NCBI GenBank assembly: GCA_032209605.1
Contig: JASFXZ010000020.1
Span: 7,501 to 71,500 of the forward strand
Length of the DNA: 64,000 nucleotides
Source of the DNA: Mactromeris polynyma
Taxonomy: Eukaryota; Mollusca; Bivalvia; Venerida; Mactridae
Reading direction: 5' to 3'
How positions within the stretch are numbered: position 1 is the first letter of the stretch; each line of letters begins with the position of its first letter. Below, piece by piece: positions 1 to 64,000 of this stretch. Position numbers and translations under genes: made by a program. Below the pieces are notes generated by a model that searched no databases, had not been told where the DNA came from, and was given only the letters and a program-made list of their open reading frames with translations.

Positions 1-1345
1 GAGTTTGGGGTATGGAGTTTGGGTTTTGGGGTTTGGAGTTTGGGGTTTGGAGTTTGGGGTATGGGGCATGGGGTTTGTAATATGTTTTTGGGGTTTGGAG
101 TTTGAGGTTTGGAGTTCGGGTTTGGGGTTTGGAGTTTGGGGTTTGGAGTTTGGGGTTTGGAGTTTGGGGTAAGAAGTTTGGAGTATGGGGTTTGGGGTTT
201 GGAGTTTAAAATTAAGGGTTTGGGGTTTGGAGTTTGGGGTTTGGATTTTGGGGTTTGGAGTTTGGGGTTTGGGTTTGGAGTTTGGGGTTTGGGGTTTGGA
301 GTTTGGGGTTTGGAGTTTGGGGTTTGGGGTTCGGAGTTTCGGGTTTGGGGTTTGGAGTTTGGGGTTTGGGGTTTGGGTTTTGGGGTTTGGGGTTTGGAGC
401 TTGGGGTTTGGGGTTTGGGTTGGGGTTTGGAGTTTGAGGTTTGGAGTTTGGGGTTTGGAGTTTGAGGTTTGGAGTTTGGGGTTTGGGTTTGGGGTTTGGA
501 GTTTGAGGTTTGGAGTTCGGGTTTGGGGTTTGGAGTTTGGGGTTTGGAGTTTGGGGTTTGGGGTTTGGAGTTTGGGGTTTGGGGTTTGGGTTTTGGGGTT
601 TGGGGTTTGGAGCTTGGGGTTTGGGGTTTGGGTTTGGGGTTTGGAGTTTGAGGTTTGGAGTTTGGGGTTTGGAGTTTGGGGTTTGGAGTTTGGGGTTTGG
701 AGTTTGGGGTTTGGAGTTTGGGGTTTGGGGTTCGGAGTTTCGGGTTTGGGGTTTGGAGTTTGGGGTTTGGAGTTTGGGGTTTGGGTTTTGGGGTTTGGGG
801 TTTGGGGTTTGGGGTTTGGAGCTTGGGGTTTGGGGTTTGGGTTTGGGGTTTGGAGTTTGAGGTTTGGAGTTTGGGGTTTGGAGTTTGGAGTTTGGAGTTT
901 GGGGTTTGGGGTTTGGGTTTGGGGTTTGGAGTTTGAGGTTTGGAGTTCGGGTTTGGGGTTTGGAGTTTAGGGTTTGGAGTTTGGGGTTTGGGGTTTGGAG
1001 TTTGGGGTTTGGAGTTTGGGGTTTGGGGTTTGGAGTTTGGGGTTTGGAGTTAGGGTTTTGGGGTTTGGGGTTTGGAGCTTGGGGTTTGGGGTTTGGGTTT
1101 GGGGTTTGGAGTTTGAGGTTTGGAGTTTGGGGTTTGGAGTTTGGGGTTTGGAGTTTGGGGTTTGGGGTTTGGGGTTTGGGGTTTGGGTTTGGGGTTTGGA
1201 GTTTGAGGTTTGGAGTTTGGGGTTTGGAGTTTGGGGTTTGGGGTTTGGAGTTTGGGGTTTGGAGTTTGGGGTTTTTGTTTTGGGGTTTAGGGTTTGGAGT
1301 TTGGGGTTTGGGTTTGGGGTTTGGGTTATTCGGGGTTAACTCGGA
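1..1345 (+). repeat. G-rich TTTGGGG/TTTGGAG degenerate array, copy 1
   Basis: Seven-base register TTTGGGG, TTTGGAG, TTTGAGG and TTCGGAG, with occasional 6-base units TTTGGG. The G-runs every 3-4 bases make this a strong potential G-quadruplex strand. It ends near 1345 in a short AACTCGGAGTA-type repeat. It is telomere-like in composition but is not the canonical TTAGGG. Confidence 0.9.
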
Positions 1346-2146
1346 GTAAACTCGGAGTTAACTCGGGGTAAACCCCGTTTTAGCTGATATAACATCAATC
1401 GGGGTTAACTAGGGGTAAACTCGGAGTAAACTCGGGGTATACCCCGTTTTGATGCCGGTCAGACGGACAGCGCATTTGGACAACCAAATAAAAAGTAGTA
1501 TGTAAAGCAAACATTTTATATTGAGATTTAATAAATGATAGATTTATGAGGCTCATTATCAATGGCAACGGCAACATAAGCATCATAATATTTTAAAACA
1601 ATCGAGACAGACAGACGGACAATTAATGGACAGACGGACAACCAAATAAATACAGTATATAAGGAAAAAAGTCATTTTTCTATTTAGTATATGTTATCTT
1701 TATAAGCCTCAATAGCAACGACAAAATAAGCATCATAATATTTCATAACATTGGAGACGAACAGACGGACGACCAACGGACAGACGGATAACCAAACAAT
1801 ACAAAATATATCATGACAAATTATGTTCTTATCAATCTAAAAATAACGAACTATAGAAATAATAGTTTGGAAATAAATAATAAACAAAATAACTTACATC
1901 AAATTCCTAATCCAATTATTTTTAAACACAACAATAATTCACAAAGTCACAAATTCACAAATTCACAAATTTCACAGCAAGTCAATAATTTCTTCCAATA
2001 AAATATTTTACAACCTTTTCATATCACATTCGAAGTACAACTGAAAGGTTTGAAAAGTCACGTGATGTAAAAAAAATCACATGACAAAAATAACCAATCA
2101 CAATCCAGAATCTCATTCAGTCTCATCTCATCACGTAATTAACCCC

Positions 2147-2258
2147 TACCCTAACCCTAACCCCCTAACCCTAACCCTAACCCCTAACCCTAACCCTAAC
2201 CCTAACCCTAACCCTAACCCTAACCCTAACCCTAACCCTAACCCTAACCCTAACCCCT
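2147..2258 (-). repeat. Interstitial telomeric (CCCTAA)n array
   Basis: About 18 units of CCCTAA on the + strand, with a few CCCCTAA variants near the left edge. CCCTAA on the + strand is the orientation expected at a left chromosome end. It lies between unique DNA and the G-rich array, so it is interstitial here. Confidence 0.95.
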
Positions 2259-3907
2259 GGGTTTGGGGTTTGGAGTTTGGGGTTTGGATTTTGGGGTTTG
2301 GGGTTTGGGTTTGGAGTTTGGGGTTTGGGGTTTGGAGTTTGGGGTTTGGGTTTGGAGTTTGGGGTTTGGGGTTTGGAGTTTGGGGATTGGAGTTTGGGGT
2401 TCGGAGTTTCGGGTTTGGGGTTTGGAGTTTGGGGTTTGGAGTTTGGGGTTTGGGGATTGGGGTTTGGGTTTTGGGGTTTGGGGTTTGGAGTTTGGGGTTT
2501 GGAGTTTGGGGTTTGGGTTTGGGGTTTGGAGTTTGGGGTTTGGAGTTTGGGTATGGGGTTTGGAGTTTGGGGTATGGAGTTTGGGTTTTGGGGTTTGGAG
2601 TTTGGGGTTTGGAGTTTGGGGTATGGGGCATGGGGTTTGTAATATGTTTTTGGGGTTTGGAGTTTGAGGTTTGGAGTTCGGGTTTGGGGTTTGGAGTTTG
2701 GGGTTTGGAGTTTGGGGTTTGGAGTTTGGGGTAAGAAGTTTGGAGTATGGGGTTTGGGGTTTGGAGTTTAAAATTAAGGGTTTGGGGTTTGGAGTTTGGG
2801 GTTTGGATTTTGGGGTTTGGAGTTTGGGGTTTGGGTTTGGAGTTTGGGGTTTGGGGTTTGGAGTTTGGGGTTTGGAGTTTGGGGTTTGGGGTTCGGAGTT
2901 TCGGGTTTGGGGTTTGGAGTTTGGGGTTTGGGGTTTGGGTTTTGGGGTTTGGGGTTTGGAGCTTGGGGTTTGGGGTTTGGGTTGGGGTTTGGAGTTTGAG
3001 GTTTGGAGTTTGGGGTTTGGAGTTTGAGGTTTGGAGTTTGGGGTTTGGGTTTGGGGTTTGGAGTTTGAGGTTTGGAGTTCGGGTTTGGGGTTTGGAGTTT
3101 GGGGTTTGGAGTTTGGGGTTTGGGGTTTGGAGTTTGGGGTTTGGGGTTTGGGTTTTGGGGTTTGGGGTTTGGAGCTTGGGGTTTGGGGTTTGGGTTTGGG
3201 GTTTGGAGTTTGAGGTTTGGAGTTTGGGGTTTGGAGTTTGGGGTTTGGAGTTTGGGGTTTGGAGTTTGGGGTTTGGAGTTTGGGGTTTGGGGTTCGGAGT
3301 TTCGGGTTTGGGGTTTGGAGTTTGGGGTTTGGAGTTTGGGGTTTGGGTTTTGGGGTTTGGGGTTTGGGGTTTGGGGTTTGGAGCTTGGGGTTTGGGGTTT
3401 GGGTTTGGGGTTTGGAGTTTGAGGTTTGGAGTTTGGGGTTTGGAGTTTGGAGTTTGGAGTTTGGGGTTTGGGGTTTGGGTTTGGGGTTTGGAGTTTGAGG
3501 TTTGGAGTTCGGGTTTGGGGTTTGGAGTTTAGGGTTTGGAGTTTGGGGTTTGGGGTTTGGAGTTTGGGGTTTGGAGTTTGGGGTTTGGGGTTTGGAGTTT
3601 GGGGTTTGGAGTTAGGGTTTTGGGGTTTGGGGTTTGGAGCTTGGGGTTTGGGGTTTGGGTTTGGGGTTTGGAGTTTGAGGTTTGGAGTTTGGGGTTTGGA
3701 GTTTGGGGTTTGGAGTTTGGGGTTTGGGGTTTGGGGTTTGGGGTTTGGGTTTGGGGTTTGGAGTTTGAGGTTTGGAGTTTGGGGTTTGGAGTTTGGGGTT
3801 TGGGGTTTGGAGTTTGGGGTTTGGAGTTTGGGGTTTTTGTTTTGGGGTTTAGGGTTTGGAGTTTGGGGTTTGGGTTTGGGGTTTGGGTTATTCGGGGTTA
3901 ACTCGGA
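2259..3907 (+). repeat. G-rich TTTGGGG/TTTGGAG degenerate array, copy 2
   Basis: Same array type as 1-1345, here with its full left boundary. It begins immediately after a CCCTAA array, at CCCCTGGGTTTGGGG, so a C-rich telomeric strand abuts a G-rich telomere-like strand head to head. Bases 2563-3907 duplicate 1-1345. Confidence 0.9.
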
Positions 3908-4704
3908 GTAAACTCGGAGTTAACTCGGGGTAAACCCCGTTTTAGCTGATATAACATCAATCGGGGTTAACTAGGGGTAAACTCGGAGTAAACTCGGGGT
4001 ATACCCCGTTTTGATGCCGGTCAGACGGACAGCGCATTTGGACAACCAAATAAAAAGTAGTATGTAAAGCAAACATTTTATATTGAGATTTAATAAATGA
4101 TAGATTTATGAGGCTCATTATCAATGGCAACGGCAACATAAGCATCATAATATTTTAAAACAATCGAGACAGACAGACGGACAATTAATGGACAGACGGA
4201 CAACCAAATAAATACAGTATATAAGGAAAAAAGTCATTTTTCTATTTAGTATATGTTATCTTTATAAGCCTCAATAGCAACGACAAAATAAGCATCATAA
4301 TATTTCATAACATTGGAGACGAACAGACGGACGACCAACGGACAGACGGATAACCAAACAATACAAAATATATCATGACAAATTATGTTCTTATCAATCT
4401 AAAAATAACGAACTATAGAAATAATAGTTTGGAAATAAATAATAAACAAAATAACTTACATCAAATTCCTAATCCAATTATTTTTAAACACAACAATAAT
4501 TCACAAAGTCACAAATTCACAAATTCACAAATTTCACAGCAAGTCAATAATTTCTTCCAATAAAATATTTTACAACCTTTTCATATCACATTCGAAGTAC
4601 AACTGAAAGGTTTGAAAAGTCACGTGATGTAAAAAAAATCACATGACAAAAATAACCAATCACAATCCAGAATCTCATTCAGTCTCATCTCATCACGTAA
4701 TTAA

Positions 4705-4905
4705 CCCCTACCCTAACCCTAACCCTAACCCTAACCCTAACCCCCTAACCCTAACCCCCTAACCCTAACCCTAACCCTAACCCTAACCCTAACCCTAACC
4801 CTAACCCTAACCCTAACCCTAACCCTAACCCTAACCCTAACCCTAACCCTAACCCTAACCCTAACCCTAACCCCCCAACCCTAACCCTAACCCTAACCCT
4901 AACCC
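4705..4905 (-). repeat. Interstitial telomeric (CCCTAA)n array, longer copy
   Basis: About 33 units of CCCTAA with C-run variants (CCCCCTAA, CCCCCCAACC). This is the second macrosatellite unit's telomeric block. It is longer than the first block and is followed by 133-bp repeats instead of the G-rich array. Confidence 0.95.
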
Positions 4906-5425
4906 TTCCGGTTGAGGTTTCGGGTGATTTTTAGTTAGTTTTAGGGTTAGGGTTGGGGTTACGGTTTGGGTTAGTTTACTTTTCGGTTTCGGCTTAGGTT
5001 TACGGTGAATTTAGTGTCACTTTTAGGTTTCGGTCAACTTCCGGTTGAGGTTTCGGGTGATTTTTAGTTAGTTTTAGGGTTAGGGTTGGGGTTACGGTTT
5101 GGGTTAGTTTACTTTTCGGTTTCGGCTTAGGTTTACGGTGAATTTAGTGTCACTTTTAGGTTTCGGTCAACTTCCGGTTGAGGTTTCGGGTGATTTTTAG
5201 TTAGTTTTAGGGTTAGGGTTGGGGTTACGGTTTGGGTTAGTTTACTTTTCGGTTTCGGCTTAGGTTTACGGTGAATTTAGTGTCACTTTTAGGTTTCGGT
5301 CAACTTCCGGTTGAGGTTTCGGGTGATTTTTAGTTAGTTTTAGGGTTAGGGTTGGGGTTACGGTTTGGGTTAGTTTACTTTTCGGTTTCGGCTTAGGTTT
5401 ACGGTGAATTTAGTGTCATTTTTAG
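4906..5425 (+). repeat. 133-bp tandem repeat, about 3.9 copies
   Basis: Copies begin at the CCGGTTGAGG motif at 4908, 5041, 5174 and 5307, a period of exactly 133. Each copy contains TTAGGGTTAGGGTTGGGGTTACGG, i.e. short G-strand telomeric seeds opposite in orientation to the adjacent CCCTAA block. The copies look nearly identical. A further 20-bp direct duplication (ACAACGGAACCTCGAATGCA) follows at about 5428-5473. Confidence 0.92.
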
Positions 5426-5459
5426 GGTACAACGGAACCTCGAATGCATTGTACAACGG

Positions 5460-6200
5460 AACCTCGAATGCATTTTCATAACGTATCTCAAAGTTTTTCG
5501 GTTCTGCCATGCAATAATATTAACAGAGTTTCTCTGGAGGCCGTTCCTATATCCGGGCGACAGCGGCATTATGTACCATATTCGGTATGCGCTATTTCCT
5601 ATAGAAAAGGCCAAATGTATACTAAAATTCTTATTCTTTGACTGACGCCAAAAAAATGCTACCATTCAAAACATAATTGACTGTTCTTTATAACAAGATC
5701 AAGTTATATAGCGTTTGTCCATCCGTCTGTCTGTACAAGACGTGATCACTTTACAGTCGGTCAATTTTCGGTTAAAAACCTACCTGGGTCGCTTTATAAG
5801 CATACTACTCTCTTCATAATTGAGATATGAATATAAATAAAGTGTCATTGTAAAGGTATTCAGTATATCTATGAATGTATACTAAGATATGAAGCATTTG
5901 ACCTTTCGTCCGTCCGTCCTTAGGGGTGAGAAATATGTCATACACGGATTATTTTGCTCTAAAATGCCACTTTTAATGTATCTGGCTTGTTTTTTGTTAT
6001 GTGCGATTACATTTGCAACCTAAGTATTTAAAATATAATCCAAATAATACCAAGTTAATAACTGTTTATCCGTCCGTCTGTCCGGTCCGTGCTATACGAA
6101 AAATCCCGTCATGATCGTTTTTTTGGTGGAGAAAATGTGGGGATATTACACCTATTTCAATTAACTGTTACGAAGTTAATCATGGCCGTTAGAATTATAA
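5460..6200 (+). repeat. Dispersed repeat, copy A (GTCCGTCCGTCTGTC-rich)
   Basis: Shares several blocks in the same order with 31140-32160: CATTATGTACCATA..CGGTATGCGCTATTTCC, then AACAAGATCAAGTTATATA, CAGTCGGTCAATTTTC, AAAGTAT/GTCATTGTAAAGGTATT and GAGAAATATGTCATACAC. Short tracts of CCGTCCGTCTGTC separate the blocks. No coding potential is seen. Bases 6200-6460 hold nothing I recognise. Confidence 0.75.
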
Positions 6201-6466
6201 TACATACATATCTGTAGAGATTGAATGTAACTATTGACAAATGCCAAATTTCGCTATACAAGCGATATACATAAGCACACACACTTAATCCGTCTCTCCA
6301 GGTAAATTGTTTTCACTTGAACTTACCTTATTTATATATTGAACATTATTTACCATAAGTATTTATCTACATAATACAATTTATTTCAATTCTTTATCTT
6401 CACGCATAGGGTGCGTAGGTAACGTCATGTACGATTTTACGATAGTTCGCACTTCAGAGTAAATAA

Positions 6467-8320
6467 ATGTACAATATGGCACTCGCAATTCTATATTACT
6501 GGCCTAGATGTGATTATGTTGACGGACATACAACACTTAATGGCAAAAGCGAAGCTTCAGTGGATAGTGGTAGAGTTCTACGTTTTATTATGGACGAAAT
6601 GCAGGTGATCACTGCGATCGATGAAAGACACCTACAATGTTCAGGTGAGTTTGTCATTGACATTTTTATTGGAAAGAAAGTGGTTAAAATATTGAACTCA
6701 ATATGCAATTTAATATATCCCGTTACAGCAAGCCGTCAAAGTATCATTTGCATCTCGACATGACATTTATCCAGTGTCATTGTTTTCTTTATATAAGATG
6801 TGAGTGCATAATAATTTCGGACAGTACGTATTGCGGACAAAACATGTGTGTAACAATGTTTAGTGACATTAAAACACGTATTCAATGAAATTGGCAGTTT
6901 CTATAAATTGATTTCATGACCTTGCTTTTATAAATTTATTAAATTAACGACATATGTGACTTATTTCGATTGCAATATTAACATATGTCCAGTCTAAGAG
7001 TTGAGTTAGAAAGTGTCCCTCGTTTATTGTCTTTGTTACACTGCGCTAAATTGTTTAATTTATTTATGTGTATCGGTGCAGATATTCCTTGAGTCAGAAG
7101 ACAATGGTGAGGTGAATTCTACTTCTTGTCAGTGTCCTATGGGTGAATACAAATGTAATTATGTGGCAGCTTCATTGTTGTTTGGGTAAGTTACATGCTT
7201 GTGTACTTTAATAATAATGATAATAAAATAACATTAATCATAATTATTGCTGTTGTGATAAAAATTCTTCAGTCGAACAATAGATTTAGCATCCCTTGTT
7301 TCAAGGGCACTTAAGTGTCTATTACATTTTGCAATATAACATTTGGTACATACTTGAGGCAATTCAAATTGATGTGACTGTGAAAGTTCTTCATAAATGT
7401 AATGCGTTTTGTGTATGTGTTAATTAGTTTGCAGTATTAAAAACTATTGTATTAATAAATATATGTATACATTCGATCATTAGTCGGTTATAAAAATATT
7501 TCAGGTACAAAAGACAAAATTATATGAAGTGTAGCTGGTTGAAACATCCTAATTCTGCACCACCAAAAACCACTGTGAATATTGGTGATTTGTAATCTCC
7601 AAAGCCACCTGAATACAGGTATGACTTTAAATAAAGTTATTAAAGTACTTTAACTTTCCAGAACCGGCTGATCTGGATCTACAACTGGTTGCATAATCTA
7701 ACATACATTACTTTCATTGTTGAAGTTGTTGCATTTCACAGTCTTGTTTTCCAATTGGGTAGTTGAAGCTAATTTACATTAGTTTCTAAATTTGGGATTT
7801 AACAACAGTTATGTTCATTTACTATCATTAGTGTTAGATCTTGACAAATAGAAAATGATAATGGGTTACTTTCATGGAATGATGTTCATAGACAAACTTA
7901 TTTACTATATGTTTCTTTTTTAATAATTAATAAAGCTAAATTATGTCAAACTGATAAATTATCCTTACATTTGTTTCAAAGATTGCTGTAAATTTGTGCT
8001 AAAGACTCATACTTTCAAGTCCTTAGTAACTTTGTAACACCGGATTCTAGCGAGGAGCTGTTGACACAAGAATTACCAGTTACCCTAATAGATGACCTGC
8101 TGTTCAACCCTGGCTACCTCTTAGGTCAGGACCCATAAACATAGCTCAGGGGTCACCTGGTAGTGTCCAGGAGAAAGCAGTGGAAATAGCTTTTGCTACT
8201 GTTGGGCAAAGTAAAAACTCATTACGGGCAACAGAGATTTACTGCCTCTAACTTTGGACAAATCATAGCTGCTGCAAAATGAAATGTGTACAATGGTTAT
8301 AATAGCTTATTTGAACATAC
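6467..8320 (+). pseudogene. Decayed SWIM zinc-finger / YqaJ-like gene
   Basis: Exon-like blocks lie at 6467-6644 (ends CAG|GTGAGT), 6729-6790, 7082-7185 and 7505-7618. The third block encodes CQCPMGEYKCNYVAA, a SWIM-type CxC...CxH finger whose last ligand His is Tyr. Blocks three and four splice in phase (GG|G) and continue KCSWLKHPNSAPPKTT, but an in-frame TAA sits at 7593-7595. At 8229-8280 a frame reads RFTASNFGQIIAAAK and then stops, which resembles the start of a YqaJ-type nuclease domain. Blocks one and two do not join in phase. SWIM plus YqaJ proteins are abundant in mollusc genomes and many copies are mobile or decayed. I read this as a relic; a divergent functional gene with other exons is less likely. 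Confidence 0.5.
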
Positions 8321-9215
8321 TTTTAATAAATGTTATTGCTTTATAGACATTTCGCTATCAGCCCGAATGTTACTAAGCTGAGTTTCGGAAGACAAATGCA
8401 ACCAGTTATTCATTTCTTTATTTGTGAAACCAAACGCTGGTCAAAATACATTGATGAAATAAAATATATAAACCTGGACAGTCGTTTATTTTTAATTAAG
8501 GATTACTTACTCAATCATAGCTGCATGTTATCTCATAGCAAAATGGTTCTATAGTATAATTATAAGCAACACTAATGTTCATATCGAGCACAACACTGGC
8601 ATTTTCATTGGAAAACAAGAATAACTGACATTTTAATTTTAAACAATTTCATATTTATCTGCAATTTCCTTTAACAAGGGTGCCTGAAGATTGACAAGAC
8701 AACAACACAATTGAAAAATCTTCGTAGATAAATGTCTGTTCTGAGTTGGTATGTGATTTAAAATGTTACAGTTCTTCATTCTTTCATTTGCTCTCTCAAC
8801 CTGAATTCTGCTTCTTCCAATCTTAAAACAAAGTTCTGCCTCCTCTTCTTTAAAATGTCCGTTGCGTGAGAGACAAGGAGAAACATTTCAAGTAATTCCT
8901 GCAGGGAGTTCTCAAATATACTAGCGGAAAAAAGAAACTGTGCATGTGTAAAATGTTCATATATCCTTCAATTTTATAAATTAAAGCTTGAAACTTTACA
9001 CAGGTAAGTTGTGTATCCCTCTCGGTCATTTACACTGGCCAGTGCATGAGTTGCACTGGTAGTTTGCCTGTCAGGCTAACGTCTTCTTTTTCACGTTTTT
9101 TTCGGGCAGCAGTCAATTGCAAACACGTTTGTCGCCTAAACCTGTGTTAAAACATAGTGTTGTTACATGTAAGACACAAAACCAGGATAATTTTGAAAAA
9201 CGTGGTTGATACGCC

Positions 9216-10211
9216 ATGCCAAGGTTGAATGAAACTGACAGATGCCGCGCCGTAGGCATGATTGAAGCTGGTGTACGTCATACTGACGTTGCCAGACAAT
9301 TTGGCGTTCACCGAAATACTGTAGACGCCTTGTGGAGACGGCACCAACAGTTTGGGGCAACCAGAGACCGGCCTCGACCAGGACGTCCACGCGTAACGTC
9401 TATTCGCCAGGATACGTACATCCGGGTGGTTCATCTCCGTGACCGACTCAGAACTGCTTCTTTGACGGCTAGAAGTATTCCTGGCCTTAGAAGAATCAGT
9501 CCCGAACGGTACGTAATCGATTGCGTGAACGAGGCATACGTCCACGACGTCCTGCCATACGTCCTGTTCTGCAGCAACGTCATCGTGTAGCACGTTTTGC
9601 CTGGTGTAGAAGACACATACACTTCACGCAACAGGACTGGGCACGTATTCTTTTCACGGATGAGTCCAGGTTCCATCTCGACAGCAGCGACGGCCGTTCT
9701 AGAGTGTACCGTCGTGTTGGTGAACGTTTCCATGACAGTTGTGTGATTGAACGACGTCCATTCGGCGGAGGTAGTGTCATGGTGTGGGGTGGCATCTCAT
9801 CCCGTGGTAGAACAGCACTTGTGGTTGTAGACGGCACACTTACAGGCATCAGATATCGTGACGAAATCATACGGCCTCACGTCCTTCCATTTGTGCAGCA
9901 ACGTAACGCCACGCTGCAACAGGATAACGCTCGCCCGCACGTCGCGCGGGTCGTCACCGACTTTTTGACCCAGAACAATGTGAATGTGCTGCCCTGGCCT
10001 GCAATATCACCGGATTTGTCGCCTATAGAACACGTGTGGGATGAGATGCAGCGACGGTTACGTGGCCTCCAAAATCAGCCGTTGACGTTACCTGATCTAT
10101 CACGTGCGCTTGTCAGAATCTGGAATGGTATTCCCCAGGCATTTTTCAGAACACTTGTCACATCAATGCGGCGTCGTTGTCAAGCATGCATCGATTCCAA
10201 TGGTGGACATA
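9216..10211 (+). pseudogene. Tc1 transposase (outer element), frameshifted
   Basis: Starts at MPRLNETDRCRAVGMIEAGV with a paired-type helix-turn-helix region (DVARQFGVHRNTV) and the GRPR hook (RPRPGRPR). Near 9500 one base is missing, so the frame moves from the ATG frame (...RRISP) to that of RNRLRERGIRPRRP. The catalytic triad is visible: TDESRF, LQQDNARPH and SPDLSPIEHVWDE, with 34 residues between the second Asp and the Glu (DD34E). The C-terminus, after RRRCQACIDSNGGHT, is cut by the inner element; the remaining few codons lie after 11830. It acts on the element's own TIRs when intact; this copy cannot make full-length protein without frameshifting. Confidence 0.9.
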
Positions 10212-11828
10212 CACTTACGGACTTTGAAAACGCACCACTTTTCAGGGGTCCGTATTTTTTTGTTTGAAATCTCTAGGGTATTTTGTTCCATCGAAATGAT
10301 GTTCCTGGTGAATGACCTTGGTATTAGAGTATATTTGGTACTTGTTTTTACAACGCAAATTACCAATAGCAACCACGTGGTCAAATCCCATTTTTCGCAC
10401 GTGGATCTCGCGTAAATCTAAATATCCGAATTGTGTTAATGGTGATGTGTACACGGTGCATTAACATGTCAAAAAATCACAGTTTGAGGTAACAAGTAGC
10501 ATTGATTATCATGCCACGTTTACCCGAAAATGTCCGGTCTGAAGCAATAGGCATGTTACGAGCCGGAAGTAGCTGCCGCGCCGTAGCCGCACGATTCCAT
10601 TGTCATCATACAACAATTGTACGTCTACAAGAACGTTATAGACAAACTGACACCGTCAAGGATCGTCCGAGACCCGGTCAAAGGCCTGTTACGACGCCTA
10701 GACAGGATGCAGTAATGCGCATGCTCCACCGACGAGACCGCTTCCGGCCAGCTAATGTGACTGCCAGATGAATGCTTGGTGTCCATGGGTATGTAAAATG
10801 TTCAGATGCTAATAAAACACGAGTTGATTTTTAAAATATAATATTTTGATTCAGTACATTGTTCTGTTTGTATTCCGTTTTAGAAATGCAATATATCCCC
10901 GGACAGTCCAGAGGAGGCTTAAAACTGTTGGGTTGACGTGCCATCGCCCGAAAAAGGTCTCTCCACTGACACCAAGGCACAAACTAGCACGGGAACGGTG
11001 GTCAATGACCTATCTTAGACTCACAAGAAGGCAGTGGGGTTCCGTACTGTTTGCGGATGAATCAAAATTTAACGTGAGTGGATGTGATGGGCGGGTCAGG
11101 GTTTACAGAGAACGAGGGGAACGCTTCTCTGAAAATTGCGTGCTTCAACGAAATAGGTGGGGCGGCGGAAGCGTTCATGTTTGGGCCGGAATTACTAGAT
11201 TCCACAGAACAGAGCTGGTTTTCCTGGAGAGGAATGTTAACGCTCAATCATACATCGAAGACGTTCTTCAACATGTCGTCATTCCCTTCTTGGATCACCA
11301 TTTCCGGCGTCAACGATGTTTATTCCAGCATGATAACGCTCCTGCGCATAAAGCACGGAGAACAGTCACATTTCTGGAACAAAACAATATCAACGTGATG
11401 GGATGGCCCGCTTTGTCACCAGACTTAGCCCCCATTGAAAACATATGGGATTTACTTGGAAGGTGCGTTCACAGGCGAGTGCCGCCACCTGGATCTGTTC
11501 GCGAGCTTCGTCAGGCCCTCGTCGAGGAATGGCGGAACATTCCCCAGCAGCGCATTGAAAATGTGATATTATCAATGAGAAGCCGTTGTCGTGAATGCAT
11601 CAGGAACAATGGGTCATACACACACTATTGAACTGTGAATTTGTCATTTGAGGTTGAAATACATTGATGTTACGTAACTTTGCAATCTTGTTAAGTTTTG
11701 TTATGAAATTTTGCTTGTTGCTTGCATATAAAATGAACTTTATATACAACAAAATTTGTGGCAAATAAATTTAGTTTTCTGTATACTTTGGGGTTTTGTA
11801 TAAGTGGTGCGTTTTTAAAGTCCGTAAG
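10212..11828 (+). mobile_element. Inner Tc1 element nested in the outer one
   Basis: Inverted ends CACTTACGGACTTTGAAAAC at 10212 and the complement ending ..AAAGTCCGTAAG at 11828 share about 30 bp with a 2-base difference at the tip. TA flanks both sides (10210-10211 and 11829-11830). It inserted into the last codons of the outer transposase. It encodes a transposase of a different Tc1 lineage with an intron. Confidence 0.88.
10511..11631 (+). pseudogene. Tc1 transposase (inner element), one stop, one intron
   Basis: Exon 1 runs 10511-10788 from MPRLPENVRSEAIGMLRAGS with HTH (CRAVAARFHCHHTTIVRL) and a GQRP hook. Exon 2 runs 10884-11631. The 95-bp intron has GTATGT and TTTTAG ends and restores frame across VHG|NAIYPRTVQ. 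DD34E residues are intact: FADESKF, FQHDNAPAH and SPDLAPIENIWD. An in-frame TGA at 10769-10771 replaces a residue before MLGVHG. That is the only disabling change I see, so the copy is young or was recently active. The stop at 11629-11631 follows NNGSYTHY. Confidence 0.9.
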
Positions 11829-12999
11829 TACGGTATTGATGAGCTGAACTTTGTTTAGAGAACGTCTCTGAAAACTGATCTCTATCTAAGACGCAGCTGA
11901 TTCAATAACCATATCAATTGAGCTGGTGATAAATAAAGGTAAGATAAAACCCTGTTGAATTTTTTATTGCGATTCCTTACATACCTCCTAAGTTATAGCA
12001 TATTATACACATGCACAGTTTCTTTTTTCCGCTAGTATATATTGAACCCTTTGTCAGCCAGTATCAGATCACCTGACTTCAGTTGGTCCATTATTTGGAA
12101 TGTTCTACAATGGCTGCATCAGATGTTGATCCTGGATTAAATTCAACTTGCTATAATTTTATGGTTAATAAACATAACATATATACAATGCACACATAAA
12201 CTGTAGGGAAAGTATAGTATGGATACCTGATTGTATGCATACTACATGATCTCCAACAGAAACATCATCACTATCTGGGATTTGCAAGTGGTAAATGTGA
12301 TCATGAGCAGCAGCTTCTTTATACACAGCTCCATGGTCATCACCATTGGTTAACTCTTAATTCACAATTTCCTCTGCCTTTGATATTTGCATCTGTTGAA
12401 ATAGTCAATTAACTGTTATATTTTAAATGAAACATTGGAATACTTAACTTAGCCATTATACACTTTTTAATCATGTTCAAGCTTCCCTGTGATGTATGCA
12501 TGCATATTTATAAGGACTTTTTGTTAGAGTCTGTTTCTCCTTTTATGTGATCATGATATAACATAGTTATATAATATATTTACATTTTTATCAACATGTT
12601 CTACATAACTATGAAAGGGAACTGAGGAGTCATATGCTGCAATAGTTTATTGTTGTACAATGTGCATAGAAGTAGAGCTTGTCAAGTTTCAGTTATCAAC
12701 ATATTATATAATACAATCAAAAATTGATAGAATGACAGAACACTACAGTAGCCAATATTTGAAGCAAAATCATATTGTTCTCATCATGATTCAAAATGCT
12801 AAAAGCAAAAATGGTGGGCACAAGTTCCTTGTCACTTTTAACAAAGTGACAGCTGCATATTCTGTCGTTATGATTGACTTCCCTGTCTGCACATCTGAAA
12901 AATGTCACACACAAACAATATTTGATGATAACCTGTTCCTAATACTTAAACTACAGCTCTATCACATCCGACGTGTAATTGAACACCGTCTTGGGTTGC

Positions 13000-15262
13000 A
13001 GATGTCAATTATGGTGTTTTTTACTTGTGGTTGGGTTGCAGATGTTGAAAAAGATGTTTCGTTACTTGTTTTTTTGTTGCAAATGTTGATACTGGTGTTT
13101 CGTCACTTGTTTGTGGCTTGCGAATGTTGATAATGGTGTTTGGTTACATGTTATTGTCTTGCGAATGTTGGTAATGGTTTATTGTTACTTGTTTTGTGCT
13201 TGCGAATGTTGATTGTGGTGTTTCGTTACTTGTTCTTGGCTTGCGAATGTTGATAATAGTGTTTTGTTACTTGTGTGTGTTTTGCGGATGTCGATAATGG
13301 TGTTTTTTACTTGTGTTTGGGTTGCAGATGTTGATAATGGTGTTTTGTTATTTGTTTTTGGGTTGCGTTTGTTGATAATGGTGTTTCGTTACTGGTTTTT
13401 GGGTTTCGAATGTTGATAATGGTGTTTCGTTTCATGTTTTTGGGTTGCAAATGTTGATTGTGGTGTTTCGTTACTTGTTTTTGTGTTGCGGAGGTTGATA
13501 CTGTTGTTTCGTTACTTGTTTTGGCTTGCGGAGGTTGATACTGTTGTTTCGTTACTTGTTTTGGCTTGCGAATGTTGATAATGGTGTTTAGTTACTTGTT
13601 CTTGTGTTGCGAATGTTGATAATGGTGTTTTTAACTTGTCTTCGTGTTGCAAATGTCGATAATGGTGTTTAATTTCTTGATTTTTGGGTGGCGGGTGTTT
13701 ATAATGATGTTTTCTATATGTTTATGTAACAAATGTTGATATTTTTCTTTTGTTACTTGTTTGTTGGTTGAGGATGATTATGTTGTTTTTTAGTTGTTTT
13801 TTAGTTGCGGATGTTTTTGAATGTTGTTGTTGGGTTGCGGATGTTGATAATGGTGTTATGTAAGTTGTTTGCTTGTTGCTAATGTTGTAAATGTTAATAA
13901 TGGTGTTTTGTACATTGTTGCTGTATTGCGGATGTTGATAAGTGTGTTGTGTTACTTGTGTCTGGGAACGGAAGATTATAATGGTGTTTTGTTAATTTTG
14001 TTGGGATTCTGATGTTGATAATTGTGTTTTATTACTTGTTTTGGGGGTGCAGATGATGGTAATGGGGTTTTGATACTTGTTTTTGTGTTGCATATGTTGA
14101 TTATGGTGTTTTATTACTTTTTCTTAGTTGTGAATGTTGAAAATGGTGTTTTGTAACTTGCTTTAGTGTTGTGGATGTTGAAAATGTTTTTTTGGATTGC
14201 AGATGTTGATAATGTTGATTTGATGCCTGTTTTTGTCATGGATTTTGTGAATAGTGTTTTGTTACTTGTTTTTCGATTGGAGATGTTGATAATGGTGTTT
14301 TTGTACTTTTTTGGTTGTGAATGAGGATTTTAACTTGTTTCATGGGTTGCTGATGTTGCCATTGTTGTTTTTGGGTTGCGTTTATTGATAATGTTGTTTT
14401 ACTGGTCGCGGAGGTTGATAATAGTGTTTTTTTTAGTTTTTTTTGTGTTAAGAAGTTGGATAATGGTGTTGTGTTACTTGTTTTTGGGTTGCGGATATTG
14501 ATAATGGTGTTTTGTTACTTGTTTTTTGGTTACGGATTTTGATAATGGTGTTTTGTTACTTGCTTTGGGTTTAGGATGTTGTGGATGATGTTTTGTTAAT
14601 TGTTTCTGTGATGCGTTTGTTGTGAATGTTTTTGTGGCTGACGGATGTTGTGAGTGATGTTTTGATTGTTATTTCTGCGTTACGGATGTTGATAATGGTT
14701 TTAATAACTTATTTTTGGGTAGTGGATTTTAATAACGGTGTTTCGATACTGGTTTTGGGGTTGAGAATATTTATAATTGTGCTTTGTAACTTTTGTTTGG
14801 GTTGCGCAGGTTGATTTATATTTGTATTTTATTAGATGTTTCAGGGTTCTAATGGTGTTTTGTTAGTTATTTTGGGGTTTTGATGTTGATAATGGCGTTT
14901 TGTTAGTTTTTTGGGGGGTTGCGATTGTTGTGGGTGATGTTTGTTACTTGTTTTGGAGTTGAGGAGGTTCAGTAGGGTGTTTTGTTACTTCTTTTTGCGT
15001 TGCGGATATTGATAATGGTGTTTTGTTAGTTGTTTTTGTGTTGCAGATGTTGTGAATGTTTTTTTGTGATATGGATGTTGATCAAGATGTTTCGTTAGTT
15101 GTTTTGGGGTTGCAGATTTTGTGAATGATATTATATTTGTTGTCTTTTGGTTACGGTGTTGATAATGTTTTTTTGTTACTTAATTTTGTGTTGCGGATGT
15201 TGATAATTATGGTTTGTTAATTCTTTTGGGATTGCGGGTGTTGTGAATGTTGTTTTCGCAGT
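13000..15262 (+). repeat. Diverged ~40-bp GT-rich satellite
   Basis: Loose tandem copies of a unit like TTGCGGATGTTGATAATGG plus TGTTTTGTTACTTGTTTTTG, about 38-43 bp, roughly 55 copies. Copies differ greatly, so the array is old. The short open frames inside it follow from the periodicity. Shorter CA-rich stretches of the same flavour in reverse orientation occur at about 15720-15860, 17680-17990 and 18650-18960. Confidence 0.8.
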
Positions 15263-17530
15263 TTCGGGTAGTTTTGAGGATTTTGTAAATGGAAAAATTA
15301 AAATTCACACGACATAATTAAACTCTCAGAAAAAAGTGGACTAGGTTAGAATAATAAATTCGTAAACAAACATCACCCTGGTCCTTGGTAACTCTAATCC
15401 TAATCCAATGATTAAATTATATAAAACCTGTTCTTTACGCAAAAAGCTTCACACCTTTCAAAATCCAACAATTTCAAAACAAATCAAGTCACCATTTAAA
15501 TGAAAGTTCCAAACAACAAATAGGTCGTTTTATTATAATAATTTTCCATAATCACACAAACTAATTGTATGTCCTAACTAAACGATATTTGTTCGACAAT
15601 ACTTTTCTAATTGGTTCATTTACTTACATGCTAATTTCAATAATAACGGCATTTGAAATTGATGATCCGTTGATTTACGCACGTAAGAATTCCAATCATC
15701 GTCAGCATTTGATAAATGATCACATCTAAAACCACCATCAACTTCTGAACACCACCCACAACCTCTGTAACTTAAGGAGAATTAACCAAACATCAACCTC
15801 AACATCAACAACAACACAAGTCTCACATCAAAACTAACAACATCCGCAACACCAACCGAAATTTCAGAACTCTATCCACAACAATAGCATCACTAATTGA
15901 AGTCTCGTAAATAGAATCTCTCACAATTTTTTGTTTTAACTTTGTTATTTTGTAGTAAAATATTTGCATTTGTCCGAGTGATTATAATACAGCTAAATTG
16001 TGTTTTAAATTTTACAGGTCTTTCGATATATTACACATTGACTTCAATGGGGACAGAAATTGTTCTTTTAATTGATAATTATGACCATATGTAGTTTATA
16101 TTTATATTACTCTTAATTTGATCAAGCTTCTCCGTTTCGGCCGGCATCAGGCCATTATCAAACATTCTGCCATGAATGTGACGGAGCTCATTCTAATAAC
16201 GATAAAAGGGGACTGTTGGATTCGTATCGTTGTATCCGAGCATCATTATAGATGTATACATGGTTGACTTTCTTCCTCCACAGACGAATAATTGAGTAAT
16301 TTGTAATTAAGAAAGGAGTGTTTGTGCACAATTAAAACAAGTTCATTAAACATTATGTGCATATAGTTATCACAATTCTAGTGATCCAATATTCGATCGA
16401 CACGTATAACAAACATTACACTATTGAGACATCATCTTAACATAACACTAGCATCTTTCAAATCTCTGACATAGACTAACCAGCTATTGAGTTATCGAAA
16501 TGGACGTAGATCAGTGTCTGACCAACTTTCATAGCAGATTTTTCGACAACTTCGAGAACTGTTGCGAGAAATGGAAGGTAAGAATTGGCACATGTACATG
16601 TTATGATATGATTAAAGACAGACACATCATGTTTTCAATTAGTGTAACTTTATTCGAACCGGTGTCACCGCAGCACTAAAGAATGAAAGGTATAAAAGTA
16701 TTATTTTGTTGGACCGGGCTAGGGTTAGTCATGACAATTATTTATTTTACAAGCTTTTCAGGTCAAGATATATCGAAGGGGTAGGTGTTTAATGATATGA
16801 ATCGGTTCGCAAGACCGAAAATTGTCACAAATATCTTGATAAGCGAGATAATTTAGAGCTAGTGACCCAAATAATTCATTGTTGCTTACGAAATATTGCA
16901 ATTCCTGATATCTCAGGACCCGCCGAATAATAAATAGAAATTTCGATCGATCCGGCTGGTACCGTAAAATTTGAAGCGGTATTTCAAAGAAAACAATATC
17001 GTTATAAGTGGAGTGTACTGTAGTTTATCAAGAATGAACTCCGCCGTGCTCCTTAGAAACACAGAACATTTCACTTACCCAGGTTATATTCATTTCACAT
17101 CTTATGTAGTCGTCTTAATTGTTCATAGGATAATTATGGGTATGACAAAAGAAATGTTACAATTGCAGCTTGTTATTTCAAAATATAGAAATATTGAAAT
17201 TATGACCCTTCAGCCCAATATATCATATTTACTTGTATGTATTAGGTTGTCTTAAATAGATACAAGATGTGTGCAGAACTTTGCAAAATTGGATCATGTA
17301 CACATTACCAATAAATGAGTAGAGTATATATTAAAAGTGCACTCGGTACAAAGGGAAAACAAAATGATAAAACTATATATCAATGCAAATTAATGGAATC
17401 TGTCAGAGATAAAGAAATCACGTAAACAATCAAAACATTTAAGATGATTAGTCTTCAAACAAAACAGCACAAAATTCATCCAATTAAAATCACTGATTAC
17501 CAACAGGTCAGTCATGTTCAACTACATTAT
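15263..17530. other. A+T-rich region without recognised genes
   Basis: No homology is seen. One possible coding start is at 16500: 26 codons beginning MDVDQCLTNFHSRFF and ending exactly at a consensus donor AAG|GTAAGA at 16578. No matching downstream exon was found, so I do not call a gene. An open frame at 16971-17255 has no recognisable content. Confidence 0.4.
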
Positions 17531-17539
17531 CTTCAAAAT

Positions 17540-19110
17540 CTGAATTAATGCGTAGTATTGTCCTACTCAAAAACAACACAGAAGGAATCACAAACTTATC
17601 CATAAATCCACAAAGCAAACAAAACATACATATGACTGTCATCTGCATCCGTAACAGTTAAAACATCGATAGACCCCTCGCATAATTGGCCATTACAAAC
17701 AAACACCACAACTGCATCGACAACAATCGCAACAAAAACCAAACATATCAACACAACATACAAACCCCGAGATACCAAAAGAAGCATCTCAAGAAAACTT
17801 GCAACATCAAAAACAAGAAAATAAAGCATCGAAGCACCACTCGAAACACGATTCGAAGAAAACAAGAAAAATATTCAACAATACATGTGATTCAAAAACA
17901 CAAAAGATGAAACATCACAACACCAGTCACAACATTCACAACATCACGGTAAGAACCGCAACAACACACAACATTCGCAACACAACCAAAAATATTTGAA
18001 CTACTAAATAAATAATCAACACAACTTACCAAACTGTATAAACAATCAAGGCATGCAGTCGGTTGTTTTTCATTGAGTTTTGCGCCGTAATGCAATACTT
18101 TTTCAGTCAACATTACGCGGCAGGCAATCTAGTTTTCCTGGAATTGATTATCGACCAGCACTATCTATCTCGCCGCAAGTAGCTGACAACTTCCCATAAT
18201 GTAAAGACATCACCGTAGCAATTGCAATTTCAGAACAAATAAATGCAACAAAATTATTTTCTTGTAATTATATTATACATGGCTGTTTCTTTTTATGTTA
18301 ATGTAGACGATGACAAGTGAAAGCATTGCATTCAACAAACGGCGTTGAAGAAAATCAATGGTGCGATAAAAATGGATTACATAAAACATATGTTTAGACT
18401 TACTGCAATGAATCTTTGTCTTCTTCTAGTTTTTCCTTAGGTGAAATTCGTAGCTGCAGGCTCTCGATTCGATTGATAAATATGAAATACAAATAAGAAT
18501 ATAATCATGAAATAATAACATGTTAATCAATCATTAAACAAAACCGCAATCTTTCCATCATTATAAATTATTGTAAATCAACAGTCCAAACACGACATAT
18601 ACAATATGTACAAAATCAAACTTTGCACATAATACTGTCCCACTCATAAACAACACAGTAGCCATAACAACACTAGCCACACAATCACCAAAACAAAAGC
18701 AACATTAATATCATCGCCATCGACATCCGCAATACTAAACAAATCATCGATCAACCACTGCCAACATTGGCCACATCAAACAAACAGCCACAATTCAGCA
18801 TACGACAATCGAAACAACAAGCAAACCATCACAACACAACCAACAGCATCAACTGAACGAAAAGAGCATCATAATACCAACCAAAACAAACATTCACGTA
18901 TCAAAATGCAAGATCATAACACAACCCACGCTCTAACAAACAAGAAAAAACACTATGACAAGCGAATGCAATGTATTCAATATATTGCGTTGAAGACAAT
19001 CATTGGTCCGATAAAAATAAAATACAAGGAACATACATGGGACACTCACTTGAATTAATATTCGTCTTGTTCACAACGTCTGAAGTTTTTCCTCAGTAGA
19101 CATTCGTAGC
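17540..19110 (+). repeat. Old tandem duplication with CA-rich cores
   Basis: Blocks recur in order: CTACTCAAAAACAACACAG at about 17563 with CCACTCATAAACAACACAG at about 18639, GACAAGTGAAAGCATTGCATTC at about 18312 with GACAAGCGAATGCAATGTATTC at about 18957, and ATTCGTAGCTGCAG at about 18443 and 19104. Copies are well diverged and of unequal length. Another related block (ATGAAATAC..TTAATCAATCATTA) is shared between 18480-18540 and 20185-20240. Nothing coding is apparent. Confidence 0.55.
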
Positions 19111-20225
19111 TGCAGTCTTTAGATTCTGTCCATTTTCTCTCTAACATCTACAAAATATAAGCATGTGAGCAATCAAAAACGAAAAAAGAGTTCAAAAATT
19201 TGGCAAGTTTGTTTTGCATACAAAAGCTATCAATAAATTCTATTTCAGACTCACAATCATAGATCTTCAACTGCTTTCATTATCTGTACAATTACACAGT
19301 CTCTTCAATGTGCCACCATTGTTTTCAAACGTCCATTCTGACTTTAATTTCCAATTCCCTGAATTGAATACAAAATGTCATATCAATTCGTTCCACAAAA
19401 ATTAAGCTGCCTTCATAATTATCATACTTAAAAAAATCAAAATAGTCAATTTAAATTAACATACACTATATTCATACAGTATTGCACAAACCGTCTGTAT
19501 GCAGTGCATTGTTTACAATACTTGTTTTGCAGTGATCACATGTCAGGCGGTAATTAAATGTTAGCGAAGGCTTAAATTATTATCAATATAAATTGACGGA
19601 CGGACGGATGAACGCAATAATCAGACGTTATAAGTTGCCTTATCAGCTTTACCGAAATAAAGTCAACCGTGAGAGGAATACAAACCATACTCACGTGGCC
19701 TGCGCATTAATCAGTCTACTGACACAAGTCCAATGCCAAACCTGTAATGTTAATACAAGTATACCTTTCAGTTAATGGATATATTGGGTTCGAGTCCCAA
19801 CGGGGTTTTCAGATTGCAGTAGATTTACAAAACCCATTATAGGCAAACATCACCTTGGAGTTTTTACGGGTCGACAAGGTGGATGTACGCAGATACATTT
19901 ATACAACTATGTAACGTTAAAACTTAGAACAACACATAATTAAAGCATTAAGAGAGGTAATTGAAATATATGTATAATATATACAAAATTACAAACAAGA
20001 AATACCCATTGCTATCTGATTATATGAAGATTTTCTTAAAGACGTTCCAAGACAGTTAGCGACTTCATTAAAGACAAGTTTCGGTCTTTCCCTGTAGTTA
20101 CGTATTCTCTCTCTTCTTTCACCATACCCTGGTTTGATCCAGCTCACCTCTGATAGAGTCGTCATCATTGATCACCGATGATGAATATGAAATACCAATT
20201 AGAATTAACATGACATAATTACATT

Positions 20226-23200
20226 TTAATCAATCATTAGACAAATATAACAAAGAATGCATCACAACACCACCAACAACATTTACAACAGCAAATTAAG
20301 CATCACAACATCACCAACAATATTTACAAAACCAGAGAATACGTAACAACACCACCAACAACATTAACAACATCAATGTAAGCATCATACACAACCAACA
20401 ACATCTACAACTACAAAGAAAGCATCATAACAGAACCAATAATATTTACAGCAACAAAGAGAGCATCATAACATGACAAACAATATTTTCAATAACGACG
20501 AAAGCATCATAACACGACCCACAATATTTAAAATAGCAAATTAAGCATCACACCAAAGAAAGCATCATAACACAACCAACAATATCGATCACATCAAAGA
20601 AAGCATCATAACACCACCAACAATATTTACAACATCATAGAGAGTATCATAACACCACCAACAATATTTACAACATCAAAGAAAGCATCATAACACCACC
20701 AACAATATTTACAACAACAAAGAAAGCATCATAACACCAAAATTATTTACAACAAGAAACAAAGCATCATCAAACAACCAACAATATTTTCAACAACAAA
20801 GAAAGCATCATAACACCACCAACAATATTTATAACAACAAAGAAAGCATCATTACATAACCAACACTATTTAAACCAACAAAGAATGCATCATAACACAA
20901 CCAACAATAGTTACACCAACAAAGAAAGTATCATAACGCCACCAACAATATTTACAACATCAAAGAAAGCATCATAACACAACCAACAATATTTAAAACA
21001 ACAAAGAAAGCATCATAACACAACCAACAATATTTCCAACCACAAAGAAAGCATCATAACACTTCCAACTATATTGACCACAACGAAGAAAGCATCTTAA
21101 CGCAACCAACAATATTTTCAACAACAAACAATGCATCACAACACCACCAACAACATTTACAACAACAAGGAATGCACCACAACACAACCAACAATATTTA
21201 CAACAACAAAGAAAGCATAATAACACAACCATCAATATTTACACTAACAAAGAAAGCATCATAACACCTACAACTATATGTGCAACATCAAAGAAAGCAT
21301 CCTAACGCAACCAGCAATCTTGACAACATCAAAGAAAGCATCATAACACAAACAACAATATTTACTACAACGAAGAAAGCCTCGTAGCACAACCAACAAT
21401 ATTTTACAACGACAAGCATCATAACACAACCAACAATATTGACAACAACTAAGAAAGCATCATAACACCACCAACGACATTTACAACATCAGAGAAAGCA
21501 TTATAACACCACCAACATTATTTACAACATCAAAGAAAGCATCATAACACCACCAACAATATTTACAACAACAAAGAAAGCATCATAACACCAACAATAT
21601 TTACAACAACAAAGAAAGCATCATAACACCACCAACAATATTTACAACAGCAAAGAAAGCATCATTACACAACCAACAATATTTACAACATCAAAGAAAG
21701 CATCATAATACCACCAACAATATCTACAACAACAAAGAAAGCATCATAACACCAAAAATATTTACAACAAGAAACAAAGCATCATCACACAACCAACAAT
21801 ATTTTCAACAACAAAGAAAGCATCATAACACCACCAACAAAATGTACAACGACAAAGAAAGCATAACACAACCAACAATATTTACAACAACAAAGACAGC
21901 ATCATTACATAACCAACACTATTCAAACCAACAAAGAATGCATCATAACACAACCAACAATAGTTACACCAACAAAGAAAGTATCATAACGCCACCAACA
22001 ATATTTACAACATCAAAGAAACCATCATAACACAACCAACAATATTTAAAACAACACAGAAAGCATCATAACACAACCAACAATATTTCCAACAACAAAG
22101 AAAGCATCATAACACATCCAACTATATTGACCACAACGAAGAAAGCATCTTAACGCAACCAACAATATTTATAACAACAAAGAAAACGTCATTACACAAC
22201 CAACAATATGTTCATCATTAAAGAAAGCATCATTGCACAACCAACAATATTTACAATAGCAAATAAAGCACCACAACACCACCAATAACATTTACAACAA
22301 CAAAGAAAACGTCATAACACAACCAACAATATTGACAACAACGAAGAAAGCATCATAACACCACCAAAATATTATAACATCAAAGAAAGCATCATAACAC
22401 ACTTAACAATATTCCAACATCAAAGAAAGCATCATAACACCACCAACAATATTTACAACAACAAAGAATGCACCACAACACAACCAACAATATTTACACC
22501 AACAGAGAAAGCATCATAACACCACCAACAATATGTGCAACATCAAAGAAAGCATCATAACACCACCAACAATATTTACAACAACAAAGAATGCACCACA
22601 ACACAACCAACAATATTTACACCAACAAAGAAAGCATCATAACACCACCAACAATATGTGCAACATCAAAGAAAGCATCATAACACCACCAACAATATTT
22701 ACAACAACAAAGAATGCACCACAACACAAACAACAATTTTTACACCAATAGAGAAAGCATCATAACCCCACCAACGATATGTGCAACATCAAAGAAAGCA
22801 TCATTACACAACCAACAATATTTACAATAGCAAATAAAGCATCATAACACAATCAGCAATATTGACAACAACGAAGAATGCACCACAACACAACCAACAA
22901 TATTTACACCAACAAAGAAAGCATCATAACACAATCAGCAATATTGACAACAACGAAGAATGCACCGCAACACAACCAACAATTTTTACACCAACAAAGA
23001 AAGCATAATACCACCAACAATATGTGCAACATCAAAGAAAGCATCATTACACAACCAACAATATTTACAATAGCAAATTAAGCATCACAATACCACCAAC
23101 AATATTTACAACAACAAAGAAAGCGTATTAACACAACGAACAATATTGACAACAACGAAGAAAGCATCATAACACCACCAACAATATTTACAACAACAAA

Positions 23201-26200
23201 GAAGACGTCATAACACAACCAACAATATTGACAACAACGAAGAAAGCATCATAACTCAACCAAAAATATTTACTACATCGAAGAAAGCATCACAACACCG
23301 CCATCAATATGTGCTACAACAAAGAAAGCATCATTACACAACCAACAATATTTACAATAGCAAATTAAGCATCACAACACCACCAACAATATTGACAACA
23401 ATGAAGAAAGCATCATAACACAACCAACAATATTGACAACAACGAAGAAAGCATCATAACACCACCAACAACATTTACAACATCAACGAAAACATCATAA
23501 TACCACCAACAATATTAATAACAACAAAGAAAGCATCATAACACCACCAACAACATTTATAACATCAAAGAAAGCATCATAACACCACTAACAATCATTA
23601 TAACATCAATGAAAGCATCATAACGCAACCAACAAAGTTTACAACGACAAAGGAAGCATCAAAACACATCCAACTATATTTACAACAACAAAGAAAGCAT
23701 CACAACACAACCAACAATATTGACCACAACGAAAAAGCATTTTAACGCAACCAACAATATTTTGAACAACAAAGAATGCATCACAACATCACCAACATCA
23801 TTTACAACAACAAAGAATGCACCACAACACAACCAACAATATTTACAACAACAAAGAAAGCATCATAACACCACCAACAATATTTACACTAACACAGAAA
23901 GCATCACAACACCAACAACAATATGTGCAACATCAAAGAAAGCATCAAAACACCGAAAATATTTACAACAACAAAGAAAGCATCATAAAACAATCAACAA
24001 TATTTACTACAATAAAGAAAGCATCATAACACAACCAACAATATTGACCACAACGAAGAAAGCATCTTAACGCACCCAACAATATTTTCAACAACAAAGA
24101 TAGCATCATTACATAACCAACACTATTTACACAAACAAAGAATGCATCATAACACAACCAACAATATGTACAACATCAGAGAAAGCATCATAACACCATC
24201 AACAATATTTACAACATCAAAGAAAGAATCATAACACCACCAACAATATTTACAGCATCAAAGAAAGCATCATAACACCCAAAATATTTACAACAACAAA
24301 GAAAGCATTATCTACCACCAACAATATGTGCAACATCAAAGAAAGCATCATAACACCAAACATATTTACAACAACAAAGAATGCATCACAACATCACCAA
24401 CATCATTTACAACAACAAAGAATGCACCACAACTCAACCAACAATATTTACAACAACAAAGAAAGCATCATGACACAATCAACAACATTTACAACATCAA
24501 TGAAAGCATCATAACGCAACCAACAAAGTTTACAACGACAAAGAAAGCATCAAAACACATCCAACTATATTTACAACAACAAAGAAAGCATCATAACACA
24601 ACCAACAATATTTACAACATCAAAGAAAGCATCATTACACCACCAACAACATTTACAACATCAAAGAAAGCATCATAACACCACCAAAATATTAAAACAT
24701 CAAAGAAAGCATCATTACACAACCAATCATATTTACAACATCAAAGAAAGCATCATAACACAACCAACAATATTTACAACATCAAAGAAAGCATCATAAC
24801 ACCACCAACAATATTTACAACAACAAAGAAAGCATCATAACACAACCAACAATATTTACAACATCGAAGAAAGCATCATAACACCACCAAAAAATTAAAA
24901 CATCAAAGAAAGCATCATTACACAACCAACCATATTTACAACATCAAAGAAAGCATCATAACACCACCAACAATATTTACAACATCAAAGAAAGCATCAT
25001 AACACAACCAACAATATTTACTACATCAAAGAAAGCACCATAACATCACCAACAATATTTACAACATCAAAGAAAGCATCATGACACAACCAACAACATT
25101 TACAACATCGAAGAAAGCATCATAATACATCCAACAATATTTACAACAACAAAGAATGCATCACATCACAACCAACAATATTTACAACAACAAAGAGAGC
25201 ATCATAACACCACCAACAATATTTGCAACATCGAAGAAAGCATCATAACACAACCAACAATATTTACAACATCAAAGAAGGCATCATAACACAACCAACA
25301 ACATTTACAACATCAAAGAAAGCATCATAACACAACCAACAATATTTACAACATCAAAGAAAGCATCATAACACAACCAACAACATTTACAACATCGAAG
25401 AAAGCATCATAACACCACCAACAACATTTACAACATCGAAGAAAGCATCATAACACAACCAACAACATTTACAACATCGAAGAAAGCATCATAACACCAC
25501 CAACAGCATTTACAACATCGAAGAAAGCATCATAACACCACCAACAATATTTACACCATCGAAGAAAGCATCATAACACCACCAACAACATTTACAACAT
25601 CGAAGAAAGCATCATAACACAACCAACAATATTTACAACATCGAAGAAAGCATCATAACACCACCAACAACATTTACAACATCGAAGAAAGCATCATAAC
25701 ACCACCAACAACATTTACAACATCGAAGAAAGCATCATAATACATCCAACAATATTTACAACATCAAAGAAAGCATCATAACACCACCAACAATATTTAC
25801 AACATCGAAGAAAGCATCATAACACCACCAACAATATTTACAACATCGAAGAAAGCATCATAACACAACCAACAATATTTACAACATCGAAGAAAGCATC
25901 ATAACACCACCAACAACATTTACAACATCGAAGAAAGCATCATAACACCACCAACAATATTTACAACATCAAAGAAAGCATCATAACACAACCAACAATA
26001 TTTACAACATCGAAGAAAGCATCATAACACAACCAACAATATTTACAACATCGAAGAAAGCATCATAACACAACCAACAATATTTACAACATCGAAGAAA
26101 GCATCATAACACCACCAACAACATTTACAACATCGAAGAAAGCATCATAACACCACCAACAATATTTACAACATCGAAGAAAGCATCATAACACAACCAA

Positions 26201-28616
26201 CAATATTTACAACATCGAAGAAAGCATCATAACACAACCAACAACATTTACAACATCGAAGAAAGCATCATAACACCACCAACAACATTTACAACATCGA
26301 AGAAAGCATCATAACACCACCAACAACATTTACAACATCGAAGAAAGCATCATAACACCACCAACAATATTTACAACATCGAAGAAAGCATCATAACACC
26401 ACCAACAATATTTACAACATCGAAGAAAGCATCATAACACCACCAACAATATTTACAACATCGAAGAAAGCATCATAACACCACCAACAATATTTACATC
26501 CTCGAAGAAAGCATCATAACACAACCAACAACATTTACAACATCGAAGAAAGCATCATAACACCACCAAAAAATTAAAACATCAAAGAAAGCATCATTAC
26601 ACAACCAACCATATTTACAACATCAAAGAAAGCATCATAACACCACCAACAATATTTACAACATCAAAGAAAGCATCATAACACAACCAACCATATTTAC
26701 TACATCAAAGAAAGCATCATAACATCACCAACAATATTTACAACATCAAAGAAAGCATCATGACACAACCAACAACATTTACAACATCGAAAAAAGCATC
26801 ATAATACATCCAACAATATTTACAACAACAAAGAATGCATCACATCACAACCAACAATATTTACAACAACAAAGAGAGCATCATAACACCACCAACAATA
26901 TTTGCAACATCGAAGAAAGCATCATAACACAACCAACAATAATTACAACATCAAAGAAGGCATCATAACACAACCAACAACATTTACAACATCAAAGAAA
27001 GCATCATAACACAACCAACAATATTTACAACATCAAAGAAAGCATCATAACACAACCAACAACATTTACAACATCGAAGAAAGCATCATAACACAACCAA
27101 CAATATTTACAACATCAAAGAAAGCATCATAACACAACCAACAACATTTACAACATCGAAGAAAGCATCATAACACCACCAACAATATTTACAACATCAA
27201 AGAAGGCATCATAACACAACCAACAACATTTACAACATCAAAGAAAGCATCATAACACAACCAACAATATTTACAACATCAAAGAAAGCATCATAACACA
27301 ACGAACAACATTTACAACATCGAAGAAAGCATCATAACACAACCAACAATATTTACAACATCAAAGAAAGCATCATAACACAACCAACAACATTTACAAC
27401 ATCGAAGAAAGCATCATAACACCACCAACAATATTTACAACATCGAAGAAAGCATCATAACACCACCAACAACATTTACAACATCGAAGAAAGCATCATA
27501 ACACCACCAACAACATTTACAACATCGAAGAAAGCATCATAATACATCCAACAACATTTACAACATCGAAGAAAGCATCATAACACAACCAACAATATTT
27601 ACAACATCAAAGAAAGCATCATAACACAACCAACAACATTTACAACATCGAAGAAAGCATCATAACACCACCAACAATATTTACAACATCGAAGAAAGCA
27701 TCATAATACATCCAACAATATTTACAACAACAAAGAAAGCAATATAACACAACCAAAATATTTACAACATCGAAGAAAGCATCATAATACATCCAACAAT
27801 ATTTACAACAACAAAGAATGCATCACATCACAACCAACAATATTTACAACAACAAAGAACGCATCATAACACTACAAACATTATTTACAACAACAAAGAA
27901 TGCATCACAACACCACCAACAATATTTACAACATCAAAGAAAGCATCATAACACAACCAACAACATTTACAACATCAAAGAAAGCATCATAACACAACCA
28001 ACAACATTTACAACATCGAAGAAAGCATCATAACACAACCAACAATATTTACAACATCAAAGAAAGCATCATAACACAACCAACAACATTTACAACATCG
28101 AAGAAAGCATCATAACACCACCAACAATATTTACAACATCGAAGAAAGCATCATAACACCACCAACAACATTTACAACATCGAAGAAAGCATCATAACAC
28201 CACCAACAACATTTACAACATCGAAGAAAGCATCATAATACATCCAACAACATTTACAACATCGAAGAAAGCATCATAACACAACCAACAATATTTACAA
28301 CATCAAAGAAAGCATCATAACACAACCAACAACATTTACAACATCGAAGAAAGCATCATAACACCACCAACAATATTTACAACATCGAAGAAAGCATCAT
28401 AATACATCCAACAATATTTACAACAACAAAGAAAGCAATATAACACAACCAAAATATTTACAACATCGAAGAAAGCATCATAATACATCCAACAATATTT
28501 ACAACAACAAAGAATGCATCACATCACAACCAACAATATTTACAACAACAAAGAACGCATCATAACACTACAAACATTATTTACAACAACAAAGAATGCA
28601 TCACAACACCACCCAC
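20226..28616 (+). repeat. 41-bp CA-rich satellite, about 200 copies
   Basis: Unit: CACCACCAACAATATTTACA followed by ACATCGAAGAAAGCATCATAA (41 bp). Variants change CACCACC/CACAACC, AATATT/AACATT, ATCGAA/ATCAAA/ACAAA and AAAGCATC/AATGCATC. Copies are heterogeneous at 20.2-24.8 kb and more homogeneous at 24.8-28.6 kb, where multi-unit blocks are duplicated (about 24880-25260 with 26562-26940; about 27716-27900 with 28411-28610). Reading frames of up to 116 codons are incidental. Confidence 0.95.
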
Positions 28617-28619
28617 AGC

Positions 28620-29090
28620 ATTACAATAACAAGGAAAAACATCAACGTTTGCAATACCAAAGCATCGAAATATGACATTCAACTCAACTGAAAACGTTTA
28701 TATGAACATACTTGCTTGTACCCCTCATGCTTATTGACGCATTATGTCATTCCTTGTTCGTAGAAAATCCTCTCTAATTTGTAAGAATTTCTAATTCATA
28801 CCACAGAAAATTCCAATTTTTGTTTTGAAGTCTAACTAGGCTATTTCCGGTAATGAAATGCGTCGATATCAAATTCGTGGAAATTCATTGTGTGTAGTGC
28901 AATTCGGTTGGATTAAAACTATCATATAGCTATCAGAGAAGCGAATATTAAAATGCTGTGCAGCTTTAAATAGCGGTTATTCATTAGCATTAGAGAAGTA
29001 ATAACGGAGGTCGGTATGGGGAGGCACTGTCTTATGTATGTGGTGTTCCATGTAGCAACTTATTCTCTCTCCTTGACTATGGTGCTGTTT
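28620..29090. other. Unique spacer, nothing recognised
   Basis: A+T-rich single-copy DNA between the 41-bp satellite and the 74-bp array. I see no exon, TIR or RNA-like structure in it. Confidence 0.4.
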
Positions 29091-29093
29091 TAT

Positions 29094-29695
29094 ATCAATA
29101 AATATACATTGTGCGTTATATAGCGTAACAATACAAAGTTGTTTATATTTGCAGCTATTTTCAGTATATCAATAAATATACATTGTGCGTTATATAGCGT
29201 AACAATACAAAGTTTTTTATATTTGCAGCTATTTTCAGTATATCAATAAATATACATTGTGCGTTATATAGCGTAACAATACAAAGTTGTTTATATTTGC
29301 AGCTATTTTCAGTATATCAATAAATATACACTGTGCGTTATATAGCGTAACAATACAAAGTTGTTTATATTTGCAGCTATTTTCAGTATATCAATAAATA
29401 TACATTGTGCGTTATATAGCGTAACAATACAAAGTTTTTTATATTTGCAGCTATTTTCAGTATATCAATAAATATACATTGTGCGTTATATAATGTAACA
29501 ATACAAAGTTTTTTATATTTGCAGCTATTTTCAGTATATCAATAAATATACATTGTGCGTTATATAGCGTAACAATACAAAGTTGTTTATATTTGCAGCT
29601 ATTTTCAGTATATCAATAAATATACATTGTGCGTTATATAGCGTAACAATACAAAGTTGTTTATATTTGCAGCTATTTTCAGTATATCAATAAAA
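29094..29695 (+). repeat. 74-bp tandem repeat, about 8 copies
   Basis: Unit starts ATATCAATAAATATACATTG, continues TGCGTTATATAGCGTAACAA and ends TTTGCAGCTATTTTCAGT. Copies are almost identical; differences include GTTGTTT/GTTTTTT and one TAATG for TAGCG. Each unit carries AATAAA on the + strand and an acceptor-like TTTGCAG. Confidence 0.93.
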
Positions 29696-30046
29696 TAATG
29701 TCCAAAAGTGGACCGCGTGAATGACAATGGCAAATAATTTAGTTCTGAAGCTTACATTCTAGTTAATGAACTTCAACGGATGTCTTTCAGTATATATGTT
29801 GGTACCATTTAGCCGTTCTTGTGTATACATTTTTAAATGGACTGACACCTGGTTATATGAATGATACATTTCAGTTGTCAGTTTTTAATTGTTTTACTAT
29901 GCAATATTGATTCAAGTCGGTATGGAAGATCATTTCACGTTACATAAAAATATCACATCTGAGAAACACTTCTGCTCCATTGTTAAAAGCGTACCCGTTA
30001 ATTCAACCTCCAACGATGTATTTCAAATTATTTTATATAATATACT

Positions 30047-30283
30047 TAACGCCATTAAAAACGCAACCAAAAAATGTGCATATCGATCAAGTGACATTAC
30101 ATAGGCAAAACTATTCTTGATTTCATAAAATTAATTAATAATAAAATAAAATAATTGGTCTAGAGTTTGATAAAGTTTTGAACAAGAATTAACACATAGA
30201 TAATTGTAACACGCTTTTGACAGTTGGTACTACAAATTGACACCTAGTTCAAATAGTTTTTACTGGCATCAAGTATACAGTCA
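30047..30283 (+). repeat. Dispersed repeat, pair with 42551-42808
   Basis: Shares blocks with 42551-42808 in the same orientation: GCCATTAAAA..GCAACCAAAAA, AATTGGTCT(A/G)GAGTT, AGTTTTGAACAAGAATTAAC, ACACGCTTTTGACA and TTGGTACTACAAA. Divergence is moderate. No coding content. Confidence 0.75.
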
Positions 30284-31139
30284 AACCTGTCTGTAAAGAC
30301 CACCCATGGGAACGGAACAGCAAAACGTGGTATTTGTTTACAAATTTTGTCTCAAAAGTTGCCTACCAACGGCAGGTAGACACATGGATTTACTCATGAT
30401 CACCAACTTCCATATATAAGAAAGTTACGCCAATTTTCCGGGTCAATTTCTGTTATAGTTACTTGGCCATTAAATTGTATTACTCAAAAAAACAACAACC
30501 CAAAAACAGATATACATTGTATAGTGTTTGACAATACCTTCCGAATCATATCAAGTTTGTGCCGAAGGCTCCACGGGTCGAGCCACTTGAACCGGAAAAG
30601 GGATTCAAAACCCAGCTTAGATGGAATTTTTTGAATACTGTATCGATTCCATATAGTACACAAGTCTTGGGTTCGAACCCTACGGAGGTCCGAGCTCGAA
30701 CTTTGGTACCACCTCGGCGATCGAAAATACCCACTTTTCCGTGTATTCGGGTGTCGCTAGGACACAATATCCGGATTAGGGTCGGGAATTTTGCATGCAA
30801 CTGTTGTCACAACTTCGTTTTCAACATTCATGGCAATTTCAGAAAAAATAGACCGTTGTTCCGTCTGTACGAGCCAATACTTGTGTCCGCGTAAGGAAAA
30901 GTCTGAGTTTGTTTCTCAATGTTCATCAATTTTCACTGTATATACACATCAAACATGGAATAATATTTAAATGCAATTACTTTTATTTGTTAGTAATATC
31001 TTACTTCAACACATTTATAACATTGCGTTTGTCTGTCTGTTCGTTCGTCCGCCCGTCCGTCTGTACGACAGTCCGAAATAGGTCCTGTCGACCAAATTGG
31101 CCATATTTGGACGCGTACAACGGACAAACAAATTAATTC
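30284..31139. other. Non-coding region with a Pol III B-box-like motif
   Basis: GGGTTCGAACCCT at about 30668 matches a tRNA B box, but no convincing A box or cloverleaf surrounds it. The open frame at 30559-30894 has no recognised domain. GTCCGCCCGTCCGTCTGT lies at about 31046. Probably dispersed-repeat material. Confidence 0.35.
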
Positions 31140-32160
31140 ATATTAAGTATCTCAACGTATTTGGGTACTGCTATGCCATGTTATTAACAGCAAGAAAAAT
31201 AATGTCTATAGTGTCCGTTCGTCTGTCCGTACGCCAGCGTCATTATGTACCATAAGCGGTATGCGCTATTTCCTATAGAACAACCCACACGTATACTTTT
31301 TTATGTATTGTCCCAGGACATGGTAAATCACAGGCAAAGTTGAACTTGTATGGGGTGAAGTAAAAACATAAAAACAGTGGTTTGAATGAAAAATGGGCAT
31401 TCATTAAAATGCCATAAATAACAAAACTAACTACTGTTAAACATACATATAAATGGGCATTTATTAAAATGCCATAAGTAACAAAACTAACTACTGTTAA
31501 AAAACATACAAAGCAAAAAACATACATGTATAAAACTGAAATCTTTAAATGTTACTAAAACTCTTACTCGTCAAGATACACGAATAAATCTACTACCAAT
31601 CGAAAGACAATTAAACATTATTCATAACAAGATCAAGTTATATAATGTTGTCCGTCCGTCTGTCAGGACAAGACGTAAAACACATTACAGTCGGTCAATT
31701 TTCACTGAAAAATCCTACCTATAACCCTGAATAATTCAGATATAAATCTAAATAAAGTATCATTGTAAAGGTATTGAGTATATCTATAGTTGTATACTAA
31801 GATATGAAACATTTGACCGTTCGTCTGTCTGTACGGGGTGAGAAATATGTCATACACTGGTTATTTCGCACTTTCAATGTAAATTTCTCACTTGGTTTTT
31901 TGTTATGTAGAATTCCAAACGCCACCATTAGATAGGTATTTTAAATATCTTTATAATAGTACCAAGTTACTAATTGTTAGTCCGTCTGTCTGTCCGTGCT
32001 ATCAGGGAGCGTATATGTACGTTATAGTATGTTCCAGGTGCTATACAAAAAACCGGCATGATAGGTTAATCTTTACTTCTTATACTTGGCGTGTTTTTTG
32101 TCGGGAAAATGTTGAGAAATTAAACCTATTTCAATTAACTGTGGCGAAGTTATTCCTTGC
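31140..32160 (+). repeat. Dispersed repeat, copy B (pair with 5460-6200)
   Basis: Carries the same ordered blocks as copy A plus an extra insert at about 31300-31600. That insert holds a 60-bp direct duplication (AATGGGCATTCATTAAAATG at about 31390 and AATGGGCATTTATTAAAATG at about 31451). It ends about 210 bp upstream of the DsbA-like start codon, so it may supply promoter-proximal sequence of that gene. Confidence 0.75.
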
Positions 32161-32369
32161 AGTAAAATTGTAAAACTTACAGATCTGTCGAGATTAAATC
32201 TTAGCGCCTAATTGTAGACGACAGTGTTGTCAGCCCTGTTCGGAAATTAATTTAGTACGTACCCAGGTTTGTTTACAATTAAGGTCAAGGTCGCTGAAAA
32301 TAACTGGACTTTGAACTGCTTATGCAAACAGCCGTTTATTCGATAATTAGGCATTTCTCTGGTGTGACA

Positions 32370-32581
32370 ATGTCGGCGAAGAGGAAAATAAACATTGATG
32401 TTGTTAGTGACATCATCTGACCTTGGTGTTGGATCGGCAAACGTAATATGGAGGTAGCGATGAATGCGTTGAGCTCAGAGTTTGAGTTCCGTGTTCGTTG
32501 GGAACCTTACTTGCTGAGACCCCAAACACCTCCAGAAGGTTTGCCGATACCTGATGCTTACAGAGATCTAAACAATCCAAG
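32370..32581 (+). CDS. DsbA-like exon 1 with in-frame TGA (Sec17)
   Basis: 212 bp, ending CCA AG|GTTGGT (phase 2). TGA at 32418-32420 is codon 17, directly before PWC. A gene model that treats TGA as a stop would start wrongly at the ATG at 32448 and lose the active site. Confidence 0.9.
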
Positions 32582-35500
32582 GTTGGTAAAACATTATCAT
32601 ATTACGAGGGCTCGACGCAACTCTGTCGTAACCCCTATATAAATACATAGGAGTTACGACAGTATTGCGTTGAGCCCTCGGTACAGTTGTGTTGTTACGA
32701 TCACGAATGCTTATTTAACGTTGCATGATCAACAATTTACAATGCGCTACAAAGTGGTGTGATTTACACGGAATCCCCCACTAACAGATACCTACCTGTG
32801 CTTATGTATCTCCTAGTAATACCCTTTATATACTGAGTGCCAAGCAGGTTCCATTTTTTACGTCTTTGTTATAGGATCTAATTCATGACCTCCTGGACTC
32901 GAAGCGGACACTTTACCAGTTGAGTCAGTGTGCAATGCTATTTCACTTATTTGTTACTTGCTGAAGTAATTCGAGGTGAAAGTGTGTGGCTCAGACCCAC
33001 AACGCCCTTAACACTAGAAGAGCTGTCTACCGACTAAGCTAGACTGGCAACGGTCTACCCCCAACACCTCCTGGCATTTTAGACTCGACCACCCAGTGTC
33101 ATCAAATACTGCTGCCTCCACTGAAGTATTACAATGCGTCTGATGTAGGGGTCAAACCTATGACCCCCCTTAATGCTAATGTGGAGCTCTACCGACTGAG
33201 CTAACCAGGTTTGCTGTGTAACCCCACACCACTTCATCAATGTGTTGGGCACTTGCTAGCAGTTAGTTACCCGGATAGGTAGCTTGTCTTACCCGGATAG
33301 GTAGCTTGTCTTACCCGGATAGGTAGCTTGTCTTATCCGGATAGGTAGCTTGTCTTACCCGGATAGGTAGCTTGTCTTACCCGGATAGGTAGCTTGTCTT
33401 ACCTGGATAGGTAGCTTGTCTTACCCGGATAGGTAGCTTGTCTTACCCGGATAGGTAGCTTGTCTTACCCGGATAGGTAGCTTGTCTTACCCGGATAGGT
33501 AGCTTGTCTTACCCGGATAGGTAGCTTGTCTTACCCGGATAGGTAGCTTGTCTTACCAGGATAGGAAGCTTGTCTTACCCGGATAGGTAGCTTGTCTTAC
33601 CCGGATAGGTAGCTTGTCTTACCTGGATAGACAAGGCATCAGGGAATCAATATTTTGTTGCTTATATCTTTGAATTATACCAATGCATTGAAATAATTGA
33701 AATATTTGAATTGTTGGTTTAACACAATGATAATTAAGTAGAAACCAGAAATAAGTCTTATAGAACAATACTGGAAAGATTGCCACAATTAAGGACATTA
33801 TTTTACTGAAGTCACAAAATTATTTACTGGGGAGTATTACAAATCTCTAGTCATACTGGTAATTTTCAATCATTTATATTTCAGAGTGCAACATTTACGT
33901 AGCGTTGCTTCATCACTGGGTTTAGACTTCAACACAAATAGGTCAAAGTTCGCTAATACATTACTTGGTCATGCCTTATTGGAGTTTGCTAAACAAGTTG
34001 ATAATGGAGAGAAGCAGGATGACGTGGCAGAGAAATTGTTCAAGGTAATCCTCATGTTGCTATTCATATACAATGAGTTTATAATACACATAGTTTAATT
34101 TAGTGTTGACCTCTGGAAACTAATTTTTGCCTCTCATCATTTGATTTTCCCATAATCTTGCTTGAAATCTATATTAAAATTGATTTGAATCATTTTTGGT
34201 AATATCTATAAGCCGCTTAGAAACCGAATGTATTTTTTTCCAGAGATGCTTCACTGATGGTGATGATTTACAAGTGGAAACATGTTTAAGTGTTGCGGAA
34301 GAATGTGGTCTTGACAAAGAAAAAGCAAGAGAATATATAGAGGATGATAGAAATCTTAATGCAGCATTCAATAAAGCCATGAGTTGGGCCAATAAGGGCA
34401 TATCAGGTTTGTGAAAAATTCTATGTTAGTATTTTAATCTTAAAACAATGCGGGTAGCCATACCCATTAGACATATTGAGCAGCCATGCTCTTACTAGTA
34501 CAATGCGGGTAGCCATACCCATTAGACATATTGAGCAGCCATGCTCTTACAAACCTATTGAGCAGCCCTGCTCACACAAATATGAGTTGAACGCGGGTAG
34601 CCATACCCTTTAGACCAAAGGACCAGTTATGCCGAGCAGCCATGCTCTTACTAGTACAATGCTGGTAGCCATACCGATTAATGATACCGAGTAGTCATGC
34701 TCTTACTAACACCCTGAGCAGCCATGCTCTTACCTATATGACACGGGTAGCCATACCCAATCTAGACTTCCTGACCAGACCTATGTGCAACTCGAGATTT
34801 GCCAAGCAAATGCTTATTCCGGACAAAACCGAGTAATTCGAAAGAAAATATCTAGAGCAGACAGTGGAAATTGAGTCTCTGTGTTGAGTATCATGAGCCA
34901 TCATCCACAGCAACCCAAAGTCCAACTATTTAAATGAATTTTGTATCATTATAGACCTACATTTAGAGAAAACATGCATGACTGTCCCCATTGAGAATTT
35001 TTGTGGGATGAGTCAGTCAGTAATACAGTATATACCAGGACATATATATATCATGTATAACCTCAGTCTGCCATATCTTAATTAACACTACCTGCCTTAT
35101 CAAATATGTGAGCATCTTCAATATTTATCAACGTATTGTGGGCTACTTGAACTTTGTGGGAGTACATGTATGTTTACCCCAAATCGATAACGACCCTTAT
35201 TCAACAAGTGTACATAATATAAATATATCAATACCGTTCTGTTACTTGGAGACTTAATTTCTGCTCTTAAGACTTGCATCTTGCTTAACACTTAACTAAC
35301 AATTTGTTTAACATTCATGGTACCTATATATGCATGCCAGGACTTAAGAGTGAGGGAGGGCGAGTGGGATGCGATGTTATCACCACAAGTTCCAAATTGG
35401 AAAGACCGCATGGGCTTGAGGGTGTGGCTTATATACCATGCACGAGTTCCGGTTACGACCTTAGCAACACTTCCGCCCGTGCACCCTAACAAAAGTTCGC

Positions 35501-38500
35501 AAAATAAATGCAATTGATTTTAGAAGAAAATAATTGGTCCTATTGTTGTATGTGTAGCATTATGCAAACTATTGTTGTATGTGTAGCATTATGCAAACTA
35601 TTGTTGTATGTGTAGCATTATGCTAATACTGTTGTATGTGTAGCATTATGCAAACTATTGTTGTATGTGTAGCATTATGCTAATACTGTTGTATGTGTAG
35701 CATTATGCAAACTATTGTTGTATGTGTAGCATTATGCAAACTATTGTTGTATGTGTAGCATTATGCTACTATTGTTGTATGTGTAGCATTATGCTACTAT
35801 TGTTGTATGTGTAGCATTATGCTAATACTGTTGTATGGGTAGCATTATGCAAACTATTGTTGTATGTGTAGCATTATGCTACTATTGTTGTATGTGTAGC
35901 ATTATGCTAATACTGTTGTATGTGTAGCATTATGCACACTATTGTTGTATGTGTAGCATTATGCAAACTATTGTTGTATGTGTAGCATTATGCTACTATT
36001 GTTGTATGTGTAGCATTATGCAACTATTGTTGTATGTGTAACAATATGCAAACTGTTGTTGTATGTGTAACAATATGGAACTATTGTTGTAAAGTAACAA
36101 TATGGAACTATTGTTGTACATGTAACAATATGCAAACTGTTGTTGTATGTGTAACAATATGCAAACTGTTGTTGTATGTGTAGCATTATGCAAACTATTG
36201 TTGTATGTGTAGCATTATGCAACTATTGTTGTATATGTAGCAATATGCTACTATTGTTGTATGTGTAACAATATGCAACTATTGTTGTATGTGTAACAAT
36301 ATGCAAACTGTTGTTGTATGTGTAACAATATGCAAACTGTTGTTGTATGAGTAGCATTATGCAAACTGTTGTTGTATGTGTAACAATATGCAAACTGTTG
36401 TTGTATGTGTAACAATATGCAAACTGTTATTGTATGTGTAACAATATGCAAACTGTTGTTGTATGTGTAACAATATGCAAACTGTTATTGTATGTGTAAC
36501 AATATGCAAACTGTTGTTGTATGTGTAACAATATGCAAACTGTTATTGTATGTGTAACAATATGCAACTATTGTTGTATGTGTAACAATATGCAAACTGT
36601 TGTTGTATGTGTAACAATATGCAAACTGTTGTTGTATGTGTAACAATATGCAAACTGTTGTTGTATGTGTAACAATATGCAAACTATTGTTGTATGTGTA
36701 ACAATATGCAAACTATTGTTGTATGTGTAACAATATGCACATTGTTGTTGTACGAGGGATGTCCCATTAAATCGTAGACAATGGCTGTAAAACAACAAAA
36801 CATTAACAAAAGTTCTTAAAATTTTCAGTGTAGTTATTATCAACATCTTCTCAACACGTATACAAAATAATATTGAACTGTTTGACAAATTGTTGAAATG
36901 ACATTAAAATGTATAACAGGACATACAGACATGTGGCGCGCATATTAACGTTATATAATTATTTTGTGATTTTGATGTGTCTAACATTTACTCTTTTTCG
37001 AAATATTCGCGGCCATATTATATGCATTTTTATGGCACTGCACAAAACTCGCAAACACAGATTTAAACCAGCCCTTATTTAGACTTCTGTTAAACACTTG
37101 CATTGCATAATTGATCTCATTGCGATTTTCAAACTTTCGCCCTCGCAGATGAGACTTCAGAGACACAACGTAAGCAAATTCCAGGGTTCGAGGTTGGGGG
37201 AGTATGGGGAATTATCCACTCTCTGATATCCTAGATTGTCAAAATCTCTCATGCTACTTGGATACGAGTGCTTGCGACACATCACTGTGCTGCTCAACTA
37301 ATTGCATCTTCTTCAGAGTGTATCTGGGGGGTCATTCCGCCCTCCACACAGAATCAAATCACTGCGTGGTGCGCCGCTCCTTTCCCAGACGTTGGCATTT
37401 TTCAAATTTCACTATACATCAATTTGCGTTAAAATAGCACCATGCGGAAACAACAGACATAACATTTATGAGATTTTAAAGTATGACGTCAAAATGATCA
37501 AATAAAACATGTGTAACATAATTTGGTGGAATAATGAAGTTTGGCACGGATAGTACAATGTATTTAAAGCTTTAGCTATTTCAGTTATCTTATCAAAAGA
37601 CTTGCACCGCTCCCGTGTATGTGAGCTTCTATATTGTTACACAAAATACACAAGTTTGTTTTATTTTCAAAACAAATGCAATAAAACTGATCAAATAGGA
37701 TTAAATAGTATATGCGTGTAAAATTATTACATTGGAATGTCAAAAAATTATGTTATAGACATAGTCTACGATTTAATGGGACAACCCTTGTATGTGTAAC
37801 AATATGCAAACTGTTGTTGTATATGTAACAATATGCAAACTGTTGTTGTATATGTAACAATATGCAAACTGTTGTATGTGTAACAATATGCAAACTGTTG
37901 TTGTATGTGTAACAATATGCAAACTGTTGTTGTATATGTAACAATATGCAAACTGTTGTATGTGTAACAATATGCAAACTGTTGTTGTATGTGTAACAAT
38001 ATGCAAACTGTTGTTGTATGTGTAACAATATGCACATTGTTGTTGTATATGTAACAATATGCACATTGTTGTTGTATGTGTAACAATATGCAAACTGTTG
38101 TTGTATATGTAACAATATGCAAACTGTTGTTGTATATGTAACAATATGCAAACTGTTGTTGTATGTGTAACAATATGCAAATGGTTGTTGTATGTGTAAC
38201 AATATGCAACTATTGTTGTATGTGTAACAATATGCAACTATTGTTGTATGTGTAACAATATGCAAACTGTTGTTGTATGTGTAACAATATGCAACTATTG
38301 TTGTAAAGTAACAATATGCAAACTGTTGTTGTATGTGTAACAATACGCAACTATTGTTGTATGTGTAACAATATGCAACTATTGTTGTATGTGTAACAAT
38401 ATGCAAACTGTTGTTGTATGTGTAACAATATGCAACTATTGTTGTAAAGTAACAATATGCAAACTGTTGTTGTATGTGTAACAATATGCAACTATTGTTG

Positions 38501-38983
38501 TAAAGTAACAATATGCAACTAGTGTTGTATGTGTAACAATATGCAACTATTGTTGTACATGTAACAATATGCAAACTGTTGTTGTATGTGTAGCATTGTG
38601 CAAACTGTTGTTATATGAGTAGCATTATGCAAACTGTTGTTGTATGTGTAACAATATGCAACTATTGTTGTATGTGTAACAATATGCAAACTGCTGTTGT
38701 ATGTGTAACAATATGCAAACTGTTGTTGTATGTGTAGCATTATGCAACTATAGTTGTTGAATAAGTGAATTGTAATAGACATAATTATACACATATTAAC
38801 ATTCATTTATTTGTTGGCAAGTAATCAGGTAGGGATATATTTGTTCCACTTTCAGGTGTTCCAGCGTTTTACTTCAATGGTCAGAAAATGTTCTCAGGTG
38901 CTCAGGAACCGGATGTCTTCCAACAAATGTTTAAAGTTGTATCAGAAATGTTCCCTAATGATCCTCCAGCAAGCAAGTCATAA
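32370..38983 (+). CDS. Selenocysteine-containing DsbA/FrnE-like oxidoreductase
   Basis: Four exons (32370-32581, 33885-34044, 34244-34406, 38856-38983) with GT-AG borders in consistent phase give 220 residues, the usual length for the DsbA/FrnE group of thioredoxin-fold proteins. The ATG at 32370 has A at -3. Residues 9-27 read IDVVSDII, then TGA, then PWCWIGKRN, so the CPWC active site is U17-P-W-C20. Later family marks are VRWEPYLLRP (after the redox helix), the helical insert (LLGHALLEFAKQ to EYIEDDRNL) and the cis-Pro loop GVPAF (Pro181) followed by FNGQKMFSGAQEPD. Every exon is otherwise open, and a SECIS element lies downstream, which argues for Sec decoding and against a nonsense mutation. 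The inferred role is thiol/selenol-disulfide exchange; no signal peptide is visible, so a cytosolic location is likely. Substrate unknown. Confidence 0.9.
32605..32680 (+). repeat. Near-perfect 34-bp-arm hairpin in intron 1
   Basis: Arms 32605-32638 and 32647-32680 start and end CGAGGGCTC / GAGCCCTCG, with an 8-base loop; about 30 of 34 pairs are Watson-Crick and one is G-U. It begins 23 bp inside the first intron of the DsbA-like gene. The likely identity is a foldback MITE; its size and mismatches also fit a pre-miRNA. Confidence 0.85.
32875..33215 (-). repeat. Three tRNA-like units in tandem (SINE heads or tRNA relics)
   Basis: On the - strand, 33210-33125 reads GGTTAGCTCAGTCGGTAGAG (A box) and later GGTTTGACCCC (B box). 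A second unit at about 33065-32985 has TAGCTTAGTCGGTAGA and GGGTCTGAGCC. A third at about 32945-32880 has ACTCAACTGGTAAAG and CCGCTTCGAGTCCAGG. Folding is imperfect and the anticodon stems are degenerate, so functional tRNAs are unlikely; a tRNA-derived composite SINE fits better. Confidence 0.65.
33267..33632 (+). repeat. 22-bp minisatellite, about 17 copies
   Basis: Unit ACCCGGATAGGTAGCTTGTC plus TT, nearly invariant (rare CCTGG, CCAGG and GGAAGC). Lies in intron 1 of the DsbA-like gene, immediately after the tRNA-like cluster. Confidence 0.95.
33885..34044 (+). CDS. DsbA-like exon 2
   Basis: 160 bp between TTTCAG and GTAATC. The first base completes Arg in LNNPRVQHLRSV. Encodes the first part of the helical insertion (SLGLDFN, TLLGHALLEFAKQ, DDVAEKLFK). 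Ends in phase 0. Confidence 0.92.
34244..34406 (+). CDS. DsbA-like exon 3
   Basis: 163 bp after a TTTTTTTCCAG acceptor, ending TCA G|GTTTGT. Encodes RCFTDGDDLQVETCLSVAEE and the following helices to NKGISG, typical of the FrnE helical domain. Confidence 0.92.
34449..34756 (+). repeat. Irregular repeat of two hairpins sharing a GCCA loop
   Basis: Alternating GGGTAGCCATACCC and GAGCAGCCATGCTC, each a 5-bp stem closing the same GCCA loop, in about nine to ten copies with variants such as GAGCAGCCCTGCTC and TGGTAGCCATACC. Lies in the last intron of the DsbA-like gene. Confidence 0.85.
35538..36750 (+). repeat. ~29-bp minisatellite, left part
   Basis: Unit TTGTTGTATGTGTAACAATA plus TGCAAACTG, 27-29 bp, with an internal inverted repeat ATTGTT..AACAAT. 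The left third uses TAGCATTATGC and the right part AACAATATGC. Same array family as 37791-38755; the mariner insert separates the two. Confidence 0.93.
36753..37790 (-). mobile_element. Mariner-like element, degraded, inside the minisatellite
   Basis: Inverted ends CGAGGGATGTCCCATTAAAT at 36753 and the complement ending at 37790 share about 27 bp and are flanked by TA. On the - strand 37166-36990 encodes SLKSHLRGRKFENRNEINYA and WFKSVFASFVQCHKNAY, matching the C-terminus of mariner transposases (LKSHL-G-x-F ... W-KC). No DDD catalytic region is found, so it is a 1-kb deletion derivative. Confidence 0.85.
37791..38757 (+). repeat. ~29-bp minisatellite, right part
   Basis: Continuation of the 35538-36750 array beyond the mariner insert, mostly the AACAATATGC variant with CAAACTG or CAACTA joints and some copies shortened to TTGTAAAGTAACAATA. 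Ends about 100 bp before the acceptor of exon 4. Confidence 0.93.
38856..38983 (+). CDS. DsbA-like exon 4 and stop
   Basis: 128 bp after CACTTTCAG. Completes Gly179 and encodes VPAFYFNGQKMFSGAQEPDV, then a C-terminal helix ending PASKS and TAA at 38981-38983. The 4.45-kb intron before it is mostly minisatellite and a mariner remnant. Confidence 0.92.
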
Positions 38984-39275
38984 TCAAGTGTTTTAGCAAT
39001 CTGCTCCCCAGAAAGGAATCTTCAATTTTCTGGTCTATATAAACACCTTCTCTGACTTGCAGCTCTAAGTATGAACCAGATGGTCAAATAAAGGCCCGTA
39101 TGAACACTCACTATCTGTCATCTTAATATGAACCAGATCTTCAACTTAGATTTTGATATTAATACAATAACCATCTTTCAGCTCTGTATAAACCCCATCT
39201 TCCACTATTGGCTCAGTAAGAATCCATTCATCAGTTATCACATCAGTATACATCAGATGATTGACTATTAGATCT

Positions 39276-39770
39276 GTATGAAACAAATCTTCAACTGTTG
39301 GCTCATTATAAACCAAATCTTCAACTGTTGGCTCAGTATGAACCAAATCTTCAACTGTTGGCTCAGTATGAACCAAATCTTCAACTGTTGGCTCAGTATG
39401 AACCAAATCTTCAACTGTTGGCTCAGTATGAACCAAATCTTCAACTGTTGGCTCAGTATGAACCAAATCTTCAACTGTTGGCTCATTATGAACCAAATCT
39501 TCAACTGTTGGCTCAGTATGAACCAGATCTTCAACTGTTGGCTCATTATGAACCAAATCTTCAACTGTTGGCTCATGATGAGCCAGATCTTCAACTGTTG
39601 GCTCAGTATGAACCAAATCTTCAACTGTTGGCTCAGTATGAACCAAATCTTCAACTGTTGGCTCAGTATGAACCAAATCTTCAACTGTTGGCTCAGTATG
39701 AACCAAATCTTCAACTGTTGGCTCAGTATGAACCAAATCTTCAACTGTTGGCTCATTATGAGCCAGATAC
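39276..39770 (+). repeat. 30-bp minisatellite in the 3' UTR, about 16 copies
   Basis: Unit AACCAAATCTTCAACTGTTG plus GCTCAGTATG. Being a multiple of three, it is open in several frames on both strands, but it lies after the stop codon and before the SECIS. Degenerate copies extend left to about 39065. Confidence 0.95.
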
Positions 39771-39800
39771 CCACATCGATACGTTGTCAATTATTACTGT

Positions 39801-40010
39801 AACTGGACATTCTAGATAAGTATTGTACACCATATTACCAGCAGTATTTAATGTACCTTATCTCTATAAAACTGGACTTCTAGGTAAGTGTTGTACACCA
39901 TATTACCAGCAGTATTTAATGTACCTTATCTCTATAAAACTGGACTTCTAGATAAGTATTGTACACCATATTACCAGCAGTATTTAATGTACCTTATCTC
40001 TATAAAATAA
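39801..40010 (+). repeat. 68-bp tandem repeat, 3 copies
   Basis: Unit ACTGGACTTCTAGGTAAGTG, TTGTACACCATATTACCAGC, AGTATTTAATGTACCTTATC, TCTATAAA. In the DsbA-like 3' UTR between the 30-bp array and the SECIS. Confidence 0.93.
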
Positions 40011-40316
40011 ACATCAGTTTACCTAATATCTATAAAATTAACATCTGCAAGCTTTACTGAAAATATAATAGTATCCACTGAATGAAGAGGTACTTATATC
40101 AAACAATAGTTGACATATCAATAAACCATGTTGTGAATTGTTTGTCTTCAAATTCCATTAGTACATACATGTACTTGGCGAGTAATTTATATTTACTGCA
40201 ACATATTTGTTATTTCGTGTTATTATTTGTATGATAAGTTTTAATCCATTGTATTTAAATGTTTTATTATATATTTTAATTGTGTGTGAAATTGACATTT
40301 TAAATTATTAATCTTA

Positions 40317-40392
40317 CCAGTTATTAAGGAATTAATGAAGATTTCTATGAAAATCAGTGTAGAATATCTGAGGATCTTTCTTTAATAATTGG
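40317..40392 (+). promoter_or_regulatory. SECIS element in the DsbA-like 3' UTR
   Basis: The non-Watson-Crick quartet arms are ATGA (40335-40338) and TGAG (40369-40372). Helix II pairs AGATTTCTA with TAGAATATC/T (9 bp, one bulge). The apical loop contains AAAA at 40350-40353, 11 bases after ATGA. Helix I pairs CCAGTTATTAAGG (40317-40329) with CTTTAATAATTGG (40380-40392), 13 bp including G-U pairs, below an internal loop. Spacings fit eukaryotic SECIS rules. It is 1.33 kb after the stop codon and 150 bp before AATAAA, on the coding strand of the gene with the in-frame TGA. It would recruit SBP2 and the Sec-tRNA elongation factor. Confidence 0.87.
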
Positions 40393-40542
40393 TAAGTTTT
40401 GATATGTGTTATAACAAACTGTTTGTGATTATGTATTCGAGAATTGTTAAAATTTTGATTTTCAAATGTTTGTTCAATTAAATATTTAGTATATGATTTT
40501 TAGTTGTATAATCATATGTGCTAGGGTTAGAAAACCCATGAA

Positions 40543-40548
40543 AATAAA
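40543..40548 (+). terminator. Poly(A) signal after the SECIS
   Basis: AATAAA, 150 bp downstream of the SECIS and just before the 24-bp array. Earlier hexamers on the same strand lie at 39087-39092, 40006-40011 and 40120-40125; use of any of these would leave the SECIS out of the mRNA. Confidence 0.55.
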
Positions 40549-40598
40549 ATCAAGGCAAAAACAGTTTCGTCATAAATAGAAGTGGTGTTATTGCCGAT

Positions 40599-42090
40599 AG
40601 TATGTCTTACCTATGTATACCTAGTATGTCTAACCTATGTATACCGAGTATGTTTTACCTATGTATACTGAGTATGTCTTACCTATGTATACTGAGTATG
40701 TCTTACCTATGTATACTGAGTATGTCTTACCTATGTATACTGAGTATGTCTTACCTATGTATACTGAGTATGTCTTACCTATGTATACCGAGTATGTCTT
40801 ACCTATGTATACCGAGTATGTCTTACCTATGTATACCGAGTATGTCTTACCTATGTATACTGAGTATGTCTTACCTATGTATACTGAGTATGTCTTACCT
40901 ATGTATACTGAGTATGTCTTACCTATGTATACCGAGTATGTCTTACCTATGTATACCGAGTATGTCTAACCTATGTATACCGAGTATGTCTAACCTATGT
41001 ATACCAAGTATGTCTTACCTATGTATACCTAGTATGTCTTACCTATGTATACCGAGTATGTCTAACCTATGTATACCGAGTATGTCTTACCTATGTATAC
41101 CTAGTATGTCTTACCTATGTATACTGAGTATGTCTTACCTATGTATACTGAGTATGTCTTACCTATGTATACTGAGTATGTCTTACCTATGTATACTGAG
41201 TATGTCTTACCTATGTATACTGAGTATGTCTTACCTATGTATACTGAGTATGTCTTACCTATGTATACCGAGTATGTCTTACCTATGTATACTGAGTATG
41301 TCTTACCTATGTATACCGAGTATGTCTAACCTATGTATACCGAGTATGTCTTACCTATGTATACCTAGTATGTCTTACCTATGTATACTGAGTATGTCTT
41401 ACCTATGTATACCAAGTATGTCTTACCTATGTATACCTAGTATGTCTTACCTATGAAAACCTAGCTTTCCCTGTAGTTACGTATTCTCTCTCTTCTTTTA
41501 CCTATGTATACCTAGCATGTCTTGCCTATGTATACCTAGCATGTCTTGCCTATGTATACCTAGTATGTCTTGCCTATGTATACCTGGTATGTCTTACCTA
41601 TGTATACCTGGTATGTCTTACCTATGTATACCTGGCATGTCTTGCCTATGTATACCTGGCATGTCTTGCCTATGTATACCTAGTATGTCTTGCCTATGTA
41701 TACCTAGTATGTCTTGCCTATGTATACCTAGTATGTCTTGCCTATGTATACCTAGTATGTCTTACCTATGTATACCTGGCATGTCTTGCCTATGTATACC
41801 TGGCATGTCTTGCCTATGTATACCTAGTATGTCTTGCCTATGTATACCTAGTATGTCTTGCCTATGTATACCTAGTATGTCTTGCCTATGTATACCTAGT
41901 ATGTCTTACCTATGTATACCTAGTATGTCTTGTCTATGTATACCTAGTATGTCTTGTCTGTGTATACCTAGTATGTCTTGCCTATGTATACCTAGTATGT
42001 CTTATCTATGTATACTTAGTATGTCTAGCCTATGTATACCTAGTATGTCTTGCCTATGTATACCTAGTATGTCTTGCCAATGTATACCGT
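40599..42090 (+). repeat. 24-bp minisatellite, about 60 copies, two subarrays
   Basis: Unit TATGTCTTACCTATGTATAC plus C(T/C)(A/G)G. The left subarray (to 41460) uses CTGAG/CCGAG joints; the right one (from 41503) uses CCTAG with CTTGCC. A 38-bp foreign segment at 41465-41502 divides them. The period of 24 keeps long frames open (284 and 216 codons of an eight-residue repeat), which I do not treat as genes. It lies between the ends of two convergent genes. Confidence 0.95.
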
Positions 42091-43390
42091 TATCCACACA
42101 GAATGATGCTTTTTTATATAATCTGGGAGGATTATCCGTGAGAATACTACATTGTGAGAAACACTAATAGAACATCATACACTCAGAGTACAACTACTTC
42201 TATCCATTGTTCAACTTGTCAATGTTAGAATTTCGCAAGACAACACATATTTCAACATTTATTTGTTAATAAGATTTTATACAAGCATTGCACTTTGCCC
42301 CAAGAGATATAATTTACAACAAACTGATTAGAATTCATAAGATAAACACTGACAGATGAACAATATACCTTAAATACTTCAGGTACAAGGTTATTTCAGT
42401 CTAAAGACCAGTCTCAGAATGCAACATTGCCATTGGTCAATTTGAAGTCTGTGCTCAAAATCAACCAATCAGAAGCTTGAGTTTTGAGATCGGTCTACAT
42501 ACTTGATATCCTCAGACTGTTTGATCAACAGTTCAAACATGCTAACAAATACTAAATGCCATTAAAATATGCAACCAAAAATTGTGCATATAAGGTAAAG
42601 TAACATTACAAAGGCAAAAATATTATGTTTTTCTCAAACATAATTTTATAAAATTAATCAATAATGAAATAAAACATAATTGGTCTGGAGTTCATTCAAG
42701 TTTTGAACAAGAATTAACACATAGATTACTGTAACACGCTTTTGACAATTGGTACTACAAAATGACGCCTAGTTAAAAAAGTTGCGTTTTAATGGCGTCA
42801 AGTTTACAGATGATAACTGTTACTTAGGGAAATAATCAAGTTGAATCAGGAATAACCTATTTGTGATGTTTAACACTATTCAAGTAGTGACATGATAACT
42901 CATTTGTTTCATCATTGTCCAACACAAGTTATCATCATCTATTGTTATTAAAACAGTACATGGTACTGTTGAAGAGTACAATATATAACAATGACTCCAC
43001 CCAGGTATATACCCCAATGCAACATCAGTAGAATGGAAACAACTTTTTGTTCTACTATTTCAAAGTTGAAAATTTCATTTCACCAACCATATGTTTATAC
43101 TAAAATGCTGTGGGATGTCTAATAAATTTGGAACCAAAGAAGCAAGTTAAATTTATCAACCAGAGATCTATAATGGCCCTTCACCCTTTCTTATGTTAAA
43201 TAATACACCTATTTCTATGACGGCCTTTGGTCATTGTCAGACAAGTGATGCACATATTTCAGGGATACCCAAAATCCACATCACAGCCAGAGGCTGCAAG
43301 GGCAAGCAAGGGTGATCAATGGCACACAGACTGGGTTGATTTCCACACTGTGTGAAGAACAACTTGTTCAAAGTTCAGGTTATCGAATCA
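42091..43390. other. Intergenic spacer between convergent genes
   Basis: Mostly unique A+T-rich DNA. It includes the dispersed repeat at 42551-42808 (pair of 30047-30283). No exon recognised. Confidence 0.45.
42551..42808 (+). repeat. Dispersed repeat, pair with 30047-30283
   Basis: Second copy of the family described at 30047, including AGTTTTGAACAAGAATTAAC and ACACGCTTTTGACA, with small indels. Confidence 0.75.
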
Positions 43391-43488
43391 GATGTACACT
43401 GTATGATCGGGATCATCCCTACACCGAGTCTCTTACCTTGATGTACACTGTATGATCGGGATCATCCCTACACCGAGTCTCTCACCTT
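43391..43488 (+). repeat. 49-bp direct duplication
   Basis: GATGTACACTGTATGATCGG at 43391 recurs at 43440. The copies differ at one base (TCTTACC / TCTCACC). Each contains the small palindrome GATCGGGATC. Confidence 0.9.
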
Positions 43489-43512
43489 GATGAACTTAAA
43501 GCAGAACAATAT

Positions 43513-43975
43513 GAAATATTTCAACACAACAGCCAATATGTCCCTGTATTGTTCCCCTGGTATAGGACTAAGAAATTATGTATGTGAAACAACAGCCAAT
43601 ATGTCCCTGTATTGTTCCCCTGACATAGGACTAAGTAATCCTGTCTGTGAAACACCAGCCAATATGTCCCTGTATTGTTCCCCTGACATAGGACTAAGAA
43701 ATCCTGGCTGTGAAACAAAAGCCAATATGTCCCTGTATTGTTCACCTGGTATAGGACTAAGAAATCCTGGCTGTGAAACAACAGCCAATATGTCCCTGTA
43801 TTGTTCCCCTGGTATAGGACTAAGAAATCCTGGCTGTGAAACAACAGCCAATATGTCCCTGTATTGTTCCCCTGGTATAGGACTAAGTAATCCTGTCTGT
43901 GAAACAACAGCCAATATGTCCCTGTATTGTTCCCCTGGTATAGGACTAAGAAATTCTGTATGTGAAAACAATGGC
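43513..43975. repeat. 63-bp minisatellite, about 7 copies, 3' of UVRAG
   Basis: Unit ACAACAGCCAATATGTCCCT, GTATTGTTCCCCTGGTATAG, GACTAAGAAATCCTGGCTGT, GAA. A multiple of three, so frames are open on both strands (172 codons on +, 131 on -); the translations carry no domain. It lies just downstream of the UVRAG stop codon. Confidence 0.95.
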
Positions 43976-44363
43976 AGGGAGGAAATCTTATTGAAAAGTT
44001 TTTAGTTAAATCAGCATAACTGCTTTTACATTAATTTGACAGGGGTGGGTCTATCCATACCAAATTACCCCATCCCACTGCCAGCTTTATTTTAATTACC
44101 AAAATAGTCATTGGACAACATACATATGTCTATGCTAACAAGCCAAGTTTTACTTCAGTGTTTGATTTAGATCAATTAGGAAATACATAAACCATACAAA
44201 GTTAGGTAACTGAAACCATACCAAGCAGGAAATACAAAAAAACATACAAAGTTAGGATACATAAACCATACAAAGTTAGGTAGATAATTGGTTTGATATT
44301 GTTAGCATATGTAGTGCAGTTGGTTTTATAACAAAATCATGTTCATCTATCATTACTTAGTTA

Positions 44364-45024
44364 CTATCTATCAGAATAAGTTACAGAGTCTAAGTTTCCA
44401 TTGTTTTGTGTTATAACTGAGGTATCAACAGTGTGGACATTTAGCTTATCAGACAAATTCTTATCACAGTTAATCTGTTCAGACGTCAGCATATATTCAG
44501 TTACAGTAGACTGGTTTGGTGAATGGCCGCATGATCCTGGACTGGTTTTAGAATCCGCAGATTTTACATCAGAATGGTTTACATTCATAACATTATTTTC
44601 TGCACTTCCTGGAGATGGAGATAAACTGAAATTTCTAGCATATAAATTTGAATCATTTGTTTGTTCTGAAAATGAACCACAACTCGAATTTTCTGCAGAG
44701 TCAGCATTAAATGCTGTGGTTTTCAGTTTGAAAAAGGCATCTTCCGAAGGTCCAAACAACTCTTCCCCTTCCTTCACGTTCTCCTCAGTTTGTGTCACAT
44801 GTAGGTCAGTTAACAGCACAGGATTCATTGTCTGTTTCACAAGACCTTGATCTTTATCCAGACTTTTCTTACATAGAGCTTGTTCTAAATCGTTCATCTC
44901 CTCATGTCTAGAACCATTTTTACCTCCAGAAGCTAGAGAGCTCATTGTATCGGCCAATTCTGTAGACGGCAAACTTAAGTTGTCTCTGAGGTCAGTTCTT
45001 GGCCTGAGACCATCTTGATTTTCA
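44364..45024 (-). CDS. UVRAG: UVRAG terminal exon, disordered tail and stop
   Basis: 661 bp after CATATTTCAG, 219 codons and stop. It begins ENQDGLRPRTDLRDNLSLPS and is rich in Ser, Asn, Asp and Glu, ending NLDSVTYSDR. Low conservation is usual for the UVRAG tail. The antisense open frame at 44401-44850 is a shadow. Confidence 0.88.
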
Positions 45025-48000
45025 CTGAAATATGAAGACACCATCATCACAGAATGTTTGGTTATATGGGTTTCACACCTGGCATGTATCTGGCATATAT
45101 AACCATGATCTATACAGTAATTTATAACACAACAGTCCTATCAATAAATCTTCAACTCCATAAATGTGGGTATAACCATGGTTGTTATAACAAGTGTTGA
45201 CTGTAACATTGCCTGGCTTGATAAATACAGACTATATAAGATGTAAACATTCAAGTTTTATGTATAATGTACACAGAATAATTAACAACTTGATATGAAG
45301 TTATCGCCTGTATATGATATTGTACTCAAAATCTTGCTTCTATCATTAACTCAAAATATTGTTGCTATGGGAACCAAATAAAAATGTGAAACAGTAAGAA
45401 AAGTAAGAATTTATCAGTAATAAAGATATTCAAAACCAAAGTTATGACACACTTACAATTTGATTCCTAATCTTGTCTCAAGCATAGATTTAATGTTAGG
45501 TAAGGTTAACCTCAGATCAACTGTACCAAGTCCACAGTTAAACCGCATCTAAAATAAATCACCAAAAGTTAAAAAACTGATTGTAGGACAAAAAATGGAA
45601 AACAATGCAACACATGGTTCTAGAAATAAACAAAACATTTGACATGTAGATGATACACAATCATTTACCACTTGGATACATAATCATTTAACTGCTCGGA
45701 CACACAAGCAGTGCCTGGATAAACAAAATGGCCCCAGGCCATACACATGTTCCAGTGATAAACCATTGGCACTAGGCCATACAAATGTTCTAGTGAATGC
45801 AGTTCCAGACCATACAAATGTTCCAGTGATAAACCATCAGTAGCAGGCCATACACATGTTCTATTGATTGCAGTTGCAGGCCATACACATGTTCTATTGA
45901 TTGCAGTTGCAGGCCATACACATGTTCTATTGATTGCAGTTGCAGGCCATACACATGTTCTATTGATTGCAGTTGCAGGCCATACACATGTTCTATTGAT
46001 TGCAGTTGCAGGCCATACACATGTTCTATTGACTGCAGTTGCAGGCCATACACATGTTCTATTGATTGCAGTTGCAGGCCATACAAATGTTCTATTGATT
46101 GCAGTTGCAGGCCATACAAATGTTCTATTGATTGCAGTTGCAGGCCATACACATGTTCTAGTGATTGCAGTTGCAGGCCATACAAATGTTCTATTGATTG
46201 CAGTTCCAGGCCATACACATGTTCTAGTGATTGCAGTTCCAGGCCATACAAATGTTCTAGTGATTGCAGTGCCAGGCCATACAAATGTTCTAGTGATTGT
46301 GTGGTGGAATGTGGATCTTACCTGACTGATATTTTTGTTCAACAAGAACACACCATAGTTAAACTGGAACTTTTCTTTGCCTTTCATATATAATGGAAAT
46401 CTGCAAAACAGAAATGACACACATACAAGAATCTGTTCTATCCATGAAACAAAGTTGTATGAACCTATGATTCAATGTCTTAAGTTCAACACTGAAACAC
46501 AGTCATCCAAACATCCACTCATATACAATCAAGTCAAATTCATAAATCTTAAAATTACTTCAAGTTACAAAAAAAAAAAAATTTGAATAATAAAGCAAAT
46601 GAAGAGTGAACACTTCTGTTTACAATAAACTTCCCATCAGATAGTTCTAACCTGAATAAATACATACAATTATGTATATGGTCAGTGAAAGAACATTCTG
46701 CTGAAAGATGGTTCACCGGATATCTCAATGGAATGTCCACTTCAATGAACATACATAGAATTAGAAATACTGCCAAAGTTCATATTACTGAAATCATAAT
46801 ATTATTTTTTCTGTTCCATAACAACTAAATCTTTGTTATTTTTTTAACATTTTCCATACCATGTGGTAAGCACATGGGAAATACAACTGAAATTATGTAA
46901 TACAATACTTACGTTTTATCTTTTTCATTAAGTTTGGAATGTATATGGTCCGTGACAGAAGATCTTGATGAATTATGGTTCATCGGATATCTCAATGGAA
47001 TGTCGAGTATTTGTGACATCATCTCTACTAGATGACATGTGTAACCAAGGGCAACAGAACACATTGTGTCATCTTGACCTGCCATTATCAAAGAAAATTC
47101 AGATTTTTCATTTAACATAAATAAAGCAATTTAACAAACACAAGTATTTCTGATTCAGTCAGGTGTTGGATAAATGGAGTGTTGAATTACTCAAGTGCAA
47201 CTACATCTTTCATAATTTAAACATGTACTTTAAATGAAATGATGCTGTTCATATAGAAGTATACTTCATTTATTTATAAGCTAGAGTTATATTTCTTGTC
47301 TCAGACATAACATACATAGAGTTACAGTTCTTGTCTCAGACATAACATACATAGAGTTATAGTTCTTGTCTCAGACATAACATACATAGAGTTATAGTTC
47401 TTGTCTCAGACATAACATACATAGAGTTATAGTTCTTGTCTCAGACATAACATACATAGAGTTATATTTCTTGTCTCAGACATTACATACATAGAGTTAT
47501 ATTTCTTGTCTCAGACATAACATACAAAGAGTTATATTTCTTGTCTCAGACATAACATACATAGAGTTATAGCTCTTGTCTCAGACATAACATACATAGA
47601 GTTATAGCTCTTGTCTCAGACATAACATACATAGAGTTATAGCTCTTGTCTCAGACATAACATACATAGAGTTATAGCTCTTGTCTCAGACATAACATAC
47701 ATAGAGTTATAGTTCTTGTCTCAGACATAACATACATAGAGTTATAGCTCTTGTCTCAGACATAACATACATAGAGTTATAGTTCTTGTCTCAGACATAA
47801 CATACATAGAGTTATAGTTCTTGTCTCAGACATAACATACATAGAGTAATATTTCTTGTCTCAGACATAACATACATAGAGTTATAGCTCTTGTCTCAGA
47901 CATAACATACATAGAGTTATAGCTCTTGTCTCAGACATAACATACATAGAGTTATATTTCTTGTCTCAGACATAACATACATAGAGTTATATTTCTTGTC

Positions 48001-51000
48001 TCAGACATAACATACATAGAGTTATAGCTCTTGTCTCAGACATAACATACATAGAGTTACAGTTCTTGTCTCAGACATAACATACATAGAGTTATAGTTC
48101 TTGTCTCAGACATGACATACATAGAGTTATAGTTCTTGTCTCAGACATAACATACATAGAGTTATAGTTCTTGTCTCAGACATAACATACATAGAGTTAT
48201 AGTTCTTGTCTCAGACATAACATACATAGAGTTATAGTTCTTGTCTCAGACATAACATACATAGAGTTATAGTTCTTGTCTCAGACATAACATACATAGA
48301 GTTATAGTTCTTGTCTCAGACATAACATACATAGAGTTATAGTTCTTGTCTCAGACATAACATGCATAGATATATAGTTCTTGTCTCAGACATAACATAC
48401 ACAGAGTTATAGTTCTTGTCTCGGACATAACATACATAGAGTTATTGTTCTTGTCTACCATATATTCTAATTAATTATTATTATTTTTTATGGTTTGCAA
48501 GCTACCCTGTAGACATGAAAAGGTTTTAGAATCCTTGAAAAGGGAGACAATTAGAGTAACAGTTCTTGGACACAGTAAGAAATGTTTCCTTTAACAAAGA
48601 GGAACAATGCAATTATTAATAAATATAGATTTATTTTCTTAGCCTCAGAACTCAAGCTTAATGAACTGACCATTCATACCAAACAAAATAGAAATGTTAT
48701 TGAAGGTTTAAGAGTATGACAAACTTTCATAACTTTGTCTAACAAGGGGCACAATTCAAGTAATAACAAACAAGACAGGTTGCTTTACATTTATGTCTGT
48801 TCATAAGCACAATAAAAGAAACCTATAAATACCTTGAAATTGTTCCGAGTTAGGTAGATATACACCACATACATACAACTCCTTGTCTTTCTGTAATATA
48901 CAAAACACATAAACAAAGTTAGGTAGATATACACCACATACATAAAACTCCTTGTCTTTCAGTAATATACAAAACACATAAACAAAGTTAGGTAGATATA
49001 CACCACATACATACAACTCCTTGTCTTTCAGTAATATACAAAACACATAAACAAAGTTAGGTAGATATACACCACATACATACAACTCCTTGTCTTTCTG
49101 TAATATACAAAACACATAAACAAAGTTAGGTAGATGTACACCACATACATACAACTCCTTGTATTTCTGTAATATACAAAACACATAAACAAAGTTAGGT
49201 AGATATACACCACATACATACAACTCCTTGTCGTTCAGTAATATACAAAACACATAAACAAAGTTAGGTAGATATACACCACATACATACAACTCCTTGT
49301 CTTTCTGTAATATACAAAACACATAAACAAAGTTAGGTAGATATACACCACATACATACAACTCCTTGTCGTTCAGTAATATACAAAACACATAAACAAA
49401 GTTAGGTAGATATACACCACATACATACAACTCCTTGTCGTTCAGTAATATACAAAACACATAAACAAAGTTAGGTAGATGTACGCCACATATATATACA
49501 AACTTTATAGCTCTACAGTAAACCTTCACTTAATTCGGTTAAATGATATATCAAGTTCTGACCAACAACTTCAGAAGAATTGTCTTATGTTGTTTTCTAT
49601 TGTTTCTAAATGAAACAACATCATGGTACAGTGGGCATGATTTTAAAATTTAGTTTATTTAAGTCTGCAAATTCAAATATCAATTAAGAGTTATAACCCT
49701 TTAATTGCTTATAGAAAACCATTGAACAGCCTAGTTGTAAACCACTGAATCAAAATAATCTAGAATGCGTCCATAGGACACAGCATAGGACACAGCATAG
49801 GACACAGCATAGGACACAGATGCCCCCACTTGCAGCATCCATAGGACACAGCATAGGACACAGCATAGGACACAGCATAGGACACAGCATAGGACACAGC
49901 ATAGGACACAGATGCCCCCACTTGCAGCATCCATAGGACACAGCATAGGACACAGCATAGGACACAGCATAGGACACAGCATAGGACACAGATGCCCCCA
50001 CTTGCAGCGTCCATAGGACACAGCATAGGACACAGCATAGGACACAGCATAGGACACAGCATAGGACACAGCATAGGACACAGATGCCCCCACTTGCAGC
50101 GTCCATAGGACACAGCATAGGACACAGCATAGGACACAGCATAGGACACAGCATAGGACACAGATGCCCCCACTTGCAGCGTCCATAGGACACAGCATAG
50201 GACACAGCATAGGACACAGCATAGGACACAGATGCCCCCACTTGCAGCGTCCATAGGACACAGATGCCCCCACTTGCAGCGTCCATAGGACACAGCATTG
50301 GACACAGCATAGGACACAGCATAGGACACAGATGCCCCCACTTGCAGCGTCCATAGGACACAGATGCCCCCACTTGCAGCCTTTGTCACAAAAGCTAATG
50401 CTATGTATTCTGCTCATAGTTTGTGAATGGATATCAAAATTACCAAGTGAACAACTGTGCTGATAATGGTGATAAGTCAAGGGCCATAATTTTGCACTTA
50501 CTGGGCACAGCCAAACATGAAACCCCAGATGCACAACTTCAGATGCTGGTGAACATTCCTGTAAAGTTTAATGACTCTGGCTCATATACTTTTGGAGATA
50601 TGAGTGACACAAGATTGCATACTCTGTAGGCTATATTTTAACTAAGTCAATGGCAATAACTTTGCACTTACTGGGCACAGCCAAACATGAAACCCCATGT
50701 GCACAACTTCACATGCTGGTGAACATTCTTGTAAAGTTTAATGACTCCGGCTCATATTGTTTTAGAGATATGAGTGACACAAGATTTTGTGACGGATGGA
50801 AGGACGGACCGACAGACAGACGGACAAGGGCAAATATATATGCCCCCCTTTTCAGAGTGGGGGCATAAACAACAATTAACAGAAATGACCACAATGTGAC
50901 CATACACTCATATACATACATAGGTTACACATACACTCATATACATACATAGGTAACAAGTAATTCTACAATACAGATAATAACACATACCTCAGTTATT

Positions 51001-54000
51001 GGATAGATAAACGTTGTTAATTCACTAATTAACTGTTTTTTACGTATTAATAGCTGATAATTTTCCTTAATGAATTTTTCCCTGGTCTGGTAGTAAAGTT
51101 TTCTTTTTTCTTCCAAGTGAGATATCTTCTTCGTCAATTCCTGAAACTTCATTTTCAGTTCTCCACCTAATGACAACAATATATATCTTCAAATACAAAC
51201 AATATATCACCAATGTATATGTCATCAAATACCAACAATATATATATCATCAAATACCAACAATATATATATCATCAAATACCAACAATATATATATCAT
51301 CAAATACCAACAATATATATATCATCAAATACCAACAATATATATATCATCAAATACAAACAATATATATATCATCAAATACCAACAATATATATATCAT
51401 CAAATACAAACAATATATATATCATCAAATACCAACAATATATATATCATCAAATACCAACAATATATATATCATCAAATACAAACAATATATATATCAT
51501 CAAATACCAACAATATGTATGTCATCAAATACCAACAATACATATATCATCAAATACCAACAATATATATATCATCAAATACCAACAATATATATATCAT
51601 CAAATACCAACAATATATATATCATCAAATACCAACAATATATATATCATCAAATACAAACAATATATATATCTTCAAATACCAACAATACATATATCAT
51701 CAAATACAAACAATATATATATCATCAAATACCAACAATATATATATCATCAAATATCAACAATATATATATCATCATATATCACCAATGTATATGTCAT
51801 CAAATACCAACAATACATATGTCATCAAATATCAACAATATATATATCATCAAATACAAACAATATATATATCATCATATATCAACAATATATATATATA
51901 TCTTCAAATACAAACAATATAATTATATATCTTCAAATACAAACAATATATATATCATCAAATACCAACCATATATATGTCATCAAATATCAACAATATA
52001 TATATCATCAAATATCAACAATATATATGTCATCAAATACCAACAATATAAAATATATATCATCAAATACCAACAATATATATATCATCAAATACCAACA
52101 ATATATATATCATCAAATACCAACAATATATATATCATCAAATATCAACAATATATATATCATCAAATATCAACAATATATATATCATCAAATATCAACA
52201 ATATATATATCATCAAATACCAACAATATATATATCATCAAATATCAACAATATATATATCATCAAATACCAACAATATATATATCATCAAATACCAACA
52301 ATATATATATCATCAAATATCAACAATATATATATCATCAAATATCAACAATATATATATCGTCAAATACCAACAATATATATGTCATCAAATACCAACA
52401 ATATATATATCGTCAAATACCAACAATATATATATCATCAAATACCAACAATATATATATCATCAAATATCAACAATATATATATCATCAAATATCAACA
52501 ATATATATATCATCAAATATCAACAATATATATATCATCAAATACCAACAATATATATATCATCAAATATCAACAATATATATATATCGTCAAATACCAA
52601 CAATATATATATCATCAAATACCAACAATATATATATCATCATATATCAACAATATATATATCATCAAATATCAACAATATATATATCATCAAATACCAA
52701 CAATATATATATCATCAAATACCAACAATATATATATCATCAAATATCAACAATATATATATCATCAAATATCAACAATATATATATCATCAAATATCAA
52801 CAATATATATATCATCAAATATCAACAATATATATATATCGTCAAATACCAACAATATATATATCATCAAATATCAACAATATATATATCATCATATATC
52901 AACAATATATATATCATCAAATACCAACAATATATATATCATCAAATATCAACAATATATATATCATCAAATACCAACAATATATATATCATCAAATACC
53001 AACAATATATATATCATCAAATATCAACAATATATATATCATCAAATATCAACAATATATATATATCGTCAAATACCAACAATATATATATCATCAAATA
53101 TCAACAATATATATATCATCAAATATCAACAATATATATATATCGTCAAATACCAACAATATATATATCATCAAATATCAACAATATATATATCATCAAA
53201 TACCAACAATATATATATCATCAAATATCAACAATATATATATATCGTCAAATACCAACAAAGCCAGGAATTTTAATATGGAAAGTTTGATATAAAGAAA
53301 CATAAACCTCACTTTTTTCAATCAACGTTTTGCGGCAATTTTCATGGACATCTTGCTGATGTTGTAATCTGTTCATTTGCCAGGCAAGTTCTGCCTTCAA
53401 AAGTCCAACTTTCAGTATCAAATCTTCTCTGGCCGACAGCTGTAACAGACAACAAATATCACCAGAAAGTCACAAATGTCCCAAACGTTGAGAGATCTAA
53501 ATTGTAACCTTGACCTTGTGGTTTATGTCATTAGCTATAACATTAACTTCATACAAGACATACAGCTCCCCCTACCCCTGAAGGAATGCAGAGAATAAAT
53601 GCAGGAATTATCTGCGAGTGTTTCACAAGCAGCATAAAGCCTTGTTCCATTACACAGTAGGACTGGAGTTTATAACAAGAAAAACAACAAACCTTTTTAG
53701 ATTTCTCCAATGATGAAAGCAGTTTATCTTCTATAGAAGTATGTACTCGTTTTACTGATACCTTCATCTGACTGATAGCCAACAACACTGTATGAATTCT
53801 GTAATGTATGTAGCAGAATTAAAATACACGTTTCACTGATAGTAATTAATACTCTCACAATACAGCCAGCACTATGTCAGTGGAAACAAGGGTCCTTAAC
53901 TCTACAACACTTGAATCACCCATTCACAATACAGTCAGCACTGTGTCAGTGGAAACAAGGGTCCTTAACTCTACAACACTTCAATCACCCGTTAACAATA

Positions 54001-57000
54001 CAGCCAGCACTGTGTCAGTGGAAACAAGGGTCCTTAACTCTACAACACTTGAATCACCCATTCACAATACCACCAGCACTGTGTCAGTGAAAACAAGGGT
54101 CCTTAACTCTACAACACTTGAATCACCCATTCACAATACCGCCAGCACTGTGTCAGTGGAAACAAGGGTCCTTAACTCTACAACACTTCAATCACCCATT
54201 CACAATACAGTCAGCACTGTGTCAGTGGAAACAAGGGTCCTTAACTCTACAACACTTGAATCACCCATTCACAATACAGTCAGCACTGTGTCAGTGGAAA
54301 CAAGGGTCCTTAACTCTACAACACTTCAATCACCCATTCACAATACAGTCAGCACTGTGTCAGAGGAAACAAGGGTCCTTAACTCTACAACACTTCAATC
54401 ACCCATTCACAATACAGTCAGCACTGTGTCAGTGGAAACAAGGGTCCTTAACTCTACAACACTTGAATCAACCATTCACAATACAGTCAGCACTGTGTCA
54501 GAGGAAACAAGGGTCCTTAACTCTACAACACTTCAATCACCCATTCACAATACAGTCAGCACTGTGTCAGTGGAAACAAGGGTCCTTAACTCTACAACAC
54601 TTGAATCACCCATTCACAATACAGCCAGCACTGTGTCAGTGGAAACCAGGTTCTTAACTCTACAACACTTCAATCACCCATTCACAATACAGTCAGGACT
54701 GTGTCAGTGGAAACAAGGGTCCTTAACTCTACAACACTTGAATCAACCATTCACAATACAGCCAGCACTGTGTCAGTGGAAACCAGGGTTCTTAACTCTA
54801 CAACACTTCAATCACCCATTCACAATACAGTCAGCACTGTGTCAGTGGAAACAAGGGTCCTTAACTCTACAACACTTGAATCAACCATTCACAATACAGC
54901 CAGCACTGTGTCAGTGGAAACAAGGGTCCTTCACTCTACAACACTTGAATCACCCATTCACAATACAGTCAGCACTGTGTCAGTGGAAAGAAGGATCCTT
55001 AACTCTACAACACTTCAATCACCCATTCACAATACAGCCAGCACTGTGTCAGAGGAAACAAGGGTCCTTAACTCTACAACACTTCAATCAACCATTCACA
55101 ATACAGTCAGCACTGTGTCAGAGGAAACAAGGGTCCTTAACTCTACAACACTTGAATCAACCATTCACAATACAGTCAGCACTGTGTCAGTGGAAACAAG
55201 GGTCTGTATAAAATGTTAAGCCATTATAGGAGTAATTTCCAAATATGCGATAATTGAGAAAATACCAAGAAATTTACAATATAAAGCTTTTGCAATAGTT
55301 CAGCAACAATTATAAAACACAGAGTGTTAATTGTTTATTTCATCACACAACTATGCAAATACTAAGTAGACACAATATTAACACGGGATAAATACTAAAA
55401 CATCTTTTCTTCCATTGTGATAATGGTTTTATGGTCTGCATATAAAATGTAGTTCCATCCTCTGTACAGCAACAAGGGAAGGCTAATTCCAACCTGAGCA
55501 AAACAAGTACATCTTGTACACAATAGCAAACATGTTAAATGATCTGCATAGAGAACAATACAACAGACAATATGCATGAACTAATCTTACCTATACAGAG
55601 AGTTAATATTGTATGAACCTCGTAAAGTTGTACTGGAGTCCACTAACACAGTATCTAATTCTCCATCTATACGTGTCTGTATACAAAATACAATTATACA
55701 AATACATTTTTTACATTTGCAATAAAACACAACCACATTGAAGTTAGTAAGCTGGTATAAAGGATAGCCATGGTCTAAGATTATAACACTGCACTTAGAA
55801 CCAACCAAGTTTAGAAAAAGTATCCAATCACAGATTCATAATCCAAGACCCACGTATACTCCGACAGTGGCCAGAATAAATTATATAAAATACTGACTAA
55901 ATGATCAAACCGGCTAGTGTTCCACTCCTACGAGAATGATGACTAAATGATCAAACCGGCTCATGTTCCACTCCTACGAGAATGATGGCAAGTCTCTTTA
56001 AGAGACAAAATAATTCCTTACTACAGTTTCCAAACCATGCATTCCTCACCTTTCAGTGATTCAAACAAGAAAGTATCAAATCAGTCTCATGAGACATGTG
56101 ATACTACTGATCAATATTTCTGAATGAATATATCTGCAATGCTGTAAGAGGGAAATTGGACATAAAATGGGGAAATCTATATCTTTCCAAGAGGGAAATT
56201 GGACATAAAATGGGGAAATCTATATCTTTCCAAGAGGGAAATTGGACATAAAATGGGAAAATCTATATCTTTCCAAGAGGGAAACTGGACATAAAATGGG
56301 GAAATCTATATCTTTCCAAGAGGGAAATTGGACATAAAATGGGAAAATCTATATCTTTCCAAGACGGAAATTGGACATAAAATGGGGAAATCTATATCTT
56401 TCCAAGAGGGAAATTGGACATAAAATGGGAAAATCTATATTTTTCCAAGAGGGAAATTGGACATAAAATGGGGAAATCTATATCTTTCCAAGAGGGAAAT
56501 TGGACATAAAATGGGAAAATCTATATCTTTCCAAGAGGGAAATTGGACATAAAATGGGAAAATCTATATCTTTCCAAGAGGGAAATTGGACATAAAATGG
56601 GAAAATCTATATCTTTCCAAGACGGAAATTGGACATAAAATGGGGAAATCTATATCTTTCCAAGAGGGAAATTGGACATAAAATGGGAAAATCTATATTT
56701 TTCCAAGAGGGAAATTGGACATAAAATGGGGAAATCTATATCTTTCCAAGAGGGAAATTGGACATAAAATGGGAAAATCTATATCTTTCCAAGAGGGAAA
56801 TTGGACATAAAATGGGAAAATCTATATCTTTCCAAGAGGGAAATTGGACATAAAATGGGGAAATCTATATCTTTCCAAGAGGGAAATTGGACATAAAATG
56901 GGAAAATCTATATCTTTCCAAGAGGGAAATTGGACATAAAATGGGGAAATCTATATCTTTCCAAGAGGGGAATGGAACCCAAATTTGGTCCCCAAACAAA

Positions 57001-60000
57001 ACAGTCTGGTAAAACAGAAATAACAAAACACAGCTCACCTCAGGAGCAACAAAATACTTGTCAAACATTCCAACCATCACCATGTTAGATATAGACATAC
57101 ACTTGTCTCTCTGAAGCTAAAAAGTTACATATATACTACATTATACTCATAACACTTCATTGTGATGTTATATAAATGTGTGGGGACAACAGATATAGTT
57201 TGAAAACATTATATGGACAATATGGCCAAATGCAATATACTAAGAGTTAAATCTCATGGCCTGATAACTACAGTAAGTTCTATTGCTATTTCAGGCTACC
57301 AATATTAAAATGTGTATAATCTAACAACTGTAAATGTTTAAACAGGTTTGTATTATGCTGCTCTAATAAGAAATTTGTCTGTTTAACATAAATATTTAAT
57401 GATTACCTCATATATTTGAAGTGGTTTTGCTAACTTACCTTTTCCGAGAAGTACACCAGTCCAGATAAGTGTATATGCCAATCAACCAGAACATATGGTG
57501 TGGCCTCCAGTGATCGTCCATCTTTCACCCAAACAAGCAGGTAAAAATCTTAACACACTAAGTCAAGGAATACAAGTTCAATATAAGCCAGGGTTTCTGC
57601 CATGAGAACCAGTAAAAATGTCTTACCTAAATGCCTCGCACACTGAAAACTGAACATGATATTAATCTGCATGTAACAATAATGTTCTTGTGTAGTTTAA
57701 TTAGCAAGGGTTGACAGACTGCATCCATTATAATCTTAATTTCAGTGAGTACACAAGGATACCTTTTCTCTGAATATCAATACTATCTTCAAACCTGCTA
57801 ACATCAAAACTTTGCCATGCTGGATTCTGTAATAGTAATACATTACTTCTATAGAATAATGTTCATAATCAAACAACCAAACACTGACAATAACACAGCA
57901 TAATCCTTGTACAATAAATGGCAAACACTGACAATAACACAGCATAATCCTTGTACAATAAATGGCAAACACTGACAATAACACAGCATAATCCTTGTAC
58001 AATAAATGGCAAACACTGATAATAACACAGCATAATCCTTGTACAATAAATGGCAAACACTGACAATAACACAGCATAACCCTTGTACAATAAATGGCAA
58101 ACACTGATAATAACACAGCATAATCCTTGTACAATAAATGGCAAACACTGACAATAACACAGCATAATCCTTGTACAATAAATGGCAAACACTGACAATA
58201 ACACAGCATAACCCTTGTACAATAAATGGCAAACACTGATAATAATACAGCATAATCCTTGTACAATAAATGGCAAACACTGACAATAATACAGCATAGT
58301 CCTTGTACAATAAATGGCAAACACTGACAATAATACAGCATAACCCTTGTACAATAAATGGCAAACACTGACAATAATACAGCATAATCCTTGTACAATA
58401 AATGGCAAACACTGACAATAACACAGCATAATCCTTGTACAATAAATGGCAAACACTGATAATAACACAGCATAATCCTTGTACAATAAATGGCAAACAC
58501 CGACAATAATACAGCATAATCCTTGTACAATAAATGGCAAACACTGACAATAACACAGCATAATCCTTGTACAATAAATGGCAAACACTGACAATAACAC
58601 AGCATAATCCTTGTACAATAAATGGCAAACACTGACAATAACACAGCATAATCCTTGTACAATAAATGGCAAACACTGACAATAACACAGCATAATCCTT
58701 GTACAATAAATGGCAAACACTGACAATAACACAGCATAATCCTTGTACAATAAATGGCAAACACTGATAATAATACAGCATAATCCTTGTACAATAAATG
58801 GCAAACACTGACAATAATACAGCATAATCCTTGTACAATAAATGGCAAACACTGACAATAATACAGCATAATCCTTGTACAATAAATGGCAAACACTGAC
58901 AATAATACAGCATAATCCTTGTAAAATAAATGGCAAACACTGACAATAACACAGCATAATCCTTGTACAATTAATGGCAAACACTGATAATAATACAGCA
59001 TAATCCTTGTACAATAAATGGCAAACACTGACAATAATACAGCATAATCCTTGTACAATAAATGGCAAACACTGACAATAATACAGCATAATCCTTGTAC
59101 AATAAATGGCAAACACTGACAATAATACAGCATAATCCTTGTACAATAAATGGCAAACACTGACAATAACACAGCATAACCCTTGTACAATAAATGGCAA
59201 ACACTGACAATAACACAGCATAACCCTTGTACAATAAATGGCAAACACTGACAATAATACAGCATAATCCTTGTACAATAAATGGCAAACACTGACAATA
59301 ACACAGCATAATCCTTGTACAATAAATGACAAACACTGACAATAACACAGCATAATCCTTGTACAATAAATGGCAAACACTGACAATAATACAGCATAAT
59401 CCTTGTACAATAAATGGCAAACACTGATAATAACACAGCATAATCCTTGTACAATAAATGGCAAACACTGACAATAACACAGCATTATCCTTGTAAAATA
59501 AATGGCAAACACTGATAATAACACAGCATAATCCTTGTACAATAAATGGCAAACACTGACAATAACACAGCATAATCCTTGTACAATAAATGGCAAACAC
59601 TGACAATAACACAGCATAATCCTTGTACAATAAATGGCAAACACTGACAATAACACAGCATAATCCTTGTACAATAAATGGCAAACACTGACAATAACAC
59701 AGCATAATCCTTGTACAATAAATGGCAAACACTGACAATAACACAGCATAACCCTTGTACAATAAATGGCAAACACTGACAATAACACAGCATAACCCTT
59801 GTACAATAAATGGCAAACACTGACAATAACACAGCATAACCCTTGTACAATAAATGGCAAACACTGACAATAACACAGCATAATCCTTGTACAATAAATG
59901 GCAAACACTGACAATAACACAACATAATCCTTGTACAATAAATGGCAAATATGCATGATGAAGTTACAGCAGAAGTAATCTTTCTCAACAATCTTTGATC

Positions 60001-60220
60001 TGAATTGGGAATATTCTGAAATATTTTACTGAAGTTTAAATAATGAACAATATATACTGTCATATTAAGCATATTCATCATTTTAAAAACAAAATGCAGT
60101 CATTTCTTGCAATACAAATTGCTATATATAGCAAGAACATACTAGTATAGAAAGTTTACAACTGTAGTCATAATGCTTTACTTACCAAGGATCCAGAAAT
60201 AATTTCACTTCTGTAGAATT
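44364..60220 (-). CDS. UVRAG: UVRAG, autophagy/endosomal Vps34-complex subunit (5' exons missing)
   Basis: Thirteen exons in consistent phase encode 611 residues plus stop; human UVRAG has 699, so roughly the first 80-100 residues lie beyond 64000 or in unrecognised exons. In order: end of the C2-like region (EFYRSE, SLNPAWQSFD, DFYLLVWVKDG, FVAPE), a coiled coil (SLYRIHTVLLAISQMKV through KENYQLLIRKKQLISEL) and the BARA-like C-terminal half (YVCGVYLPNSEQFQ, VALGYTCHLVEMMSQILDIP, LRYPMNH, FPLYMKGKEKFQFNYGV, LLNKNISQ, GLGTVDLRLTLPNIKS). A Ser/Asn-rich, probably disordered tail follows. These match human UVRAG closely and in order. The protein pairs with Beclin1 in Vps34 complex II. Most long introns are minisatellite-filled. 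A weak poly(A) signal complement lies at 44086-44091. Confidence 0.94.
45457..45548 (-). CDS. UVRAG: UVRAG exon: GLGTVDLRLTLPNIKS
   Basis: 92 bp between TTATTTTAG and GTAAGT. Encodes MRFNCGLGTVDLRLTLPNIK and SMLETRLGIK; human has GLGTPDLRQTLPNLK. Ends in phase 2 (split Phe). Confidence 0.93.
45790..46312 (-). repeat. 33-bp minisatellite in a UVRAG intron, about 15 copies
   Basis: + strand unit GCAGGCCATACACATGTTCT plus ATTGATTGCAGTT. It begins within about 10 bp of the donor of the FPLYMKG exon. A multiple of three, so the exon frame stays open through the array (250 codons); intron retention would add an 11-residue repeat. Confidence 0.94.
46322..46400 (-). CDS. UVRAG: UVRAG exon: FPLYMKGKEKFQFNYGV
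   Basis: 79 bp between GTTTTGCAG and GTAAGA. Encodes FPLYMKGKEKFQFNYGVFLL and NKNISQ, nearly the human LQFDYGVYLLNKNIAQ. Confidence 0.95.
46673..46741 (-). pseudogene. Partial duplicate of the LDIPLRYPMNH exon
   Basis: In the intron after the 46913-47078 exon, about 69 bp align with 46939-47007 of that exon, e.g. ATCTCAATGGAATGTC identical and GTATATGGTC shared. It still reads IPLRYPVNH then SFTDHIHN. It lacks the exon's splice borders, so it is probably a decayed exon fragment. Confidence 0.85.
46913..47078 (-). CDS. UVRAG: UVRAG exon: VALGYTCHLVEMMSQ
   Basis: 166 bp after ATAATGGCAG, ending AAAAC|GTAAGT (phase 2). Encodes QDDTMCSVALGYTCHLVEMM, then LDIPLRYPMNHNSSRSSVTD and SKLNEKDK. Core of the BARA-like domain. 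Confidence 0.93.
47275..48456 (-). repeat. 35-bp minisatellite in a UVRAG intron, about 34 copies
   Basis: + strand unit ACATACATAGAGTTATAGTT plus CTTGTCTCAGACATA, with regular ATAGTT/ATAGCT/ATATTT variants. Very homogeneous. About 380 bp of unique DNA lies between it and the next exon. Confidence 0.95.
48833..48890 (-). CDS. UVRAG: UVRAG exon: YVCGVYLPNSEQFQ
   Basis: 58 bp between TATATTACAG and GTATTT. Encodes KDKELYVCGVYLPNSEQFQ plus the first base of Gly; human has KDYFVCGVKLPNSEDFQ. The adjoining 69-bp array is built from this exon's acceptor and first 41 bases. Confidence 0.93.
48849..49495 (-). repeat. 69-bp exon-derived array carrying repeated splice acceptors
   Basis: On the - strand each unit is TTTATGTGTTTTGTATATTACAG-type intron end followed by the first 41 bp of the YVCGVYLPN exon. 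There are about nine copies upstream of the real exon. Copies with TTACAG keep an acceptor; copies with TTACTG have lost it. 69 is a multiple of three, so the frame is open throughout (KELYVCGVYLPN repeated). Confidence 0.93.
49766..50378 (-). repeat. Composite 12-bp / 29-bp array in a UVRAG intron
   Basis: Runs of three to six CATAGGACACAG units alternate with the spacer ATGCCCCCACTTGCAGC(G/A)TC. About eight to nine blocks, each differing in the number of 12-bp units. All three frames of the - strand are open. Confidence 0.93.
50470..50870 (+). repeat. Dispersed bivalve-type repeat, two head copies and terminal hairpin
   Basis: The block AACTTTGCACTTACTGGGCA ... GAGTGACACAAGATT occurs at about 50480-50615 and 50650-50787. 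The second copy continues through GGACGGACCGACAGACAGAC and ends in an inverted repeat ATGCCCCC / GGGGGCAT (50839-50866). Similar elements are, as I recall, frequent in bivalve genomes. Confidence 0.75.
50991..51166 (-). CDS. UVRAG: UVRAG exon: coiled coil 3 and IYP motif
   Basis: 176 bp after GTCATTAG, ending ACTGAG|GTATGT. Encodes GELKMKFQELTKKISHLEEK, then KENYQLLIRKKQLISEL and IYPITE. The QLxSEL..IYPI motif is diagnostic of the UVRAG/Atg14 family. Confidence 0.93.
51175..53262 (-). repeat. 25-bp minisatellite in a UVRAG intron, about 83 copies
   Basis: Unit AAATACCAACAATATATATA plus TCATC, with TACC/TATC and CATC/CGTC variants. It starts about 10 bp before the acceptor of the KENYQLL exon. 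25 is not a multiple of three, but three successive units (75 bp) contain no stop in any + frame, giving a 687-codon frame that I regard as spurious. Confidence 0.95.
53313..53439 (-). CDS. UVRAG: UVRAG exon: coiled coil 2
   Basis: 127 bp after CTGTTACAG. The donor chosen is AAAAAA|GTGAGG, because only this one keeps phase with the next exon (split Ser); the GAG|GTTTAT five bases further does not. Encodes LSAREDLILKVGLLKAELAW and a continuing amphipathic helix. Confidence 0.85.
53693..53798 (-). CDS. UVRAG: UVRAG exon: coiled coil 1
   Basis: 106 bp after ACATTACAG, ending AAAAAG|GTTTGT. Encodes IHTVLLAISQMKVSVKRV and HTSIEDKLLSSLEKSKK; heptad hydrophobics are visible. Matches the human LHRAQCAIKQTQVTV segment. 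Confidence 0.9.
53862..55210 (-). repeat. 69-bp minisatellite in a UVRAG intron, about 19 copies
   Basis: + strand unit AATACAGTCAGCACTGTGTC, AGTGGAAACAAGGGTCCTTA, ACTCTACAACACTTGAATCA, CCCATTCAC. Open in two + frames because 69 is a multiple of three. Unrelated in sequence to the other 69-bp array. Confidence 0.95.
55591..55676 (-). CDS. UVRAG: UVRAG exon: start of coiled-coil region
   Basis: 86 bp between TATACAG and GTAAGA. Encodes TRIDGELDTVLVDSSTTL and RGSYNINSLY; the final Arg codon is split with the next exon (SLYR|IH). Confidence 0.9.
55895..55985. repeat. ~45-bp direct duplication
   Basis: AATGATCAAACCGGCT(A/C) and TGTTCCACTCCTACGAGAAT occur twice in tandem in a UVRAG intron. Confidence 0.85.
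56149..56970 (-). repeat. 43-bp minisatellite in a UVRAG intron, about 19 copies
   Basis: + strand unit AAGAGGGAAATTGGACATAA plus AATGGG(G/A)AAATCTATATCTTTCC. G/A variants alternate and multi-unit blocks repeat (e.g. about 56345-56560 and 56605-56820). Ends about 70 bp downstream of the FVAPE exon donor. Confidence 0.95.
57039..57116 (-). CDS. UVRAG: UVRAG exon: end of C2-like region
   Basis: 78 bp (26 codons) after TTTTTAG, ending CCTGAG|GTGAGC. Encodes LQRDKCMSISNMVMVGMF and DKYFVAPE, corresponding to the human stretch ending GAPFE. Confidence 0.85.
57439..57548 (-). CDS. UVRAG: UVRAG exon: DFYLLVWVKDG segment
   Basis: 110 bp after GTTAAG, ending AAAAG|GTAAGT. Encodes FYLLVWVKDGRSLEATPY and then VLVDWHIHLSGLVYFSEK, the central strands of the C2-like domain. 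The acceptor lacks a strong pyrimidine tract. Confidence 0.85.
57763..57826 (-). CDS. UVRAG: UVRAG exon: NPAWQSFD segment
   Basis: 64 bp between ATTACAG and GTATCC. Encodes NPAWQSFDVSRFEDSIDIQRK, trimmed at a split Asp codon that is completed by the exon at 57548. Aligns with the human stretch beginning NPTWRSLDF. Confidence 0.88.
57879..59948 (-). repeat. 44-bp minisatellite in a UVRAG intron, about 47 copies
   Basis: + strand unit GCAAACACTGACAATAACAC plus AGCATAATCCTTGTACAATAAATG. Three units (132 bp) contain no stop on the - strand, so up to 695 codons appear open in rotating frames (CHLLYKDYAVLLSVFAIYCT); this is a periodicity effect. Confidence 0.95.
60186..60220 (-). CDS. UVRAG: UVRAG exon: EFYRSE segment of C2-like region
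   Basis: 35 bp after TCTGTTTTAG, ending CCTTG|GTAAG. Encodes (E)FYRSEIISGSL; the first codon is split G|AA, so the preceding exon must end in phase 1. First exon recognisable in the window. Confidence 0.85.
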
Positions 60221-60261
60221 CTAAAACAGAGTAAAAAACAAATAGTGAATATTGTCTACTC

Positions 60262-63200
60262 AACAGACTGTTGGCATTCCTATAGATGATGATAATTATC
60301 ATTAATACCAAGAATATACCTGGATGATGTTTCCACTAGAGCAGTGTTCAAGGAAAGCTTGCCCACTCTGTTGTCATTCCTATAGATGATGATAATTATC
60401 ATTAATACCAAGAATATACCTGGGTGATGTTTCCACTAGAGCAGTGTTCAAGGAAAGCCTGCCCACTCTGTTGGCATTCCTATAGATGATGATAATTATC
60501 ATTGATACCAAGAATACACCTGGGTGATGTTTCCACTAGAGCAGTATTCAAGGAAAGCTTGCCCACTCTGTTGGCATTCCTATAGATGATGATAATTATC
60601 ATTAATACCAAGAATACACCTGGGTGATGTTTCCACTAGAGCAGTATTCAAGAAAAGCTTGCCCACTCTGTTGGCATTCCTATAGATGATGATAATTATC
60701 ATTAATACCAAGAATACACCTGGATGATGTTTCCACTAGAGCAGTGTTCAAGGAAAGCCTGCCCACTCTGTTGGCATTCCTATAGATGATGATAATTAAC
60801 ATTGATACCAAGAATACACCTGGGTGATGTTTCCACTAGAGCAGTATTCAAGGAAAGCCTGCCCACTCTGTTGGCATTCCTATAAATGATGATAATTAAC
60901 ATTAATACCAAGAATACACCTGGATGATGTTTCCACTAGAGCAGTATTCAAGGAAAGCTTGCCCACTCTGTTGGCATTCCTATAGATGATGATAATTATC
61001 ATTGATACCAAGAATACACCTGGATGATGTTTCCACTAGAGCAGTATTCAAGGAAAGCTTGCCCACTCTGTTGGCATTCCTATAGATGATGATAATTAAC
61101 ATTAGTACCAAGAATACACCTGGATGATGTTTCCACTAGAGCAGTATTCAAGGAAAGCTTGCCCACTCTGTTGTCATTCCTATAGATGATGATAATTATC
61201 ATTAATACCAAGAATATACCTGGATGATGTTTCCACTAGAGCAGTGTTCAAGGAAAGCCTGCCCACTCTGTTGGCATTCCTATAGATGATGATAATTATC
61301 ATTAATACCAAGAATACACCTGGGTGATGTTTCCACTAGAGCAGTATTCAAGGAAAGCTTGCCCACTCTGTTGGCATTCCTATAGATGATGATAATTATC
61401 ATTAATACCAAGAATACACCTGGGTGATGTTTCCACTAGAGCAGTGTTCAAGGAAAGCTTGCCCACTCTGTTGGCATTCCTATAGATGATGATAATTATC
61501 ATTAATACCAAGAATACACCTGGATGATGTTTCCACTAGAGCAGTGTTCAAGGAAAGCCTGCCCACTCTGTTGGCATTCCTATAGATGATGATAATTAAC
61601 ATTGATACCAAGAATACACCTGGGTGATGTTTCCACTAGAGCAGTATTCAAGGAAAGCCTGCCCACTCTGTTGGCATTCCTATAAATGATGATAATTAAC
61701 ATTAATACCAAGAATACACCTGGATGATGTTTCCACTAGAGCAGTATTCAAGGAAAGCTTGCCCACTCTGTTGGCATTCCTATAGATGATGATAATTATC
61801 ATTGATACCAAGAATACACCTGGATGATGTTTCCACTAGAGCAGTATTCAAGGAAAGCTTGCCCACTCTGTTGGCATTCCTATAGATGATGATAATTAAC
61901 ATTAGTACCAAGAATACACCTGGATGATGTTTCCACTAGAGCAGTATTCAAGGAAAGCTTGCCCACTCTGTTGTCATTCCTATAGATGATGATAATTATC
62001 ATTAATACCAAGAATATACCTGGGTGATGTTTCCACTAGAGCAGTGTTCAAGGAAAGCCTGCCCACTCTGTTGGCATTCCTATAGATGATGATAATTATC
62101 ATTGATACCAAGAATACACCTGGGTGATGTTTCCACTAGAGCAGTATTCAAGGAAAGCCTGCCCACTCTGTTGGCATTCCTATAGATGATGATAATTAAC
62201 ATTAGCACCAAGAATACACCTGGATGATGTTTCCACTAGAGCAGTGTTCAAGGAAAGCTTGCCCACTCTGTTGGCATTCCTATAGATGATGATAATTAAC
62301 ATTAATACCAAGAATACACCTGGATGATGTTTCCACTAGAGCAGTGTTCAAGGAAAGCTTGCCCACTCTGTTGGCATTCCTATAGATGATGATAATTATC
62401 ATTGATACCAAGAATACACCTGGATGATGTTTCCACTAGAGCAGTATTCAAGGAAAGCTTGCCCACTCTGTTGGCATTCCTATAGATGATGATAATTAAC
62501 ATTAATACCAAGAATACACCTGGATGATGTTTCCACTAGAGCAGTGTTCAAGGAAAGCCTGCCCACTCCGTTGGCATTCCTATAGATGATGATAATTATC
62601 ATTGATACCAAGAATACACCTGGATGATGTTTCCACTAGAGCAGTATTCAAGGAAAGCCTGCCCACTCTGTTGGCATTCCTATAGATGATGATAATTAAC
62701 ATTAATACCAAGAATACACCTGGATGATGTTTCCACTAGAGCAGTGTTCAAGGAAAGCCTGCCCACTCTGTTGGCATTCCTATAGATGATGATAATTATC
62801 ATTGATACCAAGAATACACCTGAATGATGTTTCCACTAGAGCAGTGTTCAAGGAAAGCCTGCCCACTCTGTTGGCATTCCTATAGATGATGATAATTATC
62901 ATTGATATCAAGAATACACCTGGGTGATGTTTCCACTAGAGCAGTATTCAAGGAAAGCCTGCCCACTCTGTTGGCATTCCTATAGATGATGATAATTATC
63001 ATTGATACCAAGAATACACCTGGATGATGTTTCCACTAGAGCAGTATTCAAGGAAAGCTTGCCCACTCTGTTGGCATTCCTATAAATGATGATAATTATC
63101 ATTAATACCAAGAATACACCTGGGTGATGTTTCCACTAGAGCAGTATTCAAGGAAAGCTTGCCCACTCTGTTGGCATTCCTATAGATGATGATAATTATC

Positions 63201-64000
63201 ATTGATACCAAGAATACACCTGGGTGATGTTTCCACTAGAGCAGTATTCAAGGAAAGCCTGCCCACTATGTTGGCATTCCTATAGATGATGATAATTAAC
63301 ATTAATACCAAGAATACACCTGGGTGATGTTTCCACTAGAGCAGTATTCAAGGAAAGCCTGCCCACTCTGTTGGCATTCCTATAGATGATGATAATTATC
63401 ATTGATACCAAGAATACACCTGGATGATGTTTCCACTAGAGCAGTATTCAAGGAAAGCTTGCCCACTCTGTTGGCATTCCTATAGATGATGATAATTATC
63501 ATTGATACCAAGAATACACCTGGGTGATGTTTCCACTAGAGCAGTGTTCAAGGAAAGCCTGCCCACTCTGTTGGCATTCCTATAGATGATGATAATTATC
63601 ATTAATACCAAGAATACACCTGGATGATGTTTCCACTAGAGCAGTATTCAAGGAAAGCCTGCCCACTCTGTTGGCATTCCTATAGATGATGATAATTATC
63701 ATTAATACCAAGAATACACCTGGGTGATGTTTCCACTAGAGCAGTGTTCAAGGAAAGCCTGCCCACTCTGTTGGCATTCCTATAGATGATGATAATTATC
63801 ATTAATACCAAGAATACACCTGGATGATGTTTCCACTAGAGCAGTATTCAAGGAAAGCTTGCCCACTCTGTTGGCATTCCTATAGATGATGATAATTATC
63901 ATTGATACCAAGAATACAGCTGGATGATGTTTCCACTAGAGCAGTATTCAAGGAAAGCCTGCCCACTCTGTTGGCATTCCTATAGATGATGATAATTATC
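60262..64000 (-). repeat. 100-bp minisatellite upstream of the first visible UVRAG exon, about 37 copies
   Basis: The period is exactly 100: GCCCACTCTG recurs at 60361, 60461, 60561 and so on to the window end. Variants (GCTT/GCCT, TATC/TAAC, GGATG/GGGTG, GTGTT/GTATT) combine into an 800-bp block seen at least twice; the marker TTGTCATTCC falls at 60371, 61171 and 61971. On the - strand each unit has CTATAG|GAATGCC and ATCCAG|GT(G/A)TATTC, i.e. acceptor- and donor-like edges 60 bp apart. Confidence 0.95.

Follow-up and report, generated by a model that had tools for sequence, protein, structure and literature searches.

A candidate selenocysteine-containing DsbA/FrnE-like gene in the bivalve Mactromeris polynyma

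The 64-kb stretch of Mactromeris polynyma DNA analysed here (hereafter, the window) contains a gene for a DsbA-like protein whose reading frame passes through an in-frame TGA, which raises the question of whether this codon is read as selenocysteine (Sec), or whether it marks a decayed gene, lies upstream of the true start or is read as some other residue. The initial annotation described a frame from ATG 32370 that continues through TGA 32418-32420 into PWCWIGKRN and the rest of a complete four-exon gene without other disruption. The coordinates were rechecked on the sequence, and splicing of the four exons (Table 1), all of them with GT-AG borders, confirmed this description: the product has 220 residues followed by TAA, and the TGA at codon 17 is the sole internal stop across the 220 codons.

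Table 1. Coordinates of the candidate Sec-DsbA gene and its associated elements within the window
Feature	Position	Strand	Evidence
Exon 1, coding, with the proposed Sec codon; A at -3 of the start codon	32370..32581	+	Splicing; relatives P0213, P0214 and P0038 begin at the equivalent residue
In-frame TGA, proposed Sec (residue 17), first position of U-P-W-C	32418..32420	+	Aligned to the first Cys of FrnE CPWC
Exon 2	33885..34044	+	Splicing; own-genome protein match
Exon 3	34244..34406	+	Splicing; own-genome protein match
Exon 4 with the GVP motif; stop TAA 38981-38983	38856..38983	+	Splicing; FrnE alignment; own-genome match
Upstream in-frame extension from ATG 32322 (16 residues, C at -3), candidate longer isoform	32322..32369	+	Sequence; without support from relatives
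SECIS-like hairpin	40313-40396	+	Pattern and fold scan, shuffles; unmatched by Rfam
AATAAA, candidate poly(A) signal, 3' of the hairpin	40543..40548	+	Sequence

When codon 17 was given as Cys, the protein matched the Pfam DSBA profile (PF01323) with E = 3.4e-29, residues 9-203 being aligned to positions 2-189 of 191, and it matched the FrnE chains in the PDB (5cnw and others) with E = 3.3e-25. The latter alignment places codon 17 on the first Cys of CPWC, as expected from the earlier proposal that the TGA replaces the nucleophilic Cys of this motif, and both the U17-P-W-C20 active site and GVP 179-181 are aligned to FrnE. We take the GVP in exon 4 to be the cis-Pro loop of the thioredoxin fold. 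The only NCBIfam match was a weak one: a thioredoxin-like (seleno)lipoprotein family scored 21.4 bits, where the cut-off is 190. A search of the protein against its own 793-Mb assembly (299 contigs) returned four matches, all in its own four exons, and thus revealed no close Cys paralogue within the sensitivity of the search.

The question of decay can be approached from the reading frame itself. A nonsense mutation of TGC or TGT in a Cys-type DsbA gene, or an assembly error, would give the observed codon, since both Cys codons are one base away from TGA, and Cys forms do exist in gastropods (P0019, P0125 and P0187). Among the 1980 possible single-base changes in the coding sequence, 102 create a stop (the TGA was left in place for this count). 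Because a Cys codon at position 17 can become TGA through a change at just one of its bases, we infer that a random nonsense mutation would hit this codon in roughly 1% of cases, and the SECIS-like hairpin found downstream makes chance or decay even less likely. With 220 codons free of any other disruption, the hairpin in the right place and many relatives whose entries start equally late (see below), we consider a pseudogene or assembly error extremely unlikely.

This hairpin, which was missing from the initial annotation, lies 1.3 kb beyond the stop codon and ahead of an AATAAA. Its stem consists of a 19-bp lower helix, a 4/5-nt internal loop and an 11-bp upper helix with one bulge, capped by an apical loop of 8 nt that includes AAAA (40350-40353). 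In the core, AUGA (40335-40338) stands opposite GA (40370-40371), and the first pair of the upper helix, A40339-U40369, is part of the quartet and closes it. The layout of AUGA, GA and apical AA is that of eukaryotic SECIS elements. We scanned the window with a home-made combination of pattern and folding, which was composed after the hairpin had been spotted by eye and folded; among the candidates in the 64 kb, 10 on the plus strand and 13 on the minus strand, the hairpin scored best (-28.0, the next being -18.6). Dinucleotide shuffles of the whole 64-kb window reached -28.0 in 6 of 200 cases when both strands were considered, whereas none of 2000 shuffles of the plus strand of the presumed 3' UTR (38984-40560) did so (best, -25.8), indicating that such a score is moderately rare overall and rare at this place. 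The fold of the hairpin had a z-score of -5.74, and an equally stable fold was found in 0 of 200 shuffles. Rfam scans of the whole window, and of positions 38900-46000 at a loose threshold, yielded no SECIS match. Further AATAAA sequences occur upstream of the hairpin (39087, 40006 and 40120), so that the UTR could also be shorter and lack the SECIS. On its predicted structure and position, the hairpin is a candidate eukaryotic SECIS element in the presumed 3' UTR of this gene.

The genome also appears to be equipped for the use of Sec. Sixteen Rfam matches to tRNA-Sec were found in the assembly, two of them above the cut-off (78.8 and 75.3 bits), and ARAGORN classified both of these loci as tRNA-Sec (anticodon TCA). 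The same family gave matches in all 14 control genomes, and matches above the cut-off in five of them. For SepSecS, all seven exon matches were above the cut-off and located on a single contig. The SepSecS profile also gave matches above the cut-off in three of the 14 control genomes, including Bacillus subtilis, and is therefore not fully specific. A search of the M. polynyma assembly for Rdx (SelW/SelT), intended to supply a positive control for the SECIS scan, gave no matches. Heavy use of Sec by bivalves is already in print: according to a review, the selenoprotein P genes of bivalves can contain as many as 132 Sec codons (PMC7435645).

We then compared the active site among relatives, taken as the 211 distinct proteins among the best 120 of 514 and the best 120 of 5269 matches from two protein searches. 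At the position of residue 17, 124 of the 211 matches listed carry C and one carries W, and the remaining 86 fall short of the site. For the 24 closest proteins among the matches listed (P0002-P0025), 23 begin at residues 27, 29 or 31, just past the active site, which is the pattern expected if annotation stops at the UGA; the other one, from the periwinkle Littorina, begins MCPWC. All eight bivalves that are named among the matches listed (Mactra, Mya, Dreissena, Pinctada, Mytilus, Pecten, Ylistrum and Mizuhopecten) begin after the site, as do the entries from Saccoglossus, Ptychodera, Owenia and Branchiostoma lanceolatum (at 27 or 31) and Lineus (at 48), a late start being used here as a proxy for TGA that incomplete contigs can also produce. 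Cys is found at the site in Littorina (two genes), Batillaria and the starfish Asterias.

Taken at face value, entries running from residues 27-31 in 23 of the 24 closest relatives among the matches listed would favour translation from Met27, after the UGA, to give a DsbA-like protein that has no active site, as the database has it for these relatives. Such a protein would be without the UPWC motif and the first strand, although the sequence running from VSD through IGKR is the same in three relatives that retain exon 1, except at the site itself and at the two residues before it. Moreover, the same mis-annotation has been described for Sec-DsbA of Ciona and Branchiostoma (PMC2874816), and we regard a Met27 start as very unlikely. 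The start at 32370 is supported because all three of the exon-1 relatives begin at the equivalent residue.

The exon-1 relatives also bear on whether the UGA might be read through without selenium, for instance as Trp. When exon 1 was used as the query, two proteins were found, of which one has W at the site (79% identity) and the other C; P0038 is the third exon-1 relative, and in all, two of the three have W and one has C. Two database proteins with W would be in line with read-through as Trp, although the W is most simply the product of translation under a code in which TGA = Trp, and the hairpin and the Sec machinery are present; we judge read-through of this kind extremely unlikely. The best explanation of the W in these entries would be the TGA = Trp code, with a genuine TGG codon as the alternative. 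When P0213 was compared with viral and prokaryote contigs, no DNA of a relative was found in them, as expected of an animal gene. Pseudogene, downstream-start protein and Trp read-through were all rejected, given the intact frame, the hairpin, the Sec machinery and the conserved exon 1.

Among the matches listed, the 91 proteins P0122-P0212, from the second search, comprise 63 that fall short of the active site and 28 with Cys; the first residue is number 22 in 22 of them (M/VGKRK or similar) and number 48 in 13. Sec forms may be common in other eukaryotes too and entered there in shortened form, contig ends being the alternative.

The phylogenetic tree was reconstructed from 31 rows chosen from the 211 listed matches (those bearing a name and a selection of the others), using residues 27-220 of the window protein and a midpoint root. 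The window protein was grouped with those of Mactra, Mya and Dreissena (100/99); this cluster belongs to a group of 12 molluscs (99/96) and, together with Branchiostoma lanceolatum and other animals, to a group of 20 rows (96/89). Late-starting and Cys states are separated by three changes on this tree. This distribution fits, but does not prove, the suggestion that Sec is the older state in animals and that Cys arose later on the gastropod and starfish branches. In a further, unlikely scheme, bivalves keep a Sec-DsbA that was converted to a Cys enzyme in caenogastropods, and the upstream AUG at 32322 possibly sends part of the clam protein to mitochondria; if true, molluscs would offer a natural Sec/Cys exchange experiment combined with dual location.

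Taken together, we are highly confident that the locus is a functional bivalve selenoprotein gene, which on sequence comparison probably represents the Sec-containing DsbA/FrnE family in molluscs. By analogy with what is known of such families, SBP2 and eEFSec would act through the SECIS to recode the UGA as Sec, and the selenolate of U17, paired with C20, would exchange disulfides with substrates, so that the protein may work as a thiol/disulfide oxidoreductase or isomerase. It is probably cytosolic, because with the start at 32370 no leader precedes the catalytic domain, and a longer isoform from ATG 32322 would be possible. Bivalves would thereby join the animals in which this Sec-DsbA selenoprotein is recognisable, and many database entries for it from bivalves and other invertebrates are suggested to be cut at the active site. 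Since both apparent Sec and Cys versions occur in molluscs, the contribution of selenium to a DsbA-like enzyme could be compared directly there.

The surroundings of the gene are very dense in tandem repeats, with 24 rows of score >= 500 in the window. Repeat-rich stretches include 20550-28617, 60268-64000, 57878-59949, 51204-53261 and 35540-36752, among others; a 41-bp array of about 198 copies extends over 8 kb, a 100-bp array reaches the end of the window, and several of the longest open frames fall inside tandem arrays. Two transposase-like stretches (9491-10264 and 10828-11628), which we presume to be Tc1/mariner-like, match DDE_3 and HTH_Tnp_Tc3_2, although the second of the HTH matches is below the cut-off. 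Intron 3 of the gene carries a 29-bp tandem array (35540-36752 and 37788-38747) split by about 1 kb (36753-37787), the ends of which resemble, by eye, copies of some 29 bases in inverted orientation, suggestive of the insertion of a mobile element.

Among proteins of known structure, FrnE (PDB 5cnw and others), presumably the Deinococcus protein, resembles the clam protein in its DSBA domain, as recognised from sequence, in the position of CPWC and in the GVP loop. It differs in carrying Cys rather than Sec and in the length of its chain (260 residues against 220 here). FrnE has a second CX4C motif, which is absent from the clam sequence.

As for the family in animals, Sec-DsbA with SECIS elements was reported in 2010 from Ciona intestinalis, C. 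savignyi and Branchiostoma floridae; for Ciona and Branchiostoma, the portion of exon 1 that carries Sec was noted there to have been mis-annotated as UTR (PMC2874816). Table 1 of a 2012 paper lists Sec-DsbA in Nematostella (two), Lottia (one), Capitella (one) and Branchiostoma (one), and the paper gives Cys forms of DsbA for Amphimedon and Trichoplax and states that Sec-DsbA was replaced in higher vertebrates (PMC3473315). Lottia is a mollusc, so that even the phylum is not new. FrnE (DsbA) is also an annotated selenoprotein family in SelenoDB 2.0, which cites the 2010 paper (PMC3965025). The view that the clam gene encodes an animal DsbA/FrnE-like enzyme with Sec gained support from the SECIS-like hairpin, the Sec machinery and the late-starting relatives, whereas the suggestion that such a family may be undescribed did not hold in the light of these three sources; "little studied" may still apply, as the descriptions of Sec-DsbA in the published portions available are sequence predictions only. 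Our literature search, with most subscription papers outside its scope, found no report of a bivalve Sec-DsbA, including in the available parts of PMC7435645 and PMC12693785.

Compared by description, the Sec-FrnE/DsbA proteins of algae (PMC6627142 and PMC7539508) are likewise eukaryotic Sec forms of the same enzyme class, and belong to another kingdom. The animal Sec-DsbA proteins resemble the one predicted in the clam in having Sec at the upstream Cys of CxxC and a SECIS downstream (PMC2874816, PMC3473315 and PMC3965025), and those of Ciona and amphioxus share with the clam gene the Sec codon in the first exon and database entries mis-annotated around it. The difference, in a comparison with published descriptions rather than sequences, is that the species is new and a bivalve, and the clam gene is very probably a new member of the already reported animal Sec-DsbA family.
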